Source: a virus. From it: a DNA stretch of 64,000 nt. The notes under the pieces are model-generated. The model was not told the DNA's origin. It was given only the letters and a program-made list of their open reading frames with translations, and ran no database searches. A program made the position numbers and the translations under genes. Location: positions 21,260 to 85,259 of the IMG/VR virus record IMGVR_UViG_3300025009_000009; one strand, given 5' to 3'. Positions 1-64,000 of this stretch are shown here, piece by piece (position 1 is the first letter of the stretch; each line of letters starts with the position of its first letter).

Positions 1-668
1 CTCATTTCTATCTTAGACATAGCATCAGACATCACTTTCTTAGCGTCTTCTTTAAGTGATTTACCAGCATTAGGATCACCTTCAACTCTAGCCATACCAG
101 CACTTATCTTTTCTAAACCACCTCTAAGACCACCCATGAAGTCTACCCAATTAGCCATTTTTTTAGATTCTTCATATATTTCATTTTCTTTGTTCTTAGC
201 AGCTTCATCATCTTTTTGTAAACGTTTTAATATAGAATTAAAACCTTCTTCATCTTTTACTTCTTCTTTTACTTCTTTAACTATAGGTTTATCTTCCTTA
301 ACTGGAGATGGTGTAATTTGTTTAGTTTTAGATGGTATAACTGGTGGTGTAACAGGAGCAACATTAACATCTTTTGGTATGTTTATCGGCTGTTGTGGTA
401 TGTTTGTTTGTGGTATAGATGGTTGTGTACTACCAAAATCAAATCCTTGTTTATTTGGTTGTAAAGGAATATCTTTTGATAAATTAGTTTGTAGATTATA
501 CCTATTTAGTAATTCATCTAATCTATTTTGTTCTAAGTTTTCTTGACTAATAAATGGTGTTGGTTGTTCACCTGTTTGATATGGAATATTAGATGATATA
601 GTTTTACTACCATTTAATAAATCATCAAGAAACTTACTATAATCTATATTATTTTTATTCTCAGCCAT
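1..668 (-). CDS. Hypothetical late-block protein, truncated by window edge
   Basis: The frame reads leftward from an ATG at 668 and leaves the window at base 1, so at least 222 codons are present and no stop is seen. AAAGGA sits just upstream of the ATG. After a short N-terminal segment the protein has a Pro/Gln/Thr-rich linker (about residues 75-130), then a Lys/Glu-rich stretch and a probable helical part with GG pairs. It follows an Ala/Gln-rich candidate ejection protein in the leftward late block. A virion or ejection role is inferred from position only; no family is recognised. Confidence 0.75.
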   Translation of the reverse strand, partial: MAENKNNIDYSKFLDDLLNGSKTISSNIPYQTGEQPTPFISQENLEQNRLDELLNRYNLQTNLSKDIPLQPNKQGFDFGSTQPSIPQTNIPQQPINIPKDVNVAPVTPPVIPSKTKQITPSPVKEDKPIVKEVKEEVKDEEGFNSILKRLQKDDEAAKNKENEIYEESKKMANWVDFMGGLRGGLEKISAGMARVEGDPNAGKSLKEDAKKVMSDAMSKIEM

Positions 669-683
669 AAATTATTCCTTTAA

Positions 684-1751
684 TTATTTACTATAAGGAT
701 TAGATCCACCAAAAATACCAGTAGGAGCTTTAGCTGTTGTCACATTAACACCTGATTGTGTTGGAGCAGCAGAACTACCACTACCAGAAAAAGCTTTACC
801 GGCACTCATTGCTATATCAGCTAATCCTGATCCCATAGATTGTATACCAGCAGCTTTGTTTGCACCAGCAGCACTTGTTGCAGCAGCATTACCAGTTAAC
901 GCACTCATTTGTAAACCAGCTTTCTGTACTTCTCTATCATATTTTCTACCAGCAGCTTCGGCGTTCCATTGAGATACCTGATTTGCAGCATTAACTCTGT
1001 CAGCTTCAAGTTGTTGAGCTAAACTTTGTTTAGTTAGATTTGCTGTATTTAAACCAGCTACATTACGTTGTTCAACTCCTGCTTTTTGTAAAGCATTAAA
1101 TTGAGCTATGATATCTTCAGCACTAGCCTTTTGTGCTTCTTCACCAAACTCTTGAGATCTCATTTGTGTACTATAATCACCCAATTGACCTAAAGCTGCT
1201 AGTTTAGCTTGTGCTGATGTTTGAGCTATACGATCAGCTTGTTCAGCTTGAGCTAACATAGCTTGTTGGCTTGACGACTGTCTTTGTGCTAACTCAGCAC
1301 CAGAACCCAACATACCTCGTTCAGCCATAGATTGAAGTATTCTAGCATCTCTAGCTTCAGCTTGAGATCCAGTGCTACGTCTTAGTTGTTCAAACTCAGC
1401 CATATCAGCACTAGTTAAACCATCCATACTTCTTTCTTGTATACCACTTAATGCTGCAAGTTGAGCTTCTTTCAATCTAGGGTCAACACCAATATCTGTC
1501 ATTGATGTTTTCTGTAGTTGAATAGCTTTCTCTTCTTCTGGTAAGAAATCCCAAACTAATTCAGGACTTTCAAGTATAAGTTTTTCAGCTTCTGCTGTTG
1601 GTATTTGAAGACTATTAGCTATATTTAATGCTGCTTCTCTTAAAGCTTGTGATCTTGCTTCAGCTTCTTCAGCAGCATTTCCAGCCATTATACCACTAAC
1701 TAATGACGACCCAATTCCTGCTGCTGCTCCTGCGGCTATCATTCCAGCCAT
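684..1751 (-). CDS. Ala/Gln-rich candidate ejection (internal virion) protein
   Basis: 355 residues. The N-terminus (about 1-27) is a Gly/Ala-rich hydrophobic segment of the kind seen in membrane-active phage ejection proteins. The middle (about 30-280) is a long helical, Ala/Gln/Glu-rich region, and the C-terminus is Gly/Ser-rich and probably disordered. Small-residue helices of this type are typical of podovirus internal virion proteins that enter the envelope with the DNA, but no diagnostic motif is visible. It lies between two other late proteins of similar composition with short gaps, so it is probably co-transcribed with them. Confidence 0.6.
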   Translation of the reverse strand: MAGMIAAGAAAGIGSSLVSGIMAGNAAEEAEARSQALREAALNIANSLQIPTAEAEKLILESPELVWDFLPEEEKAIQLQKTSMTDIGVDPRLKEAQLAALSGIQERSMDGLTSADMAEFEQLRRSTGSQAEARDARILQSMAERGMLGSGAELAQRQSSSQQAMLAQAEQADRIAQTSAQAKLAALGQLGDYSTQMRSQEFGEEAQKASAEDIIAQFNALQKAGVEQRNVAGLNTANLTKQSLAQQLEADRVNAANQVSQWNAEAAGRKYDREVQKAGLQMSALTGNAAATSAAGANKAAGIQSMGSGLADIAMSAGKAFSGSGSSAAPTQSGVNVTTAKAPTGIFGGSNPYSK

Positions 1752-1775
1752 ATAAAACTCCTTAAATAATATATT

Positions 1776-3659
1776 TTAAGATAAACCAAAGAATTGTCGA
1801 AGTTGATTAAAATAACCACCTTCTCTTGCTGTTGTTTCACCTTTTACTTTATTACGTTGTTCTACTGTTTTTTCTATGAATTGATTTTTTAAATTAAGTA
1901 TATTATTAATTTTAGCTTGTCTATTAGCTATTTCACTTTGTATTTCTGGCATTGCTAATATTTGTTCCTCTGTAAAACCAGAATAACGATCAGGACCTAA
2001 TTGATAAACAATATTATTTAAATTCAAAATTGATCGATCTATTGGAAACAATCTAGTAACAGCAGGATCATTATCCATAGCAACTCTAATTTCATTATCT
2101 GATTTATTAATCCATTCATTATTAGGATTTAAATATTGATAACTAGCTGTTGTTGCATCCTTATCGCCAGGTTGAAATCCATATCCTGTTCTTTCACCTA
2201 AAACATCATAATACCATTGGTTCATTGAAGTAGAAGCTTCTAACGCTTCTTCTTCTTTAGTTTTGTTTGTTTTAGTTTGTCTATCTAGTATTTCTTTTTC
2301 TAAGTTAGATACACCTAATCCTTCTAAACCAACTTGATTAGCTTGCAATCTTCTTGCTGCTTCAACTTCAGATAGATTACTACCTAATTGATCTTGAAAT
2401 AATTCCTCTAACGCTTGTTGTTTAGCTACTTCTTCTGATGTAGCAAATCTTGACTTTTCAGCTAAGGATTCACCTATATTAGCTGTATTAAGAAGTTCAG
2501 CTAATTTAGCTTGATCTAGAGTTCCATAATTATATAAACTAGATTCAGCTTCTCCTGGTGCCTTTCCTGCATAATATGCTGATGTACCACCAACGTTCCA
2601 TCTACCTTCAACCCCTGTACCGAATTCACCTTGATAACTTAAGTTGTTAGCAATGTTTAACATTTTATCAGCAGCTTCTCCTGATGTATTTTGTCTTAAG
2701 AAATTTTGTTCATCAGAACTAATAGCTTGACCCGATAGTAATTTAGTATATAACTCAGATACTTTATTTTTATTAGTATTATATTGTTTTAACTTTTCAA
2801 CAACATTAGTTTCAATATTACCGAATGCTTGTTCTGCACCAGTAGTTACAGCAGACTTTGTTGCTTCAATTTCTTCTAAAGTTTTACCTTTAGCTAATTG
2901 TTGTAATTTTTCTAGATCTGTAAGTTGTCTAGAAACATCAGTTCCTGCTATTTTAGAATAGTCTTCTAAAGCTTGTTTTTCTTGTTGTTTAGATTGTAAC
3001 AATAATTGATCTAAAGATTGTTGTCCTGTAGTATATGTTTTATCAGGACGACTAAACATTTCACGAAGTAATTGAAATCTACCAGCTTCACTAGTTCCTA
3101 ATCCTGCTTTTTGTTGAAAAGCATTAACATCTTGTTTTAATGTAGGTAAAGCTTGAGATTCGTATGTATTGAATCCACCTTGTTTAGCTGTTAGATATTC
3201 TTGATATTCTGGTGTATCCATATATGAACGAATATCGGCAGCATTTTTTTCATATAGTCCAGGTAAGTCTTGTTGTACTTTTTGTATACGAGCTATTTCA
3301 CCACCACCAATTTGTTTTAGATTATCTTGATCTAATCCAAATCCGGTTTTAGTTTCAATATCGCTTCTTTCTGTAGCAGTTTTTGTTGCTAATCCAGTTT
3401 CTTCTTCTTGAAGTTTACCTGTTATTTTTTCAGCTAATTTAGGTTCTTGATGTGCTTGAACATATTTTTGAGCAGAAGTACCTTTCATACCAGTACCTAA
3501 TTTTCCTGCTGTACTAGCTTGAGTAGCAACAGGAGAAACACCAGCACTAACAGAAGATGGTGATCCACTAACTGATATATCACCAGTTTGTTCTAGATTA
3601 CCAGCTTTCTTCTTTTTCTCTTCTTCAGTTTGTTGAAGTGTATCTGCTATATATGGCAT
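1776..3659 (-). CDS. Large Gln/Glu-rich coiled-coil virion protein candidate
   Basis: 627 residues with no recognised enzyme motif. The first about 70 residues are Ser/Gly/Thr/Gln-rich and look disordered. The rest is dominated by charged, Gln/Leu-rich helices suggesting coiled coils, with a more globular, aromatic-containing region near residues 480-560. Its start lies 2 bases from the end of the gene at 3662-4885, so the two are translated in tandem. Size, composition and position between the nozzle-like protein and an Ala-rich protein fit an internal virion or ejection protein. This is inference from context. Confidence 0.55.
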   Translation of the reverse strand: MPYIADTLQQTEEEKKKKAGNLEQTGDISVSGSPSSVSAGVSPVATQASTAGKLGTGMKGTSAQKYVQAHQEPKLAEKITGKLQEEETGLATKTATERSDIETKTGFGLDQDNLKQIGGGEIARIQKVQQDLPGLYEKNAADIRSYMDTPEYQEYLTAKQGGFNTYESQALPTLKQDVNAFQQKAGLGTSEAGRFQLLREMFSRPDKTYTTGQQSLDQLLLQSKQQEKQALEDYSKIAGTDVSRQLTDLEKLQQLAKGKTLEEIEATKSAVTTGAEQAFGNIETNVVEKLKQYNTNKNKVSELYTKLLSGQAISSDEQNFLRQNTSGEAADKMLNIANNLSYQGEFGTGVEGRWNVGGTSAYYAGKAPGEAESSLYNYGTLDQAKLAELLNTANIGESLAEKSRFATSEEVAKQQALEELFQDQLGSNLSEVEAARRLQANQVGLEGLGVSNLEKEILDRQTKTNKTKEEEALEASTSMNQWYYDVLGERTGYGFQPGDKDATTASYQYLNPNNEWINKSDNEIRVAMDNDPAVTRLFPIDRSILNLNNIVYQLGPDRYSGFTEEQILAMPEIQSEIANRQAKINNILNLKNQFIEKTVEQRNKVKGETTAREGGYFNQLRQFFGLS

Positions 3660-3661
3660 TG

Positions 3662-4885
3662 TTATTTACCTTTACTGAAAGTATTTAATACGATATCTTC
3701 AATAGCTTTTAATCTTAGTTCTTGTTCTTTCTGTTTCTGACTTATATTAGTTTCTTCTGGAGTAGATTTTCTAACTATTGGATTTTCATTCTTAAGTGAT
3801 TCAAATGGTATTTTACCTTGAATTGCTTCCATTAATCTTTGTTGACCTTCTAGATTAACAACAGACTCACCTTCATTAACTTGAGCATCAACATTATCAC
3901 CAACATAATTCATACCATCATCTTCAATTACACCACCATTACGATAGTAGTTAATTTTATCCATTGCTAGTTTTTTTAACTGATCTTGCATTGGATCAAC
4001 GTTATAAGCAACACCACCATCTTCAAATTTAGGTAACACTCTTTCTTGTGTTCCTTGAGTTTTTTCAGCTAACATTCTTCTTAAATATTCAGTGACAGGA
4101 TCTTGAATTCCTGGCATTTGTGGAGGTAAAGTATAACTAGAAAGATCTTGTGAAGGCATAAATGAATTTAAATTAGGTATTTGAAGACCAGAAACTATAC
4201 CACCATCTTGATATGCATTTCTAGATGGTATCTTTTTTTGTGAAAGTTCATTTTCATATTTTTCAGAATCTTTTATGTGTTGTATTAATTCTGAATCACT
4301 TAAATTTTTATATTCTGGAAGTGATCTAAATTTTTCAAATTTCTCAGCTATTCCAAATTTAGAATCTAAATTCTCTGAAATATTAGCACCTAACTTAGAA
4401 GTATTTTCTGTATCTCTATTCATATAAACATTTCCACCATCTTCATATTTCTTAACTACACCACCACATTTATAACCATTATTAGACTTAAGTATTTCCA
4501 TTTCTTCAGGTGACAAACTATCTCCAGATTCTAATTTATAAGCTAAGGTTCCTTCTTTTGGACCCAATGGTTGTACTTCTCCTGCTTTTTGAATGGCTTC
4601 ACCTAAAGCTGCACCATATACATTACCAAATAAATTCTTACCACCAGCCATTCTTACTGTTGGACGAGAAGTTCTAATCATATTTAATTCTTTTTCTAAA
4701 TTCACTTTTTGTTCTGGAGGAGTTTTTGGATTATTCAATGACTTAAGTATTTCACTTTCTCTTAGAAATGATTGAGTTTCATTAGATACAATCTCACCTC
4801 TAGGTAAAGGTTTAACCACACCACCTTCCGCATATTTAGGTTTTTTAAATTTATCTCTTAAATTTGAAAAATTGTCACTTTTCAT
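3662..4885 (-). CDS. Virion protein candidate with repeated aromatic-x-x-Gly-Gly-Val motifs
   Basis: 407 residues. A short motif of the form (Y/F)xxGG(V/I/N)(V/I/A) appears six times: YAEGGVV, YKCGGVV, YEDGGNV, YQDGGIV, FEDGGVA and YRNGGVI. The segment NEGESVVNLEGQ near residue 337 resembles a motif often seen near the C-termini of phage tape-measure-like or internal proteins. The first residues after the start are basic. It is the first gene downstream of a copy of the late promoter motif (4909-4925), with an AGGAAG ribosome site. Its position suggests a structural or assembly role; the exact role is unknown. Confidence 0.55.
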   Translation of the reverse strand: MKSDNFSNLRDKFKKPKYAEGGVVKPLPRGEIVSNETQSFLRESEILKSLNNPKTPPEQKVNLEKELNMIRTSRPTVRMAGGKNLFGNVYGAALGEAIQKAGEVQPLGPKEGTLAYKLESGDSLSPEEMEILKSNNGYKCGGVVKKYEDGGNVYMNRDTENTSKLGANISENLDSKFGIAEKFEKFRSLPEYKNLSDSELIQHIKDSEKYENELSQKKIPSRNAYQDGGIVSGLQIPNLNSFMPSQDLSSYTLPPQMPGIQDPVTEYLRRMLAEKTQGTQERVLPKFEDGGVAYNVDPMQDQLKKLAMDKINYYRNGGVIEDDGMNYVGDNVDAQVNEGESVVNLEGQQRLMEAIQGKIPFESLKNENPIVRKSTPEETNISQKQKEQELRLKAIEDIVLNTFSKGK

Positions 4886-4908
4886 GTCTTCCTCGAATAT
4901 AGTAATTA

Positions 4909-4925
4909 CATTAATACTTGATAAA
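4909..4925 (-). promoter_or_regulatory. Late promoter motif copy (TTATCAAGTATTAATGT)
   Basis: Read on the minus strand this is TTATCAAGTATTAATGT, identical to copies at 19481-19497 and 29759-29775 and close to three others. It lies about 25 bases upstream of the ATG at 4885 and separates that gene from the end of the 4930-5331 gene. Recurrence in front of leftward genes only is the evidence for a promoter. No transcription data are available. Confidence 0.6.
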
Positions 4926-4929
4926 CCCT

Positions 4930-5331
4930 TTAATTACTGTATATTATGATAGTTAATGTGTAAGTTGTGTTTGCTAGTAAACCTGTAATATTACTAACTT
5001 TTATTATTTTATTTTCTTCGGTATATGTTATAAAGGGATGTGAAGTTATAGCACCACCTAGAACTCTTATGATTTGTGTTCCTGTTGACTTTAAAGCTAA
5101 ATTATGTTTAAAAGAGATTGAAAATACAGGATTACCACTTGCATCAACTTTGATGTTATTAATAGTTTTAATTTCTTGATTAAGATTTTCTGATATTGAA
5201 AGATTCTTATTTAAAGCATTGTAAACACTTTCAGCAAAGGAATTATAACAAATACCAATCTTTTCAACTAGTTCCTTTTCATCGTCTTTAAAATCTTCAA
5301 CGTTTAATCTTTTTGGGCTATCTATTTTCAT
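4930..5331 (-). CDS. Small hypothetical virion protein
   Basis: 133 residues. The N-terminal half is acidic and helical; the C-terminal half (about 60-133) alternates hydrophobic and polar residues with many Thr/Ile/Val, as in a small beta domain. Its ATG overlaps the stop of the nozzle-like gene at 5331, implying translational coupling to tail-protein synthesis. It is the last gene before a late promoter motif. Possibly a minor tail component; no family recognised. Confidence 0.6.
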   Translation of the reverse strand: MKIDSPKRLNVEDFKDDEKELVEKIGICYNSFAESVYNALNKNLSISENLNQEIKTINNIKVDASGNPVFSISFKHNLALKSTGTQIIRVLGGAITSHPFITYTEENKIIKVSNITGLLANTTYTLTIIIYSN

Positions 5332-8225
5332 TATTTATATGCTCTCGGTGTTGTTTGTTCGTTGTAAGTTACTGAATATCCAATAATACCAAACTTCTCT
5401 CTGGCTACGTTATGTTCAAATTTCAAATATATATAACGACATCTTTGTTTATTTCTAGGCACATACGTTCTAAATGGTCTTTCTCCACCATCACCACCAT
5501 AAACATACTCACCATATGTTTGAGTACCATAATCACCATTACCTTCTGCTTCAAATTCAATACCTTCTAAATGAGCACTTATATCACTTCTAAAAGACAT
5601 AGTACCATATGTAAAGTTATATTGATCAAACATTAACGTTGATTCTCTAAATTGTTTCATTAATGATGAATCACCTAAAGTTTCCGCGGAATATTGCGTT
5701 TCAGTACTTATACCATTGAATATAATACAATCACCAACTAGAATTGGTATTTCGTTATAAAGAATAACTTTACCTAAAGAAAATATTACATCTTTAATAA
5801 CGGCTTCGTAAGTTATAGCTGTTGTATATTTTTCATAGTTAGTAAAGGCAATACCAGTTGATGTATTTAGTTCGTCTACAAGAAGATTAAACCCATCTCT
5901 AAGGTCTTCTATATCGTTACTACCAGAATAACTAGTATAAGTTTGTAGAACGTCATCTAGGGCTATTTTTGACACTAATGCTTGTAGTCTACCACCTAGA
6001 TCATTACCTGTTGATAATTTCAATTCGGTATAGTAATCTGAATCATCTAACATCCAATCTTTATCTAACTGATTTAATAATCGATTAAATCTAACAATAG
6101 TAATATATTGTATTTGATATAATACATCATGAATGTTAACATTAAGTATGTTACTTGGAAAAATTATATCACTTCTAATTGTTGATGGTGATAATGTTTT
6201 TTCATATTCTCTATCAGCATAGTCTGTTCTTTCAAAGTTTTTTCTTTCAATTTCTATCTGGTTAATATCTGATGGACCTAAATAAAGTCTATCATTACCA
6301 CTATTTACAATACCACAAGTTTTACTCATTATCCAACGAGTCCAAGTCCTTGTAAATACGTTAAAACGATAACATTGTGTTGCTGTTGTATCTGTTGGTA
6401 ATGTTGGTAAAAACAATAGATAAGCTCTATCACTTTCATAAGTTATACCAAAAGACTTCTTAGAGAAATTAGGAAAATTACTAGATGTTGGTTTTAGTAT
6501 TAAGTCTTCTATCTTTCTAGAAATAATACTAACAGCACCATCAGTAACGGTAACAACACCTTGACTTGTTAACATATATATTTGATTATTCAATACTTGA
6601 GCTGTGTCAGCAGCTATTAATGGACTAGATGAGTCTGTTAATGTAACAACGAAAGTATCTGGAGTAGTTCCAGTTAATCTATATATACCATCAGTCTTAA
6701 GAATAAATAAAGATTCTCTTAAAGACATAACTCTTAGAATTGGTTTATCTTTAGATCCAATAGCTATGTAATTTAATATTGGAACAGATTCAGGTTGTTC
6801 TGCTTTTGAATAATAAATCCTATTAGGATTAACTTCATTATCAGACTTAACTGATGAAGTAAATGGTGTTGATGGAACTACCAAGGGTATTTTAGGACTA
6901 ATATCATTACCAGAAGCTTCTATATTTGTTCCTAAATAAAATGGTATGTTAGCCATAACTCTTTTTTCTAACATCAATTGACCTGGAAGATCATTTGGTC
7001 CAGAAAGATAGAAAGCATATACTCTAGATGATTGATTACGATTAATTACTTTAATCAAAGAATTAACCGTATCGTCTATATTTTGTGAAGGTGTACCAGC
7101 TTTAGCTAAAGCAAACTTTTTATTTGGTATATCCTCAACTGTTGAAGCTTCATAAGTTTCATAACCACTTATATCACCAATATAAAGTTTAGTTGGTCCA
7201 CCCACATCACCTTCATCTTTAAAATCATCAACAGCTAAAACATCAAAAAATAAACGATGTAACGTTGATGTATTTGCATAAAAGACATAACTTTGATATT
7301 TAGTTACATCTTTAGCTAATGGTGGTCTATCATTTGAAGAATTTATTCCTTCTCCTGATATTGGATTTGTATATAAAGTAGTTCCAGAAGCTCTAAAATC
7401 TTCAGAAACTAAATCAGTAGCAGTTACATAACCATTACTAAAATCTGTTGAAGTTGGATAATCTTCAAACACTAAATTCATTTCATCTTCTGGAACATTT
7501 AAAATAGCACCAACCATGTTATCTTTTTGTACATCTCTATAGACTTGGTATCCATAGTTGTTTTCAGAAGTTATTGTGTACGCATCAATTATTTCGGTTG
7601 GTATTGTAAATGTTAAAGTTGTTGCTTTTGAAGCACCTGAAGTATTTCTTATTATTCCTATCTGTCCCGGAGATCCTATTTTTAAATTACCATTAACATC
7701 TTTTCTAAACCAAACAACTCTATAAGCTGTCATCTTATTGTTTTCTAACCAATCTGTAGAGGCGTTTAACTCTATTTGTATATCTAACGCTTTAGGAACA
7801 CCAGCACTAACTATATAACCTGGATCTGTTGTTAATTCTGTAGCTTCCAATGCTGATATTACTTTGATTCCTTCATTTGTTGTAAAATATAAATTACCAT
7901 TAGATTCAACACTCTTTATTCTAAGTCCTGATTCTAATTCTGTATATGTTCCTGAGAATTCAGAAAAAGCACCACTACCATCATCAAACAATAATTTAGT
8001 AGCGTAGTGTATTAGTATTCTACCTTTATATTGTAATAGTTGTTTAGAGACATCCGATGCTGTTCCAAAAGAATCACCATATATTTTCATACCTCTACGA
8101 GGTTCAATAACACCATCTTTATCTATTACTATATTATTAGCTTGAACTAATGCACCATCTTCCAGTGTTAATTCATTTTTAAATGAATGTAATCCCAATG
8201 CTGCATTTACTGTTTTTTGTGGCAT
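5331..8225 (-). CDS. Tail nozzle-like (tail tubular protein B-like) protein
   Basis: 964 residues. The start has the layout of large podovirus nozzle/tubular proteins: a short 'ALGLHSFKNELTLEDGALVQANN' type opening, then a GVIEPRRG turn at about 38-45 followed by many beta repeats. Segments such as YFTTNEGIKVI, IYMLTSQGVVTV and RAYLLFLP recur in a beta-propeller-like pattern through about residue 650. The C-terminal third is more mixed and ends in a beta-rich domain. It lies directly after the adaptor gene, the usual order in short-tailed phages. The assignment rests on pattern and synteny, not on an alignment. Confidence 0.6.
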   Translation of the reverse strand: MPQKTVNAALGLHSFKNELTLEDGALVQANNIVIDKDGVIEPRRGMKIYGDSFGTASDVSKQLLQYKGRILIHYATKLLFDDGSGAFSEFSGTYTELESGLRIKSVESNGNLYFTTNEGIKVISALEATELTTDPGYIVSAGVPKALDIQIELNASTDWLENNKMTAYRVVWFRKDVNGNLKIGSPGQIGIIRNTSGASKATTLTFTIPTEIIDAYTITSENNYGYQVYRDVQKDNMVGAILNVPEDEMNLVFEDYPTSTDFSNGYVTATDLVSEDFRASGTTLYTNPISGEGINSSNDRPPLAKDVTKYQSYVFYANTSTLHRLFFDVLAVDDFKDEGDVGGPTKLYIGDISGYETYEASTVEDIPNKKFALAKAGTPSQNIDDTVNSLIKVINRNQSSRVYAFYLSGPNDLPGQLMLEKRVMANIPFYLGTNIEASGNDISPKIPLVVPSTPFTSSVKSDNEVNPNRIYYSKAEQPESVPILNYIAIGSKDKPILRVMSLRESLFILKTDGIYRLTGTTPDTFVVTLTDSSSPLIAADTAQVLNNQIYMLTSQGVVTVTDGAVSIISRKIEDLILKPTSSNFPNFSKKSFGITYESDRAYLLFLPTLPTDTTATQCYRFNVFTRTWTRWIMSKTCGIVNSGNDRLYLGPSDINQIEIERKNFERTDYADREYEKTLSPSTIRSDIIFPSNILNVNIHDVLYQIQYITIVRFNRLLNQLDKDWMLDDSDYYTELKLSTGNDLGGRLQALVSKIALDDVLQTYTSYSGSNDIEDLRDGFNLLVDELNTSTGIAFTNYEKYTTAITYEAVIKDVIFSLGKVILYNEIPILVGDCIIFNGISTETQYSAETLGDSSLMKQFRESTLMFDQYNFTYGTMSFRSDISAHLEGIEFEAEGNGDYGTQTYGEYVYGGDGGERPFRTYVPRNKQRCRYIYLKFEHNVAREKFGIIGYSVTYNEQTTPRAYK

Positions 8226-8234
8226 TTTTCATCC

Positions 8235-9224
8235 TTATATTGAACGTTTACCTTTTCTACCGATACCACTACTTCTTAAAATATTATGACGAGATTTAGC
8301 TTTGATTGGAGATCCTGATATTCTGTTGTCTAACATTAATCCGTTATTGTTCTCCATTTTTTCTAAACGTCTAGTAGCAACGGCTAAATTTTGAACATCA
8401 CCATTAGCTTCTAAAACTAATGTTGCTGTCATTTGTGCTAATAATGGGTGTAGTTCACTTGGACAATTAATTAGATCTGTTTCACCAGCTAATGATAATC
8501 TATCACCAATAGATAATCTTGGTGGTATGTTCTCGGGATCTAGTTGTATATATTTACCTGAAGTATTTATCGATATAATAGGAACATCAAAACTTATAAT
8601 TTTATGAGGTGATTTTGTTCTGACGAAATCATATAAAGCTGTTGCTGAAAAATTAGTAGGTAAAGCTGTTTTATTTTCATCAGAATTAATTAAAGTTATA
8701 ATACCGTTAGTTCTATCAATGTTTTGAATTATCGCAACTCTTTCATTTAATACTAAAGCGTTTGGTTTTATTAAATAGAAGAATAGTAAACCACCAATAC
8801 CGTCTATATTATCTTCACTAGTGTGTATTACTAGATTCTCACCTTCTATATAGTATCTAAAAACTCCATTATTACCATTATAATCAACTAATTCATCTGT
8901 TGATACTTGTATCATATCCTGTTTAGTTTCTTCATCATTTATGTCACTAATATAAAACACTTCTTGAAATTTAGCTCCTATTGAACGATATGGTATTTCA
9001 TATCGTTTTACACCAGCTTCTAATGGTATTATTTCTTGAATACGAAAATAGTTCTCTTGTTTTGATAAAATTAAAGGAATTAATGAGCTTGACATCTCAT
9101 CGTTTGCTAATTTTAATATGTCATTATCATCTAGTAAATTTTGACTGTCTGGTATATTAGTACGTTTTTTTATACTATCTAATAATTCAATAGATGAATA
9201 ATAGGATTTGTTTGCTGTAGACAT
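8235..9224 (-). CDS. Head-tail adaptor-like protein
   Basis: 329 residues. The N-terminus has a helical region with SIKKRTNIPD and LLDDNDILKLANDEM (about 18-44), a layout I associate with phage connector/adaptor proteins that sit under the portal. A beta-rich middle follows, then a helical C-terminal part with a basic, Gly/Ser-rich tail that ends IGRKGKRSI. The gene precedes the nozzle-like gene by 9 bases. Adaptor then nozzle is a common short-tailed phage order, which supports the call. A plain 'neck protein' would be an equally good name. Confidence 0.55.
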   Translation of the reverse strand: MSTANKSYYSSIELLDSIKKRTNIPDSQNLLDDNDILKLANDEMSSSLIPLILSKQENYFRIQEIIPLEAGVKRYEIPYRSIGAKFQEVFYISDINDEETKQDMIQVSTDELVDYNGNNGVFRYYIEGENLVIHTSEDNIDGIGGLLFFYLIKPNALVLNERVAIIQNIDRTNGIITLINSDENKTALPTNFSATALYDFVRTKSPHKIISFDVPIISINTSGKYIQLDPENIPPRLSIGDRLSLAGETDLINCPSELHPLLAQMTATLVLEANGDVQNLAVATRRLEKMENNNGLMLDNRISGSPIKAKSRHNILRSSGIGRKGKRSI

Positions 9225-9238
9225 AGTACATCCTTATA

Positions 9239-9586
9239 TTATTCTTTTAATTGAGAAGCTAATTCCATTAGTTTTTTAAGTTTAGCTAATTTATTATCTT
9301 TTCCTTCTTCCATTCCATCACATTCAGCTTCATCTTCTTTACATTCTTCCATTTCTTCTTCACTTCCAACAATTTCTTTAGCTTTCTCTAGTCCTTCTTC
9401 TAATCCATCTTTATCTGGAGCGGCTACTGTTACTTTTTTCATACCTTTTAATTCTTCACCACCAGCTTCATTCATGATAGAATCAATATCATCAAGCATT
9501 GACTCTTTAATCTTCTTAGATTTATCATCAACAAATTTACCTTCTTTTGCTTTCTTTCTTAGTAGATCTTTAAATTTTTCAATCAT
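9239..9586 (-). CDS. Small acidic Lys/Glu-rich protein
   Basis: 115 residues, nearly all charged. The N-terminal 30 residues are basic; residues about 65-100 are strongly acidic (EEEMEECKEDEAECDGMEEG), and the end is a Lys/Leu helix. Low sequence complexity prevents a family call. It overlaps the end of the holin-like gene by 8 bases and precedes the adaptor gene, so it is expressed in the late tail operon. An assembly or scaffold-like helper is possible. Confidence 0.6.
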   Translation of the reverse strand: MIEKFKDLLRKKAKEGKFVDDKSKKIKESMLDDIDSIMNEAGGEELKGMKKVTVAAPDKDGLEEGLEKAKEIVGSEEEMEECKEDEAECDGMEEGKDNKLAKLKKLMELASQLKE

Positions 9587-9815
9587 TAGAAACTCCTTTA
9601 TTTTTATTCTCTAAGTAAGTTTTAGTACCACTTATCAAATGTTCTGTTAAGTTTGCACCAAAAAAAGATACAGCACAAACCTTTAATAAATCAACTAGCT
9701 GAGCACCATCTATATAGTTACCAACTCTAAGTAAAACACTTAGTAGTGTTATTATTCCCATTATCCAAACTTTACGATAACCCATTAAAAAATCTAGTTT
9801 TAATCTAGATAACAT
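9579..9815 (-). CDS. Holin-like small membrane protein
   Basis: 78 residues from the ATG at 9815, chosen because GGAG lies 7 bases upstream and the previous gene stops at 9817. An ATG at 9836 would add seven residues but overlaps the previous gene. After a basic start (RLKLDFLMGYRK) there is a hydrophobic segment at about 16-32, then a second hydrophobic stretch (LLKVCAVSFFGA) and a charged C-terminus. Length and layout fit a phage holin or related lysis membrane protein; the peptidase candidate for lysis lies far away at 37504. Function is inferred. Confidence 0.55.
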   Translation of the reverse strand: MLSRLKLDFLMGYRKVWIMGIITLLSVLLRVGNYIDGAQLVDLLKVCAVSFFGANLTEHLISGTKTYLENKNKGVSND

Positions 9816-9816
9816 A

Positions 9817-10212
9817 TTAAACTCCAGTTGTCTCACTTCTAAATTTAAAAGTTAGACTAACATAACCACTAACGTCAGGTGAAGTATATTGTACTTGACC
9901 ACTAGATGTTATATCAAATTCTATACCACTATCATCACCTGTACTATTTACTGACATATACCAACCAGAATTATTTTGTACACCTATTAATTCAAATATT
10001 TCAAATTTATCACTAGTAGCTTGCAAATCAACACTAACTATAGTTTTAAAAGATCTAACATCAGCATTAGCAAAAGCTAATCCTGTTACGTTAGTAAATG
10101 ATGTTTGATTGTTGCTACCACTAAAAGACGTTTCTTCGATATCACCTGTGCTAGGTGAAGATATAGACACTAATTTTGGTATTCCATTTACAAAATTTAC
10201 AGCATATCCCAT
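9817..10212 (-). CDS. Small tail/virion protein with shared C-terminal beta domain
   Basis: 131 residues, beta-rich, many Ser/Thr/Asn. The C-terminal half (SGIEFDITSSGQVQYTSPDV...) matches in pattern the ends of the proteins at 17162-18766 and 18788-19456 (FDxSxGxxxYxxP then a hydrophobic strand). These three seem to carry one structural module, probably a knob or receptor-facing head. The gene is the first after a strong terminator (10226-10257), so it may be read from a separate promoter or by read-through. Confidence 0.6.
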   Translation of the reverse strand: MGYAVNFVNGIPKLVSISSPSTGDIEETSFSGSNNQTSFTNVTGLAFANADVRSFKTIVSVDLQATSDKFEIFELIGVQNNSGWYMSVNSTGDDSGIEFDITSSGQVQYTSPDVSGYVSLTFKFRSETTGV

Positions 10213-10225
10213 TTTATATCCTTGT

Positions 10226-10257
10226 AAAAAGAAGAGAAGGACTTCATGTCCTTCTCT
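10226..10257 (-). terminator. Intrinsic terminator after the 10273-11871 gene
   Basis: On the minus strand a perfect 10-base-pair stem (AGAGAAGGAC / GTCCTTCTCT, 10233-10257) with a 5-base loop is followed by CTTTTT. It lies just downstream of the stop of the repeat-fibre gene at 10273. Confidence 0.85.
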
Positions 10258-10272
10258 GCTTAATTATGTTAA

Positions 10273-11871
10273 TTAGATAGCTAATTCAAGATGTGGAGCA
10301 AGAACTATTTTACCAAGAGCACTAGCATGTCCAAGTAGTACTATGTTTTTATCGGCTGGAGCAGTTTTAGTAGCATTTCCAGCAGTAGCAGAAAGATAAA
10401 CACGTTTACCTAAATCAAAGTTTCCATCTTTAAGTACAGTAACTTCACCAGCTACTTGTACTAGTCCAGAAGCTTCATCTGCTATTTCAGCAATAACAAC
10501 ACCAATAGTACCTTCACAAGTACTTAATGCGTCAGCATCAGCAAGAATGATTTCACCAGCAACAGTTTGACTTAAACAAACAACAGATCCTGCTGGTATA
10601 GCACTTCCTGTATTATTAGTTAATGTGATAGAAACAGATTGAACAGAACTACGTGCATCTAATTTAGCGATAGCACTTTCAATAGTATCGGTATTTGCTA
10701 TAACGCCAGCAGAAGCAGCATATGCATCAGAAAGTCCAATATCATTAGCTTCAAGTACAACGTCACCGGCTTGACCATTTACAGATGTAACTTCATCGCT
10801 AACATCCCATTTTTCCCAAGCACTACCATTGTAAGCTACTTTATCACCAGAAGCAAGAACTATACTACCTCCAAAAGCACCAAAATCATGTGTTCCTGCT
10901 GTTGTAACTCTATATAGAGCACCTTGTACTCTTGCAGCTTCTAAATCTAAATCTGGACTATTTGTAGTAGCATTATAAGTACCAGCATAGAACAATGGAC
11001 TTGGTATAGATTCTACTTCAGTTTCCAAAGCTTGTAAAGCTGCTTTGATTGTTGAACTATCAGCAATAACTGATCCTGTAAATGTTCCTAAATGTTGAGC
11101 ATTTTCAGCAACACCAGAAAGAGTTACTAAATCGTTAGCGTTAGCATCTATTTCTTCTTGAGCTGTTTCTAGAGCTTGTAGAGCAGCTTTGATTGTTTGA
11201 TCATCAGCTATAGTAGATCCTGTGAATGATCCTAGATTATCAGAATCAACAGCTACACCAGAAAGTGTTACAAGATGTCCAACATCATCAGCAGCACCAG
11301 AAGCTACACCGGCAGTTGTTTCATGAGCACTTTCAATTGCTTGTAATGCGACTTTGATAGTTGAGCTATCAGCGATTGTGCTTCCAGTAAAAGCACCTAA
11401 GTGTTGTGCATTTTCTGCAACACCTGATAATGTAATTAAATCATTAGCATTTACATCAACTTCTTCATGTGCTGTTTCTAATGCTTGTAATGCAGCTTTT
11501 ACTGTAGAATTATCGACTATTGTTGATCCAGTAAATTCACCTAAATTCTCAGCATTAACGGCAACACCAGAAAGTATTACCAAATCACCAATAGCAGTTT
11601 CAGCAGTTCCTAAATCTGTATCTAATTTTTCAATACCTGATTGAACAGTTACTTGTGTACGAACAGCAGTTAAACCTACTTGATCAGCACCTGAACTACC
11701 ATCAACTACAGAAGCGATAAGAATTAACTTATCAGCAATAGCTCCAGTAATTTCAGCACTATTTGCACCTACTTTAATGGAACTTACTTTAAGTATGTCT
11801 GTACCACCATTTAGATCGACTTCTTTATGAAACCCATCTATATAACGAATTAATTTACTAATGTCTGTCAT
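10273..11871 (-). CDS. Repeat-containing fibre/virion protein with decoration-like C-terminal domain
   Basis: 532 residues. Residues about 95-285 hold four tandem repeats of roughly 45 residues with the core SGVAxxAxxLGxFTGSxIxDxxTxKxALQAxE, which should form a trimeric helical shaft. A middle segment (about 285-400) contains YNGSAWEKWD and SVNGQAGDVV signatures common in phage fibres. The last about 115 residues begin NNTGSAIPAGSVV and form a beta domain resembling the C-terminus of the 12700-13677 protein. Expression is high-level late, ended by the terminator at 10226. A tail fibre or head fibre is likely. Confidence 0.7.
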   Translation of the reverse strand: MTDISKLIRYIDGFHKEVDLNGGTDILKVSSIKVGANSAEITGAIADKLILIASVVDGSSGADQVGLTAVRTQVTVQSGIEKLDTDLGTAETAIGDLVILSGVAVNAENLGEFTGSTIVDNSTVKAALQALETAHEEVDVNANDLITLSGVAENAQHLGAFTGSTIADSSTIKVALQAIESAHETTAGVASGAADDVGHLVTLSGVAVDSDNLGSFTGSTIADDQTIKAALQALETAQEEIDANANDLVTLSGVAENAQHLGTFTGSVIADSSTIKAALQALETEVESIPSPLFYAGTYNATTNSPDLDLEAARVQGALYRVTTAGTHDFGAFGGSIVLASGDKVAYNGSAWEKWDVSDEVTSVNGQAGDVVLEANDIGLSDAYAASAGVIANTDTIESAIAKLDARSSVQSVSITLTNNTGSAIPAGSVVCLSQTVAGEIILADADALSTCEGTIGVVIAEIADEASGLVQVAGEVTVLKDGNFDLGKRVYLSATAGNATKTAPADKNIVLLGHASALGKIVLAPHLELAI

Positions 11872-11899
11872 TTTTTAAATCTCCAAAAAATTGTTTATA

Positions 11900-12418
11900 T
11901 TATGCTTTTTTTACCAGTAAACGAGCAATAGCTCCTGCTCCTGGATCTGCTGACCATGTTAATGTAATTGCATCTACTGCCTGATTAAAAGATACTAAAG
12001 CTGTACTATTAGCTCCTGCTGTTTTTTGTGAACAAGCAAGAATAACATCACCAGCAGCTAAACCAACAGCAGCAACACTTTCTACAGCACCACCACCAGC
12101 AGAAGCTGCGGTATCAATTACAACTAAATCTGCTATATCTAATTTTAAAGCTAATGCATCAAATACTACATTTTGTGATGGAGCTTTAGTTGTAACTCCG
12201 TCAACTAATGCATCTTCTATATCAGAACTATTAGCTTTCAATGCTAATGCATCAAATACTGCATTTTGTGAAGGTGCTTTATCAACAACAGCATTAACAA
12301 TAGCATCTTCTATAACATCAGCAGCAGCATCTTCAGCAATATCAGTAGCTTCAACTAAAACAGCATCGATAGCATCTTGTACGTTTTTTTCATCAATTCC
12401 TTTGTAATCTACACTCAT
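11900..12418 (-). CDS. Fibre-like virion protein
   Basis: 172 residues. Two copies of a KAPSQNxVFDALALK unit (about residues 47-63 and 77-93) are typical of phage fibre shafts. They are preceded by an acidic Ala/Asp helix, and the rest is a small beta domain ending ARLLVKKA. TAAGGAGATAAT precedes the ATG. It lies next to the larger repeat fibre at 10273, so both may form one appendage. Confidence 0.65.
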   Translation of the reverse strand: MSVDYKGIDEKNVQDAIDAVLVEATDIAEDAAADVIEDAIVNAVVDKAPSQNAVFDALALKANSSDIEDALVDGVTTKAPSQNVVFDALALKLDIADLVVIDTAASAGGGAVESVAAVGLAAGDVILACSQKTAGANSTALVSFNQAVDAITLTWSADPGAGAIARLLVKKA

Positions 12419-12433
12419 TATTATCTCCTTAGT

Positions 12434-12607
12434 TTATTCATCAATTTTTTCAAATTGATATTGAAGTTTTACTTTTAAAGGCAATCCTGACATCTTTAAA
12501 AGTTTGTTAACTCTTGTTACTAATAATTTTAACATCTTAGCTACTTTCTTACCTACTTCCTGAGAAAGTTGTTGAATCTCTTCGTTACTTTTTGATTCTA
12601 AATCCAT
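12434..12607 (-). CDS. Small helical protein (57 aa)
   Basis: A short frame from ATG at 12607 (AGGAGC upstream) to TAA at 12434. It encodes a highly charged helix (SNEEIQQLSQEVGKKVAK...) then a Leu/Lys-rich part. The stop lies 15 bases before the next ATG and its ribosome site, so it fits the operon spacing exactly. It is the first gene after the promoter motif at 12677. Function unknown; a coiled-coil adaptor or fibre helper is possible. Confidence 0.7.
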   Translation of the reverse strand: MDLESKSNEEIQQLSQEVGKKVAKMLKLLVTRVNKLLKMSGLPLKVKLQYQFEKIDE

Positions 12608-12676
12608 GAAATTGCTCCTATTTAATGTTTATCACCGTTTATTATTCTTCCTAAATAACAGCTACGATAAATACTC

Positions 12677-12693
12677 ACATTAAAACTTGATAA
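12677..12693 (-). promoter_or_regulatory. Late promoter motif copy
   Basis: On the minus strand TTATCAAGTTTTAATGT, one base different from the copies at 4909, 19481 and 29759. It lies 69 bases upstream of the ATG at 12607, in the gap after the stop of the 12700-13677 gene. Confidence 0.55.
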
Positions 12694-12699
12694 AATGAA

Positions 12700-13677
12700 T
12701 TAACTTAATTGAATTATTACATCTGGATCTAGTATAATATCTTTATTTAAAGGATTATCTTGATTTTTAGAAACCACACCAACTTTTATAACGAAATCTC
12801 CAGAAACAAATCCATTAATACCAACTTGAGGTAAAACATTAGTTAAACCACCAGTTTTACTAACATATAGTATATCACCAAAACTAAAAGCTATTGATAC
12901 GTTTTTTATAACTCTATCAGACTTAATTTCACCTTGTTCACCATCTAAAGTGTCTGAAGCTAATAAACCAATAATACCAACACTATTTGATATAGAAACA
13001 TCTATCAAATCCATATCACCATTAGTATTAACTCTAACTGGTGTATTCTCTAGAATAGTACTTCCTGTATTATTTTCTAGAAGTATAGGTGGTGTTTGAT
13101 TCTGTATCTCTAATAGTTCTTGACTATTTTCCCATTTACCACTAGTAAAGTTGAATTTAAGTATATCACTTTCATCAGGACTATATAAATCAACATCAGT
13201 TAAACTAGATAAAGAAGCACCAGCACTTACAGCTTTTAAATCAATTTCATTTGTCGAAGCATTTCCTGTGATACTAATTGTAGAATCACTAGAAATAAAA
13301 TTGAAGCTTCTTGTAGACAAATCATCCCCATTAGTACAGCCAATCTCTACCGATCCACCAATGGGACGTTTAAAAAAACTTGCAACAACTATTTTTGGTA
13401 TTCCTGAAGCATTATAAACAGAACATCTAAAACGTATTAACTCATATGAACTAATATCAACATAAGTGCTATCAACACCAATTATAGTATCGATAGTATC
13501 CCAATTAGATTGATTTTTTAGTTTTCCTTCTACAACAACAGCATTGATAATTCCTACATTTTCAGTTACAACTCTTAGTGAAGGCTGTTCGGCTAAGTCA
13601 TAACCATCAGAACTACCAAGTATCCCTGTAGATCGAAAATCAATTTCTAAATTGAGTCTACGATCTGCTGTAGACAT
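12700..13677 (-). CDS. Virion protein with decoration-like C-terminal domain
   Basis: 325 residues, beta-rich. Residues about 1-110 form an N-terminal beta domain. A segment near 140-165 (VSAGASLSSLTDVDL) resembles fibre linkers. From about 195 the segment NNTGSTILENTPVRV begins a domain similar to the end of the 10273-11871 protein, with SVGIIGL and FGDILYVSKTGG turns. Shared domains suggest both attach to the same virion surface or carry the same stabilising module. Exact location on the virion is unknown. Confidence 0.6.
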   Translation of the reverse strand: MSTADRRLNLEIDFRSTGILGSSDGYDLAEQPSLRVVTENVGIINAVVVEGKLKNQSNWDTIDTIIGVDSTYVDISSYELIRFRCSVYNASGIPKIVVASFFKRPIGGSVEIGCTNGDDLSTRSFNFISSDSTISITGNASTNEIDLKAVSAGASLSSLTDVDLYSPDESDILKFNFTSGKWENSQELLEIQNQTPPILLENNTGSTILENTPVRVNTNGDMDLIDVSISNSVGIIGLLASDTLDGEQGEIKSDRVIKNVSIAFSFGDILYVSKTGGLTNVLPQVGINGFVSGDFVIKVGVVSKNQDNPLNKDIILDPDVIIQLS

Positions 13678-13694
13678 TTGTACCTCCTAATAAT

Positions 13695-14162
13695 TTATAA
13701 ATTCTTAAATTCTTCGAATGTTAATGGACTTTCTGGTAAAACTTGTTCTTGTGTTATATCTCTTAAGTACATTCTATAGTTCTTCATTAGTATTAATTCT
13801 TCTGATGTTATAGGGTAATCAGAAAGCATATACTTATCTGTAGATTGTAGTAGTACATTTCTTTTGTTTCTTAACTGTTCTATGTTATACTCATTAGTAA
13901 TGTCTTCAATTGTGATAACATAATCAGCTTTGATTGTGTATTCTGTATATATAACAGTTTCTCCTAGTATTTCTTCTGTTTTTTCTTCTTGACTAAGGAT
14001 TCTAGAAAGAAGTTCTTCTGGGACTGTTCTTAGTTTACGTTCTGGTAAACCTATTACCTTTTCATCAATTTGTTGTTGTAACCAAGAGTCAATTCTTTCA
14101 TCTTCAACTTTTGATGGATAGTATTTATTTGTTATTTCATTATGTATTATTACTTTTTTCAT
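13695..14162 (-). CDS. Tail assembly chaperone-like protein
   Basis: 155 residues. The C-terminal part (about 110-150) has the pattern RNKRNxLLQxTDxYxLSDYPxT...YRxYLRDI, which matches the phage tail assembly chaperone family (Phage_tail_APC type) that helps fold or attach fibres. The N-terminal part is acidic and mixed. It lies directly downstream of the large spike gene at 14174, the usual position for a fibre chaperone. Confidence 0.75.
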   Translation of the reverse strand: MKKVIIHNEITNKYYPSKVEDERIDSWLQQQIDEKVIGLPERKLRTVPEELLSRILSQEEKTEEILGETVIYTEYTIKADYVITIEDITNEYNIEQLRNKRNVLLQSTDKYMLSDYPITSEELILMKNYRMYLRDITQEQVLPESPLTFEEFKNL

Positions 14163-14173
14163 ATATTATCCTT

Positions 14174-16459
14174 TTAATCAATATTAAAAATACTTAATCT
14201 AGTTCTACTATCACCTGAACTAACATTTAATGTTGAACCATAATTGTGATATAATTGTAATTCAAAGTAGTCTCCAGTTACTCCGGTTAATATCCCTGAA
14301 ACTCTCTGCATTTGGGGTATTGCTGGAGTTAAAAAATCCATGTATCTTGGTGATGCTATTCCATTTTTAAGAACTTTCATTGATGCATTCGTTGGATTAT
14401 TTTCAAGCCAAATCCAAACATCAATAAAAAAACTTCCATTTCTTTTCAATCTTATCTTTCCATCACTTTCAATCATTCCATGTGTGTCTTTTATTTTTGT
14501 TGGAAAAATAACAGTTGTAAATGTACCATCAATTAATGAATTGCCACCTGTTGCAACATAATTAACTATTACTTTCTCACTCGCAGCTATTGTAGCTGGA
14601 CCTGATTCTCTAATTATAAATATACCATTGGCACTGGCATTGGAACTTAGCGTACCTCCTACTCCCATTGTAATTTTTAACATATCTCCAACATTCAAAG
14701 GCAATGCTGTATTAAGGAAAAAATCTGTTTGATCTCCTAATCTAAAGGACTTGACAATAGAATAAGATCCTCCGACAGGTTTGTATTGTAATTGTATAGT
14801 ATCACTTGTCACAGCTGTATATTTTAATTGCGCTCCTATTCTATAATCGCCTGCAATTTGAGTTGTAAATTCTCCAGTAGAAGAATTATAAGAGGAGTGA
14901 GTATCCTTGACTTTTGTTTCATAAATTACAGTTCCACCAGAAGAAATTGTTTGTCCATTAGAACTAGAGTAAATTGTAGTGTTTACTCTTGTATCTGCTC
15001 CATCACTTAAAACTACATTAGAAGACCAACCAGCTACAGGAATAAAATTAGTATGAAATCTATATTCAGTTGAATCTTCAAATTGTGCATTTCCATCTAC
15101 AGCTTGACAAGCGTCTTGTGCCGAACCATTATTTCTAATACCAAAAAACAAGGATTTATTAGAACCATTACTATATGTATTAATAATCCAATCAATATTT
15201 GAAGTACCATCTTTGTATAGAATTCCGATAGGTGTGTAGTCACCATCAATCCCTATTTTATCAAAAGTTACACTAGTGTCTGTTATTTTAGCAGCGGTTG
15301 CTGTGCAAGTACCTGTAGTAAACCATCCCATATATTGAACGCTATCACCAACTCTTCTTTTATAAAATTTAGCAGATGATATTGTACCAAATCCCTCAGT
15401 TGTTGGTGTAAATTCTGTCCAATCTGTTGACGGAGTTCCAGTAACTACACCTTTACTATTAGCTACAACAACATTATCAAATATAAAATCAAAATTCAAA
15501 GCACTAGTAGTTGTAAAATGTATATACAATCTATAGTTTGTACTAGTATTTGCGTTAGCTTGAAATTCTCCTTTATAACTTCCAGAACCATCAAATATAT
15601 CTGGCGTTAAAGGAACTATAACATCGGCGTCTTGATCACTAATAAAAGCTTTAACATCATTATTTACATAGCTAAAATTAGAAGTTACTTGATATAAAAA
15701 ACTTAAGAAATGTGGTTTACTAGCATATCCTCTAGGAACAACAAAGTCATAATAATAACCTTCACCTTGAACAGATGTTGATCCAGTTTTAGCAATTTTA
15801 AATGATGCTATACCATCTAAAACTTCACCAGCGGTTGTTGTTCTAGTTAAAGCTAAATTACCACTAGGTGCTCCTCCAGGAGTTATTTCTGGTGTTGCTG
15901 CTGATGTTGTGTTTTTATATGCTGTCCAACTAGTTGTATCATATAACGCTTTACTATTTCTAATATAACTATCTTCTAAGTATTGACTAGTAAAAGTAGT
16001 ACCATTATATTGTAATAAATCATAAGCAGCAGGACTACCAACAACTAAATTATCAGTATCAATACTTTGAGTATTAATTGTTCCAAATATATATTTACCA
16101 CCTACAGCTATCCATCTAGTAGTTCCACCATCGTTAGTACTTAATATAAAAGTATTATCATCAGTCTCAGAACTATTAGATTCATAACGATAGAATGATT
16201 CTGTTTCAACAACATAAATTAAATCAGGCTCAGAATAACCAGTAGCTGCTTCAGCTAATGCTACTGTTGTGAAAGTATCTAAACCTCCACCACCTCCACC
16301 CAATGATACCCAACTTGTGGTATCTAAATCATATCGCCAATATTCTTTAGCATAACTTCCTAATCCATCACTAGCCCATAACTGCATATCGACAGGATTT
16401 GATGGTGGATTGGTTGTTGGTTCAACTCGAATTCCTTTTTGATAAGTTCTAATACTCAT
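14174..16459 (-). CDS. Large tail spike/fibre with two C1q-like domains
   Basis: 761 residues. The N-terminus (about 1-60) holds a virion-binding-like segment with PPSNPVDMQLW and a Gly run. The middle (about 150-335) is a beta domain with a carbohydrate-binding-module look (FIFDNVVVANS). Two C-terminal modules (about 500-625 and 630-761) have the C1q/TNF jelly-roll pattern: GEFTTQIAGDYRIGAQL and GDYFELQLYHNYGSTLNV. It is followed by a tail assembly chaperone gene. It is the best candidate in the window for the receptor-binding protein. Confidence 0.7.
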   Translation of the reverse strand: MSIRTYQKGIRVEPTTNPPSNPVDMQLWASDGLGSYAKEYWRYDLDTTSWVSLGGGGGGLDTFTTVALAEAATGYSEPDLIYVVETESFYRYESNSSETDDNTFILSTNDGGTTRWIAVGGKYIFGTINTQSIDTDNLVVGSPAAYDLLQYNGTTFTSQYLEDSYIRNSKALYDTTSWTAYKNTTSAATPEITPGGAPSGNLALTRTTTAGEVLDGIASFKIAKTGSTSVQGEGYYYDFVVPRGYASKPHFLSFLYQVTSNFSYVNNDVKAFISDQDADVIVPLTPDIFDGSGSYKGEFQANANTSTNYRLYIHFTTTSALNFDFIFDNVVVANSKGVVTGTPSTDWTEFTPTTEGFGTISSAKFYKRRVGDSVQYMGWFTTGTCTATAAKITDTSVTFDKIGIDGDYTPIGILYKDGTSNIDWIINTYSNGSNKSLFFGIRNNGSAQDACQAVDGNAQFEDSTEYRFHTNFIPVAGWSSNVVLSDGADTRVNTTIYSSSNGQTISSGGTVIYETKVKDTHSSYNSSTGEFTTQIAGDYRIGAQLKYTAVTSDTIQLQYKPVGGSYSIVKSFRLGDQTDFFLNTALPLNVGDMLKITMGVGGTLSSNASANGIFIIRESGPATIAASEKVIVNYVATGGNSLIDGTFTTVIFPTKIKDTHGMIESDGKIRLKRNGSFFIDVWIWLENNPTNASMKVLKNGIASPRYMDFLTPAIPQMQRVSGILTGVTGDYFELQLYHNYGSTLNVSSGDSRTRLSIFNID

Positions 16460-16522
16460 TTTTTCTCCTTTTTTATATCAGTTTCACAGGAAGTGGAGTA
16501 CTTCATTGGTTTATACCAAAGG

Positions 16523-17152
16523 TTATTCCTGATATTTATTACTTTTTCTTAAATTATCTATAGCAAATAATGGTTGTAAATTAGTATAGTGAAAACATTT
16601 CTTCTGTTCTTCTTCATTTGTTAAATCAAATTTACTAATTGGTTTAATATGATCTATATGCCAAACTATTCCTCTATTTTCCCATGTCATCCCTTCCTTA
16701 AATTGTTTTTCTAAATATATTTTTAATTCTTCAATTGTACATCCAACCAATTCCATAGTTTTTTTATATTTTCTAGTACCTTTTAAAACTTTATTTATTT
16801 TTGTACGAATTAACCACATAAATCTATATTCAGGATCAGAATGATATCTTTGGTTAACATATCTTCTCTTATAATCTCTAACCTTCTCTATATTATTTAA
16901 TCGCCAATTTTTATTTCTTATTTTTATTTTATCTTTATTTTTTAAATATCTCTCATGACTTTTAATCTTTTTTTCTTCTTCAGTCAATTTAATTTTTTCT
17001 TTTTTTGGTTTTCTATTTTTTTCTAAATAAATTTTCCTTTCTATTTTTCTACATTCTTTACAATCATTTCTTAAACCATCTTTGGATGAAGTTTTTTTAC
17101 CAAATTCATTTAACTCTTTATCTTTTTTACATTTTGTACAAATTTTTCCCAT
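16523..17152 (-). CDS. HNH homing endonuclease (free-standing)
   Basis: 209 residues. Two CxxC pairs at 5-8 and 31-34 form an N-terminal zinc finger. A Lys/Arg-rich linker follows, and the C-terminus has an HNH core with WHIDHIKPIS and YTNLQPL...DNLRKSNK. All the metal-binding and catalytic landmarks are present, so it looks intact. It sits between two fibre genes in the same orientation with 9 bases to the upstream gene, which is typical of phage homing endonuclease insertion. Its A/T-rich codons match the neighbours. Confidence 0.85.
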   Translation of the reverse strand: MGKICTKCKKDKELNEFGKKTSSKDGLRNDCKECRKIERKIYLEKNRKPKKEKIKLTEEEKKIKSHERYLKNKDKIKIRNKNWRLNNIEKVRDYKRRYVNQRYHSDPEYRFMWLIRTKINKVLKGTRKYKKTMELVGCTIEELKIYLEKQFKEGMTWENRGIVWHIDHIKPISKFDLTNEEEQKKCFHYTNLQPLFAIDNLRKSNKYQE

Positions 17153-17161
17153 TTTTATCTC

Positions 17162-18766
17162 TTAATCCAAATATATACTAGTAGCAAAATATTTAATAAA
17201 TGCAGAACTAAATCCGGCAAAGTTCGGACTTGAATAAGTTACTTGACCAGCAGACACATCAAATGTAATTCCTGATACATCACCAGAATGGTTGGCATCT
17301 AAAACCCATGTACCATTTTTATTAACTAAATTTAATTTAAACATTTGATAATAATCAACAGTAGCATCAACGAAAACATATGCTAGTATTTCAACACAAT
17401 GAGTATCAACATGAAAATTCATACCTAATACGTTAGTGTTTGTTTGATTATTTTGTAAATTAGCTACTCCAGTTTTTTGTTTTGCATATTTCCAAGTTTG
17501 TGTTCCTGAGATTTCTGGATTAGTATAAGTTTTATTTGTTAATTCTTGAGTATCACTTGTTCCTACAATACTTCCTGTTACACCATGAACACCACTTGAA
17601 GGATCATCAACTTCAGCACCGTGTTCAAAGTTAGTAAAAGTATTATTATCAGCATCCATAGTTTTATTTGTTAAAGTTTGGTTATCATCTTTACCAACTA
17701 TGTCTGAGGTAGTTCCATGTGTTGTTGTATCTAAAATGTGATTATTCAAATCACTTGCAACAGTTCCAGTATTACCAGATACTGTAGCAATTGCTGCATC
17801 TAAATCATCTAACACATCTTGTACGTTAGAAGAATTACTATATGTAAATTCATCTATTGTACTTATAGCTGAAGCATCATGAGCATCTGTTACATTAGTT
17901 ATGTGATTGCTTAAATTAGTTCCAACGGTACTTACAGCACCTTCAGCGGTTTCTAACCTTCCCTCAACCTCATCTATAGCATCTTGTACATCGGTCGCTA
18001 CAAGCCCAGAAACAGCGTTATCGTAGGTTATCTCACTAGCTTGGTCATGATTAGCAATAGCATCGTTGATCGCTTTATAGATACAAGCGGACGTTGCTAT
18101 ATGGGTTTCATTGTTAATCAACCCTGTCGTTGCTGTATCCAATATACTACTCTTTATATTTGTAGTATTTATATTACTAATTGTGCTGTTATCAGCATTT
18201 ATAGTTTTGTTAGTTAATGTTTGGTTATCGTCTTTACCAACAATATCACTAGTTACACCATGTGTTGTCTTATCTAATTCATGATTTGAAAGATCTGTTG
18301 CTACGTTACCTATGTTTGTTTCTGCTGTACCTAGTCTTCCTTCAACTTCATCTATTGCAGCTTGAACATCTGTGGCTACTAATCCAGAAACTGCATTATC
18401 ATAAGATATTTCACTAGCTTGATCTTTTGTTGCAATAGCATCAGCTAAAGCTTTGTAAATAGAAGCTGATGTTGCTAAATGTGTTTCGTTGTTGATTAGA
18501 CCTGTTGTTGCTGTGTCTAATATTGAAGTCTTTATGTTTGTGGTATTTATGTTAGTTATTGTACTAGTATCAGCATTTATTGTTTTATTTGTTAGTGTTT
18601 GAGTTTGTGTATCGGTAATTATTTCTCTATCAGCACCATTTATATGTACTTTTATCTTTTCATTATTTTGATTATAAAGATTACCTTCAGAAGATTTATC
18701 ATATGTTCTAGACGTTAGTTCTTTAACTAATATAATACCTTTAATCCATGCCCATGCTTTTTTCAT
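17162..18766 (-). CDS. Tail fibre with duplicated shaft repeats
   Basis: 534 residues. The shaft (about 50-410) consists of units containing NQTLTNKTINAD, SILDTATTGLINNETH, DNAVSGLVATDVQxAIDEVEGRL and THGxTSDIVGKDD. Two large repeats, about 120 residues each, are nearly identical in protein but differ at many synonymous sites. The C-terminal about 100 residues include the SGxxFDxSAGQVTYSSPN module also found at 9817 and 18788. Together with the next gene it probably forms a multi-part appendage. Confidence 0.7.
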   Translation of the reverse strand: MKKAWAWIKGIILVKELTSRTYDKSSEGNLYNQNNEKIKVHINGADREIITDTQTQTLTNKTINADTSTITNINTTNIKTSILDTATTGLINNETHLATSASIYKALADAIATKDQASEISYDNAVSGLVATDVQAAIDEVEGRLGTAETNIGNVATDLSNHELDKTTHGVTSDIVGKDDNQTLTNKTINADNSTISNINTTNIKSSILDTATTGLINNETHIATSACIYKAINDAIANHDQASEITYDNAVSGLVATDVQDAIDEVEGRLETAEGAVSTVGTNLSNHITNVTDAHDASAISTIDEFTYSNSSNVQDVLDDLDAAIATVSGNTGTVASDLNNHILDTTTHGTTSDIVGKDDNQTLTNKTMDADNNTFTNFEHGAEVDDPSSGVHGVTGSIVGTSDTQELTNKTYTNPEISGTQTWKYAKQKTGVANLQNNQTNTNVLGMNFHVDTHCVEILAYVFVDATVDYYQMFKLNLVNKNGTWVLDANHSGDVSGITFDVSAGQVTYSSPNFAGFSSAFIKYFATSIYLD

Positions 18767-18787
18767 TATGTAATTCCTTTAAATGTA

Positions 18788-19456
18788 TTATACTGAAATT
18801 ATTGATTTGGCAAAAAACTTTAATAAAGAAGCGTGAGATCCAACTTCTCCACTTAAAACTTCTGGATTATAGGTTATTGTACCAGAAGAATTTATATCAA
18901 ATTCAACCTTAGCATCACCTAATCTTCTTTGGGCTAATACCCAACCTTGAAGTGAGTAGTTTCCAGAAAGGACACCACTCTCTACTAATTCAATATCAAA
19001 CTTACCACCAACATCAGAACCATTAAATGTTGAAAGAATACTAAAAGATGTTGCATTTATTCTAGTAATAACAAATGTACTGTCTATGTTTGAAGTATCT
19101 GTTATTGTTACAGTATCACCGTTGTTTAGATTGTGATTATATGAAAGTACCACAATTGTGGTAACTCCATTACCAGTATAGGAAGTTATTTCTTTAGTAA
19201 TCCGTCTTGATATGTTATATGGAGCTTCAAATGATCTAACTGTTGAAGAATTGAAATGGAATGTTATTATTTCTTTAGCTCCAGAAGTATTTAGTATTGT
19301 TTCTGAAGTTTCAATAATGTCATCTGGACCTTGGAGTGTATTTAATGCATCAATAATTGCATTTATTATATCAGCTTGTTCCTCACCCCAAGGAGCATTC
19401 TCACCTTGAAGTGGTAGGTTATAAGTCTTATTATTAATATATACGATTTTAGACAT
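18788..19456 (-). CDS. Small tail/virion protein with shared C-terminal beta domain
   Basis: 222 residues. The N-terminus includes TYNLPLQGENAPWGEEQADIINA, a pattern common at the start of phage fibre or attachment proteins, followed by a beta region. The C-terminus (VEFDINSSGTITYNPE...) matches the module at the ends of the 17162 and 9817 proteins. It is the first gene after a late promoter motif (19481), with AAGGAAAAC before the ATG. Confidence 0.65.
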   Translation of the reverse strand: MSKIVYINNKTYNLPLQGENAPWGEEQADIINAIIDALNTLQGPDDIIETSETILNTSGAKEIITFHFNSSTVRSFEAPYNISRRITKEITSYTGNGVTTIVVLSYNHNLNNGDTVTITDTSNIDSTFVITRINATSFSILSTFNGSDVGGKFDIELVESGVLSGNYSLQGWVLAQRRLGDAKVEFDINSSGTITYNPEVLSGEVGSHASLLKFFAKSIISV

Positions 19457-19480
19457 TTGTTTTCCTTGATGTTATTATAT

Positions 19481-19497
19481 ACATTAATACTTGATAA
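19481..19497 (-). promoter_or_regulatory. Late promoter motif copy (TTATCAAGTATTAATGT)
   Basis: Exact copy of the motif at 4909 and 29759. The ATG of the 18788-19456 gene lies 25 bases downstream. The motif sits just past the capsid-gene terminator, so it would restart transcription into the fibre genes. Confidence 0.65.
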
Positions 19498-19523
19498 GAT
19501 TAAATAAATACTGGAAATTAGAT

Positions 19524-19566
19524 AAAAAAAAGGGAGAGCAGAACGCCCCCCCCCCCCCCCCCCCCC
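19524..19566 (-). terminator. Terminator with 21-base G/C homopolymer
   Basis: Downstream of the capsid stop (19594) the minus strand reads a run of 21 G, then CGTTCTGCT, CTCCC and eight T. G-run to CTCCC pairing plus the T-run gives an intrinsic terminator shape. The 21-base C tract on the plus strand (19546-19566) is remarkable in this AT-rich genome and could be a sequencing or assembly artefact in length. Confidence 0.7.
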
Positions 19567-19593
19567 TAAAGGTAGGATAACTGTTTGTTATAA

Positions 19594-21729
19594 TTAGTTA
19601 ACGATACCAGTGAATACGATATTGCGTCCTAAAGCATTACAGAAAATTGCTAAGTCACAATAAGTACGATATTCAATACCGTTTTGATTTTCAAGAACAA
19701 TTAACATTTCTTCATTTTTTCCTGGAAGATTGAAAGTAATATCAGAAGATCCAACTCTTTCAAAAGATTCAAGGTCAAGTCCGAAAGCTATTCCTTCTTT
19801 AACATAAGTACAGCTAATGATTTCAATCAAACCATTTTGGCTATGAAATACGATAGTTTGTGAACCATTCTCATATTTCTTGACATCATAAGACTCATCA
19901 AATAGTCTTTTTGCTGTTTGTTCATTTAACAAATCAGACCATGTTTTAGGATTAACGAAAAGAGAAATCTTTCCTTCAAGTCCTTTAGCTACTGCATCAG
20001 CAATACCATCAGAAATTTTTTCGAATGATAAAGCTCCACCTACTGGATAAACGTTACCTGTCCATAAGCTGTAATCAGTAGAAACACCAAAAATGTTACC
20101 AGTAGTAGTTGTTAACATTTTATAGATACCCATAAATTCGTTACCCTTAGCACCATGCTCATAAATAACTAGTTCATCACCAGCTAATTTAGAAGCTTTC
20201 AAAGTAGCTAAGTTATCACCTACAGCAGAAGCCATATCAACATAAAGTCTTTTGTTTCTGATATCAACTTTAGTAATTTTGATAATAGTAGTGTTCATTG
20301 CTGAATCAGTTAGATTATAAATATCTAACTTCATTTTCTCACCACCAACCCAAATTCCAGGTGCCCATTCAGCTACTGTAATATCAAAATAAGCAGAAGC
20401 ATCATCAACAACACTTATAGTAGCCAATCCAGATTGACCATAGAAACATTGGTATTCATGCTTCTTATAAGTTGAATTTAAAAGGTTACGAACAACATGT
20501 TTTGTTGCTTTACCGTAAGCAGCAGCATCATTAATGGAACGTGAAATAGCTGCGAATGATAATTGGGCTTTCAATATCATTTCACAACCTTTTACTGTTG
20601 CTTCTTTAGTAGCTCCTGAAATTGCATCTTTTAAAGTTACAATTTCTCCAGAATCACCGTTGTAAGAAACTCCGTGCTCTAACATATTGTTATTACTAGC
20701 TTTTGATGCTAGTAAGTTTGAGTAATCAAACTCTCAGTTTTATCTATTTTATAACTGAGATCAGAAACAACTTGAATTTTATAAAGCATATCAGGATGAA
20801 TATAATCTTTTATTAAATTAATAAATCTTTCTTTATCTTCTTTTTTTCCAATTCTAATATAAGGATAAAAATTATGTTCAAGATATACTTTACTATGAAT
20901 ATTAAATTTTTCTAATAATAAATTAGAAAGTTTAATAACATCTTCTTTTGGAAATCCACCTAAAGAAAATTTAAAAGCTTTTAGTTTTCCTTTATGACTT
21001 TCTTTTGAACCATCGTCCATAAAAAGTATAGCTAAAGAAATTTCATTAAAATGTTTTAGAACATAATCAGTTATTCTTTTTTTACCATCAACAATCATTC
21101 TATAATATAAAGAAGTAAATTTATGATGTACAGTTGTCCAAAATCTATAAAAATTTTGTCTTTTTCCCGAAGGTGATGTCATAGATTTAGCTAAACACAT
21201 TTTACTTCCAACACCATATTCTGTTGATATCAAATCTAATTTCCATTTACCATAATCTTTTTGTTTCTCACAATGACCAAAAAGTATATGTTTATTTTTT
21301 TTTCCAGCAAAAGAAGAATCTCCTAACAATGTCCCTATTAAAAACGCTTTTTTATTTTTCTTTAATTCCAACATTCGAACTCCCTATTGGGTTTCTTTTA
21401 TTTTTTCAAGTTGACTTTCGCATCTTCTTTCGAAGTCCTTTCGTTAAGTCGTTCAGGCTGGTTTTACCCTTGCCCCTTGTTACCTTTATTATATTATAGA
21501 AAGGCTTCCAAGTCAATTAGAAAGGATTTTACTTGGGCTTAGATTGCACTATCTATTGTTAACCCAAATTAATCGTATTCTTGTATTCCAATCCCATTCT
21601 TTTATTAGGTGATACGAAAGGTATCATCTTAGAAATCTTAACACCTTCTGGTATTAAATCAGTTAATTCGCCATAAATGGATTTATGAAAACCATTTAGA
21701 GCTGCCATATCATTATGATTATAAGACAT
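19594..21729 (-). CDS. Major capsid protein, two exons joined around a group I intron
   Basis: Exon 1 is 21729 to 21562 (56 codons, AAGGAG before the ATG) and ends in frame at Asn-Leu-Gly. Exon 2 is 20730 to 19594 (378 codons and stop) and begins Phe-Asp-Tyr-Ser. The joined product is 434 residues. Its position after scaffold and portal, its size and its mixed alpha/beta composition fit a HK97-type major capsid protein; the exact family was not matched. Read alone, the first ATG in exon 2 (20685) would give a product lacking the N-arm. Splicing is deduced from P1 and P10 pairings, not from RNA data. Confidence 0.75.
20709..21374 (-). CDS. LAGLIDADG homing endonuclease, intron-encoded
   Basis: 221 residues with two LAGLIDADG helices: FLIGTLLGDS (about 11-20) and LAILFMDDGS (about 113-122). 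GGGAG lies 5 bases before the ATG, so it has its own ribosome site inside the intron. Its stop at 20709 lies 22 bases past the deduced 3' splice site, so its end overlaps capsid exon 2 in another frame. The family cuts intron-lacking capsid alleles and copies the intron by repair. Both acidic motif residues are kept, so it is probably active. Confidence 0.9.
   Translation of the reverse strand: MLELKKNKKAFLIGTLLGDSSFAGKKNKHILFGHCEKQKDYGKWKLDLISTEYGVGSKMCLAKSMTSPSGKRQNFYRFWTTVHHKFTSLYYRMIVDGKKRITDYVLKHFNEISLAILFMDDGSKESHKGKLKAFKFSLGGFPKEDVIKLSNLLLEKFNIHSKVYLEHNFYPYIRIGKKEDKERFINLIKDYIHPDMLYKIQVVSDLSYKIDKTESLITQTY
20731..21561 (-). ncRNA. Group I self-splicing intron in the capsid gene (831 nt)
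   Basis: The 5' exon end TTGGGT pairs with internal GCCCAA (P1), with the terminal U.G wobble expected at a group I 5' splice site. The 3' exon start TTTGATT pairs with six of seven bases of the sequence just 5' of that guide (P10). A last intron base G is available only at 20731 in the required phase. GAACGACUUA and GAAAGUC near 21425-21450 resemble the R and S core elements (P7). An endonuclease frame fills the 3' two thirds. The core helices were not all drawn. Confidence 0.8.
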
Positions 21730-21805
21730 ATAGAAACTCCTTAATTTATTTAAAAAATATCATTTATAGACTACCTATAAATGAAAAACCTACTTTGTTT
21801 GTTAA

Positions 21806-21889
21806 TTACTCTTTTTCTATTTCTGGTATTTCATAATCCATCGTTGGGTATATGAAAATCATAATAAATACTAAAATAATAACCCACAT
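21806..21889 (-). CDS. Possible 27-residue membrane peptide
   Basis: The leader of the capsid transcript holds a short frame from ATG 21889 to TAA 21806. It encodes a hydrophobic stretch (WVIILVFIMIFIY) followed by an acidic end. No good ribosome site is visible and the ATG overlaps the promoter motif, which argues against it. It may be chance. Confidence 0.25.
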   Translation of the reverse strand: MWVIILVFIMIFIYPTMDYEIPEIEKE

Positions 21890-21902
21890 AAGTACTTGAT
21901 AA
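21886..21902 (-). promoter_or_regulatory. Late promoter motif copy (divergent)
   Basis: Minus strand TTATCAAGTACTTATGT, three differences from the most common form. It lies 156 bases upstream of capsid exon 1 and directly downstream of the scaffold terminator, so it would give the capsid gene its own strong promoter. Confidence 0.5.
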
Positions 21903-21925
21903 TTATGTTGTACTAAGATAACAAA

Positions 21926-21950
21926 GGGTTACCTATTAGCTAGGTAACCT
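21926..21950 (-). terminator. Hairpin terminator after the scaffold gene
   Basis: A 10-base-pair stem, perfect except one G.U pair (minus-strand AGGTTACCTA / TAGGTAACCC), with a 5-base loop, followed by TTTGTT. It begins about 10 bases after the scaffold stop (21961) and separates scaffold from capsid transcription. Confidence 0.7.
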
Positions 21951-21960
21951 GTTTAAATTA

Positions 21961-22911
21961 TTATATTTTACTCCAAAAATCTTTTTGTTCTATCGTTTTA
22001 AATTTTCGGTCAATAACTTCTTTATTTGGTTTACTTCCAGTATCCTTTATACTATTACTAGTTGGTGGTGCTTCTTTTTTAACTGGTTCAGCTTTCTTTC
22101 TTTTCTTTATTATTTGTCCAACTTTATCTTCACCCAACAATTTTTCAATAACTTCTAAAGGCATTACACTAGCTATCGATTTGATTTCATTTAGTATTTG
22201 ATCTTTAACCAAAGGAACGATATCATTAAAACTAACATCAATATTATTCTTCAATGCTATTCTCATATATCCAGTCATTCTATTAATAATCTCAGGATTC
22301 ATTGGTAATTGATTCTTTTCAATAGCAGCCATCAAATCTCTTTGATATTCAGCAGCATATCTATCTTGTAGTGCTTTCATTTCAATTTCTTCAGCACGTT
22401 TTTTAGCTTTCTGTTCTTCTTCTTCCTTTTGTCTAAGCTTTTCTTGAAGTTCCATTAACTCTCTATCTTTTGGATCTAGTTGAGCTTTCTCTAATTTGTC
22501 ATTCATTATCTTTTCAGAAAGTCCATCAATATCAATACCCATTTTACGTAAAGCATTAGCTGTATCTTTTTGTAAATAGTTAAAGAAGTCTTGTAAATCC
22601 TTTTGTACCTTAGCATCTTTCTTTTCTAGTTCAGCAGCTTTTTGTGCTCTTTTCTGTGACATTTCAGCAAGTTGAACCATTCTAATTAGTTCTTCTTCGT
22701 TAGCTAAGTCAATTTGTTTTTCAATTTCTTTACCATCAACTTTAATGTTTAACTTTTTTAAAGTTGACTTAACTGCGTCTTTCATTTCAGGACTAGCTTC
22801 TGCTGGTTGTTCTGGTGCAGCTTCAACATTACCTTCTTCTGGTTGTACAACAGCTTCTACATTTTCTGCTGGTGCTTCTTGTGATGGTTGTTCTTGTGTT
22901 ACTTCAGCCAT
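21961..22911 (-). CDS. Capsid scaffolding protein
   Basis: 316 residues from the ATG at 22911 (AAAGGA in front); an ATG at 22932 is less likely because that ribosome site lies inside it. The protein opens with Glu/Gln/Pro/Ala-rich disorder (about 1-45), then a long charged helix and coiled-coil region with Lys/Glu/Gln repeats (about 60-190), and ends with a Lys-rich disordered stretch and a short aromatic tail. Composition and place between portal and capsid genes are typical of scaffolds that shape the procapsid and leave or are degraded. No sequence family was matched. Confidence 0.75.
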   Translation of the reverse strand: MAEVTQEQPSQEAPAENVEAVVQPEEGNVEAAPEQPAEASPEMKDAVKSTLKKLNIKVDGKEIEKQIDLANEEELIRMVQLAEMSQKRAQKAAELEKKDAKVQKDLQDFFNYLQKDTANALRKMGIDIDGLSEKIMNDKLEKAQLDPKDRELMELQEKLRQKEEEEQKAKKRAEEIEMKALQDRYAAEYQRDLMAAIEKNQLPMNPEIINRMTGYMRIALKNNIDVSFNDIVPLVKDQILNEIKSIASVMPLEVIEKLLGEDKVGQIIKKRKKAEPVKKEAPPTSNSIKDTGSKPNKEVIDRKFKTIEQKDFWSKI

Positions 22912-23019
22912 AAATTTTCCTTTGTTTACCATCCATATAGGATAGGTGTATTATTTTCTCCATCGATAGTGATAGGAGAATGACGAGTAAATCTTTCGAA
23001 AAACTCGTCAAAATGTATA

Positions 23020-25071
23020 CTAACTATTTGATATATTTGTCATTCCTTCATTTGCTGTTAATGGTGCATTTTCAAAACCTTCAGGCATTCTTGGCTTTTG
23101 TAATGTTGTATCTTGTTGATTCAATGCCTGTTCTACTGGTGGTAGATTTTGGGGTGCTTCCATTTGTGATGGTGATGTTGTCTGTCCTGGATTTGGTTGG
23201 GTTATTGGTTGAACTATCGGTTGAATACCCATAGCTTGTAACAACATAGGATCTGTATTTTTCCAAGTTTGAATATGTTCATTGATATGAGTTAATACTA
23301 GATTAACTAACTCAGCATCAGATTTTAATATAGTATCATTCAATACACCTCTATGACATTGAATATGTTTGGGGTGATTTTCTATAGCTAATACAATAGG
23401 TTTTGTTCCCATTAAGAAACCTTCGTTTTCACCACGTATTAAAAATTCCTCTTTTACAATATCTTCTGTACCCATTTCTAATTTACCAGTATGTATAATT
23501 GTTATGTATTGTTCTGGGGTAAGTGTGCCATATTGAAGTAAATTATCAGCCATTTGTGCTCTACCAGCAAGTGTATTAGTTAAAGGATTTGCAACATCAA
23601 CAATAACTCTATTTATAGAACGTAGGTCTTCTCCTTTAAATTCTTTCATATACGACCTTCCAGATTTACCAACAATAGCCGCAATTCTTGGAGAGTTAGC
23701 AAAATCTTGAAGTATTTCAATTAAACAAATACCGACATTTTCAATTAAGTAAATATATTCTTGTTGTAAACCCGACATAAATTGTATAGCATTAGTTTGT
23801 ACCATAGCCAATGCTGATCCAGAACGTAAAGATGCTTCTGGATTTCCTCTAGCTGTTGAATTTATAGCCGATAGAGTTTCCATATCTTTAACATAACGAT
23901 CCATTAAATTATACAATTCAGGAGCTGTTTTTGTTAAGTTTAAAGCTTCAGGTTTAGCACCACCTTGAGGGTTATAATCCATGATACTTAAACCATTAGC
24001 TAATTGTGTGACATCAATATTTGATCCACTAGGATTTAATATTGTTTGTACACCAAAAGCAACGTTGTTACTTAATGCTGCTGAATTTAAACTATTATGT
24101 GCGTCCTGTATTGATAGTAAATCAAATAAAGGACTATATCCTAATGGTGTTCCTAGTATTCTTCCTGGATAAATTGGGAATACAGGTATCCTCCTATATG
24201 GTAGTTCACCCTCATGGAGTATTGCTTCTTCAGAAACAAATAACATATATTTACCTTCAGGCATTGCCTCACTACGCCTGTGATAAAACTCTAACACAGA
24301 TATATCATCAGTTTCATCTCCACTATATAAACCAACACGTACTCTTTTCGAATGATCTTTCGATTCTATAGCCATTATTTCTTTTTCTAAATGTGGATAC
24401 TTAGCGATCAAGTCATATCTATTTTTAAATGATCTAGTTATAATCCAATCGAAATCTCTACCTTCTTTGGAAAGATCCATAACAACATCTAAAGCTGATA
24501 GAACATTAAATTCAACATCACCTTCATACTGTGGATCTGGTATTTCTACTTTCTCTCCATTTTCTTGTAGTTCTTTGTATTCTTGTATTTCTTTTTTATT
24601 AGTTACTTCACCTAACATACCATTCCAAGACATTTTCATCCAACCCAAAGATGTAGATAATGCATATTCACATGCCATCTTTAAGTATTCTTCTAGTTTC
24701 TTTTCTCTCATATAATAGTCAAGTAGACCATTTCCTAGATATGTCTGTGTAACCGATTTAAAGTCTGTATTTACTGCTCTACATTCCATTGCCGGTCTAG
24801 TTGATGTTGTCATAGTCAACATATGTCTAGCTATGTTTCTGAGATGATTAACTACTATCTGAGCTAGTTCTCCATCTTCACCAGCAAACGTAATTTGATG
24901 AGCTTCACCTATTGAATTATAGTATCCACCATAATATGCAGCATATAAATCTCTAAGTTTATCCATGAATCCACAAGAGTTAAGTGATCTATCCCATGAT
25001 TCAATTTTAGATAACAAAGCTGAAGCACATTCTTTTGATTCTCTTGCTGCAAAATATTTATTATTTTCCAT
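23020..25071 (-). CDS. Portal protein
   Basis: 683 residues. The N-terminal part (about 1-110) contains DKLRDLYAAYYGG and VNHLRNIARHMLTMTTSTRP, a pattern seen in large podovirus-type portals that form the dodecameric DNA channel. The middle carries mixed beta and helical segments, including a long helix near 420-470 (ASLRSGSALAMVQTNAIQF). The end is Pro/Gln-rich and probably disordered. It lies upstream of scaffold and capsid genes in the standard head-gene order. Confidence 0.8.
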   Translation of the reverse strand: MENNKYFAARESKECASALLSKIESWDRSLNSCGFMDKLRDLYAAYYGGYYNSIGEAHQITFAGEDGELAQIVVNHLRNIARHMLTMTTSTRPAMECRAVNTDFKSVTQTYLGNGLLDYYMREKKLEEYLKMACEYALSTSLGWMKMSWNGMLGEVTNKKEIQEYKELQENGEKVEIPDPQYEGDVEFNVLSALDVVMDLSKEGRDFDWIITRSFKNRYDLIAKYPHLEKEIMAIESKDHSKRVRVGLYSGDETDDISVLEFYHRRSEAMPEGKYMLFVSEEAILHEGELPYRRIPVFPIYPGRILGTPLGYSPLFDLLSIQDAHNSLNSAALSNNVAFGVQTILNPSGSNIDVTQLANGLSIMDYNPQGGAKPEALNLTKTAPELYNLMDRYVKDMETLSAINSTARGNPEASLRSGSALAMVQTNAIQFMSGLQQEYIYLIENVGICLIEILQDFANSPRIAAIVGKSGRSYMKEFKGEDLRSINRVIVDVANPLTNTLAGRAQMADNLLQYGTLTPEQYITIIHTGKLEMGTEDIVKEEFLIRGENEGFLMGTKPIVLAIENHPKHIQCHRGVLNDTILKSDAELVNLVLTHINEHIQTWKNTDPMLLQAMGIQPIVQPITQPNPGQTTSPSQMEAPQNLPPVEQALNQQDTTLQKPRMPEGFENAPLTANEGMTNISNS

Positions 25072-25084
25072 AAATCATCCTTAA

Positions 25085-25765
25085 TTAAGAAAACAAAGGT
25101 TTTTGAAAAGTTAAACCCCAAGCCGTATATACATCATTACCGTCTATTTTTCCACTAACTAATAAACCACCTGTCATTATTATTTTTATTTTATATCTTT
25201 CACCGCGATAGAAATCAAATTCTATAGCACAAGTTAATTGTGATACATTTTGTAAAGTATCTTTATAGTCTAAAACAAACCATTCTTCATCAGATTCTTC
25301 ACCAACTTTAAATATACTTAACGTTACTGTACTAACATCAAGTAAAGATTTTAATTTCATTTGTAAGTCTAATAAATATATACCATCTCTAGGTATAACA
25401 AATTCGTCATTATCTGAATCATAATTACCATCTAAATCCCAAAGTACTCTAGATGATGTTACTGCGGTCCAAGAAGTTGATATGTTTTGATCTGTACCAT
25501 TTTTATCAACAGCTAATGAAGAATAAAAATCAAAAGGATTCATTCTATTCATATGTAGAATCGCCTTTTCATACGACAAATCTTCAACACCATCATTTAA
25601 TATGACTGTACCATTTTCTAATCTAGTTAATACACTCTCACTAGATAATAATTTGAACCATTGGTTTGATGGTACATCATATGATTCACCAGAAGGAATA
25701 TCACTATTTAATATTTGTATAGTCTCTTCTGTATTATTTTTAAGTATCTTTTTCATCATAATCAT
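25085..25765 (-). CDS. C1q-like virion protein
   Basis: 226 residues from the ATG at 25765, where GAGGG is 7 bases upstream and the ATG overlaps the previous stop. Residues about 110-226 have a jelly-roll-like pattern with FVIPRDGIYLLDLQMKL and a C-terminal DVYTAWGLTFQK strand, as in C1q/TNF-like phage appendage heads. The N-terminal part (about 15-100) is another small domain. It is next to two other small virion proteins and the portal gene, so a head or neck fibre is possible. Confidence 0.55.
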   Translation of the reverse strand: MIMMKKILKNNTEETIQILNSDIPSGESYDVPSNQWFKLLSSESVLTRLENGTVILNDGVEDLSYEKAILHMNRMNPFDFYSSLAVDKNGTDQNISTSWTAVTSSRVLWDLDGNYDSDNDEFVIPRDGIYLLDLQMKLKSLLDVSTVTLSIFKVGEESDEEWFVLDYKDTLQNVSQLTCAIEFDFYRGERYKIKIIMTGGLLVSGKIDGNDVYTAWGLTFQKPLFS

Positions 25766-26250
25766 ACTGGAACCCTCGAAACCCATAATGTTAAATCCAT
25801 ATCACTACAGTTAGTACCGTCATCTAAGTATTGAGCATATACAACACTACCAGCATCAAAAGTATAATCTAGACCATTAACAAATCCATATCCATCGTTT
25901 GGGCTATCAACATCTAATGTATAAAAAATAGTTCCAGTTTTAGAAACTGATCTAAATTGTACTCTAAAAGATACATTTATAGTTTGATTAGACCAACTTA
26001 TTTCGTTTATTTTGGTTTTAACAGCAAATACACAAAATGGTGTGTTTGGTAGTAATTCTGTTGGACCTAACCAATTATTATTACCAACAATACCGTTATA
26101 TACACCTCTTATTCCTGCTCTAGGAAATCCTTCACCATATTGTTTAGATTCTTCTATTGCAGACTGAGTATCTGTGGAATTGAATCCATTTGTTGAATTA
26201 TCAAATGGTGTAGATTTTGCTACTTGAGTTGGGTGTGTACGATGTGTCAT
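25762..26250 (-). CDS. Small fibre-type virion protein
   Basis: 162 residues. It opens with a fibre-like segment (TPFDNSTNGFNSTDTQSAIEE) of the sort that forms short trimeric shafts, then a beta domain that ends DYTFDAGSVVYAQY...LWVSRVPV. The end resembles loosely the FDxxSGxVxY module in the fibre proteins at 9817, 17162 and 18788. Its start overlaps the stop of the 26250 gene and its stop overlaps the next ATG, a tightly coupled trio. Confidence 0.6.
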   Translation of the reverse strand: MTHRTHPTQVAKSTPFDNSTNGFNSTDTQSAIEESKQYGEGFPRAGIRGVYNGIVGNNNWLGPTELLPNTPFCVFAVKTKINEISWSNQTINVSFRVQFRSVSKTGTIFYTLDVDSPNDGYGFVNGLDYTFDAGSVVYAQYLDDGTNCSDMDLTLWVSRVPV

Positions 26251-26543
26251 TATGCTACCTCTGTTATTCTAACATCAACAGTTCCAGTAGCTGTAATAAC
26301 CCAAACCCTTAATTCTGGTCCAACTTCAAGTGGAAAAAATTGATTACTAAATATTTTAGTACCGTTAGATGTTGTAACACCATTACTATATCCGTAATAA
26401 ATATCACCATTCAAAGGTTGAATTGTTATTATTTTACGTTCACTTAATGGAGTTGTATCATAAACAACTTCTTGTGCTGTTGTTGTAACACTCAAAGCTT
26501 TATTATAGCCAGGACCATCCAGTTGTGAAAAATTTCCAGACAT
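26250..26543 (-). CDS. Small beta-rich virion protein
   Basis: 97 residues, almost all short beta strands with Thr, Val and Gly turns (ERKIITIQPLNGDIYYGYSNGV). Size and composition are like capsid decoration or cement proteins. It is the first of three overlapping genes ahead of the portal. No family could be assigned. Confidence 0.55.
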   Translation of the reverse strand: MSGNFSQLDGPGYNKALSVTTTAQEVVYDTTPLSERKIITIQPLNGDIYYGYSNGVTTSNGTKIFSNQFFPLEVGPELRVWVITATGTVDVRITEVA

Positions 26544-26545
26544 AA

Positions 26546-27074
26546 TTATATCCTATTCCCTTTTTTCATATTTTCTATAGCAGGAAGATATTGTAAATTC
26601 CAAGGAACATGTAGTCCAGTAATATTTTTACCTTTTATCGGTATTATATGATCAACATGATATCCTTTTGGACAATTTTTATATATTAATTTTAATTCTT
26701 CTTTTTGTTCTTTTGTTATCCATTTTGGTTGAACTTTTTTGTTTCTTCTACTATTTTCTCTTACTTTTGCTCTAGAATTATCTATATCTAAATAATATTC
26801 TCTTTTAGAACGTTCTCTACTTTTTTGATGTGTTAATTCTAAATCTTCATAATAATATTTTTTTTGCATTAATTCTTCCTAATTCGCATATTCTATCTTT
26901 ATTTTTTCTATAATATTTTCTTCTTCTAGAATTAACGTTGTCTTTTGTTTCTCTTATTCTATCTATTTTACATTTTCTACAATATGAACTTCTTCCAGAT
27001 TTTTTTGCTCTATCAATACAAAAATCTTCTATATTTTTTTCTTGTTTACATTTAGGACAGAACTTAGTTGTCAT
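26546..27074 (-). pseudogene. HNH homing endonuclease split by a frameshift
   Basis: An N-terminal frame (27074 to 26847) has the zinc-finger pairs CPKC and CRKC, and an overlapping second frame (26869 to 26546) has the HNH core GYHVDHIIPI and NLQYLPAIENMKKGN. They join at a run of eight A on the coding strand: with seven A the two frames fuse into one protein of about 180 residues with the normal layout. So this is a one-base insertion, a homopolymer sequencing error, or less likely a recoding site. It is inserted between structural genes. Confidence 0.8.
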
Positions 27075-27080
27075 ATATAA

Positions 27081-27296
27081 TTATTCTACCTTACTTTCTT
27101 TAGATTTAATAATTCGTTTAACTTCTAAAATATTAGCATCTAATTTAGGTATAAATTTAGTTTGAATATAACTAAGTAATTTGAAATAGTCGATTATATC
27201 TTGTGTTTTGAAATGATTGAATTCTGCTTTTTTAGCTATTGTATTTATAAATTCAATAAACTTTTCTTTGTCTTCTTCATTGAAATAATTTTCCAT
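27081..27296 (-). CDS. Hypothetical protein (71 aa)
   Basis: A 71-residue helical, Lys/Glu/Phe-rich protein with no recognised motif. AAAGGAG lies upstream of the ATG. It lies between a hairpin terminator and the damaged HNH gene and is translated in tandem with the latter. Confidence 0.6.
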   Translation of the reverse strand: MENYFNEEDKEKFIEFINTIAKKAEFNHFKTQDIIDYFKLLSYIQTKFIPKLDANILEVKRIIKSKESKVE

Positions 27297-27314
27297 ATAA
27301 ACTCCTTTTATATG

Positions 27315-27360
27315 AACAAGGGATTAGAGAGAGTATTTCTACTCTCCCTTCCTACTTGTT
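27315..27360 (-). terminator. Long hairpin, probable terminator
   Basis: An outer AACAAG / CTTGTT stem encloses an inner GAGAGTA / TACTCTC stem with a 4-base loop. It starts 7 bases after the stop of the 27367-28278 gene. No clear T-run follows, so it could be a processing or mRNA-stabilising hairpin. Confidence 0.5.
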
Positions 27361-27366
27361 ATTGAA

Positions 27367-28278
27367 TTATGATAATTCCATGTGTCTAATTTCATGACCT
27401 AATGTTGCTGCTATCCATTGAACATCTACAGCAGCTCCTGCTCTTAGTTCCATAATGTTCGCTGGATCTAGTGGAAATCCGTTTGCTTGTGTAACTGAAG
27501 CACCACCAACAAATGCTCTTTTATTTGTATTATTAAAAATATATAAATACTTTCTATTAGCTAATGCTGATGCAACAACAGATTCTCTAGTATCTGCAAC
27601 ATCTAGAGTATTAACATCATTTGCAATAGCTGTGTTAGCTAAAGCTGCATCATTAACAACTATTGAAGAATTGATGATATTAACATCTAATCCAGTATCA
27701 GCACCAACAACAGTAGAAGTGATAGATGTTCCTGCTCCGTCTTTAGTCCAAGAAGATACACTATCAGTAGCAGCAGCTAAGTCTCTAATATCCAAATCTG
27801 AAGCATCTACTGTAATTGAATTACCACCATCACCAATAACCCAAGGATCTGTTCCTTGATAAGCTGTAACACTATCAGATGTATATACTAAATCTCTAAT
27901 GTCTAAATCTGAAGCAGTTACTGCTATTGAAGAATTAGAAATATGAACATCTAATGCAATATCACTGTTTTCAGAAGTAGAAGTAAAATAATTAGTACCA
28001 TCACCAAGTCTTACAGAATCTTCTGTATGATCTAAATCAACATCAATTTGAATATCACTAGAAGCAATGTTAACATCTAATGCATTACCGGTAGAAGTAA
28101 TACCATTACCGGCACTATCAAATAAAGCCGATGCTGTATTCAACCATTCTTGAGAATTAATTGTTTGATGGTCAATTAACGTACCATCAGATGATCTTAC
28201 ATATGCACCAACGGAATCACTAGCTAATATAGTGTCAGCGTCGGTTACATCGAAAATTAGCTTTGTCTTCCAACCCAT
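27367..28278 (-). CDS. Repeat-containing virion protein
   Basis: 303 residues. Residues about 60-215 hold loose repeats of the type VxASDLDIRDLxxxxDSVxxWxxDGxxxxIT, with DVNI/SSIxV turns, resembling parallel beta coils in phage surface proteins. The C-terminal about 80 residues form a separate domain with NRKYLYIFNNTNKRAFVGG. It sits between the terminase and portal genes. A head fibre or decoration role is plausible. Confidence 0.55.
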   Translation of the reverse strand: MGWKTKLIFDVTDADTILASDSVGAYVRSSDGTLIDHQTINSQEWLNTASALFDSAGNGITSTGNALDVNIASSDIQIDVDLDHTEDSVRLGDGTNYFTSTSENSDIALDVHISNSSIAVTASDLDIRDLVYTSDSVTAYQGTDPWVIGDGGNSITVDASDLDIRDLAAATDSVSSWTKDGAGTSITSTVVGADTGLDVNIINSSIVVNDAALANTAIANDVNTLDVADTRESVVASALANRKYLYIFNNTNKRAFVGGASVTQANGFPLDPANIMELRAGAAVDVQWIAATLGHEIRHMELS

Positions 28279-28309
28279 AAAACCTCCTAAAAATTGTTAA
28301 AATAATTAT

Positions 28310-28708
28310 CTAGCTCCAACTAGATAATTCTATAGTATCATTTGCCTTGTTAGATCTAAAGTATACAACTATCGGAACAACTAATTTTAAATTATCTTCA
28401 GTCTTTAAATTTCCAGGACTTAATGTTGAAAATGTTGTTCCACTTTCACCAATCTGAAAAGACCATTGTATCTCTCCAAATTTCCTTGATTTCCATTCAA
28501 ATCTTTTAGTACCCAAAGGTATTGTAAAACTATATTCTGTATTAGCTAGAGGTGCCGCTATATTTTGAGTTAAACCAGAATCAACTTCAATAGCTAAACT
28601 TATTTCACCTTGAATACGTACAGCAGTATTACCATCACCATCGGTGGTAAACTTTTCAGACTCCTTTCTGTGAAGCCAGTTATTTAAATGATTGAAAACT
28701 CCCTTCAC
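28310..28708 (-). CDS. Small virion protein candidate
   Basis: 132 residues. The N-terminus is basic (NNWLHRKESEKF); the rest is a beta domain with GTKRFEWKSR and a Trp near the end. Alternating strands suggest a jelly-roll-like fold. It lies between two other late proteins, 12 bases from the upstream gene. No family known to me. Confidence 0.5.
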   Translation of the reverse strand: MKGVFNHLNNWLHRKESEKFTTDGDGNTAVRIQGEISLAIEVDSGLTQNIAAPLANTEYSFTIPLGTKRFEWKSRKFGEIQWSFQIGESGTTFSTLSPGNLKTEDNLKLVVPIVVYFRSNKANDTIELSSWS

Positions 28709-28720
28709 AACAAATCCTTC

Positions 28721-29719
28721 CTAGATTATTTTTTCAATAGAAGATATTAATTTAGTAACTACATCATAATGTATTCTAACTTTCGCTACTAACCCTCCGA
28801 TTTCTCCTATTTGTACAGATTTAATCATTCCATGTTCAGTATTAACATCTGTAGTTATTGTTGCTACACCATATGTATTATTCTTTATTGTTACTTCATT
28901 CGTTCTATATGTAGCAATAAAATAATCTAATATATCTATAGCATTATTTGTTTTTTCAGCAATAGTGTTCTCATTATCACTTGATAAAATATTAACAATA
29001 ATTGGTATACTACCTAGAGGTGATGGATCAACACCTAATCCATCTAAATTATACCAAACGTGAAATTTAAACTCATCATTTGTTGTATATAAAAAAAAGT
29101 ATTTATTATTAAGAGTGTTTAAACCTTTTTGTGATGATATACCTAAACCACTTGTACCATTTGTTGCATCTGGTTTATCACCAACACTATTACTAGCTAT
29201 AGTTGTCATACACCCAATATTAAGTGATGTAAATTCACTATCTAAATTCATAACTTCTTTTAATCTAGAAGCTAATAAATTAGAATTATCTGATGAATAT
29301 ATAACAACTTCTAAATCTCTTAAAGCTCCAGTAACTGGATGTATTGATGTACCATTAAGATTAAACCATACACCAACAGATCCAACATCATCATATATTA
29401 TGAAATATTTACCATCTAAATTTATACCAGTTTTACCATTAAAAGTAACTGTAGTAATTTCGCTTCTACCATCTGGTGTTCCTCTACATGAAATTAAAGT
29501 TTCATGAGCAATACCTTCACCATAAAAATTAATATATTCAACTTCAAACGTTCCATCACTCATATCTTTATATTCATAACTAACTTTAACGTAACGTTTA
29601 GGAACAAAGTCATTGGCTAATATAACATCAAACGCTCTTTGTGTGTCGTTAAATGCAGTTTGAAGTGTTTGTCCTGGATCTAATACTGACAAACTATTTG
29701 GACTATTTTTAGAAAACAT
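28721..29719 (-). CDS. Virion protein candidate
   Basis: 332 residues, beta-rich, with two similar internal parts: residues about 65-170 and 170-270 both contain a GxDxxxxKYFxxYxxxxxxxVWxNLxG type segment (GKYFIIYDDVGSVGVWFNLNG and NKYFFLYTTNDEFKFHVWYNLDG). This duplication suggests two copies of one domain. The first gene after a late promoter motif and just downstream of terminase, so it belongs to the head or neck group. Function unknown. Confidence 0.5.
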   Translation of the reverse strand: MFSKNSPNSLSVLDPGQTLQTAFNDTQRAFDVILANDFVPKRYVKVSYEYKDMSDGTFEVEYINFYGEGIAHETLISCRGTPDGRSEITTVTFNGKTGINLDGKYFIIYDDVGSVGVWFNLNGTSIHPVTGALRDLEVVIYSSDNSNLLASRLKEVMNLDSEFTSLNIGCMTTIASNSVGDKPDATNGTSGLGISSQKGLNTLNNKYFFLYTTNDEFKFHVWYNLDGLGVDPSPLGSIPIIVNILSSDNENTIAEKTNNAIDILDYFIATYRTNEVTIKNNTYGVATITTDVNTEHGMIKSVQIGEIGGLVAKVRIHYDVVTKLISSIEKII

Positions 29720-29758
29720 ATATTATATTCCAATAACATTAGTTGTTTAATTTAAACT

Positions 29759-29775
29759 ACATTAATACTTGATAA
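29759..29775 (-). promoter_or_regulatory. Late promoter motif copy (TTATCAAGTATTAATGT)
   Basis: Identical to the copies at 4909 and 19481. It begins directly after the terminase stop codon and lies 39 bases ahead of the ATG at 29719. Confidence 0.6.
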
Positions 29776-31758
29776 TCATCTACGACGCTTAACTGTGAAA
29801 ATGTCACGAATACTCTGTTGAACGTCCGTAAGTTGTTGTTTTTGTTTAGGAGAGTAGAATCCACCTTTAGGTAAATCGTAATCTTTAGGGTATGGATTTT
29901 TATGATAGTTGATGTTACGTATCAAATAAATCAATGCATCTAAACAGTCAAAATGTGAACCATCAGCAGCTTTCTCATATTTAGTTCTTGCTTTATTCCA
30001 AGTAGCATTCATTAAATGAAATATTAGGTTTATACATCTAGGATTTATCTTTAGTTTTTTACCAGAAACTTTCATACGTAAAGCGTTTATTTGTGCGTTT
30101 TTATCATCTTTTCTAGTTGGTATAAACGATAAGTTGTGTAAGTTATTAAAGTCTACGATAATTTGCCAACTAGTATCACATATCCTTGACTCTGGTAATT
30201 TGTCACCCCAAAGCATCTTTTCCTTTAATTTAATAGCATCAGCCATATCAATAGTTGTATATTCTTTACCATTGAATACTAATTCATCTTCAACAACAAT
30301 TTCATCATTTCTAAAATCATAATACGCAAACAAAAAAGCTGTCCAATCTAGTATACCAAAGTCACCAGAAGTATAACATGTATAGTGTGCTGGTCGTTTC
30401 CATGTTTGTATTATGTCTTTCATTTTTTCATCAGTAGCTTCTGGTATAACTAATGAATTTGTGTCAGCTAATAATTTACATAAGTATTCTCTTTTAAAAT
30501 CTATAGAATCTTTACCACCAACAGCATTAGCCATTTCTTCTATTTCATATCCTTTAAATCTAGGACAATCATATATAGTTCTTCTGGTATATGCTTTTTT
30601 ATAGTCAGCTTCTTTAATATATTTATTAAATGTATGTGCTGCTGAAGATGGTGGAGTTGAAATCATGATTGTTAATCTACGCTTAGACGTATTCATAGTT
30701 GGAAATAATACAGATTTATAATAGTAGTCAAATTCAGATGAATCCATAAATCCACACTCATCCATGAATACCCTATCAAATCTTTGACCTCTAGCATTTT
30801 CAATATTACCAGAGTCTGTACCAATACAATGAATTTCAGAACCATTATCAAATACGAATACGTTTTCTTGAGTATTAAATTTAGGTCTTAATTCTTTAGG
30901 ACAATCTATACATATTTCATTGAAACGAGATTTAATTAATTTTCTAGCTTGATTCTGTCTAGGTAAAACGTAAGCTATTTTAAAGTTGGGATTACGAATA
31001 CATTCTTCGATTGCTAATAAAGAAATTAGGAAAGAGTTATGAGTTACCAATCCATCACCAGTAAGATATAAATGTGTATCATTATCAACAGTAATATCCC
31101 AACATTGTTCCATTCTTCTATTTTCTTTTCTAACACTAACAGAATCTGTCACACCATTTACAACAGTTACTATTTTATCATACTCATTAAAATCTTTTAG
31201 TGGTTTCTCCAAAAGATTACCTTCACCATTTTTAACTAACCAGTAATGTTCATCAGTACAACCAGCTAAAACTTTACCATTACCAACTAAATCAAATACT
31301 TCTTCAACACCACAATCTATTTTATCAACAACTTTAGTTGGACTTACACTACCGTCTTTATTATATCCATAAATAATATCACCAATATTAATATCTTTGA
31401 TTAACTTTGGTCCAGTTTCTGTGATGACGTAAGTACTTGAATTTATTGACTTTCCAGTTTGTCTTGAGAGGCACCATACTAACAAATTATTCTTAGTAGT
31501 ATGGTAATTTTCATATAAACTTTTCTGATTACTATCCAACTTCCAATGAAGTACTCCTCTTTTCCACAATTTAACAGCAGCTTCTCTTTGTAATCTCTGT
31601 TTTTTAGCATCAGGTTTAGTTGTACCTTTAGGTCTACCTCTAGGTACAATCTTGACTAAATCTTCTTCAGTATTTATTATTTTACTATCAACAACAGGTT
31701 CTTTATCCTCAACAACTTCTTCTATGATAGTTTTATCTCCACTATTCATCATCTTCAC
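29776..31758 (-). CDS. terL: Terminase large subunit precursor with mini-intein
   Basis: 660 residues as read from a GTG at 31758; ATGs at 31752 and 31749 are likelier starts because AGGTG lies just upstream. The host protein has WCLSRQTGKS (Walker A, about 95-104), VFMDE (Walker B, 330-334), the coupling motif ISTPP (about 366-370) and a C-terminal nuclease domain with SGDFG (Asp466), CDTS and FDCLDALIY. A 138-residue intein (104-241) splits the Walker A loop, so the ATPase should work only after splicing. The protein packages DNA into the procapsid. It overlaps the candidate small terminase gene. Confidence 0.9.
   Translation of the reverse strand: MKMMNSGDKTIIEEVVEDKEPVVDSKIINTEEDLVKIVPRGRPKGTTKPDAKKQRLQREAAVKLWKRGVLHWKLDSNQKSLYENYHTTKNNLLVWCLSRQTGKSINSSTYVITETGPKLIKDINIGDIIYGYNKDGSVSPTKVVDKIDCGVEEVFDLVGNGKVLAGCTDEHYWLVKNGEGNLLEKPLKDFNEYDKIVTVVNGVTDSVSVRKENRRMEQCWDITVDNDTHLYLTGDGLVTHNSFLISLLAIEECIRNPNFKIAYVLPRQNQARKLIKSRFNEICIDCPKELRPKFNTQENVFVFDNGSEIHCIGTDSGNIENARGQRFDRVFMDECGFMDSSEFDYYYKSVLFPTMNTSKRRLTIMISTPPSSAAHTFNKYIKEADYKKAYTRRTIYDCPRFKGYEIEEMANAVGGKDSIDFKREYLCKLLADTNSLVIPEATDEKMKDIIQTWKRPAHYTCYTSGDFGILDWTAFLFAYYDFRNDEIVVEDELVFNGKEYTTIDMADAIKLKEKMLWGDKLPESRICDTSWQIIVDFNNLHNLSFIPTRKDDKNAQINALRMKVSGKKLKINPRCINLIFHLMNATWNKARTKYEKAADGSHFDCLDALIYLIRNINYHKNPYPKDYDLPKGGFYSPKQKQQLTDVQQSIRDIFTVKRRR
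31036..31449 (-). other. Mini-intein in terminase, no endonuclease domain
   Basis: Residues 104-241 of the terminase frame interrupt CLSRQTGK / SFLISLL. The intein begins with Ser, carries a block-B like TDEH (His171), and ends GLVTHN followed by Ser: penultimate His240, terminal Asn241 and nucleophile Ser242. Removing it restores an intact Walker A GKS. At 138 residues it has the splicing domain only, lacking a homing endonuclease, so it cannot mobilise itself in cis. Confidence 0.9.
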
Positions 31759-32176
31759 CTGAAACTATGCGCAATAAATCAGCAGTAGCTTCTTGTTTAT
31801 CTTCCTTGGATAGTTTAGGAAGCTTATCACCATTCTTTAAAGCTACATATGCTTTTATAAGTACGTCAAATTTACGCAAATCAGCCCCTTCTAAGCGTTC
31901 TCCTTGCATGACTATACCATCATGCATCCTTTTGAATTCAACCTCAATAATCTCCATTTGGTGGCTTCTACGAGCCAGTATACCTTCTTCCTGCTTTGGT
32001 TGAATTGATGGAACACTACTATTTTTTAGTAACTCTTCTAAATGTTTGACTTTCTCTTCTAAGTCATCAATATAATTCTTTGCTTCAAAAAGCATATTAC
32101 ATGCTTTCTCAGCAAATTCCTTAGAATTCATTTCATTTTTCAATTGCTCTAGATTTAGTATATTTAATGTATCCAT
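31742..32176 (-). CDS. Candidate terminase small subunit
   Basis: 144 residues, helical and charged, with a probable coiled coil at about 25-55 (LEEKVKHLEELLKN) and a C-terminal helix ending in acidic residues. It overlaps the large terminase start by several bases, the classic position of the DNA-recognition subunit. Helix-turn-helix features are not obvious, so the name rests on position and composition. Confidence 0.5.
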   Translation of the reverse strand: MDTLNILNLEQLKNEMNSKEFAEKACNMLFEAKNYIDDLEEKVKHLEELLKNSSVPSIQPKQEEGILARRSHQMEIIEVEFKRMHDGIVMQGERLEGADLRKFDVLIKAYVALKNGDKLPKLSKEDKQEATADLLRIVSGEDDE

Positions 32177-32178
32177 AT

Positions 32179-32466
32179 CTATTTTCTCTTCGATTGTTGA
32201 AACTCTAGATTAACTCTAGCTAGTTTACTTTTAATATCGTTTATCTCTTCTCTAGTACTTTCTTTAAAGTCTTCTTCAGTTTCTATCTTACGTTTATTAT
32301 CCATCCAATAAATAAAACAATAAACACCACCTAACACTAAAAGATTAGCTGCTGTTTGTAATGTTGGTTGAATCAATAGTAATTTAATAACAAAGAGTAC
32401 ATAGACACTTAAAAGATAGTGTTTGAAACTAGATAAAAATAACCATATCCGTTTTAAATAATTCAT
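32179..32466 (-). CDS. Small membrane protein with coiled-coil tail
   Basis: 95 residues. Two hydrophobic segments (about 16-32 and 38-54) are followed by an acidic/basic helix (about 58-95) ending QQSKRK. It is the first gene of the leftward block, two bases upstream of the candidate small terminase gene, with AAGGAG in front. Layout resembles a holin or spanin-like lysis protein, but a different membrane role is possible. Confidence 0.55.
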   Translation of the reverse strand: MNYLKRIWLFLSSFKHYLLSVYVLFVIKLLLIQPTLQTAANLLVLGGVYCFIYWMDNKRKIETEEDFKESTREEINDIKSKLARVNLEFQQSKRK

Positions 32467-32574
32467 AAAACTCCTTTTTTATGATATAATAGGGTATCGG
32501 TAGTTTCGTTAACGGCTTGTATGTGTTAAACACTATGTCAATATAGACCTTCCGACTTGACACTACGTAACCCT

Positions 32575-32591
32575 ACAATAACACTTGATAA
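32575..32591 (-). promoter_or_regulatory. Late promoter motif copy (divergent)
   Basis: Minus strand TTATCAAGTGTTATTGT, two differences from the most common form. It is the first copy reached in the leftward block and lies 108 bases ahead of the ATG at 32466, suggesting a structured leader or a second promoter in between. Confidence 0.5.
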
Positions 32592-32626
32592 TCAAATAAT
32601 AGTTTAAAAAATAGTTGTTAGTACTC

Positions 32627-32655
32627 TTTACAAACCAAGAAAAATATGATACAAT
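32627..32655 (+). promoter_or_regulatory. Sigma70-type promoter (TTTACA-17-TACAAT)
   Basis: TTTACA and TACAAT are separated by 17 bases. It would start a rightward transcript near 32662 that crosses the hairpin at 32705-32758 and reaches the gene at 32880. Confidence 0.6.
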
Positions 32656-32704
32656 AGGAAACAACAGTAGGACGTTAGGTAGTGTTACATCAGTCTTTTC
32701 TTGC

Positions 32705-32758
32705 GTTTAACTATGTATAACCTTTCGTAGCAAAAAGCGGAGAAAGGTTGTGTTAAAC
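32705..32758 (+). other. Bulged hairpin in the first early leader
   Basis: GTTTAAC pairs with GTTAAAC and AACCTTTC pairs with GAAAGGTT, with an asymmetric bulge on the 5' side and a 15-base apical loop containing an A-run. It lies between the two tandem early promoters, so it would be in transcripts from the first only. A small RNA or regulatory leader is possible. Confidence 0.4.
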
Positions 32759-32820
32759 AATGTAATAAACCTTAGACAAATGGCACGGATAAGTTTAATT
32801 AAAATAATTTATTATTTCTC

Positions 32821-32849
32821 TTGATTTCTAATTATAGATATGGTATAAT
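32821..32849 (+). promoter_or_regulatory. Sigma70-type promoter (TTGATT-17-TATAAT)
   Basis: TTGATT and a perfect TATAAT are 17 bases apart. Transcription would begin near 32856, leaving a short leader before AAAGGAG and the ATG at 32880. Confidence 0.8.
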
Positions 32850-32879
32850 ATAGGTATTAACAATAATAAAGGAGTAACT

Positions 32880-33248
32880 ATGAAGTTAGAGTTTACTATA
32901 GATGAGAAGCAATATCTTAACATGGTAATAAAAGATGCAATACAAGGAGCTAAGAATAACAAAGCAAGGAATACTGTTAGATATGGTAACAAAGTATTAG
33001 CTAAGTTTGACCATAATAATGTCTATAGTGAGTTAAAGTTAAAGGAATTAGATATACTAGCTAAATTGGTAACTAGTTCTGTTGAAACTCTAGATAAACT
33101 ATCTCAAGATGACAAACTAAAGGATAAGTTAGATATTATAAGTACTAACTTAAAGTTTGCAAAGCAATTCTCTATTAAACTTAACCAACTATATGTTGAA
33201 CATGCTAATAGATGTTATTTACTTGATAATACTGAGAAACGTAGCTAG
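32880..33248 (+). CDS. Hypothetical early protein (122 aa)
   Basis: First rightward gene after two promoters, with a strong AAAGGAG site. The product is helical and rich in Lys/Leu/Asn, including a long central helix (LKLKELDILAKLVTSSVETL...). No motif is recognised. First-expressed phage genes often act on the host, but nothing in the sequence shows this. Confidence 0.7.
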   Translation: MKLEFTIDEKQYLNMVIKDAIQGAKNNKARNTVRYGNKVLAKFDHNNVYSELKLKELDILAKLVTSSVETLDKLSQDDKLKDKLDIISTNLKFAKQFSIKLNQLYVEHANRCYLLDNTEKRS

Positions 33249-33256
33249 GATTATAT

Positions 33257-33922
33257 ATGTCATATTTTGATTCAAATGGATTGCTTAACAGTATAGATAA
33301 CGAAGATGGTGGAGAAAATAGTATGTTATACACATTTGAGTATATACTACTATTTAAGTTATGTTATGGATTTAATTGTCATGAATACTTAACATTTACT
33401 GAAGCTATGGATAAATGTGAACTAAGTAAAGGTGTGTTTAAACAACATCCAACAAATATAGATTCAATGAGTCATGATAACTTAACATCTATGGTATGTT
33501 ATTCTAAATTATTTAATAAGAAATACCATAAAGATATTTGGGATGAAATAAAGAGACAAGGATACTTTAAATATGATAACCAGACACCAGATAAACCGAC
33601 TAAATGGTTACACCCTAGAGATACAATATACTATGGTATACTAAACAATAATGTTATATGTTATATGTTTATACCAATACTATTTATTATGATGTTAGTT
33701 AGTATGTTTGAAGAAAAAGAATCTACTTGTGGTAAGATACTATGGTTTATTAGAATATATAGTTCAAACAATTTATTTTTTAAATTGTTTTTTAAACCAA
33801 TATATGATATAATACTAAGAGTACAGTATGGAAAGAATCCATTACAACAATTATTTAGTATTTACTTTAAGGAAGTTAATCATCCAATACACTATTTAAC
33901 AAGGGTTTATTATGAACGATGA
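33257..33922 (+). CDS. Hypothetical protein with membrane segment
   Basis: 221 residues. The N-terminal two thirds are mixed with several aromatic and Cys residues; at about 135-152 there is a hydrophobic helix (NNVICYMFIPILFIMMLV), then a basic region and a Pro/His-containing tail. The end overlaps the next ATG. A membrane-anchored protein of unknown role. Confidence 0.6.
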   Translation: MSYFDSNGLLNSIDNEDGGENSMLYTFEYILLFKLCYGFNCHEYLTFTEAMDKCELSKGVFKQHPTNIDSMSHDNLTSMVCYSKLFNKKYHKDIWDEIKRQGYFKYDNQTPDKPTKWLHPRDTIYYGILNNNVICYMFIPILFIMMLVSMFEEKESTCGKILWFIRIYSSNNLFFKLFFKPIYDIILRVQYGKNPLQQLFSIYFKEVNHPIHYLTRVYYER

Positions 33923-34274
33923 TAAAGATTTTATACTAGAATTAGAGAAGAAACTAAAAGAAGCTCAGAAAGAAAATGGTATATATTCATCTTTTGATGA
34001 GTGGTATGAAGTAAATAAAGCTAGAGTGAACTGTATTGAAGCTTATGTTAACAATGAAGATTTAGTACGTATAGGTTGGGAAGCTAGAACTGAGGAAGTA
34101 CATTCACTTAAAATGAAATATAATCAATTACTAAATCATGTTGGTGGTAAGGAGATAATTGAAGGTATTGTTAGTCTTCCTATTCCAGTAAAGGAAATAG
34201 ATGTTGTAATATCAACATTGTTTAAAGTTGTTGGAGCATTAATTGTTGTTTTTGGGATATATTACTTCATATGA
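33912..34274 (+). CDS. Hypothetical protein with C-terminal membrane anchor
   Basis: 120 residues: a charged helix at 1-30, a mixed middle with a Trp pair, and a hydrophobic C-terminus (VVGALIVVFGIYYFI) that should anchor it in the membrane. It overlaps both neighbours by a few bases, so it is translated together with the preceding membrane protein, a possible complex. Confidence 0.6.
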   Translation: MNDDKDFILELEKKLKEAQKENGIYSSFDEWYEVNKARVNCIEAYVNNEDLVRIGWEARTEEVHSLKMKYNQLLNHVGGKEIIEGIVSLPIPVKEIDVVISTLFKVVGALIVVFGIYYFI

Positions 34275-34486
34275 GAGTATTACTAGGAACAACAATAACT
34301 AATTACTTCTTTAAAAAATCAGATATGAAAGAAAATATGAATCATATCTTTTATTGTGATTTTGAAAGCATTGAAGAAGTTGAAAATTTTATACATAATT
34401 CATATAATAATAGATTATTAATATTACTAAATCCAAATGGAGAACAAGATGACGAAAGAAGCGAAAGGGAATCTGATTTGTGTTAA
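34271..34486 (+). CDS. Hypothetical protein (71 aa)
   Basis: 71 residues with an N-terminal Val/Leu strand and a central acidic segment, ending in charged residues. ATGA overlap with the previous stop. Its last 38 bases overlap the start of the next gene in another frame. No motif seen; could be a small regulatory protein. Confidence 0.45.
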   Translation: MRVLLGTTITNYFFKKSDMKENMNHIFYCDFESIEEVENFIHNSYNNRLLILLNPNGEQDDERSERESDLC

Positions 34487-34769
34487 GTGTGGTAAAAAAA
34501 CATATAGAAATCATAGAGGTGTTGGTTTGTGTAGAGATTGTCAACCTTACATTAGAGATATGAGAGATATGTTTGTTGACGAAGCTCTTACTATTGAAAA
34601 AAATGGTGAAAAGGAAAGATTGAATGTGAAAGTAACAGGCACACTCAATACATCATTGATTGTTAATTTTCTTATCAGTAATAAAAAACCTGAAGATGAA
34701 TTTGTTGAGTTTAAAAAGAAAAAAGAAGAAGCAATTTTATTAAGTAAAACTATGGATAAGAAAAAATAA
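34449..34769 (+). CDS. Small zinc-ribbon protein
   Basis: 106 residues from the ATG at 34449, chosen because GGAG lies six bases upstream; an ATG at 34437 lacks a site. It has a clear zinc ribbon, CVKCGKKTYRNHRGVGLCRDC (about 11-31), then a beta-like middle and a Lys-rich tail. The ribbon suggests nucleic acid or protein binding; exact target unknown. The stop overlaps the next start by one base. Confidence 0.65.
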   Translation: MTKEAKGNLICVKCGKKTYRNHRGVGLCRDCQPYIRDMRDMFVDEALTIEKNGEKERLNVKVTGTLNTSLIVNFLISNKKPEDEFVEFKKKKEEAILLSKTMDKKK

Positions 34770-35149
34770 TGAAATTAGCTATATGCGGATCTAGAACTAT
34801 AACATTAAGTCCAGAAGAATTACATACTTATATTAATAAATTATATTCAGAAAGATTCTTAGATCCATATGCTGAAGATTTTATAAAAATAGTAAGTGGT
34901 GGAGCTAAGGGTGTAGATTTGTCTGCAAAAATATATAGTGAATTATATAATATTGATTATATTGAATATCTTCCTGATTGGGATAAATTTGGTAAATCTG
35001 CTGGATATATTAGAAATAAGGAAATAGCTAAATGTGCAGATAAATTATTATTAATATGGGATGGTAGGAGTAGAGGTTCGAATATTACAAAAACATTATT
35101 TGAAAAATTAAATAAACCTATATATCAAATAGTTTTGGAGAAAGTATGA
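34769..35149 (+). CDS. SLOG/YAcAr-like nucleotide-binding protein
   Basis: 126 residues. The opening MKLAICGSRT, then VSGGAKGVD (about 42-50), then GYIRNKEIAKCADKLLLIWDG (about 79-99) match the DUF2493/SLOG Rossmann-type fold, which binds nucleotides or nucleotide-derived signals. It directly precedes dUTPase with a 4-base overlap, suggesting a role in nucleotide metabolism or sensing. Family membership is by motif pattern. Confidence 0.7.
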   Translation: MKLAICGSRTITLSPEELHTYINKLYSERFLDPYAEDFIKIVSGGAKGVDLSAKIYSELYNIDYIEYLPDWDKFGKSAGYIRNKEIAKCADKLLLIWDGRSRGSNITKTLFEKLNKPIYQIVLEKV

Positions 35150-35586
35150 AATTAGAATTTAAAAAATTAAATAGAGATGCTATAATTCCTTCGTATGGTC
35201 GTGATGGTGATTCTGGTTTTGATTTTAGTTCTGTTATATCTAGAAGGATAACAATACAACCAGGAGAGACTATGTTAATTCCAACAGGTTTAAGTGTAAA
35301 TATACCAGAAAATTATGAGATACAGATTCGACCAAGAAGTGGTCTTACGTTAAACACTAAACTAAGAATAGCTAATAGTCCTGGAACAATTGATTCGAAC
35401 TTTTTGGGTGAAATATGTATTATTGTTGATAACATAAGTCAAACACAAACTGAGTATATAAATTTTGGGGATAGGATAGCACAAGGGGTCTTATGTAAAG
35501 TTACTAAAGCTAACATTGAAGAAGTTGAAATAATAACAAAAGAAACCAATAGAGGTACTAATGGTTTCGGTAGTAGTGGAGTATAA
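35146..35586 (+). CDS. dut: dUTPase
   Basis: 146 residues with all five trimeric dUTPase motifs in order: DSGFDF (22-27), RPRSG (62-66), SPGTIDSNFLGE (78-89), DRIAQ (109-113) and RGTNGFGSSG (136-145). It hydrolyses dUTP to dUMP and pyrophosphate, keeping uracil out of phage DNA and feeding dTMP synthesis. Length is normal for the family. It overlaps the SLOG-like gene by 4 bases, so the two are co-translated. Confidence 0.95.
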   Translation: MKLEFKKLNRDAIIPSYGRDGDSGFDFSSVISRRITIQPGETMLIPTGLSVNIPENYEIQIRPRSGLTLNTKLRIANSPGTIDSNFLGEICIIVDNISQTQTEYINFGDRIAQGVLCKVTKANIEEVEIITKETNRGTNGFGSSGV

Positions 35587-35589
35587 AAA

Positions 35590-35856
35590 ATGTTTGAAAA
35601 AATTATTTATTATTATCTAACGTTAGTTGATATACCTAATATATTTAATATTTATAATAAACCTTACGTTGAACAGAACGTTAGAACATATACATTTTTC
35701 GAACTTACTGATGTAGAAAATTATAGTGATGAGTATTTAAATAAACAGTTATTTTTTCTAGTACACCTAAATGATCCAGAATTTGTATATAACTATGATG
35801 AATATTTGTTAACTATATTAAACGAAATAGAATATAGAAAGATAATTAACTCTTGA
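35590..35856 (+). CDS. Hypothetical protein (88 aa)
   Basis: 88 residues, acidic and Tyr/Asn-rich, mostly helical (YSDEYLNKQLFFLVHLNDPEFVYNYDEYLL). GGAG lies 9 bases before the ATG. The repeated Tyr/Asp pattern resembles small phage-specific proteins, but no function can be inferred. The stop overlaps the -35 box of the next promoter. Confidence 0.6.
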   Translation: MFEKIIYYYLTLVDIPNIFNIYNKPYVEQNVRTYTFFELTDVENYSDEYLNKQLFFLVHLNDPEFVYNYDEYLLTILNEIEYRKIINS

Positions 35857-35881
35857 CTGTTTTTAAAAGCTATGTTATAAT
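35853..35881 (+). promoter_or_regulatory. Sigma70-type promoter (TTGACT-17-TATAAT)
   Basis: TTGACT and TATAAT with a 17-base spacer. The -35 overlaps the stop of the previous gene. Transcription near 35888 gives a leader of about 107 bases with two hairpins before the ATG at 35995. Confidence 0.8.
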
Positions 35882-35888
35882 TAGATAT

Positions 35889-35980
35889 TCTCAGAAAAGC
35901 CTCCTTCTGAGATAGACAAGGAAGTCGATAGTATCCTCTTATATGGTAGATAAAGAAATGAATTTTTTATCTATCCTTTT
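35889..35980 (+). promoter_or_regulatory. Structured leader with attenuator-like hairpin
   Basis: An 8-base-pair hairpin (TCTCAGAA / TTCTGAGA, loop AAGCCTCC) lies at the very start of the transcript. At 35945-35976 a second hairpin, GGTAGATAAA / TTTATCTATCC with one bulge, is followed by TTTT. It resembles an intrinsic terminator just before the start codon, so transcription may be attenuated. Confidence 0.45.
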
Positions 35981-35994
35981 ATAAAGAGAATTAT

Positions 35995-36678
35995 ATGGGT
36001 AATTTAATTACATTGGAAGAGTTTAAAAAACTATTAGATAATAAAAAATATTTATTATCTGATAAATCAACAAATAAAATTCCTGCGGTTGTTCTAGATA
36101 TAGATGATTGCCTACTAAATTTTATAGTAACTCTAATACTTCTTTTTAATAAAATAAATAACACAAATATAAACACAAACCAAATCATAGAATGGAATTT
36201 TGAAAGTATCTTACTGAAAGACGATATTAATAATAGTTTTATACAAGGTAAAGATATTCGAAATTTTATGAAAAGCTATGAAAAAGAAATTTTAACTTTA
36301 TTGACACCTCTTCAATATGTTAACGACACATTAAATATAATTAACAAATTAGGTTATAAAATAATACTTTTAACAGCAAGAGATAAAAAACATACAAAAA
36401 CCACAAGGTTTAATCTATCACATAATGGTATTTTATACGATAAAATTATTTTTAATTCGAACAAAAAGGAAATAATTAAACAATTATCAAAAAAATACAA
36501 TATAGAATTATATATCGATGATAATGTTAATAATATAGTTAACGTTAATAGTCTAGGTTTAGTTAAAAATATATGTATGGTAAATCAAGCTCATAATATA
36601 TATAAAAATATACCAAATAACATTAAAAGAATTGATGGTATATATGAAACAATTTCTTTATTAAAAGAAATAGATTAG
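35995..36678 (+). CDS. HAD-type phosphatase, possible deoxyribonucleotidase
   Basis: 227 residues. HAD landmarks are visible: VVLDIDDC (about 32-39; Asp35 nucleophile and Asp37/38), IILLTARD (122-129) and LYIDDN (171-176). The conserved Lys of the third motif is probably at IFNSNKK. This pattern fits phage 5'(3')-nucleotidase-like HAD proteins, which dephosphorylate (deoxy)nucleotides, and agrees with the neighbouring dUTPase and SLOG-like genes. A polynucleotide phosphatase is the alternative; relevant given the RtcB downstream. Confidence 0.7.
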   Translation: MGNLITLEEFKKLLDNKKYLLSDKSTNKIPAVVLDIDDCLLNFIVTLILLFNKINNTNINTNQIIEWNFESILLKDDINNSFIQGKDIRNFMKSYEKEILTLLTPLQYVNDTLNIINKLGYKIILLTARDKKHTKTTRFNLSHNGILYDKIIFNSNKKEIIKQLSKKYNIELYIDDNVNNIVNVNSLGLVKNICMVNQAHNIYKNIPNNIKRIDGIYETISLLKEID

Positions 36679-36688
36679 AAGGATATAA

Positions 36689-36934
36689 ATGAAAATAAAC
36701 ATAAATCATTATAGAACAGGTAAGAAAATATTAGAAAACTATTTAAAAATGTTTCCTAATACTGAAAAATCACAACTACTAGCTGAATTTTCAGCAACTC
36801 AAGGAGTACCATTATTGATATGTTATTACTTTCTAGGTGAATTACAAGGGTTTGATGATTTTATACGTAATAAGATTATAGAATATAAGAAATACTACGA
36901 TATTGATATGATGGAAGGAGAAACTTATGAATAA
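36689..36934 (+). CDS. Hypothetical protein (81 aa)
   Basis: 81 residues, helical, with a Pro/Gly turn (SATQGVPLLICYYFLGELQG) in the middle that could be a helix-turn-helix-like or membrane-touching segment. GAAGGA precedes the ATG. Its end overlaps the next start. Function unknown. Confidence 0.55.
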   Translation: MKININHYRTGKKILENYLKMFPNTEKSQLLAEFSATQGVPLLICYYFLGELQGFDDFIRNKIIEYKKYYDIDMMEGETYE

Positions 36935-37268
36935 TCTAGATACTAATATAATATATGTAACAAAAACTAAAGATTATACTATGTTATATGCTAAAATTAC
37001 AGCTATTGGTAAACATAATGTTTGTTATGATAGATGTAAAGATTTAAATGATCTAAACTCTGGATTAGCTATGGAAGAATGTTCTAGTATAGATGATTTT
37101 AGGTCTTTTTTTGAAGAATATAAAGAAAAGCCTAAAAAAGTAACATTATATCGTTATTTATATGATGGGGCTGGTGGAATACTTCATTTAAGTGAGTGGA
37201 GTAGTGAAAAAAAAGAAAAACAAACATGGATACTTATGGAATTTACTAAAGAAATAGATTTAGAATAA
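36927..37268 (+). CDS. Hypothetical protein (113 aa)
   Basis: 113 residues with an N-terminal beta domain (TNIIYVTKTKDYTMLYAKITAI) and a central Cys-containing segment. The last third is Lys/Glu/Trp-rich. GGAG lies upstream and it overlaps the previous gene by 8 bases. No family recognised. Confidence 0.6.
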   Translation: MNNLDTNIIYVTKTKDYTMLYAKITAIGKHNVCYDRCKDLNDLNSGLAMEECSSIDDFRSFFEEYKEKPKKVTLYRYLYDGAGGILHLSEWSSEKKEKQTWILMEFTKEIDLE

Positions 37269-37279
37269 GGAATACAACA

Positions 37280-37501
37280 ATGAGTAAAAAACTAAAGCCT
37301 GAAGTAACTGATCCTACAACAAAACTAATATTATCTATACAAGATGTTGGTTGGGGTTTTATTGTACCAGCTGCTAGTGATAAAGATGATGTGATAAATG
37401 GTATGTTAATTGGTAATAATGAATTTTTAGATTTAGTACATAGTTATTTACCAGAAAACTTCGCTCAGATTCTTAAAGAGAAAATGGAAAAGAAAGGATA
37501 A
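37280..37501 (+). CDS. Hypothetical protein (73 aa)
   Basis: 73 residues, acidic in the middle, with a Gly-Trp-Gly-Phe segment (QDVGWGFIVPAASDKDD) and a Lys-rich end. AAGGAA precedes the ATG. It ends 2 bases before the peptidase gene and is clearly in the same operon. Confidence 0.55.
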   Translation: MSKKLKPEVTDPTTKLILSIQDVGWGFIVPAASDKDDVINGMLIGNNEFLDLVHSYLPENFAQILKEKMEKKG

Positions 37502-37503
37502 TT

Positions 37504-37908
37504 ATGATAACACTTAAAGAGGTTATTGGAGATATAGATTTCGATGAATTAGACGAACAGATACAAGATAATATAATAGATCTTCTGGATAAAATTAACA
37601 TAATTAGAAAAGCTTGGAATAAACCAATGATTGTTACATCAGGGTTTAGAACTATGGAAGATCATATAAGAGTATATAGAGAAAAAGGAATAACTGATGT
37701 AACTAAAATACCTATGAAATCGTTACATTTAACAGGAAAAGCTATTGACATATATGATCCAAATTTTGAGTTAACAGATTGGTGTAAATTAAATAATAGT
37801 AAAATACTAAAAGAAGTGGGGTTATGGTGTGAAGATGATAAGTCAGTAAAAAGATTACATTTTCAAACGAGTCCTCCTCGTAGTGGTAGTCGATGGTTTA
37901 AACCTTAA
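37504..37908 (+). CDS. M15-family peptidase, candidate endolysin
   Basis: 134 residues, the length of compact M15_3-type peptidases. Zinc and catalytic landmarks are SGFRT (about 46-50), SLHLTGKAIDIYD (73-85, His75 and Asp82) and RLHF (117-120, His119), followed by PPRSGSRW. The enzyme should cut peptide bonds in the cell-wall stem or cross-bridge. No signal peptide or wall-binding domain is visible. It sits in the early block, far from the holin-like gene in the late block. Confidence 0.85.
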   Translation: MITLKEVIGDIDFDELDEQIQDNIIDLLDKINIIRKAWNKPMIVTSGFRTMEDHIRVYREKGITDVTKIPMKSLHLTGKAIDIYDPNFELTDWCKLNNSKILKEVGLWCEDDKSVKRLHFQTSPPRSGSRWFKP

Positions 37909-37918
37909 AGGAGTTAAT

Positions 37919-38365
37919 ATGGAATTTATAAGAAATATACAAGCTAATATTATTGTTTTTTATGAAACGGTTAAAAGATTTTTCTATTATGGTTGGAAAC
38001 TAAGAAAGAATGGAGATTGGGATTATAATTACTTATATAAGATCATACATCTTAAGATTTGTAATATAGAAAAAGCTATAAAAAATGATAAACTACATAG
38101 TTGGTCTAAACGAGATTTTAGAGATCTTAAAATAGCTAAGAATTGTTTAGATAGACTAATAAACGACAGATATACAGTATATAGTAATGAAGATAGATAT
38201 CTTGAAAGAAAAGTACATCCTGAATTTGGTATAGTTTATAGTATTAAACCTGATAAACTTAAATTTTATAAAAAATCTTTAGAAAAAGAACAATATCTAC
38301 GTAATCAAGATATGGATATGTTTTGTAAGATACTAAAAGAAAGAAGTACCCGATGGTGGATATAA
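37919..38365 (+). CDS. Hypothetical protein (148 aa)
   Basis: 148 residues from the ATG at 37919, preferred over an upstream start because AAAGGAG lies in front of it. Helical, rich in Lys/Arg/Tyr, with a repeated Tyr/Asn/Asp pattern and several Trp (GWKLRKNGDWDYNY). No enzyme signature. It follows the peptidase gene directly. Confidence 0.6.
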   Translation: MEFIRNIQANIIVFYETVKRFFYYGWKLRKNGDWDYNYLYKIIHLKICNIEKAIKNDKLHSWSKRDFRDLKIAKNCLDRLINDRYTVYSNEDRYLERKVHPEFGIVYSIKPDKLKFYKKSLEKEQYLRNQDMDMFCKILKERSTRWWI

Positions 38366-38369
38366 TACT

Positions 38370-38873
38370 ATGTTAAAGTATATAGTAAACAAAGATACTA
38401 TAAATCTATGTAAACAGTTTGCTTTAGATTCAGTAGAAAGTAGCTTAGATGAATATTCAAAACGCAATCAATCAAACAAAGAATTAATCATTCAACAAAT
38501 ATTTGAAGGTAAGGTAGCAGAATTTGCTGTGTATCAATATTACAAAGATAGACAACTTGATTGTACTTTACCTGATATATCAATTTATACCAAAAGAAAA
38601 AAGTCATTCTCATCAGATTTACAAGTAGGTATGTATCATATACATGTTAAATCACAAAATTTAAGTTCACAAAGAAGATATGGTAAGTCTTGGTTATTTC
38701 AAGCTAAAGATCCTTTGTTTAAAAAAGCTACAGAATACGATATATGTGTGTTCTGTACTGTTGATGAAAACGTTGTAACTATTGAATTAAAGGATCAATT
38801 TGTTAATCTTACATTTTCAGAACCTAAATTAGATAAATTAAAAGGAAATAAAAAAGCTTTTTATCTTGACTAA
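38370..38873 (+). CDS. Hypothetical protein, possible PD-(D/E)xK-like fold
   Basis: 167 residues. EGKVAEFAVYQYYKD (about 50-64), then SDLQVGMYHIHVKSQ (about 84-98) and a C-terminal beta part give an E...D...hVK order like restriction-endonuclease folds. The usual Glu before the Lys is His here, so activity is doubtful. It is the last gene before the promoter at 38866. A divergent nuclease or a fold relative is possible. Confidence 0.4.
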   Translation: MLKYIVNKDTINLCKQFALDSVESSLDEYSKRNQSNKELIIQQIFEGKVAEFAVYQYYKDRQLDCTLPDISIYTKRKKSFSSDLQVGMYHIHVKSQNLSSQRRYGKSWLFQAKDPLFKKATEYDICVFCTVDENVVTIELKDQFVNLTFSEPKLDKLKGNKKAFYLD

Positions 38874-38894
38874 AATTTAAAATTAGTTTATACT
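38866..38894 (+). promoter_or_regulatory. Sigma70-type promoter (TTGACT-17-TATACT)
   Basis: TTGACT and TATACT with a 17-base spacer; the -35 overlaps the stop codon of the previous gene. Transcription near 38900 produces a leader that contains a hairpin and the pseudoknot at 38934-38979. Confidence 0.8.
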
Positions 38895-38933
38895 TTATAA
38901 ATAACGACGATGCTCAGGTAGCTCCTGACTGAT

Positions 38934-38979
38934 CTATGGGATAACGGTTAGCCATAGTAAGAATAACAAAAATCCGTTA
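38934..38979 (+). promoter_or_regulatory. H-type pseudoknot leader before a ribosome site
   Basis: Stem 1 CTATGG / CCATAG (38934-38939 with 38952-38957) encloses TAACGG (38942-38947), which pairs with CCGTTA (38974-38979). The joining loop 38958-38973 is A-rich (TAAGAATAACAAAAAT). A small hairpin TCAGG / CCTGA lies just upstream, and AAAGGA follows 6 bases after. Shape and position resemble small pseudoknot riboswitches, though no known class matches by eye. Confidence 0.55.
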
Positions 38980-38995
38980 CAATTAAAGGATATAT

Positions 38996-39121
38996 ATGTT
39001 TTTAATTATTTTTTGGTTAGGAGCAGCTACTACAGTTACAGCTATTGGAATTGATAGTGATTGGAAGTTTGAGTTAAATGGTATAAAATTATATAAAGAA
39101 GAAAGAGCAATAAAGGAGTAA
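38996..39121 (+). CDS. Small membrane protein (41 aa)
   Basis: ATG at 38996 with AAAGGA 7 bases upstream; ends TAA at 39121. Residues 1-19 are hydrophobic (FLIIFWLGAATTVTAIGI), the rest charged. It is the first gene behind the pseudoknot leader, so the leader may regulate it or the whole operon with the RtcB gene. Confidence 0.65.
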   Translation: MFLIIFWLGAATTVTAIGIDSDWKFELNGIKLYKEERAIKE

Positions 39122-39125
39122 TTTT

Positions 39126-39338
39126 ATGAAAAAAGCGATTTTAATTAGTGATAATACATCGATAAATAGAGTTAAAAAAATTTTTAAAAATATAAAGAAC
39201 ATTACAAATGATATTGATACGTTGCGTGGTGAAAAATATGATGAAATTATAATCGTTGATGGTACAAATATAAAAAATTTTGAATATATTATGGACACAT
39301 TAAAATCTATTTCTGATAAAATAACATTTTATATATAG
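39126..39338 (+). CDS. Hypothetical protein (70 aa)
   Basis: 70 residues, alternating strand and helix (KKAILISDNTS...DEIIIVDGTNI), like a small Rossmann-type or response-regulator-type half domain. AAGGAG in front, 4 bases after the previous stop. No known family. Confidence 0.55.
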   Translation: MKKAILISDNTSINRVKKIFKNIKNITNDIDTLRGEKYDEIIIVDGTNIKNFEYIMDTLKSISDKITFYI

Positions 39339-39346
39339 AGGAATAT

Positions 39347-39706
39347 ATGATACTATACGATGTAGTCAAAAAAGAACTAATAAAATTTAAAGCTGTTACT
39401 GATGATAATGGTAATGAAATCTTTGTAGAAAACATATTCGAACAAGATGGAACACTATACTCAAATAAAGAACAAGCAATAAAAGAACTAACTAGAATTA
39501 CTGAAGAACATGAAAAAAACTTAAAAGATACTGGTGATTGGTACTTATTACTTAATCCTCAACAGCTTCAACAAGGTTATCACTATACATACGATACAGG
39601 TAATGAAGTAATTGAATTCTTTATTCTTGAAAGAGAAATAGATATAAAACTTTGTTCCTGTCCCCGTCCTTCTGATGATAATGATGGTATGATACAATTT
39701 GATTAA
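39347..39706 (+). CDS. Hypothetical protein (119 aa)
   Basis: 119 residues, acidic, with a segment KELTRITEEHEKNLKDTGDWYLLL and a Cys-Ser-Cys-Pro near the end. GAGGAA precedes the ATG. No family recognised; may act in the same operon as RtcB. Confidence 0.55.
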   Translation: MILYDVVKKELIKFKAVTDDNGNEIFVENIFEQDGTLYSNKEQAIKELTRITEEHEKNLKDTGDWYLLLNPQQLQQGYHYTYDTGNEVIEFFILEREIDIKLCSCPRPSDDNDGMIQFD

Positions 39707-39715
39707 TGGAGATAT

Positions 39716-39853
39716 ATGACGAAGATTTTAAACCTTCTTAAACAAAGAATAGAAGTACATTTAAGTGGTTTTAACGTAAGAGAGAAAGATATACCAGAGT
39801 TAACGAAACTTATATTAGAAGAAATAGAAGATTTACTGAAGGATAAGAAATGA
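39716..39853 (+). CDS. Small helical protein (45 aa)
   Basis: ATG at 39716 with GGAG 4-5 bases upstream, TGA at 39853 overlapping the RtcB start. The peptide is helical and charged (KILNLLKQRIEVHLSGFNVREKD...). Coupling to RtcB by the ATGA overlap suggests a functional or expression link. Confidence 0.6.
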   Translation: MTKILNLLKQRIEVHLSGFNVREKDIPELTKLILEEIEDLLKDKK

Positions 39854-41028
39854 AATATATAGACACTGAAAATGTTATAATTAAAAGTTGGTGTAATGAA
39901 CCTGAAGAAAGTACTATAGAACAAGCTAAAAATCTAGCAAATCTTCCTTTTGTATTTAGACAAGTTTGTTTAATGCCAGACACACATATGGGTCATGGTA
40001 TGCCTATTGGTGGAGTTTTAGCTACTAAAGGTGTTGTAATTCCAAACGCTGTTGGTGTTGATATTGGGTGTGGAATGTATTGTGTTAAAACCTCATTAAA
40101 AGTAAACGAAATAGATACTGAAACTATAAAAAAAATAATGACTATAATTAGAAAAAAAGTACCTGTAGGATTTGCTCACCACCAAAAAGAACAGCCATTA
40201 CAATATATACCAAAAATTGACAATAATTTATTTTTTACTCATGAGTTATATATTATAAATAATGAATTTTCATCGGCTATGAAACAAGTTGGTACATTAG
40301 GTGGTGGTAATCATTTTATTGAAATTCAAAAAGGATCTGATGGTTATGTATATTTTATGATACATACAGGAAGTAGAAATTTAGGTAAAAAAGTATGTGA
40401 TTATTATAATAAAATAGCTAGAGATATAAATGATAAATGGTTTTCTAAAGTACCTAAAGAATGGGATTTAGCGTTTTTACCATTGGATACAAGAGAAGCT
40501 AAACTATATATAAACGAAATGACATTTTGTTTAGAGTTTGCGTTTTTAAATAGAAAACTTATTGCCGAAAGAATAAAAGAATCGTTTTTAGATGTTATTT
40601 CTTGCTCTTTTACTGATGAAATTAATATACATCATAATTATGCAGCTATTGAACATCATTTTGATTCTAATGTTGTTGTACATAGAAAAGGAGCTACATC
40701 GGCTAGAGATGGTGAATTAGGATTAATACCAGGATCACAAGGAACATCTTCTTATATAGTTAGAGGAAAAGGAAACGTAGAATCGTTCATGAGTTGTTCA
40801 CATGGTGCTGGTAGAAAACTTAGTAGAACAAAAGCTAGAAATGAATTAAATTTAGAAAATGAACAAAAGATTTTAAACGATAAAGGTATTATACATTCAA
40901 TAAGAAATCAAGAAGATTTAGATGAAGCTAGTAATGCATATAAAGATATTGATATAGTAATGGAAGAACAAAAAGATTTGGTTGATATTTTAATAAAACT
41001 AGAACCTATGGGTGTAATCAAAGGATAA
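39850..41028 (+). CDS. rtcB: RtcB-type RNA ligase
   Basis: 392 residues with the family landmarks: MPDTHMGHGMPIGGV (42-56), GVDIGCGM with Cys74, TLGGGNHFIE (149-158), HTGSRNLG (172-179), HHNYAAIEHH (261-270), RKGATSA (279-285) and SCSHGAGRKLSR (315-326), where His318 should be guanylylated. RtcB joins 2',3'-cyclic-phosphate (or 3'-phosphate) RNA to 5'-OH RNA with GTP and Mn2+. In phages it can repair tRNA or mRNA cut by host defence nucleases. Length agrees with the shorter bacterial and phage forms. Confidence 0.95.
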   Translation: MKYIDTENVIIKSWCNEPEESTIEQAKNLANLPFVFRQVCLMPDTHMGHGMPIGGVLATKGVVIPNAVGVDIGCGMYCVKTSLKVNEIDTETIKKIMTIIRKKVPVGFAHHQKEQPLQYIPKIDNNLFFTHELYIINNEFSSAMKQVGTLGGGNHFIEIQKGSDGYVYFMIHTGSRNLGKKVCDYYNKIARDINDKWFSKVPKEWDLAFLPLDTREAKLYINEMTFCLEFAFLNRKLIAERIKESFLDVISCSFTDEINIHHNYAAIEHHFDSNVVVHRKGATSARDGELGLIPGSQGTSSYIVRGKGNVESFMSCSHGAGRKLSRTKARNELNLENEQKILNDKGIIHSIRNQEDLDEASNAYKDIDIVMEEQKDLVDILIKLEPMGVIKG

Positions 41029-41031
41029 AAA

Positions 41032-41226
41032 ATGAAACAACAAGTAACACAAAATTCTAATGGTATTGGATTTATAGGACTACTAACTATTGTATTTATT
41101 ACGCTAAAACTATGTGGAGTCATAGCTTGGAGTTGGTGGTGGGTATTAAGTCCTATATTGTTATCAACAGGAATAGCTATTATTATACTTATTGTAATGT
41201 TCTTAATATTAATGTTAGCTAAATAA
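41032..41226 (+). CDS. Transmembrane Fragile-X-F type phage protein
   Basis: 64 residues: a polar start, then two hydrophobic segments separated by Trp-rich GVIAWSWWWVLSPI. The GLLTIVFITLKL...WSWWWVLSP pattern is one I recognise from phage proteins annotated as transmembrane Fragile-X-F. The function is unknown. It starts 4 bases after RtcB and is in the same operon. Confidence 0.7.
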   Translation: MKQQVTQNSNGIGFIGLLTIVFITLKLCGVIAWSWWWVLSPILLSTGIAIIILIVMFLILMLAK

Positions 41227-41236
41227 GGAATATACT

Positions 41237-41569
41237 ATGAATGAAAAGAAAGAAATTAAAATAGAAGATTTAAGAATAGGTCAAGAAGTTTGGTATCTTG
41301 ATATAATATATAAAGTTATGGGGTTGTATGGAAGAACTAACTCTATAACTATTTCAAATGGTTGTAATACATATTATGTTAAACCTTATGTGTTATCTTT
41401 AACTCCACCAAAGAAGAAGATAAAGAAAACTAAAACTTTATGGTTTAACATATATCCAGAGGATATAATATGTTTACATTCATCACAAGAATTCGCTAAA
41501 AGCGTTTCAAGTAATTGCTTAATAGCGACAATATCACAAACAATTGAATGGGAAGAAGATGAAAAATAA
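41237..41569 (+). CDS. Hypothetical protein (110 aa)
   Basis: 110 residues. Residues 9-55 form a small beta domain (IGQEVWYLDIIYKVMGLYGR), possibly SH3-like; the middle is Lys/Pro-rich and the end is Ser/Trp-rich. Overlaps the next gene by 11 bases. No family recognised. Confidence 0.55.
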   Translation: MNEKKEIKIEDLRIGQEVWYLDIIYKVMGLYGRTNSITISNGCNTYYVKPYVLSLTPPKKKIKKTKTLWFNIYPEDIICLHSSQEFAKSVSSNCLIATISQTIEWEEDEK

Positions 41570-41786
41570 AGAAAAGTTTAACTGTGATAAATGTAAGAAA
41601 GCTACACAAGAACTATATGTATTAAATAATAACAATAGTTTAGTTGCTACTACCGATCCAAGAGATACTTGGATCTGCTACAAATGTGGAGCTGAACATA
41701 TTAAAGACTTTGAGAAAAGCGTAGGAGCTGCTAGATGCTTTCTAGAAGCCTTAGGTTACATTCAAAGAGAAGATCAAGAAGAATAA
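41559..41786 (+). CDS. Small zinc-ribbon protein
   Basis: 75 residues from the ATG at 41559, which has GGAAGAAG in front; an earlier start lacks a site. CDKCKK (about 8-13) and CYKCGAEH (about 41-48) give a two-CxxC zinc ribbon, followed by a helix (AARCFLEALGY). Likely nucleic-acid or protein-binding, role unknown. Confidence 0.6.
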   Translation: MKNKEKFNCDKCKKATQELYVLNNNNSLVATTDPRDTWICYKCGAEHIKDFEKSVGAARCFLEALGYIQREDQEE

Positions 41787-41843
41787 TAACATATTAACTA
41801 AGAACGCTGAATAAGCCTATTTCTGTGATCCTAGGAGCCTATT

Positions 41844-42311
41844 TTGAAAATATATCGATATAGCCTAAAAAAGATACCTCGTTCAATACTTGCTGAATTG
41901 ATTATGATGGATGATCAATTTGAATATGCTAGATGGGATATAGATACATGGCATAGCTTAGGTATGGATTTTTATTTAAATCAAGATAAATACGATTTAT
42001 TTTTAATAGAGAATTGGTATGGTTTTGTTATTGGTTATGCTTTCTTTAGAAAAGATCCAGAAAGCTATCATCTCATGAAAATGGCTATCGTATCCAAAGA
42101 TCAGTCTAAAGGGTTAGGAACTAAGCTTTTTGAGTATGTTAAAAACTATTACAAAGGAAAGCATGAAACTTATAATATAACATTGGAAGTGAAAGAAGAC
42201 AATGTCAAGGGTATTGGTTTATATAAAAAGACAGGATTTGAAGAATTGCAAAAACTTGAGAACTATTATGCTGAAAACATACATGGTATCAAAATGATAC
42301 TAAAAGTTTAA
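41844..42311 (+). CDS. GNAT acetyltransferase
   Basis: 155 residues from a TTG at 41844 with TAGGAG 8 bases upstream. The pattern fits RimI-like GNATs: strand LMKMAIVSKDQSKGLGTKLFEYV (motif A, acetyl-CoA loop at QSKGLG, about 88-94), LEVKEDNVKGIGLYKKTGFEE (motif B). It should transfer an acetyl group to a protein or small molecule; the substrate is unknown. It is the last gene of this operon. Confidence 0.85.
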   Translation: MKIYRYSLKKIPRSILAELIMMDDQFEYARWDIDTWHSLGMDFYLNQDKYDLFLIENWYGFVIGYAFFRKDPESYHLMKMAIVSKDQSKGLGTKLFEYVKNYYKGKHETYNITLEVKEDNVKGIGLYKKTGFEELQKLENYYAENIHGIKMILKV

Positions 42312-42325
42312 TTTCGTAATACTCA

Positions 42326-42353
42326 ATAATTGGTTGCGTCTTTTTCCAATTAT
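42326..42353 (+). terminator. Hairpin after the GNAT gene, weak terminator
   Basis: ATAATTGG pairs with CCAATTAT (8 base pairs) with the T-run in the loop instead of after the stem. It begins 14 bases after the stop codon. The rest of 42312-42496 shows no gene. Confidence 0.35.
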
Positions 42354-42496
42354 CTCTCCTAAGCCTCGATTCACTATCGTTCATTGTTCGGCTACTCCAT
42401 CCAACGCTAAGCATCAAATAAACAGAGTTAGTCCTAATTATGCATTGCATTAATAAAAGCTAAGTTAAAAATATTTTTTGGCTATGTAATTTACAC

Positions 42497-42525
42497 TTGA
42501 CAACCTTCGGCTAATATTATATACT
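42497..42525 (+). promoter_or_regulatory. Sigma70-type promoter (TTGACA-17-TATACT)
   Basis: A perfect TTGACA and TATACT with 17 bases between. Transcription near 42532 gives a short leader with AGAGGTG before the ATG at 42555. Confidence 0.85.
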
Positions 42526-42554
42526 AATCAATATACTAAACAAAGAGGTGCTAC

Positions 42555-42929
42555 ATGACTCTAACACAATTTGAAGAATTTATGGACTATCTAGATAAGA
42601 ACGATGAAGCTATGCCTACATCTATGTTATTGAAAGAACAAGAAATTATAAGTCTAAAAATAGATATGCTTACTCAAAACTACAATTCTTGGGCTGGACT
42701 TGTAAACATAACAAACAGTGAGATACTCTTTGTAAATACAACAATTTACAATAACGAGATACATAACACATATGATCAGGGTAACAATATGATGTTTACA
42801 CCACATAAGCAAATACCAGACAGATTCTTAGAATATCCAAACCAACAAAGACCGACTGAATATAAACATAAGTGTAGCTGTAACAGCTTAGATTTATTTC
42901 GTTTTGGTTGTCGATGTGGTGGAAAATAA
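42555..42929 (+). CDS. Hypothetical protein with C-terminal Cys cluster
   Basis: 124 residues. The N-terminus is a charged helix; the C-terminus has CSCNSLDLFRFGCRCGG (about 107-123), a possible zinc or iron-binding knuckle. First gene after a consensus promoter, so strongly and early expressed. Function unknown. Confidence 0.6.
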   Translation: MTLTQFEEFMDYLDKNDEAMPTSMLLKEQEIISLKIDMLTQNYNSWAGLVNITNSEILFVNTTIYNNEIHNTYDQGNNMMFTPHKQIPDRFLEYPNQQRPTEYKHKCSCNSLDLFRFGCRCGGK

Positions 42930-42966
42930 CCGTATGTAACAAGGTCTTACGACCAAAGGAAGATTT

Positions 42967-43167
42967 ATGTTATTAATTTTATTTATATCTACTATTAGTA
43001 ATATGATTATGTTGAATGAAGTTATTGAGTTAAAGCAAGCAAATCCAATATATTACGATTGCTATTACTCAGGTCAACTTAGATACTGTGAAATATCTGA
43101 AATAATCCAAGAATCAGTTACAAACGAAGTTGATCCAATAGAACAGCTAGAAAGGATTGTAAAATGA
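42967..43167 (+). CDS. Small protein with N-terminal membrane segment
   Basis: 66 residues: a hydrophobic start (LLILFISTISNMIML) then an acidic tail. Either a membrane anchor or a signal-like peptide; no cleavage site is obvious. AAGGAAG in front. Stop overlaps the next ATG. Confidence 0.55.
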   Translation: MLLILFISTISNMIMLNEVIELKQANPIYYDCYYSGQLRYCEISEIIQESVTNEVDPIEQLERIVK

Positions 43168-43340
43168 AGATATATAAAATAACAATGGTGAATAGCCAAA
43201 CTTTTTTATATGATAGTGATATTGATGAGATAGCTGAAGTTGCTTGGTATTTCAATACCTTAATAGCTAGAAACCATATATTCTTGAACTGTAATGGTAA
43301 GATCATTAACTTAAAGAACATTAGTCATATTGATGTATAG
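43164..43340 (+). CDS. Hypothetical protein (58 aa)
   Basis: ATG at 43164 overlapping the previous stop (ATGA), TAG at 43340. The beta-alpha-beta-like peptide opens KIYKITMVNSQTFLYDSD and ends KNISHIDV. Codon use and coupling match the neighbours, so it is likely real. Function unknown. Confidence 0.6.
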   Translation: MKIYKITMVNSQTFLYDSDIDEIAEVAWYFNTLIARNHIFLNCNGKIINLKNISHIDV

Positions 43341-43386
43341 GATTTCGTTTCTATTATATTTAAAGATGACTGTGAAGGATTAAAAA

Positions 43387-43620
43387 ATGAGAAAGTATAA
43401 ATTCTTAGATAAGTTATGGAATAGAAAGACTAGAAATTATCATCTAATAGTACAAATCCCTGGATATTGTTATGGAAACAAGGAAGAAGATGTATTATAT
43501 TTTTACTATACAGTACCATTCAAAGGTAATGGTAGAATGATTGGTCGAACTCAGATACAATGGTCAGAATTAGAAATAGATACACTTTTTAAAAAAGTAC
43601 CCAAATTTCCTTGGGAGTAA
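43387..43620 (+). CDS. Hypothetical protein (77 aa)
   Basis: 77 residues, basic start and a small beta domain with Trp and Tyr, ending FKKVPKFPWE. The FPWE ending recurs inside the protein at 57299 (NFPWENE), a small link between distant early genes. AAGGA precedes the ATG. Confidence 0.55.
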   Translation: MRKYKFLDKLWNRKTRNYHLIVQIPGYCYGNKEEDVLYFYYTVPFKGNGRMIGRTQIQWSELEIDTLFKKVPKFPWE

Positions 43621-43652
43621 TTAGTTTATTAATAATTTAACTTGGAGCTAAC

Positions 43653-43850
43653 ATGAAATTGAAAAGAACTGTTTACAAATCGAAAAACAAAGAAGCTTAC
43701 TATGTTCTTAGTACTCTTAATGATGTTATAGTTGAAAGAGTCGACTTTGATACTTTGGAGAAAGTCATAACATATCTTGATGAAACCGAAAAACAGTTAA
43801 AAAATGAAGGATACTCGCTAGAGAGAGAAAACGATAATATGATGCAATGA
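43653..43850 (+). CDS. Hypothetical protein (65 aa)
   Basis: 65 residues, mainly helical and charged, with a beta start (KRTVYKSKNKEAYYVLSTL). GGAG in front. No motif recognised. Confidence 0.55.
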   Translation: MKLKRTVYKSKNKEAYYVLSTLNDVIVERVDFDTLEKVITYLDETEKQLKNEGYSLERENDNMMQ

Positions 43851-43911
43851 ATAAAGGAGAAATCCTTAACGATGTTCATTCACGAAGTTCATGAGTGATC
43901 AGGAGTGATAT

Positions 43912-44157
43912 ATGAAATTTTATGCTATAAAAGATATTGGTGATAATTTTTTAGCTAAAGAGTATTGTGAAGGATGTAAGTATTCAACAATGACACAAGA
44001 AGGTGCTTGTTTATATGAAACATCACACCAACTACATACGATACTAAACAACGAAAATATGATGTTACTAATTTTTGAATCTAAAGAAAAAGCAGATAAA
44101 TACATTAAAGATACTGGATACATTTGTTATCATTCAATTTGTTTAGATGATATTTAG
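43912..44157 (+). CDS. Hypothetical protein (81 aa)
   Basis: 81 residues with Cys spread through the chain (CEGCKYS, CLYETSH, CYHSICLDD) that could bind a metal. Behind a hairpin-like repeat and a GGAG site. It is the last gene before the long gene-free region. Confidence 0.55.
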   Translation: MKFYAIKDIGDNFLAKEYCEGCKYSTMTQEGACLYETSHQLHTILNNENMMLLIFESKEKADKYIKDTGYICYHSICLDDI

Positions 44158-45438
44158 TTTATGATGCATTGCTTTAATAATATAGAGGTAAAATTTTTAC
44201 AGAAGTCTAGATCTACATTTACTCATCCCATTTCACACATACCCTCCCCTTAGTCTAACCATACCATACTTATTGCAAGATCTATACCAATACATATTCT
44301 TTGTTTATTGGTATGAGTATTGCAATTGCATATAGTATGCCAAACCAATATCACAACTAAGTGTTTTAGTAATGGTACACACTTATATTAACTGGGTACT
44401 TATACTAAGTTAAGCTGTTATATACAACACCATAGTGATATCGATAGATGTTATATAAAACATCATAACAATAACATCGTCTTAGTAACATTTTATTGTT
44501 AATAACATATCTGTTAATATCTATCAAAGTAATTTATGTTCATGAGTGTTAAGCCATACTAATTTTAGTATAACTTGAGATTATACGGTTATTAGTATCT
44601 TTCACTTCGTTCAAGAAGTGTATTACTTATAAGAGATATAAGATAAACTATTAGCAACTAAACTTGTATAGTTGTCACTTAACAACAATATCTACGTGTT
44701 GTTTATTGACAACAGTATTATTATTTTTAATGGTAAGTATAAGATAAAGATTGATCAACTAGACAAGTATAGTAGTATTAGTATTACTTATAAGAAGATA
44801 CTAGATGTAGTAGATAAACTAATAGAGCTAACTTTGGGTATAGTATGGGCTTGTATGTTTAGTGATGCATGAGATTACAGAGAGATAACGTGAGAAGTTA
44901 ATGATTACAGGTAGATAGAAATTATACTATTAATACTATTACCATATATATTCGATAGTTTACATCATTTAATCTGTTCTCGGTATAATTTATTTATTGT
45001 AATAAAACCATACCATACAATTTAGTCTGATGTCCCTAGAGAACGTTAGCTAACATACCGTAATTAATTTTAACAATTAATCACGTGTTACGATGTACTC
45101 ATTTCGCTATCGTTTCACTACGCTGCATTCGTGTTAACATGCTTAACGCAGATAACTTAGTTAACAGATTGTTTAGTTTTGTATAATATACTAATTTGTA
45201 TATCTATACAGATACTTGATAAATCGATTTAACACACTGTTTCAGACACTATTCAATAATTACTAGATGTTAGCCGAAAATCATAAAACATAGCCCGAAA
45301 AAATAATTCAATTTTAGAATTATATCAGTGAGTTATCATATAAAAAAGTTAGCTAAGATCTTTTTGATCGTTCTGCTACATAACTGTATTACTTTATGTT
45401 CCATAAATATTATTGACAACTTAGCTGTTTTGATGTGG
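44158..45438. other. 1.3 kb gene-free region, candidate origin or control zone
   Basis: No credible gene was found; one 66-codon frame at 44672 needs a TTG start without a ribosome site. The sequence is rich in short inverted repeats: GATGTT / AACATC near 44450, CACTTC / GAAGTG at 44603-44620, the palindrome GTTAGCTAAC near 45050, TTAATT / AATTAA near 45063-45080 and GTTAA / TTAAC near 45140. Stop codons are dense in all frames. Replication origin, packaging site or regulatory RNA are possibilities. Confidence 0.5.
44603..44620. repeat. Inverted repeat CACTTCGTTCAAGAAGTG
   Basis: An 18-base element with a 6-base stem. It is the exact reverse complement of the element at 53699-53716, which lies before a gene start. 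The exact match 9 kb apart shows a mobile or conserved element. Confidence 0.7.
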
Positions 45439-45467
45439 TTGACTTTTTGATGCGGTTGTGTTAAGAT
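45439..45467 (+). promoter_or_regulatory. Sigma70-type promoter (TTGACT-17-TAAGAT)
   Basis: TTGACT, 17 bases, TAAGAT, a weaker -10 box than the others. It opens the long accessory operon that begins at 45507. Confidence 0.55.
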
Positions 45468-45506
45468 TTTTATATGAACAACGAAAAAATAAAAAAGGTA
45501 AATAAT

Positions 45507-45692
45507 ATGAAGTTTGAATTCTTAAGAACTAAGTATCTTATGTTAGTAGCTAAGTTAACTTATATCAAGATGACCTATGATCTTGAGGATAAGGACACTA
45601 TCTACATGATAGAAAAATTTGAAAATCTTATCAATTGTTTCAAGAAGATAATAGCACGTAGAGACCAACAAAGAATATTTATTAAAGATTGA
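45507..45692 (+). CDS. Hypothetical protein (61 aa)
   Basis: Start placed at ATG 45507, where AAAGGT lies 8 bases upstream; an ATG at 45474 would be almost leaderless. The peptide is helical, Lys/Leu/Tyr/Met-rich, with a basic end (IIARRDQQR). No function visible. Confidence 0.55.
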   Translation: MKFEFLRTKYLMLVAKLTYIKMTYDLEDKDTIYMIEKFENLINCFKKIIARRDQQRIFIKD

Positions 45693-45701
45693 GGTGATAC
45701 G

Positions 45702-45776
45702 ATGAAAAACGATAACTTTGTGTTTATTTTAACATTCAGTGTGTTTATGGTTATATTAGTAACTAATTTAATATAA
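45702..45776 (+). CDS. Tiny membrane peptide (24 aa)
   Basis: ATG at 45702 with GAGG upstream. The residues FVFILTFSVFMVILVTNLI form a single membrane helix. Short length lowers confidence but spacing and ribosome site fit a translated gene. Confidence 0.5.
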   Translation: MKNDNFVFILTFSVFMVILVTNLI

Positions 45777-45793
45777 AATCGTTCAGGAGTGAT

Positions 45794-46006
45794 ATGAAGT
45801 TATTACTTAACGGTATTGAGATTGTTAGAGCTATAAGTATTAAAGAGTTAAAGAGTAGAGTTAACAAGTTAAAAGTAATTCAAGTTAACAACGTTCTTAA
45901 TTTAGTTAGTATTATATTTGAAACTAATAACGGTATAATGGAGTACATTATTATCTGTAATTCTAATAAGTCTAGTCGATTTGTTTATAAAGTATTAAAG
46001 GACTAA
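45794..46006 (+). CDS. Hypothetical protein (70 aa)
   Basis: 70 residues of beta and helix with many Ile/Val/Lys/Asn; CAGGAG 6 bases upstream of the ATG. No motif recognised. Followed by the hairpin repeat at 46014. Confidence 0.55.
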   Translation: MKLLLNGIEIVRAISIKELKSRVNKLKVIQVNNVLNLVSIIFETNNGIMEYIIICNSNKSSRFVYKVLKD

Positions 46007-46013
46007 TATTACT

Positions 46014-46040
46014 GAACGTACATTCCTGAATGGAATGAAG
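46014..46040 (+). repeat. Intergenic hairpin repeat, copy 1
   Basis: A 27-base block identical to 47323-47349. Its core CATTCCTGAATGGAATG forms a 6-base-pair hairpin, and a GAGGTATAT ribosome site lies shortly downstream. Related elements precede genes at 43912, 46692, 52369, 53736, 55482 and 63636. Confidence 0.7.
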
Positions 46041-46055
46041 AATAATGAGGTATAT

Positions 46056-46235
46056 ATGGATAAAATTTATAACTATGAGATATCAGGAATAGACACTAAG
46101 GATTATCCAGATTTTTGTGATGCATATGTTAGTTATGCAGAACATGAGGATGGTACACCACTAACAGATGAAGAGCTTGATGAAGTCAATGAGAGTGGTA
46201 TGGTATATGAACTTGTTATCAACTATTTATTTTAA
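46056..46235 (+). CDS. Small acidic protein (59 aa)
   Basis: Start at ATG 46056 with GAGGTATAT upstream. The sequence is acidic (TKDYPDFCDAYVSYAEHEDG) with an LTDEELDEV helix. Small acidic early proteins often mimic DNA or block host proteins, but this is speculative here. Confidence 0.55.
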   Translation: MDKIYNYEISGIDTKDYPDFCDAYVSYAEHEDGTPLTDEELDEVNESGMVYELVINYLF

Positions 46236-46248
46236 CTAAGGATGGTAT

Positions 46249-46419
46249 ATGGATATTAAATATAAGATAGTTTATGAAGATAGCGGTTATAATGGTTTAT
46301 ACTTCTTTTTTATTTACTTTAAACGTGGGTCAATTACTAATTGGGTTATAGCATCTTCACATTCGTTTAAAACCAAAGAAGAAGCTCAACACCATATAAA
46401 TACCGTTTTAAAAGCTTAA
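46249..46419 (+). CDS. Hypothetical protein (56 aa)
   Basis: ATG at 46249 after AAGGATGGTAT, TAA at 46419. A beta sheet with several Phe/Tyr (YNGLYFFFIYFKRG) followed by a helix with His pairs. Proper spacing makes it likely real. No family. Confidence 0.55.
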   Translation: MDIKYKIVYEDSGYNGLYFFFIYFKRGSITNWVIASSHSFKTKEEAQHHINTVLKA

Positions 46420-46497
46420 CTCGTTTTTAGGCTATGTTTTGTGATAATTAGAGGCATATAAGAGATTGACCTTAACTGTTTAACAAAGGATAAAATT

Positions 46498-46650
46498 ATG
46501 GACCGATATTTAATAAATTATATAGATTGTTTTAACTGTATGCATACAACTAAGGATAGTTACACTCATAAAGAAATGATAGATATGTTAGATATACTAA
46601 GTAACTTTAAATCTATCTTAGTTGTAAATGTAAATAAGATAACTGAATAA
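46498..46650 (+). CDS. Hypothetical protein (50 aa)
   Basis: ATG at 46498, AAAGGA upstream, TAA 46650. Cys-containing start (YIDCFNCMHTTKDSYTH) followed by a helix and a strand. Possible metal binding by two Cys and His; otherwise unknown. Confidence 0.55.
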   Translation: MDRYLINYIDCFNCMHTTKDSYTHKEMIDMLDILSNFKSILVVNVNKITE

Positions 46651-46691
46651 TAACATTGAGAGGTAATATTACCGAACGGAGTAAGGTATAT

Positions 46692-46835
46692 ATGTATAAA
46701 ATAGAATGTATTTATAAGTGTGGTAACTATATGTTTGTGAGTAACTTAAGTCAAGATAGACTTGACTTCTTTTTGGATAACTTAGTTTTAGATAGAAATG
46801 TTTTAAAGGTTATTGTTAGCCGAGAGGAGATATAA
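46692..46835 (+). CDS. Hypothetical protein (47 aa)
   Basis: ATG at 46692 behind GTAAGGTATAT, TAA 46835. A beta hairpin start (KIECIYKCGNYMFVS) and a helix. The intergenic segment before it carries a partial copy of the repeat (TTACCGAACGGAGTAAGG). Confidence 0.5.
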   Translation: MYKIECIYKCGNYMFVSNLSQDRLDFFLDNLVLDRNVLKVIVSREEI

Positions 46836-46858
46836 TATCAAACAAAGTGAGGTATAAT

Positions 46859-46936
46859 ATGTTACCACATATAATATTTATAATTGGTTTAATAGGAATA
46901 TTAGTAGCTGCATATATAACTTTTAATCATAAATAG
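46859..46936 (+). CDS. Tiny membrane peptide (25 aa)
   Basis: ATG at 46859 with GTGAGG upstream, TAG 46936. One hydrophobic helix (IIFIIGLIGILVAAYITF) and a short basic end. Similar in type to the peptides at 45702, 53736 and 58746. Confidence 0.5.
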   Translation: MLPHIIFIIGLIGILVAAYITFNHK

Positions 46937-46945
46937 GAGATTTTT

Positions 46946-47266
46946 ATGAACAATCAATCATATACTGAATATTACAATGAGTTACAACGTGAAGAAAAAA
47001 GAAAAAACACTAGAGATATAATCAAAGATATAGTACAATTTAATCGATATGAGAACAAAGACGTTGTTATAATAGGTAGTTTTAAATTAAATGAAGTCTA
47101 TGAAGACTTAACCGATCAACTATTAAAGTTGTGTGTTATCGATCGTTTCAAAGAAATACATTTAAAAAGCTATAACAAAGATTATAAATATAAAGAATTT
47201 GTTAAGTTAGTTGGTAATAAAAGAAAATTACATAAAATGTATAAACAGATTTTAGGTATTGAATAG
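46946..47266 (+). CDS. Hypothetical protein (106 aa)
   Basis: 106 residues, very basic and charged, with a mixed alpha/beta middle (DVVIIGSFKLNEVYEDLTDQLLKLCVIDRF). AGGAGA precedes the ATG. Possibly nucleic-acid binding by charge; no family seen. Confidence 0.55.
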   Translation: MNNQSYTEYYNELQREEKRKNTRDIIKDIVQFNRYENKDVVIIGSFKLNEVYEDLTDQLLKLCVIDRFKEIHLKSYNKDYKYKEFVKLVGNKRKLHKMYKQILGIE

Positions 47267-47322
47267 TGATATCATTACTGAATGTAATGAAGTATATTAA
47301 AAGATATTGAGGTATCATTACC

Positions 47323-47349
47323 GAACGTACATTCCTGAATGGAATGAAG
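47323..47349 (+). repeat. Intergenic hairpin repeat, copy 2
   Basis: Identical over 27 bases to 46014-46040, again just ahead of a gene (ATG 47365). A second, half-copy (ATTACTGAATGTAATGAAG) lies 50 bases upstream at 47274. Confidence 0.7.
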
Positions 47350-47364
47350 GATAGTGGGGTATAT

Positions 47365-47691
47365 ATGAACAAATTTGATGGTATAATTAAAAAGCATGGT
47401 ATTGAAAACTTAGTTATATCCAAAAAGCAATTAAAAGAAGGTGATACTATATTAATAAGTACATATAACAAAATAATGGAAACTAAGGTTATAAGTTTAT
47501 TAAATAATATATGCGGTTATGAAAATTATATAATTGTAGATAACGATAGTTATTTAGATCTATCAAATACCTTAGTTATTAAGGTTAACAAAGAGATAAA
47601 AGAAAAAAATAGATGTTCTTGTGGGGCTAAGTATACTAGTAATCCTAATTATCACTTAAGTTATTGTGATTGTTTTAAAAGTAATTATTAA
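47365..47691 (+). CDS. Hypothetical protein with C-terminal Cys motif
   Basis: 108 residues from ATG 47365 with GGGG TATAT upstream. Its C-terminus RCSCGAKYTSNPNYHLSYCDC (Cys and His) can form a zinc site. The rest is a small alpha/beta domain. No family recognised. Confidence 0.55.
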   Translation: MNKFDGIIKKHGIENLVISKKQLKEGDTILISTYNKIMETKVISLLNNICGYENYIIVDNDSYLDLSNTLVIKVNKEIKEKNRCSCGAKYTSNPNYHLSYCDCFKSNY

Positions 47692-47730
47692 TAAAGAAGA
47701 GATATAATAACGTTTAAATAGGAGATGTTT

Positions 47731-48513
47731 ATGAATGAAAATACAATAGTGTGTCCTACAAATGCAACAACTAGTTATAATGTTACCGAAAAGTATAAGT
47801 TTCAATCTACTAAGGATATTATTAGTTTTTTTGAGTCTCAAGGGTTTATGTTAGCTAATAAAAAGATCTGTAAGGTTAGAAATAGATCTAAACAAGGCTT
47901 TCAAAAACATATGTTACGGTTTAATCATGAGGCGTTAAGGATTGATGATCAAAACACGTTACAAGTCTTAGTTAAGAATAGTCATGATGGATCAAGCTCT
48001 CTTCAAATTAATCTAGGTATATATAGGCTTGTATGTTCAAATGGTATGGTTATAGGTAGAGAATTTGTTGGTTATAATTTAAAACATATAGGTCATAACT
48101 TCTATATTAAATTAGAAGAATCTTTAAAAGAATTGATAGTAGCTGCACCTAAATACAAAGAAATGATTATAAGAATGCAGAATGTTAACTTAACCAATGA
48201 TCAAAAAGACGAAATTATAAAAAAAGCGGTTAACTTGAGGCTACAAAGCATTGAAAATGTGGATAACGTTGACGTTAGTCGTTCTTTTAGTCCTATTAGA
48301 ATAGAAGATAATACCAATGACTTATATACTGTACTTAATTTGGTACAAGAGAGAGTTATTAGAGGCGGTATAAAATATACAACAAAGACTGTAAATGAAA
48401 ATAACGTTGTTGAGATTAAAAATCATTCAACTAAAAAAATTAATAGTATTGATAAAGATTTGGAGTTAAATAAGAATTTGTTTGATATAGTATCTTCTTA
48501 TTTAGTAGCTTAA
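47731..48513 (+). CDS. DUF932-type phage/plasmid protein
   Basis: 260 residues from ATG 47731; GGAG lies 8 bases upstream, too close to an ATG at 47725. The segment LRFNHEALRIDDQNTLQVLVKNSHDGSSSLQINLGIYRLVCSNGMVIG (about 60-110) matches the DUF932 family in phages and plasmids, including the conserved R...CSNG. Its function is unknown, perhaps DNA-related. It lies just before the first repeat-protein gene. Confidence 0.75.
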   Translation: MNENTIVCPTNATTSYNVTEKYKFQSTKDIISFFESQGFMLANKKICKVRNRSKQGFQKHMLRFNHEALRIDDQNTLQVLVKNSHDGSSSLQINLGIYRLVCSNGMVIGREFVGYNLKHIGHNFYIKLEESLKELIVAAPKYKEMIIRMQNVNLTNDQKDEIIKKAVNLRLQSIENVDNVDVSRSFSPIRIEDNTNDLYTVLNLVQERVIRGGIKYTTKTVNENNVVEIKNHSTKKINSIDKDLELNKNLFDIVSSYLVA

Positions 48514-48525
48514 TGAGGTATATGT

Positions 48526-49203
48526 ATGACACAATATGAAAAAGACTTAGCTGCTGTTAAACAAAATGGTTATGCTTTGAAATATGTTGAACATCAAACT
48601 CCCGAATTATGTTTAGCTGCTGTTAATCAATATGGTTATGCTTTACAATTTGTTAAGCATCAAACAGAAGAAATATGTTTAGCTGCTGTTAAACAAAATG
48701 GTTATGCTTTGAAATATGTTAAACATCAGACAGAAGAAATATATTTAGCTGCTGTTAAAGAGAATGGTATGGCTTTACAATTTGTTAAACATCAAACAGA
48801 AGAAATATGTTTAGCTGCTGTTAAACAAGACGGTTATGCTTTGAAATATGTTAAACATCAAACAGAAGAAATTTGTTTAGCTGCTGTTAAACAAGACGGT
48901 TATACTTTGGAATATGTTAACCATCAAACAGAAGAATTATGTTTAGCTGCTGTTAAACAAAATGGTTATGTTATACAATATGTTGAATATCAAACAGAAG
49001 AAATATGTTTAGCTGCGGTTATAGAGAATGGTTATGCTTTATGTTGGGTTAAACATCAAACAGAAGAATTGTGTTTAATTGCAGTCAATCAAGACGTTCG
49101 TGCATTGTATTATGTTAAGTCTGAAATTAAAACTAAAGAGTTTATGTTACGTTGCCTTGAAAATAATATAGCTTGTATAAAATATATGGAGATAGAATGC
49201 TAA
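48526..49203 (+). CDS. DUF4116-like repeat protein 1 (9 units)
   Basis: 225 residues: a short cap (MTQYEKDL), nine near-identical 22-residue units with the core AAVKQNGYALKYVKHQTEEICL, then a cap RCLENNIACIKYMEI. Two units make one DUF4116-type domain; the expected fold is an alpha solenoid. Variation between units is focused at the two residues after the first Lys and in the aromatic pair. The function is unknown. Its last residues overlap the start of the PhaR-like gene. Codon use is near-identical to the sister genes. Confidence 0.8.
   Translation: MTQYEKDLAAVKQNGYALKYVEHQTPELCLAAVNQYGYALQFVKHQTEEICLAAVKQNGYALKYVKHQTEEIYLAAVKENGMALQFVKHQTEEICLAAVKQDGYALKYVKHQTEEICLAAVKQDGYTLEYVNHQTEELCLAAVKQNGYVIQYVEYQTEEICLAAVIENGYALCWVKHQTEELCLIAVNQDVRALYYVKSEIKTKEFMLRCLENNIACIKYMEIEC
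48565..48824 (+). repeat. 260-base direct repeat shared with the right-edge gene
   Basis: Bases 48565-48824 match 63741-64000 with no difference seen, inside two different repeat-protein genes 15 kb apart. Since the window ends there, the true identity may be longer. Confidence 0.9.
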
Positions 49204-49454
49204 TTAGAAAATATAAAAATAGAAAAATGTATTGTTCTGAATTGAATAGATGTTTAAAACTAAATGATATTAGTAAGTTAGTTAAAAAAGATATTACTTT
49301 ACAAGTATTAGATTATAATGACGTTGATGTTACAAACGAAATATTAAAGATGATACTAGTTAACTGTAATATACCAATACAACAACTAATAGAACTTATA
49401 AACCAATACTATGAGGTGAAAGATGATAAAAACGAAGGAACAAGCGATAACTAG
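49197..49454 (+). CDS. PhaR-like DNA-binding protein
   Basis: 85 residues from ATG 49197, with GGAG upstream. Residues 1-58 (LIRKYKNRKMYCSELNRCLKLNDISKLV, then DITLQVLDYNDVDVTNEILKMIL) follow the PHB/PHA accumulation regulator N-terminal DNA-binding pattern: (K)YxNRxxYxxxxxxxLxLxDIxxxV and DVTxxIL. Such proteins bind DNA or granules in PHA-producing bacteria. It overlaps the repeat gene before it. The rest is a short acidic tail. Confidence 0.65.
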   Translation: MLIRKYKNRKMYCSELNRCLKLNDISKLVKKDITLQVLDYNDVDVTNEILKMILVNCNIPIQQLIELINQYYEVKDDKNEGTSDN

Positions 49455-49569
49455 AATTCGATATTTAGATGATCTATATTTTGAGACTGAAAAGGATAAA
49501 CAAGGATTGATATTACTAGAAATATATGTTATATTACATAGATTAGCAACAAACTATTATGGAGAATAG
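49423..49569 (+). CDS. Hypothetical protein (48 aa)
   Basis: ATG at 49423 with GAGGTG upstream, TAG 49569. It overlaps the previous gene by 32 bases in another frame. A helical, charged peptide (QAITRIRYLDDLYFETEKD). The ribosome site and spacing support it; no function. Confidence 0.5.
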   Translation: MIKTKEQAITRIRYLDDLYFETEKDKQGLILLEIYVILHRLATNYYGE

Positions 49570-49572
49570 AAA

Positions 49573-50283
49573 ATGAGTAATTACAAACAAATAGTTAACT
49601 TATCAGAATCAATCAACAAAGAAGAAATTAATTATTGGATTGATCACAATCTTAATAATTATTTAAAAACTAGTCTAGAAAATGTTAGTGAAATAGAGCA
49701 TATAATTGACTTCTTTTTATCAAAAAAAGAAAAAATCAGACTTCATAAAATGAGCTATCAAGTAGCCGTTGAACTATCAAAACAATGGATTGAAAAACTA
49801 AATAAAAAGTCTGGTGAAATTATAGAAACAGAAGAAGATACTGAATTGTTATTTAAATTTAAAAACGGTTTTAGAGTGGTTAAATTAGTGTCTGAATCAA
49901 GTTATAAAAGAGAAGGCTTATTAATGAGTCATTGTGTAGCAAGTTACTACGCCAAATCGAATATTGAGATTGTTAGTTTAAGAGATGTAAACAATAAACC
50001 GCATTGTACAATTGAATTTCAAAAGACTAACAACGTTATTAATCAAATAAAAGGTAAGGGAAACGGTAGTATACATCCTAAGTATATTAAAGCTGTAATT
50101 AAAATTCTTAAGAAGTTTAACGTTGAAATTCGAGAGAGTGAATTGAAAAACTTAGGTTATATTAATTTAAATGAAAAACAATGGTTATACTTAGAAGAAA
50201 ATTTTGAAAATCTAAAGTGGATTATGTTTAATAATACTAAATTTTTATATACTAATTTAAAATATAAAAGAATTCATAAATAA
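49573..50283 (+). CDS. PcfJ-like protein
   Basis: 236 residues. The middle segment GLLMSHCVASYYAKSNIEIVSLRD (about 115-138), then NKPHCTIEFQ (141-150) and INQIKGKGNGSIHPKYIKAVIKILKKF (about 157-183), matches the PcfJ-like domain pattern found on plasmids and phages. The role is unknown; in plasmids the family is linked to mobile DNA. It is preceded by a helical N-terminal part. Confidence 0.75.
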   Translation: MSNYKQIVNLSESINKEEINYWIDHNLNNYLKTSLENVSEIEHIIDFFLSKKEKIRLHKMSYQVAVELSKQWIEKLNKKSGEIIETEEDTELLFKFKNGFRVVKLVSESSYKREGLLMSHCVASYYAKSNIEIVSLRDVNNKPHCTIEFQKTNNVINQIKGKGNGSIHPKYIKAVIKILKKFNVEIRESELKNLGYINLNEKQWLYLEENFENLKWIMFNNTKFLYTNLKYKRIHK

Positions 50284-50340
50284 CAGCCTTTTTATTAAAA
50301 AAGTGGTTATAATTTGAATTATGTTTACTATGAGGTATAT

Positions 50341-50952
50341 ATGAAAGAAAAAAAGAAATTTAGTTTAGTTGAAAATAATATCAAAGTAGATGCTTTAATA
50401 TGGAATTTACCAGCTATTATTACATGTAAAGCAAACTTAGAATGTCATAAGTATTGTTATTGCAAAAAAGATAAACGTTTTCCAAGTGTTGAGGTTAGCC
50501 GAACTAATAATTTACAATTCAGTAAGTCAACAGACTTTGTAAATGAACTAACTAACGCTATTAAAAGTAATAAAAAGCATTCAACGGTTAGACTTCACGC
50601 GTCGGGTGATTTTTATAGTGTTCAATACATAAGTGATTGGTATAAAATAATAAGTAATTGTCCAGAAGTAACTTTTTATGCTTACACAAAACGTGATGAT
50701 CTATTTACTAAAGAGATATTAGCCGAAAAGCCTAACAACTTAACTTTGATATTTAGCGTTGATGGTTTATTTGAGACAATTCAAGACATACCAAATATCG
50801 ATGTTCCACAAGGTTATAACAAGATAGCATTTGTAACAAAAAATGATACAAATTGTGTTGCTCAAAAAGACGATGATAAAAAATGTATTAGTGGTTGTAA
50901 GAAATGCTTGAAGTCATGTAAAGAAAATATTATTGTATTTAAAAAACATTAA
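50341..50952 (+). CDS. GP88-family-like Cys-rich phage protein
   Basis: 203 residues from ATG 50341 (GAGG upstream). The pattern KANLECHKYCYCKKDKRF (about 24-41), RLHASGDFYSVQYISDWYKI (about 83-102), FYAYTKRDD and the Cys cluster CISGCKKCLKSC (about 184-195) fit the phage gene product 88 family (GP88). Cys positions suggest an iron-sulphur cluster. The activity is unknown. It follows the PcfJ-like gene. Confidence 0.7.
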   Translation: MKEKKKFSLVENNIKVDALIWNLPAIITCKANLECHKYCYCKKDKRFPSVEVSRTNNLQFSKSTDFVNELTNAIKSNKKHSTVRLHASGDFYSVQYISDWYKIISNCPEVTFYAYTKRDDLFTKEILAEKPNNLTLIFSVDGLFETIQDIPNIDVPQGYNKIAFVTKNDTNCVAQKDDDKKCISGCKKCLKSCKENIIVFKKH

Positions 50953-50969
50953 TTTTTGGAGATATAGAA

Positions 50970-51158
50970 ATGACTAAATATAAATTTACAGATCTTTCAC
51001 CAGAGGCTAAATTAAATGCAATGTTAGATTATATTAGTGGTTGGCAACAAACACATAATGACGATCCTTTCGATTTAACGGATGCAGAAAGTGCTTGTCT
51101 CGATCTTAATGATGAATTATTTTATAACGAAAAAGGAGAATTACTAGATGAATATTAA
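50970..51158 (+). CDS. Small acidic protein (62 aa)
   Basis: 62 residues, acidic, with LSPEAKLNAMLDYISGWQQTHNDDPFDLTDAESACLDL in the middle. GGAG upstream. Overlaps the next small gene by 11 bases. Function unknown. Confidence 0.55.
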   Translation: MTKYKFTDLSPEAKLNAMLDYISGWQQTHNDDPFDLTDAESACLDLNDELFYNEKGELLDEY

Positions 51159-51282
51159 AACACTAACTGAAGCTATTATCTTAACATTAATATTACTAAT
51201 ACCTATTATCTATATTACTTATATTAGTTATGAGTACATGAACACTATAAGTAATTTTAGTTATAGTATATTTTTAAATTAG
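51148..51282 (+). CDS. Small membrane protein (44 aa)
   Basis: ATG at 51148 behind AAAGGAG, TAG 51282. Residues 5-25 are a hydrophobic helix (LTEAIILTLILLIPIIYITY), followed by a Tyr/Ser tail. Proper site and overlap with the previous gene support translation. Confidence 0.6.
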   Translation: MNIKTLTEAIILTLILLIPIIYITYISYEYMNTISNFSYSIFLN

Positions 51283-51290
51283 GTGTAAAC

Positions 51291-51446
51291 ATGCAAAACT
51301 TAAAACAAAATAAAATAGTCTTACTAATATTGTTGATATTTTGTGGTATCTTAGGTATATTACCAAAGAATAATGATCTTGGTGATATTATAAATAAGGC
51401 GATAGAAAACGTAAGAAATGATTTACAAGGTGTTAAACATGAATGA
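51291..51446 (+). CDS. Small membrane protein (51 aa)
   Basis: ATG at 51291, TGA 51446. Basic start, hydrophobic segment KIVLLILLIFCGILGILP (about 8-25), then a helical tail. The only site upstream is weak (TAGGTGTAAAC). The gene overlaps the next start. Confidence 0.5.
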   Translation: MQNLKQNKIVLLILLIFCGILGILPKNNDLGDIINKAIENVRNDLQGVKHE

Positions 51447-51591
51447 AATAATAGATAAAATGATAGACATACAAGAGAACATGTTGATAATCGAAGAGTC
51501 TTTACTTTATAATAGTGATAAAAATTTACAGTTAAAACTAAATGAATTGTATAATCAATGGTTAAATTATAAAAACTTACTAACAAAATAG
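51439..51591 (+). CDS. Hypothetical coiled-coil peptide (50 aa)
   Basis: ATG at 51439 with CAAGGTG upstream, TAG 51591. The peptide is almost all helix with Ile/Leu/Met heptads (IIDKMIDIQENMLIIEES). It could pair with the membrane peptide before it. Function unknown. Confidence 0.5.
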   Translation: MNEIIDKMIDIQENMLIIEESLLYNSDKNLQLKLNELYNQWLNYKNLLTK

Positions 51592-51599
51592 AGGTGTTT

Positions 51600-52316
51600 A
51601 TGGGACAATATCATATTATTTATAACATAGATAAAAAAGAATTCATAGATGCGCGTAGCTTTGATAGTGGTTTAAAATTGTTTGAGTATCCGTTTTATGG
51701 TGTTATGATGTTTGCTTTTAATTTGTTGTTAAGCAATTCTAACGGTCGTGGTGGTGGTGACTTATACGTAAAGCATGATTATGATAAAAAAACATATAAG
51801 AGAATAGAAACAGAAGAAACAAAGTTAAAAGAAGCTATTTTATCTCAAGTGTCCAGTAGATGGTCTGGTGATAGAATAGTTGTACAAGGTGATTATGTTA
51901 ACGAAAACGATAAAGCTTATATAAATGATGTTGATATAGAAAACAATTATACCAATATTTCTAAATTAGTTTTAAATGTTCTAACGTTAGATGATTATTT
52001 ACGTGAAAAAATACCAAGTGGTTATTCATGGAAATATTTAGCTAACAAAAAGGATAACAAATATAATAACGCTTTAGAATTAATAAAAGATACTAAAGGT
52101 AGAATGTTTAGGATTAAGTTTATTAAAAAAAGTGGTGAAATAAGAGAGTTAACTGTTAGAAATGGAGTTACTAAACATATTAAAGGTGTTGAAAGAAAGA
52201 AAAATGATAACAATTTAGTGTTATATGATATGAATAATAAAAGTTACAAGACTATTATTAAAGATAATATTGTTAGTATAAAATTTAATGGTGTTATTTA
52301 TAATTTCGATAGATAA
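51600..52316 (+). CDS. Conserved hypothetical MGQYH-type protein
   Basis: 238 residues from ATG 51600; GAGGTG is upstream. The opening MGQYHIIYNIDKKEFIDARSFDSGLKLFEY with later LLSNSNGRGGGDL and RWSGDRIVVQGDYV is one I recognise in uncharacterised phage and bacterial proteins with the same start. The function of that group is not known. The C-terminal part is Lys/Asn-rich. It precedes repeat gene 2. Confidence 0.65.
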   Translation: MGQYHIIYNIDKKEFIDARSFDSGLKLFEYPFYGVMMFAFNLLLSNSNGRGGGDLYVKHDYDKKTYKRIETEETKLKEAILSQVSSRWSGDRIVVQGDYVNENDKAYINDVDIENNYTNISKLVLNVLTLDDYLREKIPSGYSWKYLANKKDNKYNNALELIKDTKGRMFRIKFIKKSGEIRELTVRNGVTKHIKGVERKKNDNNLVLYDMNNKSYKTIIKDNIVSIKFNGVIYNFDR

Positions 52317-52368
52317 TAATATAGTATTATCAAATGTACATTCTTGAACGAAGTAAAGGAAAGTTAAA

Positions 52369-52908
52369 ATGACACAATATGAAAACGACTTAGCTTGGAT
52401 TAAAGACAATGGTTGTAATTTACGTTATATTTACAATCAGACCGATGAGATTTGTTTAGCTGTTGTTAAACAAAACGGTAGAGCTTTGGAATATGTTAAA
52501 CATCAGACAGAAGAAATATGTTTAGCTGCTGTTAAAGAGAATGGTATGGCTTTACAATTTGTTAAACATCAAACAGAAGAAATATGTTTAGCTGCTGTTA
52601 AGCAAAATGGTTATGCTTTACTATATGTTAAGCATCAAACTGATGAATTATGTTTAGCTGCTGTCAATCAAAATGGTTATGCTTTGAAATATGTTGAATA
52701 TCAAACACCAGAATTATGCTTAGTTGCTGTTACTAATTATGGTAATGCTTTGAAATATGTTAAGCATCAAACTGACGAATTATGCTTAGTTGCGATTAAA
52801 AAATATGAATGGTGTTTGTGTTATGTTAAACCAGAGATTAAAACTAAAGATTTTTTATTACGATGTTTAGAAATTAATATAGCTTGTATAAAATATATGG
52901 AGATATAG
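52369..52908 (+). CDS. DUF4116-like repeat protein 2 (7 units)
   Basis: 179 residues: cap MTQYENDL, seven 22-residue units, cap RCLEINIACIKYMEI. The first unit (AWIKDNGCNLRYIYNQTDEICL) differs from the others and is shared with protein 3. The first 227 bases match gene 3 (53808) with a single difference seen, giving Met/Thr in unit 3. AAAGGA lies upstream, and the stop is followed at once by the next ATG. Confidence 0.8.
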   Translation: MTQYENDLAWIKDNGCNLRYIYNQTDEICLAVVKQNGRALEYVKHQTEEICLAAVKENGMALQFVKHQTEEICLAAVKQNGYALLYVKHQTDELCLAAVNQNGYALKYVEYQTPELCLVAVTNYGNALKYVKHQTDELCLVAIKKYEWCLCYVKPEIKTKDFLLRCLEINIACIKYMEI

Positions 52909-52910
52909 AA

Positions 52911-53195
52911 ATGAATAATATAATAGATTTTCCTAAAATAAAACAATTACAAGAGGAACTAAATAAATTACTAGAAAGCAATCCAGAAAGAAGGGAATAT
53001 CAAGAGTGGTTAAATAAACAACTAGATAAATATGGTGATGGTTCTACTCCAGAAAGTAGACATAATAGAATGTTATTTTTTAATGAATTACTAAAGGATA
53101 AAATAAGATCTTTAAACAAAGCTTTGTTAGATTGTAAAGTAGATTTAGAAAAGATTAAGACTAAAATAAAGGATATAGAAAATGATAGTAAATAA
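52911..53195 (+). CDS. Hypothetical coiled-coil protein (94 aa)
   Basis: Start at ATG 52911, 3 bases after the repeat gene's stop, with GGAG upstream within that gene's end. The protein is helical and charged (IDFPKIKQLQEELNKLLE), with a long Leu/Lys/Asp coiled-coil at the end. It forms a two-gene cassette with repeat gene 2. Function unknown. Confidence 0.55.
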   Translation: MNNIIDFPKIKQLQEELNKLLESNPERREYQEWLNKQLDKYGDGSTPESRHNRMLFFNELLKDKIRSLNKALLDCKVDLEKIKTKIKDIENDSK

Positions 53196-53448
53196 AAGGT
53201 ATCACAGTCCTTTGTTATATAAAGTAAATAAACGAAACAACTATCAAGTCTGGTGTGCTATAGTTGAAGATAATATATTAAAGATTATGTCATACGAACA
53301 ATCGTATAATAGATTTAATAAACGTAACTATATAAAAGAATATGATAACAAAGAAACTGCTATTAATGATTTGAATAAACGTTATGAAGAAAAAAGAAAG
53401 AAAGGATTCAGAAATTGGAACGAAATAAACAAAGATATATCAACTTAG
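53182..53448 (+). CDS. Hypothetical basic protein (88 aa)
   Basis: 88 residues, strongly basic with many Tyr/Arg/Asn (YHSPLLYKVNKRNNYQVWC). It overlaps the previous gene by 14 bases and the next by 34. Basic charge suggests nucleic-acid binding; otherwise no motif. Confidence 0.5.
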   Translation: MIVNKRYHSPLLYKVNKRNNYQVWCAIVEDNILKIMSYEQSYNRFNKRNYIKEYDNKETAINDLNKRYEEKRKKGFRNWNEINKDIST

Positions 53449-53687
53449 GTTGGTTTATATTACAAAGTAAATATTGTTATTACTTAGAAGTTAAGTTTAA
53501 ACATTTAAATGATACAGAATATGATAAAATAGAGGATGAATATAAACAGTTAGCTAAAGATCTAGGGTTACCAATAAGTGCTTGTGATATGGTCGGTTTT
53601 GATTTAAATAGGGCAAGTTGTAGATTGGTTAAAGATAAACTAGAGCAAACAAAGAGTGTTGACTTTGGTTTATTAAATGAAGTATAA
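53415..53687 (+). CDS. Hypothetical protein (90 aa), TTG start
   Basis: 90 residues from a TTG at 53415 with AAAGGA 8 bases upstream. Contains a helical segment (DTEYDKIEDEYKQLAKDLGLPISACD) and a short Arg/Lys part. It overlaps the preceding gene in another frame. No motif recognised. Confidence 0.45.
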   Translation: MERNKQRYINLGWFILQSKYCYYLEVKFKHLNDTEYDKIEDEYKQLAKDLGLPISACDMVGFDLNRASCRLVKDKLEQTKSVDFGLLNEV

Positions 53688-53698
53688 TTACTAAATAT

Positions 53699-53716
53699 CA
53701 CTTCTTGAACGAAGTG
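53699..53716 (+). repeat. Inverted repeat CACTTCTTGAACGAAGTG
   Basis: Perfect 6-base-pair stem with a 6-base loop, 20 bases before the tiny gene at 53736. It is the exact reverse complement of 44603-44620 and belongs with the intergenic hairpin family. Confidence 0.7.
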
Positions 53717-53735
53717 AAAGATAATTAGGTATAGT

Positions 53736-53792
53736 ATGATTTGGATTATATTTATTTGTTCAATATTATTTTTTATGTGGTTAATAGGATAA
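53736..53792 (+). CDS. Tiny membrane peptide (18 aa)
   Basis: ATG at 53736, TAA 53792; TTAGG lies upstream. A single hydrophobic helix (IWIIFICSILFFMWLIG). Very short, so it may be chance, but position after a hairpin element matches other small genes. Confidence 0.35.
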   Translation: MIWIIFICSILFFMWLIG

Positions 53793-53807
53793 AAAAATGA
53801 GGCGTAT

Positions 53808-54347
53808 ATGACACAATATGAAAACGACTTAGCTTGGATTAAAGACAATGGTTGTAATTTACGTTATATTTACAATCAGACCGATGAGATTTGTTTAGCT
53901 GTTGTTAAACAAAACGGTAGAGCTTTGGAATATGTTAAACATCAGACAGAAGAAATATGTTTAGCTGCTGTTAAAGAGAATGGTACGGCTTTACAATTTG
54001 TTAAACATCAAACAGAAGAAATATGTTTAGCTGCGGTTATAGAGAATGGTTATGCTATATGTTGGGTTAAACATCAAACAGAAGAATTGTGTTTAATTGC
54101 TGTTAAAAAATATAGTGATGTTTTGCGTTTTGTTAAACATCAAACAGAAGAAATTTGTTTAGCTGCTGTTAAACAAGACGGTTATGCTTTGGAATATGTT
54201 AAACATCAAACTGATGAAATATGTTTAGCTGCTGTTAATCAATATGGTAATGCTTTGAAATATGTTAAACCAGAGATTAAAACGGAAGAATTTTTATTAC
54301 GATGTTTAGAAACTAATATAGCTTGTATAAAATATATGGAGATATAG
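53808..54347 (+). CDS. DUF4116-like repeat protein 3 (7 units)
   Basis: 179 residues, same caps as proteins 1, 2 and 4. Units 1-3 come from the same DNA block as gene 2; unit 4 (AAVIENGYAICWVKHQTEELCL) resembles unit 8 of protein 1; the last 217 bases match the end of gene 4 exactly. It is thus a mosaic of modules. The stop precedes the nuclease gene ATG by 3 bases. Confidence 0.8.
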   Translation: MTQYENDLAWIKDNGCNLRYIYNQTDEICLAVVKQNGRALEYVKHQTEEICLAAVKENGTALQFVKHQTEEICLAAVIENGYAICWVKHQTEELCLIAVKKYSDVLRFVKHQTEEICLAAVKQDGYALEYVKHQTDEICLAAVNQYGNALKYVKPEIKTEEFLLRCLETNIACIKYMEI

Positions 54348-54349
54348 AA

Positions 54350-55399
54350 ATGAAGATATCTTGGAGTAGAATAGAGAAGTATTTAACTTGTCCTAAATAC
54401 TATTATTACTATTACATTTGTGGTTATAGAGACACAACAATTAGTTCAGCTTTATTCTTTGGTACTAGTTTGGGTACAACTTGGCAACAAATACTTTTAA
54501 CTAAAAAAGAACAGCTAACAGAAGAAGAAAAAAAGATAATCAACATTAATCCGTATATCTTTTTTGATAATTTATATAAAACAGTTAAGATAAATGATAA
54601 CATTTACGATTTAGAAGATTGTATGTATGCTCGGTATTTTAAAAGTGATTTTGATAGTGATATACTAAATACTGAGGATAATGAACGAATAACAACATAT
54701 AAACAAAAGAATAACATAGAAGAAAGTTTATCTTTTGATATATTGTATCCTAAATATGAAACTTATTCAACTAATGAAAAAGAAACAAAGTTTATTAACT
54801 TCCTATTTTGGGTGTCAACAAGACGTAAAGCTTATATGTTAATCGATATTTATATAAAAGAAGTATTACCTTTGGTTCATAAAGTACATAGAATTGAAGG
54901 TAAAATATCTATAGAAAATACTAATGGTGATGTTCTTGAAGGATTTCTAGACGTTGATGCAGACTTTGAATATCCTAAAGATAATGTACAAAGAGTAATA
55001 TTAGACCATAAAACTAGTAGTGTTAAATATAGTTCTAATGCTATTTTAACAAAGCAACAGCTTGCTTTATATAGCTATTCTGAAGGAATTGAGACACAAG
55101 GGTATATAATTGGATTAAAAAAGATAAAGAAACCTAAAATTGGTACAAATAAAGGTAAATTACAAGCAGAAATACAAATATTAGTTGATAAAATATCAGA
55201 AGAAAGACAAGAAGAAGTTATAAAAGAAGCAGATTCTGTCTTACAAAAGATAAAGAAACAAGAGTTTGAAAAGGATTATAGTAAAGGTTGTTTAGTATTT
55301 GGTAAATCTTGTTGTTATAAACCTTTATGTCATAAAGGATGTAATCCTGATTATTTGTATATAAAAAAAGGTGAGAATATAAGCAAAAAATGGGAGTAA
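54350..55399 (+). CDS. RecB/Cas4-like PD-(D/E)xK nuclease with Cys cluster
   Basis: 349 residues from ATG 54350 with GGAG upstream. The start SWSRIEKYLTCPKYYYYYY (Cys14) is a typical RecB/Cas4 opening. EGFLDVDADF (about 197-206), VILDHKTSS (about 216-224) and QQLALYSY (about 236-243) give the Asp, Asp-x-Lys and Gln motifs. The tail GCLVFGKSCCYKPLCHKGC (about 313-331) with Cys14 probably binds a 4Fe-4S cluster. Likely a 5'-3' or ssDNA exonuclease for recombination, alongside the Rad52-type protein at 58836. It follows repeat gene 3. Confidence 0.8.
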   Translation: MKISWSRIEKYLTCPKYYYYYYICGYRDTTISSALFFGTSLGTTWQQILLTKKEQLTEEEKKIININPYIFFDNLYKTVKINDNIYDLEDCMYARYFKSDFDSDILNTEDNERITTYKQKNNIEESLSFDILYPKYETYSTNEKETKFINFLFWVSTRRKAYMLIDIYIKEVLPLVHKVHRIEGKISIENTNGDVLEGFLDVDADFEYPKDNVQRVILDHKTSSVKYSSNAILTKQQLALYSYSEGIETQGYIIGLKKIKKPKIGTNKGKLQAEIQILVDKISEERQEEVIKEADSVLQKIKKQEFEKDYSKGCLVFGKSCCYKPLCHKGCNPDYLYIKKGENISKKWE

Positions 55400-55481
55400 T
55401 TACCGAATGTAAATGGTGTATTATTACCGAATGTAATGAATTATCGTGAATGATTAGAATTAAATATGGTGAGGTATATGT

Positions 55482-56417
55482 ATGACACAATATGAAAAAG
55501 ATTTAGCTGCTGTTAAAGAAAATGGTAGAGCTTTGAAATATATTGAACATCAAACACCAGAATTATGTTTAACTGCTGTTAATCAAAATGGTTATGCTTT
55601 GAAATATGTTGAATATCAAACAGAAGAAATATGTTTAGCCGCTGTTAAGGAAAATAGTTATGCTTTGAAATATGTTAAACATCAGACTCCAGAACTTTGT
55701 ATGATTGCTGTTAAAGAAGACGGTCTTACTTTATGTTTTGTTAAACAACAAACAGAAGAAATATGTTTAGCTGCTGTTAAACAGAATGGTTATGCTTTGG
55801 ACTATGTTAAACATCAGACAGAAGAAATATACTTAGCCGCTGTTAAGCAAAATGGTTATGCTTTACAATTGGTTAAACAACAAACTGATGAAATATGTTT
55901 AGCTGCTGTTAATCAATATGGTTATGCTTTACAATTGGTTAAACAACAAACTGATGAAATATGTTTAGCTGCTGTTAAACAAAATGGTTATGCTTTGAAA
56001 TATGTTAAACATCAGACTCCAGAACTTTGTATGATTGCTGTTAAAGAAGACGGTCTTACTTTATGTTTTGTTAAACAACAAACAGAAGAAATATATTTAG
56101 CTGCTGTTAAAGAGAATGGTATGGCTTTACAATTTGTTAAACATCAAACAGAAGAAATATGTTTAGCTGCTGTTAAACAAGACGGTTATGCTTTGAAATA
56201 TGTTAAACATCAAACAGAAGAAATTTGTTTAGCTGCTGTTAAACAAGACGGTTATGCTTTGGAATATGTTAAACATCAAACTGATGAAATATGTTTAGCT
56301 GCTGTTAATCAATATGGTAATGCTTTGAAATATGTTAAACCAGAGATTAAAACGGAAGAATTTTTATTACGATGTTTAGAAACTAATATAGCTTGTATAA
56401 AATATATGGAGATATAG
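55482..56417 (+). CDS. DUF4116-like repeat protein 4 (13 units)
   Basis: 311 residues, the longest copy: cap MTQYEKDL, thirteen 22-residue units, cap RCLETNIACIKYMEI. A block of two units (KQNGYALxYVKHQTPELCM then KEDGLTLCFVKQQTEE) occurs twice within the gene. Its last four units repeat modules seen in proteins 1 and 3. The gene begins with GAGG and a partial intergenic repeat (55398-55470). Unit-number changes between copies fit unequal recombination. Confidence 0.8.
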   Translation: MTQYEKDLAAVKENGRALKYIEHQTPELCLTAVNQNGYALKYVEYQTEEICLAAVKENSYALKYVKHQTPELCMIAVKEDGLTLCFVKQQTEEICLAAVKQNGYALDYVKHQTEEIYLAAVKQNGYALQLVKQQTDEICLAAVNQYGYALQLVKQQTDEICLAAVKQNGYALKYVKHQTPELCMIAVKEDGLTLCFVKQQTEEIYLAAVKENGMALQFVKHQTEEICLAAVKQDGYALKYVKHQTEEICLAAVKQDGYALEYVKHQTDEICLAAVNQYGNALKYVKPEIKTEEFLLRCLETNIACIKYMEI

Positions 56418-56418
56418 T

Positions 56419-56736
56419 ATGCGTTATATTATAGTTTTTATTATATTTATAATACTAATATCATTAGATACATCACAATCTAATTTAAAAAATCAATCTT
56501 GTTATCTAGGTTATGTTGTTAAACTAGAAAAACAAGAAAAGAAGTATATACTAAATATAAAACTTAATAACGAAATCCAAGTATTAACCATTAATGAAAA
56601 TAGTGATGTAAAATTCATTGATTTATTACAAAATGTTACAGGTAAAAATGTTTTAATTGGTATAAAATATATGTATACTAATAATGAATATAGTGATAAA
56701 CTTGAAAATGTTAAAATAATAAGGAGCAAGATATGA
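56419..56736 (+). CDS. Membrane-anchored or secreted hypothetical protein
   Basis: 105 residues. The start YIIVFIIFIILISLDTS is a membrane helix or signal peptide; the remainder is Lys/Asn-rich with a beta pattern (KYILNIKLNNEIQVLTI). Begins 2 bases after repeat gene 4, so they are one cassette, and overlaps the next gene. Confidence 0.55.
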   Translation: MRYIIVFIIFIILISLDTSQSNLKNQSCYLGYVVKLEKQEKKYILNIKLNNEIQVLTINENSDVKFIDLLQNVTGKNVLIGIKYMYTNNEYSDKLENVKIIRSKI

Positions 56737-57299
56737 GAAACTTTCCATTAGAAAAGGATAAAATAGATAAAAACCAAATATGGACTATTAGTTCAAATGG
56801 AACACCAATGTATGTTTGTATTGGTAATGTTGATTCGTTTAATCTTTTATATAACTTACCTCAAAATCTTTTAGATGAACTACTAGAATATGGTTGGTGT
56901 AATCAATATAATAGATTTCATTTTGAAACGTATAACTTTAAATTAAATGATACAATAAAAGATACTAATACAAATACCCAATATGAAATATCCGATGTTA
57001 CTATGAACATATGTAATAATATATTTGTTGCTAAATTATGGGATATAGACAATTTTAAGAGTATAGAAATGTCTTTAGGTGATTTAGAATATAATATAAG
57101 TAGTCAAGAATATGAAATTATAGAAAAGGAAGAAGATTTAGTATCTAAAGAAATTGATGATTTTTTTTCTGGTGTTGATGAAAAAAAGGAATTACCTTGT
57201 TCTATATATAATAAAGATTGTGAGATAGTAACTTCATATATGCCTGTATCTGGTAAATCCTTTAAAATGTGTAGAACCCATAAGAAGGAGGTATTTTAA
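56733..57299 (+). CDS. Hypothetical protein with C-terminal zinc-like motif
   Basis: 188 residues, acidic, mixed alpha/beta. The C-terminus CSIYNKDCEIVTSY...CRTHKKE (about 156-185) has Cys and His spaced as a zinc knuckle. Overlaps both neighbours. No family recognised. Confidence 0.5.
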   Translation: MRNFPLEKDKIDKNQIWTISSNGTPMYVCIGNVDSFNLLYNLPQNLLDELLEYGWCNQYNRFHFETYNFKLNDTIKDTNTNTQYEISDVTMNICNNIFVAKLWDIDNFKSIEMSLGDLEYNISSQEYEIIEKEEDLVSKEIDDFFSGVDEKKELPCSIYNKDCEIVTSYMPVSGKSFKMCRTHKKEVF

Positions 57300-57622
57300 T
57301 GGAAAAATTTAAAATTGGTGATAAATTTAAATATAGAGATGATATATATTTCCAAATTATAAACATAGGTGTGTATGATAATGGTGATCCTAGATATAAA
57401 CTTGAATGTTATGAACGTCAGTTAATATCGATAGACCATTGTGGTGATGAATGTTTATTGGTGTGTAAAAAAATTGTTAACTTTCCTTGGGAAAATGAGA
57501 CTTGTAAAGAAATTAAAAATGAATGTGAACATCTTTGGTTTGAAACTATATCACCATTTTCGGGTATAAAATGGAAAGATTGTAGTAAATGTGGTATGAA
57601 GTGGGAAGATTATCAAAAATAA
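57299..57622 (+). CDS. Small zinc-ribbon-tailed protein
   Basis: 107 residues. An N-terminal beta domain (KIGDKFKYRDDIYFQIINIG) is followed by NFPWENETCKEIKNECEHLW and CSKCGMKW (about 60-103), a Cys4-type ribbon. NFPWE echoes the end of the protein at 43387. GGAGG lies upstream. Confidence 0.55.
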   Translation: MEKFKIGDKFKYRDDIYFQIINIGVYDNGDPRYKLECYERQLISIDHCGDECLLVCKKIVNFPWENETCKEIKNECEHLWFETISPFSGIKWKDCSKCGMKWEDYQK

Positions 57623-57638
57623 TATATGAGGGTATAAT

Positions 57639-57974
57639 ATGTATTTCTTAAAATTAGTAATGTCTTTTCTTTCATTTATTATATTATGTGTTATAATTAC
57701 GAGTGTTTATATTTATCTTGAAGAAAGTAAAAAAACTAATTTATGTAAAATACTTGAAAAAGAATTTAATATAATATACAATGTATATGAATATAATAAT
57801 ATGTTTTGTAAACAAACAATATGTATAAGTCCATATCTTTATAGAAAAGATTATTTTAATAATTTACAAGAGATAACTTTATCAGATACAACATTAGAAT
57901 GTACCAAAAATATTTATGAAAAATTAAGAATTCAAAAAGAATATGAAAGTTATAAAATGGAGGTAAAACAATGA
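57639..57974 (+). CDS. Membrane-anchored hypothetical protein
   Basis: 111 residues. The first about 27 residues form a membrane helix (LSFIILCVIITSVYIYL); the rest is Lys/Tyr/Asn-rich with Cys pairs (MFCKQTICISPYLY). Probably periplasm- or cytoplasm-facing anchor protein. GAGGGTATAAT precedes the ATG. Confidence 0.55.
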   Translation: MYFLKLVMSFLSFIILCVIITSVYIYLEESKKTNLCKILEKEFNIIYNVYEYNNMFCKQTICISPYLYRKDYFNNLQEITLSDTTLECTKNIYEKLRIQKEYESYKMEVKQ

Positions 57975-58408
57975 AAATTTTCGAACTAGCTAAAGAATTA
58001 GGTTTAAAAGGTCATGAGTTACTTAACTTGATCAAAGAAAACGACTATGGTTATACAGCAATTACACAGACTTTAGATGTTGATGATGAAAATAAGTTTA
58101 GAAATGAATTTAAAGATGTTAAAAAAGAAGTAACAATTGAAGAAATAAAAGAAGAAGTAGATCCTGAGATAAAAGAACATGATAAAATTGAGATGGTTGG
58201 TATTTATTATGATTATAAAAGAAAGAAATATATACCAATAACAATGATTATATTACCAGAACAGTTTGAAACATTAAACGTTGTTAAAAATGGAGAATAT
58301 AATACCATTTACAATGCTAAAAGTAAAATGGGAGAACTATCAACAAAGGCTAAGTTTTTTAATCCTAGTACATTAGAAAGACTTATAGATAAAAGGAGAT
58401 TAAAATGA
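57971..58408 (+). CDS. Protein with IF2-N-like N-terminal domain
   Basis: 145 residues. Residues 1-45 (KIFELAKELGLKGHELLNLIKEND then a hydrophobic helix) match the small IF2 N-terminal domain pattern, K(I/V)xELAKELxxxxKELLxxL. In bacteria this sits at the start of translation initiation factor 2; here it is alone, followed by an acidic linker and an unassigned domain. A translation- or RNA-linked function is possible. Confidence 0.55.
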   Translation: MKIFELAKELGLKGHELLNLIKENDYGYTAITQTLDVDDENKFRNEFKDVKKEVTIEEIKEEVDPEIKEHDKIEMVGIYYDYKRKKYIPITMIILPEQFETLNVVKNGEYNTIYNAKSKMGELSTKAKFFNPSTLERLIDKRRLK

Positions 58409-58740
58409 TATTATTAAAAGAAGTATTTGATAAATTACCAGAAAAGGTGAGGAAGTTAATAACTGAAGAAAATGAAAAATATTGGGTAAATAGAAAAGGT
58501 AATATAAATCCATATATTACTAATATGGGATATTATCATGAATATCTTGGTTATAATGTATATTATGAGTTTTGTAAAAATATTGAAACATTAGAAGATG
58601 TTAAATTAATAACTCAAATTGATATACCTAAATTATTAAAATTAGAAAAAGAGAATGAAGAACTATACAAATTAAAAAAAGAATATGATAATCTAAAGAA
58701 AAGTATAGAAGTTATAAAAGATCAATTTAATAAAGGATAA
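58405..58740 (+). CDS. Hypothetical protein with C-terminal coiled coil
   Basis: 111 residues. Mixed N-terminal part with Tyr/Asn/Gly (NPYITNMGYYHEYLG) then a long Lys/Glu/Leu coiled coil (about 75-108). Overlaps the IF2-N-like gene by 4 bases, a probable partner. Confidence 0.55.
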   Translation: MILLKEVFDKLPEKVRKLITEENEKYWVNRKGNINPYITNMGYYHEYLGYNVYYEFCKNIETLEDVKLITQIDIPKLLKLEKENEELYKLKKEYDNLKKSIEVIKDQFNKG

Positions 58741-58745
58741 TTGAA

Positions 58746-58826
58746 ATGATTAAGGAAATATTCACATACGTTTGGGTTAGTATATTTGTTATTTCGTTGA
58801 TAATATTAATGTTAAATCTTAACTAA
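58746..58826 (+). CDS. Tiny membrane peptide (26 aa)
   Basis: ATG at 58746, TAA 58826, AAAGGA upstream. Basic/polar start then a hydrophobic helix (VWVSIFVISLIILMLNL). The stop is 9 bases before the annealing-protein gene, consistent with a real operon member. Confidence 0.5.
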   Translation: MIKEIFTYVWVSIFVISLIILMLNLN

Positions 58827-58835
58827 GGAGTATAA

Positions 58836-59414
58836 ATGACAGAAAAAGAAATTTATGAAAAACTATCATCACCTTTTCCATCAGAAGCTTTTCAGGTAGA
58901 TTCTAGTAGAGGATTTGATTTATCTAGTTTAAAAGCTCAGTATATAGTTGAGCGTCTTAACGAAGTGCTTGGTATTGGTGGTTGGGATTTAGTTGGTGCT
59001 TATGAAAGAATTAAAGATGATATAATCTTTCAAGGTAAATTGTTCATAAGAATTGATGATAAAACTTATGAACATGATGGGGTTGGACATTGTGGACCTA
59101 AGAAAAACGTTGGTGATCAATATAAATCTGCTAAAACTGATTGTCTTAGTAAAACAGCAAGTTGGTTTGGTGTTGGTAATGAATGTTTTAAAGGTTTAGT
59201 TGATCCTAAAACGATTAAGAAAGGAAATAATGTAACAAATTACACTCAAACAACAAAACCGAGTGTAAATAATTACAAAACAGAAGAAAAAAAGGAGGAA
59301 AAACAAGAAGAAATACCAACTTTCAGCAAGAAAAAGAAACAAATGGAAGAAAAAACAGTAGAAACTGTTAAAAATGAAGAAAATACAGCAGTAAAAAGTA
59401 CAAGTAAATGGTGA
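58836..59414 (+). CDS. Rad52/Rad22-type single-strand annealing protein
   Basis: 192 residues. The core (about 1-125) with EAFQVDSSRGFDLSSLKAQYIVERLNEVLG, GGWDLVGAYER and SAKTDCLSKTASWFGVGNE follows the Rad52_Rad22 pattern; the DQYKSAKTDCLSKTASWFG segment corresponds to the DNA-binding core helix. The C-terminal about 60 residues are Lys/Glu-rich and disordered. It anneals complementary ssDNA during phage recombination or repair, and works naturally with the RecB-like nuclease at 54350. Confidence 0.8.
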   Translation: MTEKEIYEKLSSPFPSEAFQVDSSRGFDLSSLKAQYIVERLNEVLGIGGWDLVGAYERIKDDIIFQGKLFIRIDDKTYEHDGVGHCGPKKNVGDQYKSAKTDCLSKTASWFGVGNECFKGLVDPKTIKKGNNVTNYTQTTKPSVNNYKTEEKKEEKQEEIPTFSKKKKQMEEKTVETVKNEENTAVKSTSKW

Positions 59415-59420
59415 TAATAT

Positions 59421-59588
59421 ATGTTTAAACAAATCTTAATTGATGATATTTTATATTTAATTAATAGTAATGATGAATTAGTAACATATTGGGGTATTAA
59501 TGGTGTTGGTCAAATACATATAGATCGAATATTTCCAATTTTAATTATAAATTTATTAACTAAGGAGAATTTATGGCTAGATATTTAA
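59421..59588 (+). CDS. Hypothetical small protein (55 aa)
   Basis: ATG at 59421, TAA 59588; GGTGATA in front is weak. A mainly beta/hydrophobic peptide (QILIDDILYLINSNDELVTYWGI). Overlaps the start of the next gene by 16 bases. Could be real but confidence is moderate. Confidence 0.4.
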   Translation: MFKQILIDDILYLINSNDELVTYWGINGVGQIHIDRIFPILIINLLTKENLWLDI

Positions 59589-59869
59589 ATGTTGGTTCTA
59601 TTACTAGAAGAAAAGGTAAAGAAGGCGGTGAAGTGTTACAATTTGAGTTAGACAATGTATCGTTATCTGAATTTATTGATTTGATAAAGGAACACGGTAA
59701 ACGTTATTTAGGTGATATGAATAAAGAAGATATTAAAGCTGGACAAGAGTTGAAATGGGATGATCCTAAGAGAATACCAAGATTAACTTTTGGCGTCTTT
59801 GAACCAAAGACGACTAACGAAAATGTTCGTAAATTCGTAATGTTTAATATTTCGAAAAAAGTTGACTAA
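59573..59869 (+). CDS. Hypothetical protein near recombination genes
   Basis: 98 residues, beta-rich with an acidic middle: VGSITRRKGKEGGEVLQFELDN, then a helix and KFVMFNISKKV. Size and neighbours (annealing protein, primase) would suit an ssDNA-binding or replication accessory protein, but no OB-fold signature is certain. AAGGAG upstream; a terminator follows. Confidence 0.55.
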   Translation: MARYLNVGSITRRKGKEGGEVLQFELDNVSLSEFIDLIKEHGKRYLGDMNKEDIKAGQELKWDDPKRIPRLTFGVFEPKTTNENVRKFVMFNISKKVD

Positions 59870-59888
59870 ATAGGGTATCATATGTTAT

Positions 59889-59927
59889 AAATAGGGTAGT
59901 GAAGAAATATCATTACCCTATTTTTTT
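59889..59927 (+). terminator. Intrinsic terminator before the primase-helicase gene
   Basis: AAATAGGGTA pairs with TACCCTATTT (10 base pairs, 59889-59898 with 59914-59923), followed by a T-run to 59927. Confidence 0.85.
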
Positions 59928-59946
59928 GTAACCAATGAGGTTTTAA

Positions 59947-61980
59947 ATGGAAAAATTGTATTATAGATTGTGTAAAGGTATGAATTCGAAAGGTAAACTC
60001 TATGCTATAGAAGACAATATGTATAACCATATTGATGATTATGAAAAGGATTGGTACTTTTCAACATATTTATATACCGAAGAACAAAGAAGAGAAATAG
60101 AAACTGAAATAGAAGAAGTTGATAAACAAGGTAACAAATATACAACAATTAGGGGTGTATCTGGTATTACTGATGTTAAAACAAATAAGATGTGTTTTGA
60201 CTTCGATAGTCATGATAACCTCGAATTAGCTCGTAAAGACACTTTAAAGCTAGTTGACAAACTTATTGGTGAAGGTATACCTAAGAAGGATATACAGCTC
60301 TGTTATAGCGGTTCTAAAGGCTTTGGTGTCATTATAGAGACAGACACATACTTTACTCCAGAAGAGATTAAACGCACAGCATCATTCTTGACTACGGATT
60401 CTGAAACTTTTGATAGTAAAATGTATAACGCTAGTAGGATTTTTAGATGTCCACTAACGAAACATCCAGTAAGTGGGTTGTATAAGTATCCTTTAACTTA
60501 TACCGAATTGAAAGATAAACATGCTAATGAAATAAAGGAATTAGCTAAAAGTAATGATATAGATCCTTTAGATTACCAAGACTATTTTGATGTTGTACAA
60601 TTACCAGAAAAGATAGTACATTTAAAGAATATTAAACCTAAAGTTAGTGTTAGTGAAGTTGATAGATTAGAAATGGTAACGAAACTAGATGATATTAACT
60701 TTTCAGAAAGACCTAGTTTTTTAACACCAGCAAAATATATGTTACATTTAGGTCACTTTCAAGAAGGTCAAAGAAGTCATTCAGCTATGATACTATGTTC
60801 AACATATAAAAAAGCTGGATTTAGTAAAACAGATTCTTATAGATTGCTTAAAAGTGTAATGGAGAGACAATCAGAAATTAATAACGTTGATAGATTTCCA
60901 GATGAAGAATTGTGGAATAACGTAGTTTCTGTTGTATATGGTAGTAACTGGAACGGTGGTACTTATAATAGTGATACTAGTGATTTGTTAGTTAAAACTA
61001 ATTTATTACTTCCTGAATATTTAAGAGATACTAATAAAGGTAGTGGATTGGTTGACAATGATTATATTTTTGGTCAATTTAAAAAATTCATGGATGAGAT
61101 TGATAAAAATACACTAAGATTTGGTATTAAAGATTTAGATAATAAGGTTAAATTACTAACAGGTACAACAGTTGGTGTTTTGGGTATACCATCATCAGGT
61201 AAAACCGCTTTAGGTATGAGTTTGTTGGCTAATAATTCTAAAGTTGGTGAACAATCTATATTTTATAGCTTAGATATGTCAATAAACATTATAGCTTATA
61301 GACAAGTTCAAGCTATAACTGGTTGGGATGATGATATGATTAAAAATACATATAAAACAAATCCTAAACTATTCTTTGATAAATACAACGAATCTAAAGA
61401 AACTTTATTTAAAAACGTTACTTATTGTTTTAGACATGGAACAACACCAGCGGATATTCGCTCTGATATAGTTAATTATGAACAAAATACAGGAAAGAAG
61501 GTGAGGTTGGTGTTAATTGATTATCTTGAAAATGTTCAAAGTGGTTATACAGACCCAACTATAGGTTCTGGAGTTGTTGCACAAAGTTTATCAAATATTG
61601 CAGCAGAACTAAACGTTTTGATTGTTATATTACTTCAAACACAAAAAAATATACAACCAACAGAAGAAATAACATCAATGCGAAGCATTAAAGGGGCTTC
61701 AATAATTGAACAATCTCTTAGTGTTGCGATAGGTATAAGTCGTTTAGGACACTCATCAACTTATTCAGACTATGATACTAGTATGCAAGTTAATGTTATT
61801 AAGAATAGATTTGGTTCTCAATCTAGAGTTGATGTTGGGTGGTCTGGTAATTATGCTAAAATTAGAGATCTTACACAAGAAGATAGGAAGAATATTTCTG
61901 AAATTATTAGATTGAAGAAAGAAGATGCTGAAGAAAGAGAAGAAGAAAGAAGACAAAATAGAGGAAACGGTTGGGGTTAA
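59947..61980 (+). CDS. AEP primase-DnaB-type helicase fusion
   Basis: 677 residues. The N-terminal third has archaeo-eukaryotic primase marks: CFDFDSHD (about 82-89, catalytic DxD), CYSGSKGFGV (about 118-127) and NASRIFRCPLTKHP (about 160-173). The C-terminal half is a RecA-type helicase with GIPSSGKT (about 412-419, Walker A), LVLIDYLENV (about 520-529, Walker B) and ILLQTQKN. Such two-domain proteins prime and unwind DNA at the replication fork. An Arg/Glu-rich tail ends the protein. It has AATGAGG upstream and follows a terminator, so a further promoter is expected. Confidence 0.85.
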   Translation: MEKLYYRLCKGMNSKGKLYAIEDNMYNHIDDYEKDWYFSTYLYTEEQRREIETEIEEVDKQGNKYTTIRGVSGITDVKTNKMCFDFDSHDNLELARKDTLKLVDKLIGEGIPKKDIQLCYSGSKGFGVIIETDTYFTPEEIKRTASFLTTDSETFDSKMYNASRIFRCPLTKHPVSGLYKYPLTYTELKDKHANEIKELAKSNDIDPLDYQDYFDVVQLPEKIVHLKNIKPKVSVSEVDRLEMVTKLDDINFSERPSFLTPAKYMLHLGHFQEGQRSHSAMILCSTYKKAGFSKTDSYRLLKSVMERQSEINNVDRFPDEELWNNVVSVVYGSNWNGGTYNSDTSDLLVKTNLLLPEYLRDTNKGSGLVDNDYIFGQFKKFMDEIDKNTLRFGIKDLDNKVKLLTGTTVGVLGIPSSGKTALGMSLLANNSKVGEQSIFYSLDMSINIIAYRQVQAITGWDDDMIKNTYKTNPKLFFDKYNESKETLFKNVTYCFRHGTTPADIRSDIVNYEQNTGKKVRLVLIDYLENVQSGYTDPTIGSGVVAQSLSNIAAELNVLIVILLQTQKNIQPTEEITSMRSIKGASIIEQSLSVAIGISRLGHSSTYSDYDTSMQVNVIKNRFGSQSRVDVGWSGNYAKIRDLTQEDRKNISEIIRLKKEDAEEREEERRQNRGNGWG

Positions 61981-62012
61981 AATATATAATTTTTTAAAAA
62001 AGGGATTAATTA

Positions 62013-62540
62013 ATGAAAAAATCATGTAAAATTGCTATAACATGGGATTGTAATCTAGATTGTTCTTATTGTTGTAATAAGTTAGATGCTGTACAAAATA
62101 AGTTTCAAAATTCAACTTTAGATGAAATACTTGTTCAAAATTATGAAAATATATCAATTACTGGTGGAGAAATAGGTATATGTCCAGAAAAACTTAACAA
62201 TTATCTTGAGATTTTAGGAAAAACAAAATCGAAATTATGGTTATATACTAACGGTAGATTAATGCCACAAATGTTAATTAGACCTGAAAGAATTAATGGT
62301 ATTAATATTAGCTGTCATAATAGTATATCACACAGTTTGTTATGTGTGAATCAATGGGAAAAATATAAGGATATAAATATTAGATTACATATACAAGATG
62401 AAAAATATGATGACTATCTTATTAGTATGCAAAAATTAATAGAGTTATATATTCCTAAACAAAATATTAAATTGTGGACGTTAGATAAATGTTTTGACAA
62501 TATTGAAGAAGATTGGTATTATATATCAGGAGTTAATTAA
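62013..62540 (+). CDS. Small radical SAM protein
   Basis: 175 residues. CNLDCSYC (Cys13, Cys17, Cys20) binds the 4Fe-4S cluster, and ITGGEIG (about 49-55) is the SAM-binding GGE motif. The remaining strands (KSKLWLYTNG, GINISCHNS, INIRLHIQ) follow a half-size TIM barrel. Without a C-terminal auxiliary domain, the substrate is unknown; related small phage proteins may modify nucleotides, peptides or NADH-like cofactors. It begins 33 bases after the primase-helicase stop. Confidence 0.8.
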   Translation: MKKSCKIAITWDCNLDCSYCCNKLDAVQNKFQNSTLDEILVQNYENISITGGEIGICPEKLNNYLEILGKTKSKLWLYTNGRLMPQMLIRPERINGINISCHNSISHSLLCVNQWEKYKDINIRLHIQDEKYDDYLISMQKLIELYIPKQNIKLWTLDKCFDNIEEDWYYISGVN

Positions 62541-62542
62541 AA

Positions 62543-62644
62543 ATGATTTTACTTATATGTTTACTAATAATATTTTATGTAATTTTATTTATTGGGATTA
62601 TATCTTATAAAGGTAAGAACTATATTAAAAAAACAATAAAATAA
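62543..62644 (+). CDS. Small membrane peptide (33 aa)
   Basis: ATG at 62543, TAA 62644, weak AGGAG farther upstream. A hydrophobic helix (ILLICLLIIFYVILFIGII) and a Lys-rich cytoplasmic tail. Fits the series of small membrane peptides in this block. Confidence 0.45.
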   Translation: MILLICLLIIFYVILFIGIISYKGKNYIKKTIK

Positions 62645-62663
62645 TCGAACGGAGGTGAGATAT

Positions 62664-63017
62664 ATGACGTTAAAAGAGTGTATAGAAAAAGGATTTAAGA
62701 AATTTACTAGACCTAATTATAAAAAATATAATGTATATTGTTTCTTTGATTCAGATAATGCATTACAATACATGGATAGAGATTGGGTAGGATTTGATAC
62801 TAATTATATAGTATTTAAAGATGATTTAATTGCTGATGATTGGGAAAAATATAAAGTAAAAGTTAAAAAAGAAAGATACATTTATTTACATAAATATGAT
62901 ATGATGAAAGAATTTAGAGTGGATTATAGACTATTTCTATCAATAGAAGATGCTGAAGAAATTAGAACATCCATGGCTGGAAAAATATTAAAAATAGAAT
63001 GGGAAGAGGAGGAATAA
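62664..63017 (+). CDS. Hypothetical protein (117 aa)
   Basis: Start at ATG 62664, with GGAGGTGAG upstream; a GTG at 62655 overlaps that site. Tyr/Lys/Asp-rich, with a beta-like core (YNVYCFFDSDNALQYMDRDWVGFDT). Similar Asp/Tyr/Trp composition is common in this operon. No family. Confidence 0.55.
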   Translation: MTLKECIEKGFKKFTRPNYKKYNVYCFFDSDNALQYMDRDWVGFDTNYIVFKDDLIADDWEKYKVKVKKERYIYLHKYDMMKEFRVDYRLFLSIEDAEEIRTSMAGKILKIEWEEEE

Positions 63018-63310
63018 TGAGCTATACTGAACATTTAGCAAGACAATTAGTTGAAGAAGCTATGAAAACAGAACAATCGTTAATCTTAGAACAGTTAACT
63101 GATTTAGTTTCTAGAAATTTGTTAGTTATAGAATCAACACAGCCAGTTATAATTCAAGATTGTTGTAGTAATAAATTAACAATACAAAAGAAAATAAAGT
63201 TGACTTTAAAAGATAAAGAATATATACTAAAACTAGAAGAAGAGAATAAAGAATTAAGATCTATAATTAAAAACTTAACTATAAGTTTAACTAATTATAA
63301 AGATATTTAA
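63017..63310 (+). CDS. Hypothetical helical protein (97 aa)
   Basis: Start at ATG 63017, overlapping the previous stop by one base, with GAGGAGG upstream. Contains SLILEQLTDLVSRNLLVIEST and a C-terminal coiled coil (DKEYILKLEEENKELRSIIKNL). Possibly an oligomeric adaptor. Confidence 0.55.
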   Translation: MSYTEHLARQLVEEAMKTEQSLILEQLTDLVSRNLLVIESTQPVIIQDCCSNKLTIQKKIKLTLKDKEYILKLEEENKELRSIIKNLTISLTNYKDI

Positions 63311-63324
63311 CAAAAGGAATCAAA

Positions 63325-63603
63325 ATGAATAGTAAACTACTTACACATTTTTTAAACAAAACAGTATTTGTAACATTTCAACATGGTTCTAAAGTATTTG
63401 GTGAAGAAGATTTTGCTATAGAAGGCATCATTGTTGATATAGACAATGAGTTTATCTATATTAAATCAACAACAGTTAACGATAGAATTGCAGCATTTAA
63501 GATAAGTTTAATTGAGAGTATACAGGATGCTGAAGGAACTGAAGATATTGAAGAAGATTATGATAAATTTGAAAGTAATAATGGTGGTAATATACTGAAT
63601 TGA
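63325..63603 (+). CDS. Possible LSm/SH3-like small protein
   Basis: 92 residues. The pattern KTVFVTFQHGSKVFG...FAIEGIIVDIDNEFIYIKS...AAFKISLIESIQ resembles an Sm/Hfq-type or SH3 barrel with five strands, followed by an acidic tail. The canonical Hfq motifs are absent. Weak inference of RNA or protein binding. Next gene is repeat protein 5. Confidence 0.45.
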   Translation: MNSKLLTHFLNKTVFVTFQHGSKVFGEEDFAIEGIIVDIDNEFIYIKSTTVNDRIAAFKISLIESIQDAEGTEDIEEDYDKFESNNGGNILN

Positions 63604-63635
63604 GGTGTTATTGCTGAAAGAATTGAGGTATATGT

Positions 63636-64000
63636 ATGACAGAATATGAAAAAGATTTAGCTATGGTTAAACGAGATAGTTATGCTTTGGAATACGTTAA
63701 ACATCAAACTTATGAATTATGTTTAGCTGTGGTTATAGAGAATGGTTATGCTTTGAAATATGTTGAACATCAAACTCCCGAATTATGTTTAGCTGCTGTT
63801 AATCAATATGGTTATGCTTTACAATTTGTTAAGCATCAAACAGAAGAAATATGTTTAGCTGCTGTTAAACAAAATGGTTATGCTTTGAAATATGTTAAAC
63901 ATCAGACAGAAGAAATATATTTAGCTGCTGTTAAAGAGAATGGTATGGCTTTACAATTTGTTAAACATCAAACAGAAGAAATATGTTTAGCTGCTGTTAA
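63636..64000 (+). CDS. DUF4116-like repeat protein 5, truncated by window edge
   Basis: Starts at ATG 63636 behind TTGAGGTATATGT. Cap MTEYEKDL, then five units and part of a sixth before the right edge; no stop is seen. From 63741 the DNA is identical to 48565-48824 in repeat gene 1. The first unit (AMVKRDSYALEYVKHQTYELCL) is the most divergent. Confidence 0.8.
   Translation, partial: MTEYEKDLAMVKRDSYALEYVKHQTYELCLAVVIENGYALKYVEHQTPELCLAAVNQYGYALQFVKHQTEEICLAAVKQNGYALKYVKHQTEEIYLAAVKENGMALQFVKHQTEEICLAAV

Follow-up and report, generated by a model that had tools for sequence, protein, structure and literature searches.

A possible non-coding early control region in a circular tailed phage, and a covarying RNA in four related phages

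Introduction

Phage intergenic early promoter regions are non-coding stretches that stand before a block of small early genes. We examined about 1.35 kb of viral DNA which an initial annotation, made from the letters alone, had described as gene-free and rich in inverted repeats, with an origin of replication, a packaging site and a regulatory RNA as candidates, and asked what role such a stretch might have. The analysed window is 64,000 nt long (G000:C1:21260-85259) and comes from a source record of 85,259 bases; positions are those of the window unless a relative or its contig is named.

Results

Setting in the phage genome

The source record has a terminal overlap of 260 bases. This overlap is situated within a DUF4116 repeat gene, so by itself it is no proof of a circle. 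Another contig from this phage (3300025121, 85,057 bases), spanning the window from 52434 round to 52495, is consistent with a circle, and the assembly fits a circular genome of ~85.0 kb. The presence of portal and terminase genes identifies a tailed phage, whose late genes run leftward from ~32.5 kb and whose early genes run rightward from 32.9 kb. The region is identical in four other contigs of the same phage, which are thus uninformative on its conservation.

Several other features were recorded along this genome. Members of the DUF4116 repeat gene family, with 66-base repeats, occupy 48526-49203, 52369-52908, 53808-54347, 55482-56417 and 63624-64000; those at 52369 and 53808 share 88% identity, and contig ends of the phage fall within such genes. 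Although the genome has only 28% GC, a run of 21 C residues (19546-19566) separates two late genes next to one of the late-promoter motifs, and contig 3300002097 terminates at about this run. An RtcB-type RNA ligase gene (39850-41028, plus strand) had no match among nine relative contigs, and no tRNA genes were found in the scanned stretches of the window and relatives. The terminase large subunit gene (29776-31758, minus strand) carries a probable mini-intein of ~140 aa within its Walker A motif. This candidate is visible as an insertion by comparison with the terminase of a Silvanigrella phage, and parts of the insertion would be intein motifs. Leader hairpins of the CATTCC-TGAAT-GGAATG type, with paired changes between copies, precede small early genes and are repeated at 46020, 47272, 47329 and 55421 (plus strand).

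The region appears non-coding, with one borderline frame

At a cut-off of 80 aa, the longest ORF-free stretch in the 85,259-base record is 44158-46945. Lowering the cut-off to 60 aa makes 46236-46945 (710 bases) the longest. Next come 44873-45473 (601 bases) and 44158-44671 (514 bases), which are the halves of the region, separated by a single TTG-started ORF of 66 aa. Only six ORFs, of 30-66 aa, are present in the region, and they score -0.34, 0.03, 0.02, 0.11, -0.25 and -0.26 bits per codon, whereas 12 small ORFs nearby score 0.10-0.40 and six antisense ORFs range from -0.36 to 0.00. With its score of 0.11, the 66-aa ORF reaches the lower edge of the small-gene range; it is the sole region ORF of at least 45 aa, and no relative of it was found at E 1e-4. 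No relatives were found for the directly flanking ORFs at 43912 and 45474 either. As the start of the downstream frame is either 45474 or 45507, the right-hand boundary of the region may be 45473. Strand skews drop to zero here within a strongly skewed arm (GC 0.01 and AT -0.02, versus +0.22 and +0.12 on the left flank and +0.29 and +0.11 on the right), while GC content resembles that of the surroundings.

Comparison of the region with the phage's own record by tblastx gave nothing outside itself better than E 0.08. Together with the ORF search, this revealed no conserved translated frame, the observation that the initial annotation had named as counting against its view. A protein-coding reading was set aside on codon scores, tblastx and relatives, one ORF remaining borderline. 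A pseudogene of other genes of the same phage was rejected on the tblastx result, which gave no trace. A tRNA or Rfam family was also rejected, none being found in scans of the region. The description of 1.35 kb as gene-free is therefore borne out by the absence of ORFs of at least 80 aa, the neutral skews and the low scores of five of the six ORFs, and is qualified by the 66-aa frame: the region appears non-coding, with one small ORF borderline.

Inverted repeats and folding are modestly raised

Perfect palindromes in the region number 34 at 6 nt (38.0 expected), 17 at 8 nt (11.3), 3 at 10 nt (3.4) and 1 at 12 nt (1.1). Hairpins with a 6-bp stem and a loop of at most 12 nt were found 20 times versus 10.5 in shuffles (s.d. 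3.7; largest shuffle 22), that is, ~2.6 s.d. above, while those with an 8-bp stem occurred 0 times versus 1.0 with loops of at most 12 and 6 times versus 3.0 with loops of at most 40. By tile, the fold z of the region is the third lowest among 64 (-1.01; mean -0.36, s.d. 0.33). In 300-nt windows (seven per strand), it averages -1.33 on the plus strand and -2.16 on the minus strand, versus -0.25 and -0.12 in 30 control windows per strand. The plus-strand stretch 44250-45100 gave -2.34 (20 shuffles), and the region folds better on the minus strand, where the windows at 44908 and 45058 reached -3.3 and -3.2. With palindromes at chance and hairpins and folding moderately raised, the reported richness in inverted repeats is a modest effect, seen in short hairpins above shuffles.

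The hairpin copy initially reported at 44603 is real (Table 1); its inverted recurrence is accompanied by a weaker copy at 52341-52369, just upstream of a DUF4116 gene, and the element is the sole terminator-like site in the scan. An exact 21-nt hairpin in the viral contig L021 was taken as chance because the stretch concerned shows no similarity to the window by tblastx and the hairpin falls within ORFs in that contig. At the right end of the region, a predicted promoter stands directly upstream of the ORF at 45474. As a class, promoter-like sites were not above chance in the 2.6 kb from 43600 to 46200 (18 found, 20.3 expected).

Table 1 Features of the window and of the RNA in related phages
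Feature	Position	Strand	Basis or remark
ORF-poor, skew-neutral region, proposed early control region	44158..45473		ORF scan, skews, codon scores
Strongest hairpin, arms 21 nt, 81% complementary	44272..44326		Repeat scan (I1)
Two adjacent similar 22-nt units (86%), short self-complementary arms	44413..44467		Repeat scan (D3); arms read from sequence
25-nt hairpin element	44596..44620		Exact inverted copy at 53699-53723
66-aa TTG-started ORF	44672..44872	+	Borderline coding score, 0.11 bits per codon
Half match to late-promoter motif, judged chance	45205..45222	-	4 mismatches; first 11 bases only match
Sigma-70-like promoter TTGACT-17-TAAGAT, TG before second hexamer (predicted)	45439..45467	+	Consensus scan only
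First small early ORF after region, 72 aa	45474..45692	+	Alternative start 45507
Small early ORF	46035..46235	+	Relative in G002, 46% over 62 aa
DUF932-like gene	47725..48513	+	Relatives downstream of RNA in G001, G003
phrog_1392 gene	50314..50952	+	Relatives downstream of RNA in G001, G003
Late-promoter boxes, TTATCAAGTATTAATGTA-like	4907, 12676, 19480, 21885, 29758, 32574	-	Search upstream of late genes
Structured RNA, G001	L061:16623-16756	-	Covariation, no Rfam match
Structured RNA, G003	L068:6720-6850	-	Covariation, no Rfam match
Structured RNA, G005	L074:1-129	-	Covariation, no Rfam match
Structured RNA, G016	L110:14562-14662	+	Covariation, no Rfam match

Related phages have ORF-poor gaps at comparable positions

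Using a two-sequence alignment of the portal protein, we retrieved 20 loci, 4 from the same phage and 16 from relatives with 43-52% portal identity; the highest value, 52% for G016, extends over 147 residues only. Large ORF-poor gaps, each interrupted by a small opposite ORF, are present in G001 (56003-57396) and G003 (5839-7177) upstream of small ORFs, phrog_1392 and DUF932-like genes, and the window likewise has a large ORF-poor gap upstream of its DUF932-like and phrog_1392 genes, the latter presumably Gp88-like. The 870-base gap of G002 lies 5.2 kb upstream of its relative of ORF 46035, a spacing of 0.5 kb in the window, and is barely more folded than shuffles (z -0.70 and -0.82). The G001 gap is bordered on its far side by a gene of the opposite strand. 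Because of these differences in G002 spacing and G001 orientation, the gap position in relatives is comparable, not exactly conserved.

A C-rich DNA motif of the type ACACCCACCTACCCCC was noted at the upstream edge of the gap in G001 (57230), G002 (30300), G003 (7339), G005 (592) and G016 (14129). The five relatives' own sites, which had been picked by eye, rank 1, 1, 1, 1 and 2. A C-rich pattern search matched nine stretches, of which three were members and six an unrelated C-rich sequence. The more distant Silvanigrella phage (CP017838, L118) also has an ORF-poor gap, of 1.6 kb (37663-39279), in which 38000-38900 folds well below shuffles on both strands (z -4.9 and -4.4; 20 shuffles each); neither an Rfam match nor an R2 model match was found in that gap.

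Four relatives carry a covarying RNA

The gaps of G001 and G003 have a well-conserved block in common, and G005 holds this block at its contig end. When folded separately, the three sequences gave the same structure, consisting of a hairpin, a long interrupted hairpin and a three-way junction, with two-sided changes in 18 of 40 pairs. A covariance model built on these three (R1) found, among 10 contigs, its own members and G016 (39.7 bits, E 3.8e-7), the other six giving none. With G016 included, two-sided changes were counted in 26 of the 40 pairs; shuffles averaged 11.0, none of 500 was as high, and slid controls gave 1-5, although the four-sequence alignment was fitted to the structure, which favours this count. 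The matching single-sequence folds and the independent G016 match are not tied to that fit. The whole element folds with z -4.6 in G003 and -6.0 in G001 (20 shuffles each), and -5.5 in G016 (100 shuffles).

In four relatives, compensatory changes thus preserve the helices of an RNA on the early-sense strand, over a core of ~100-134 nt. From promoter-like and terminator-like sequence, we infer a full length of ~480-590 nt in G001 and G003. In the G001 stretch, 7 promoter-like sites were counted over both strands, where 2.8 were expected, and a terminator-like hairpin marks the element end; in G005, such sites are not in excess (5 versus 2.9 expected). Three repeats of a TT(T)(G/A)CCTA box, placed before a TTGAC-like or TTGT/TTGA-like box, occur in each of G001 and G005; G003 has TTGACA boxes without it, and a promoter regular expression had no match ahead of the G016 RNA. 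Within the relatives' RNA and next to it, the motif TTGACGCA occurs repeatedly. In G005, the RNA has a relative of ORF 35146 on its upstream side. The G005 and G016 contigs are too short to show whether DUF932-like and phrog_1392 genes follow a large ORF-poor gap there.

There were no Rfam gathering-level matches in the window, L061, L068, L065, L074, L110 or L118, and scans of the window region, G003 and G001 to E 10 returned only eukaryotic miRNA, snoRNA, IRES, virus or CRISPR names at E of at least 0.45. In the open-access literature, no paper was recognised as describing the RNA of G001, G003, G005 and G016, and neither the window DNA nor the G003 RNA matched anything in a phage collection. 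No convincing model match came from MW202554, MW202701 or the Silvanigrella phage (best 15.5 bits, E 0.31). A first RNA pattern matched seven stretches, two known copies and five unrelated. A match in a Chloroflexi MAG (L102) was discarded as chance because an ORF of 546 aa encloses it and the model has no match there.

The RNA is not recognised in the window

With filters off, the best R1 match in the window (18 bits, E 0.049) fell inside the region but on the minus strand, whereas the early genes are on the plus strand; R2 gave 15.9 bits (E 0.15), also on the minus strand, with an unrelated place scoring as high. Neither model matched G002. The C-rich motif has a loose echo at 44237, which is not among the genome's 12 best sites by weight matrix (C21 tract left out). 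A three-way-junction descriptor with at least 16 pairs matched the 64 kb 96 times on the plus strand and 63 times on the minus strand, including two and two in the region, which is not singled out. A loose form of TTGACGCA occurs three times in the window genome, once in the region (45143), and is not significant. Since R1 and R2 lack a significant early-strand match and the C-rich matrix is negative, all that ties the window to the relatives' RNA is an approximately shared position and moderate folding. It is unlikely that the region carries a strongly diverged representative of a new class of large structured RNAs, standing ahead of the early genes across a group of related phages and acting on early transcription.

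Alternative readings of the region

The rival that survives best, although we consider it unlikely, is a neutral or decaying spacer in which small genes have been lost and left remnants, the 66-aa frame perhaps being one that survives, with a promoter at its right end. The chance-level palindromes, the borderline ORF, the small-gene clusters with few relatives on both sides and the failure to recognise the RNA in the region would all suit such a spacer, whereas its length, which no other such stretch of the genome equals at a cut-off of 80 aa, its lower fold z than controls, the ORF-poor gaps of the relatives and the absence of any trace of paralogous genes argue against it.

An origin of replication, that is, an intergenic element where a phage initiator or an R-loop starts replication, is less probable still. 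A large AT-rich intergenic region on the early side, with short repeats and with a conserved C-rich DNA motif at the gap edge in five relatives, would be a plausible setting, but DnaA boxes (TTWTNCACA, a motif that does not cover other initiators) occur five times in the window and not once in the region, and there is no iteron array, the 10 direct-repeat families having two copies each (repeats with indels can be missed). In addition, GC content does not set the region apart, and the relatives' element is conserved as RNA helices. This candidate of the initial annotation therefore stays a rival lacking positive support.

The partial late motif reported at 45220 suggests a late or antisense non-coding RNA started on the minus strand, the strand with the lower fold z at 44908 and 45058. 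Half of the motif is indeed present. The real late motif, TTATCAAGT[AGT][TC]T[AT]ATGT[AG], sits elsewhere, upstream of late genes, and its consensus TTATCAAGTATTAATGTA precedes them at six minus-strand sites with 0-3 mismatches. The copy in the region scores 8.8 bits versus 24.6-27.3 for the six sites that built the matrix, and the 12 genome matches at up to four mismatches fall within the 9-16 of six shuffled genomes. With the motif at chance level and the relatives' RNA on the early-sense strand, an antisense RNA is very unlikely.

A packaging site or genome end has only the non-coding status of the region in its favour and is scarcely credible, as the large terminase gene is ~12 kb away and the placeable contig ends, each found either within a DUF4116 repeat gene or next to the C21 tract, indicate no terminus here.

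Discussion

We interpret the stretch as the non-coding early control region of a circular tailed phage of ~85 kb, a reading to which we give a probability of roughly 0.45 and in which the region possibly includes an early leader or a non-coding RNA. Three observations slightly temper this confidence: folding of the G002 gap is nothing out of the ordinary, neither the window nor G005 has an excess of promoter-like sites, and gene spacing differs. Of the three candidates raised initially, a regulatory RNA is the best supported, indirectly, by the covarying RNA of four relatives, although none is recognised in the window.

As such a control region, the stretch would separate two blocks of small rightward early genes and hold the promoter for the block starting at ~45474, and part of it would probably be transcribed as a structured leader or a separate non-coding RNA. 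Its most likely role may be to act in cis on RNA polymerase during early transcription, through antitermination or control of pausing, or to supply an abundant early RNA; the sequence does not discriminate between these. The RNA in the window may have diverged beyond recognition or been replaced.

The HK022 put RNA (PMC9378689) is ~70 nt long with two stem-loops, acts on RNA polymerase and lies just downstream of phage early promoters; it resembles the proposed element as a structured RNA ahead of early genes. The relatives' core differs in combining a hairpin, an interrupted hairpin and a three-way junction within what would be a longer element, for which antitermination is only proposed, and the window has no recognised copy. 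GOLLD and ROOL RNAs, often near tRNA islands according to PMC12286853, are similar as large, covarying, phage-encoded non-coding RNAs without known function. They differ in that the window, G001, G003, G005 and G016 have no Rfam gathering-level match and the scanned stretches have no tRNA gene. Set beside phage intergenic early promoter regions, the window stretch is longer than usual, and its relatives have a covarying RNA.

Examination of the region has thus led to a covarying RNA, with no Rfam match, in four related phages. Should the window region not be its counterpart, it would be an ordinary intergenic control region. If it is the counterpart, a fast-changing phage group would have retained, in front of its early genes, a long control RNA that is non-coding, and the role of this RNA in early transcription would be directly testable.
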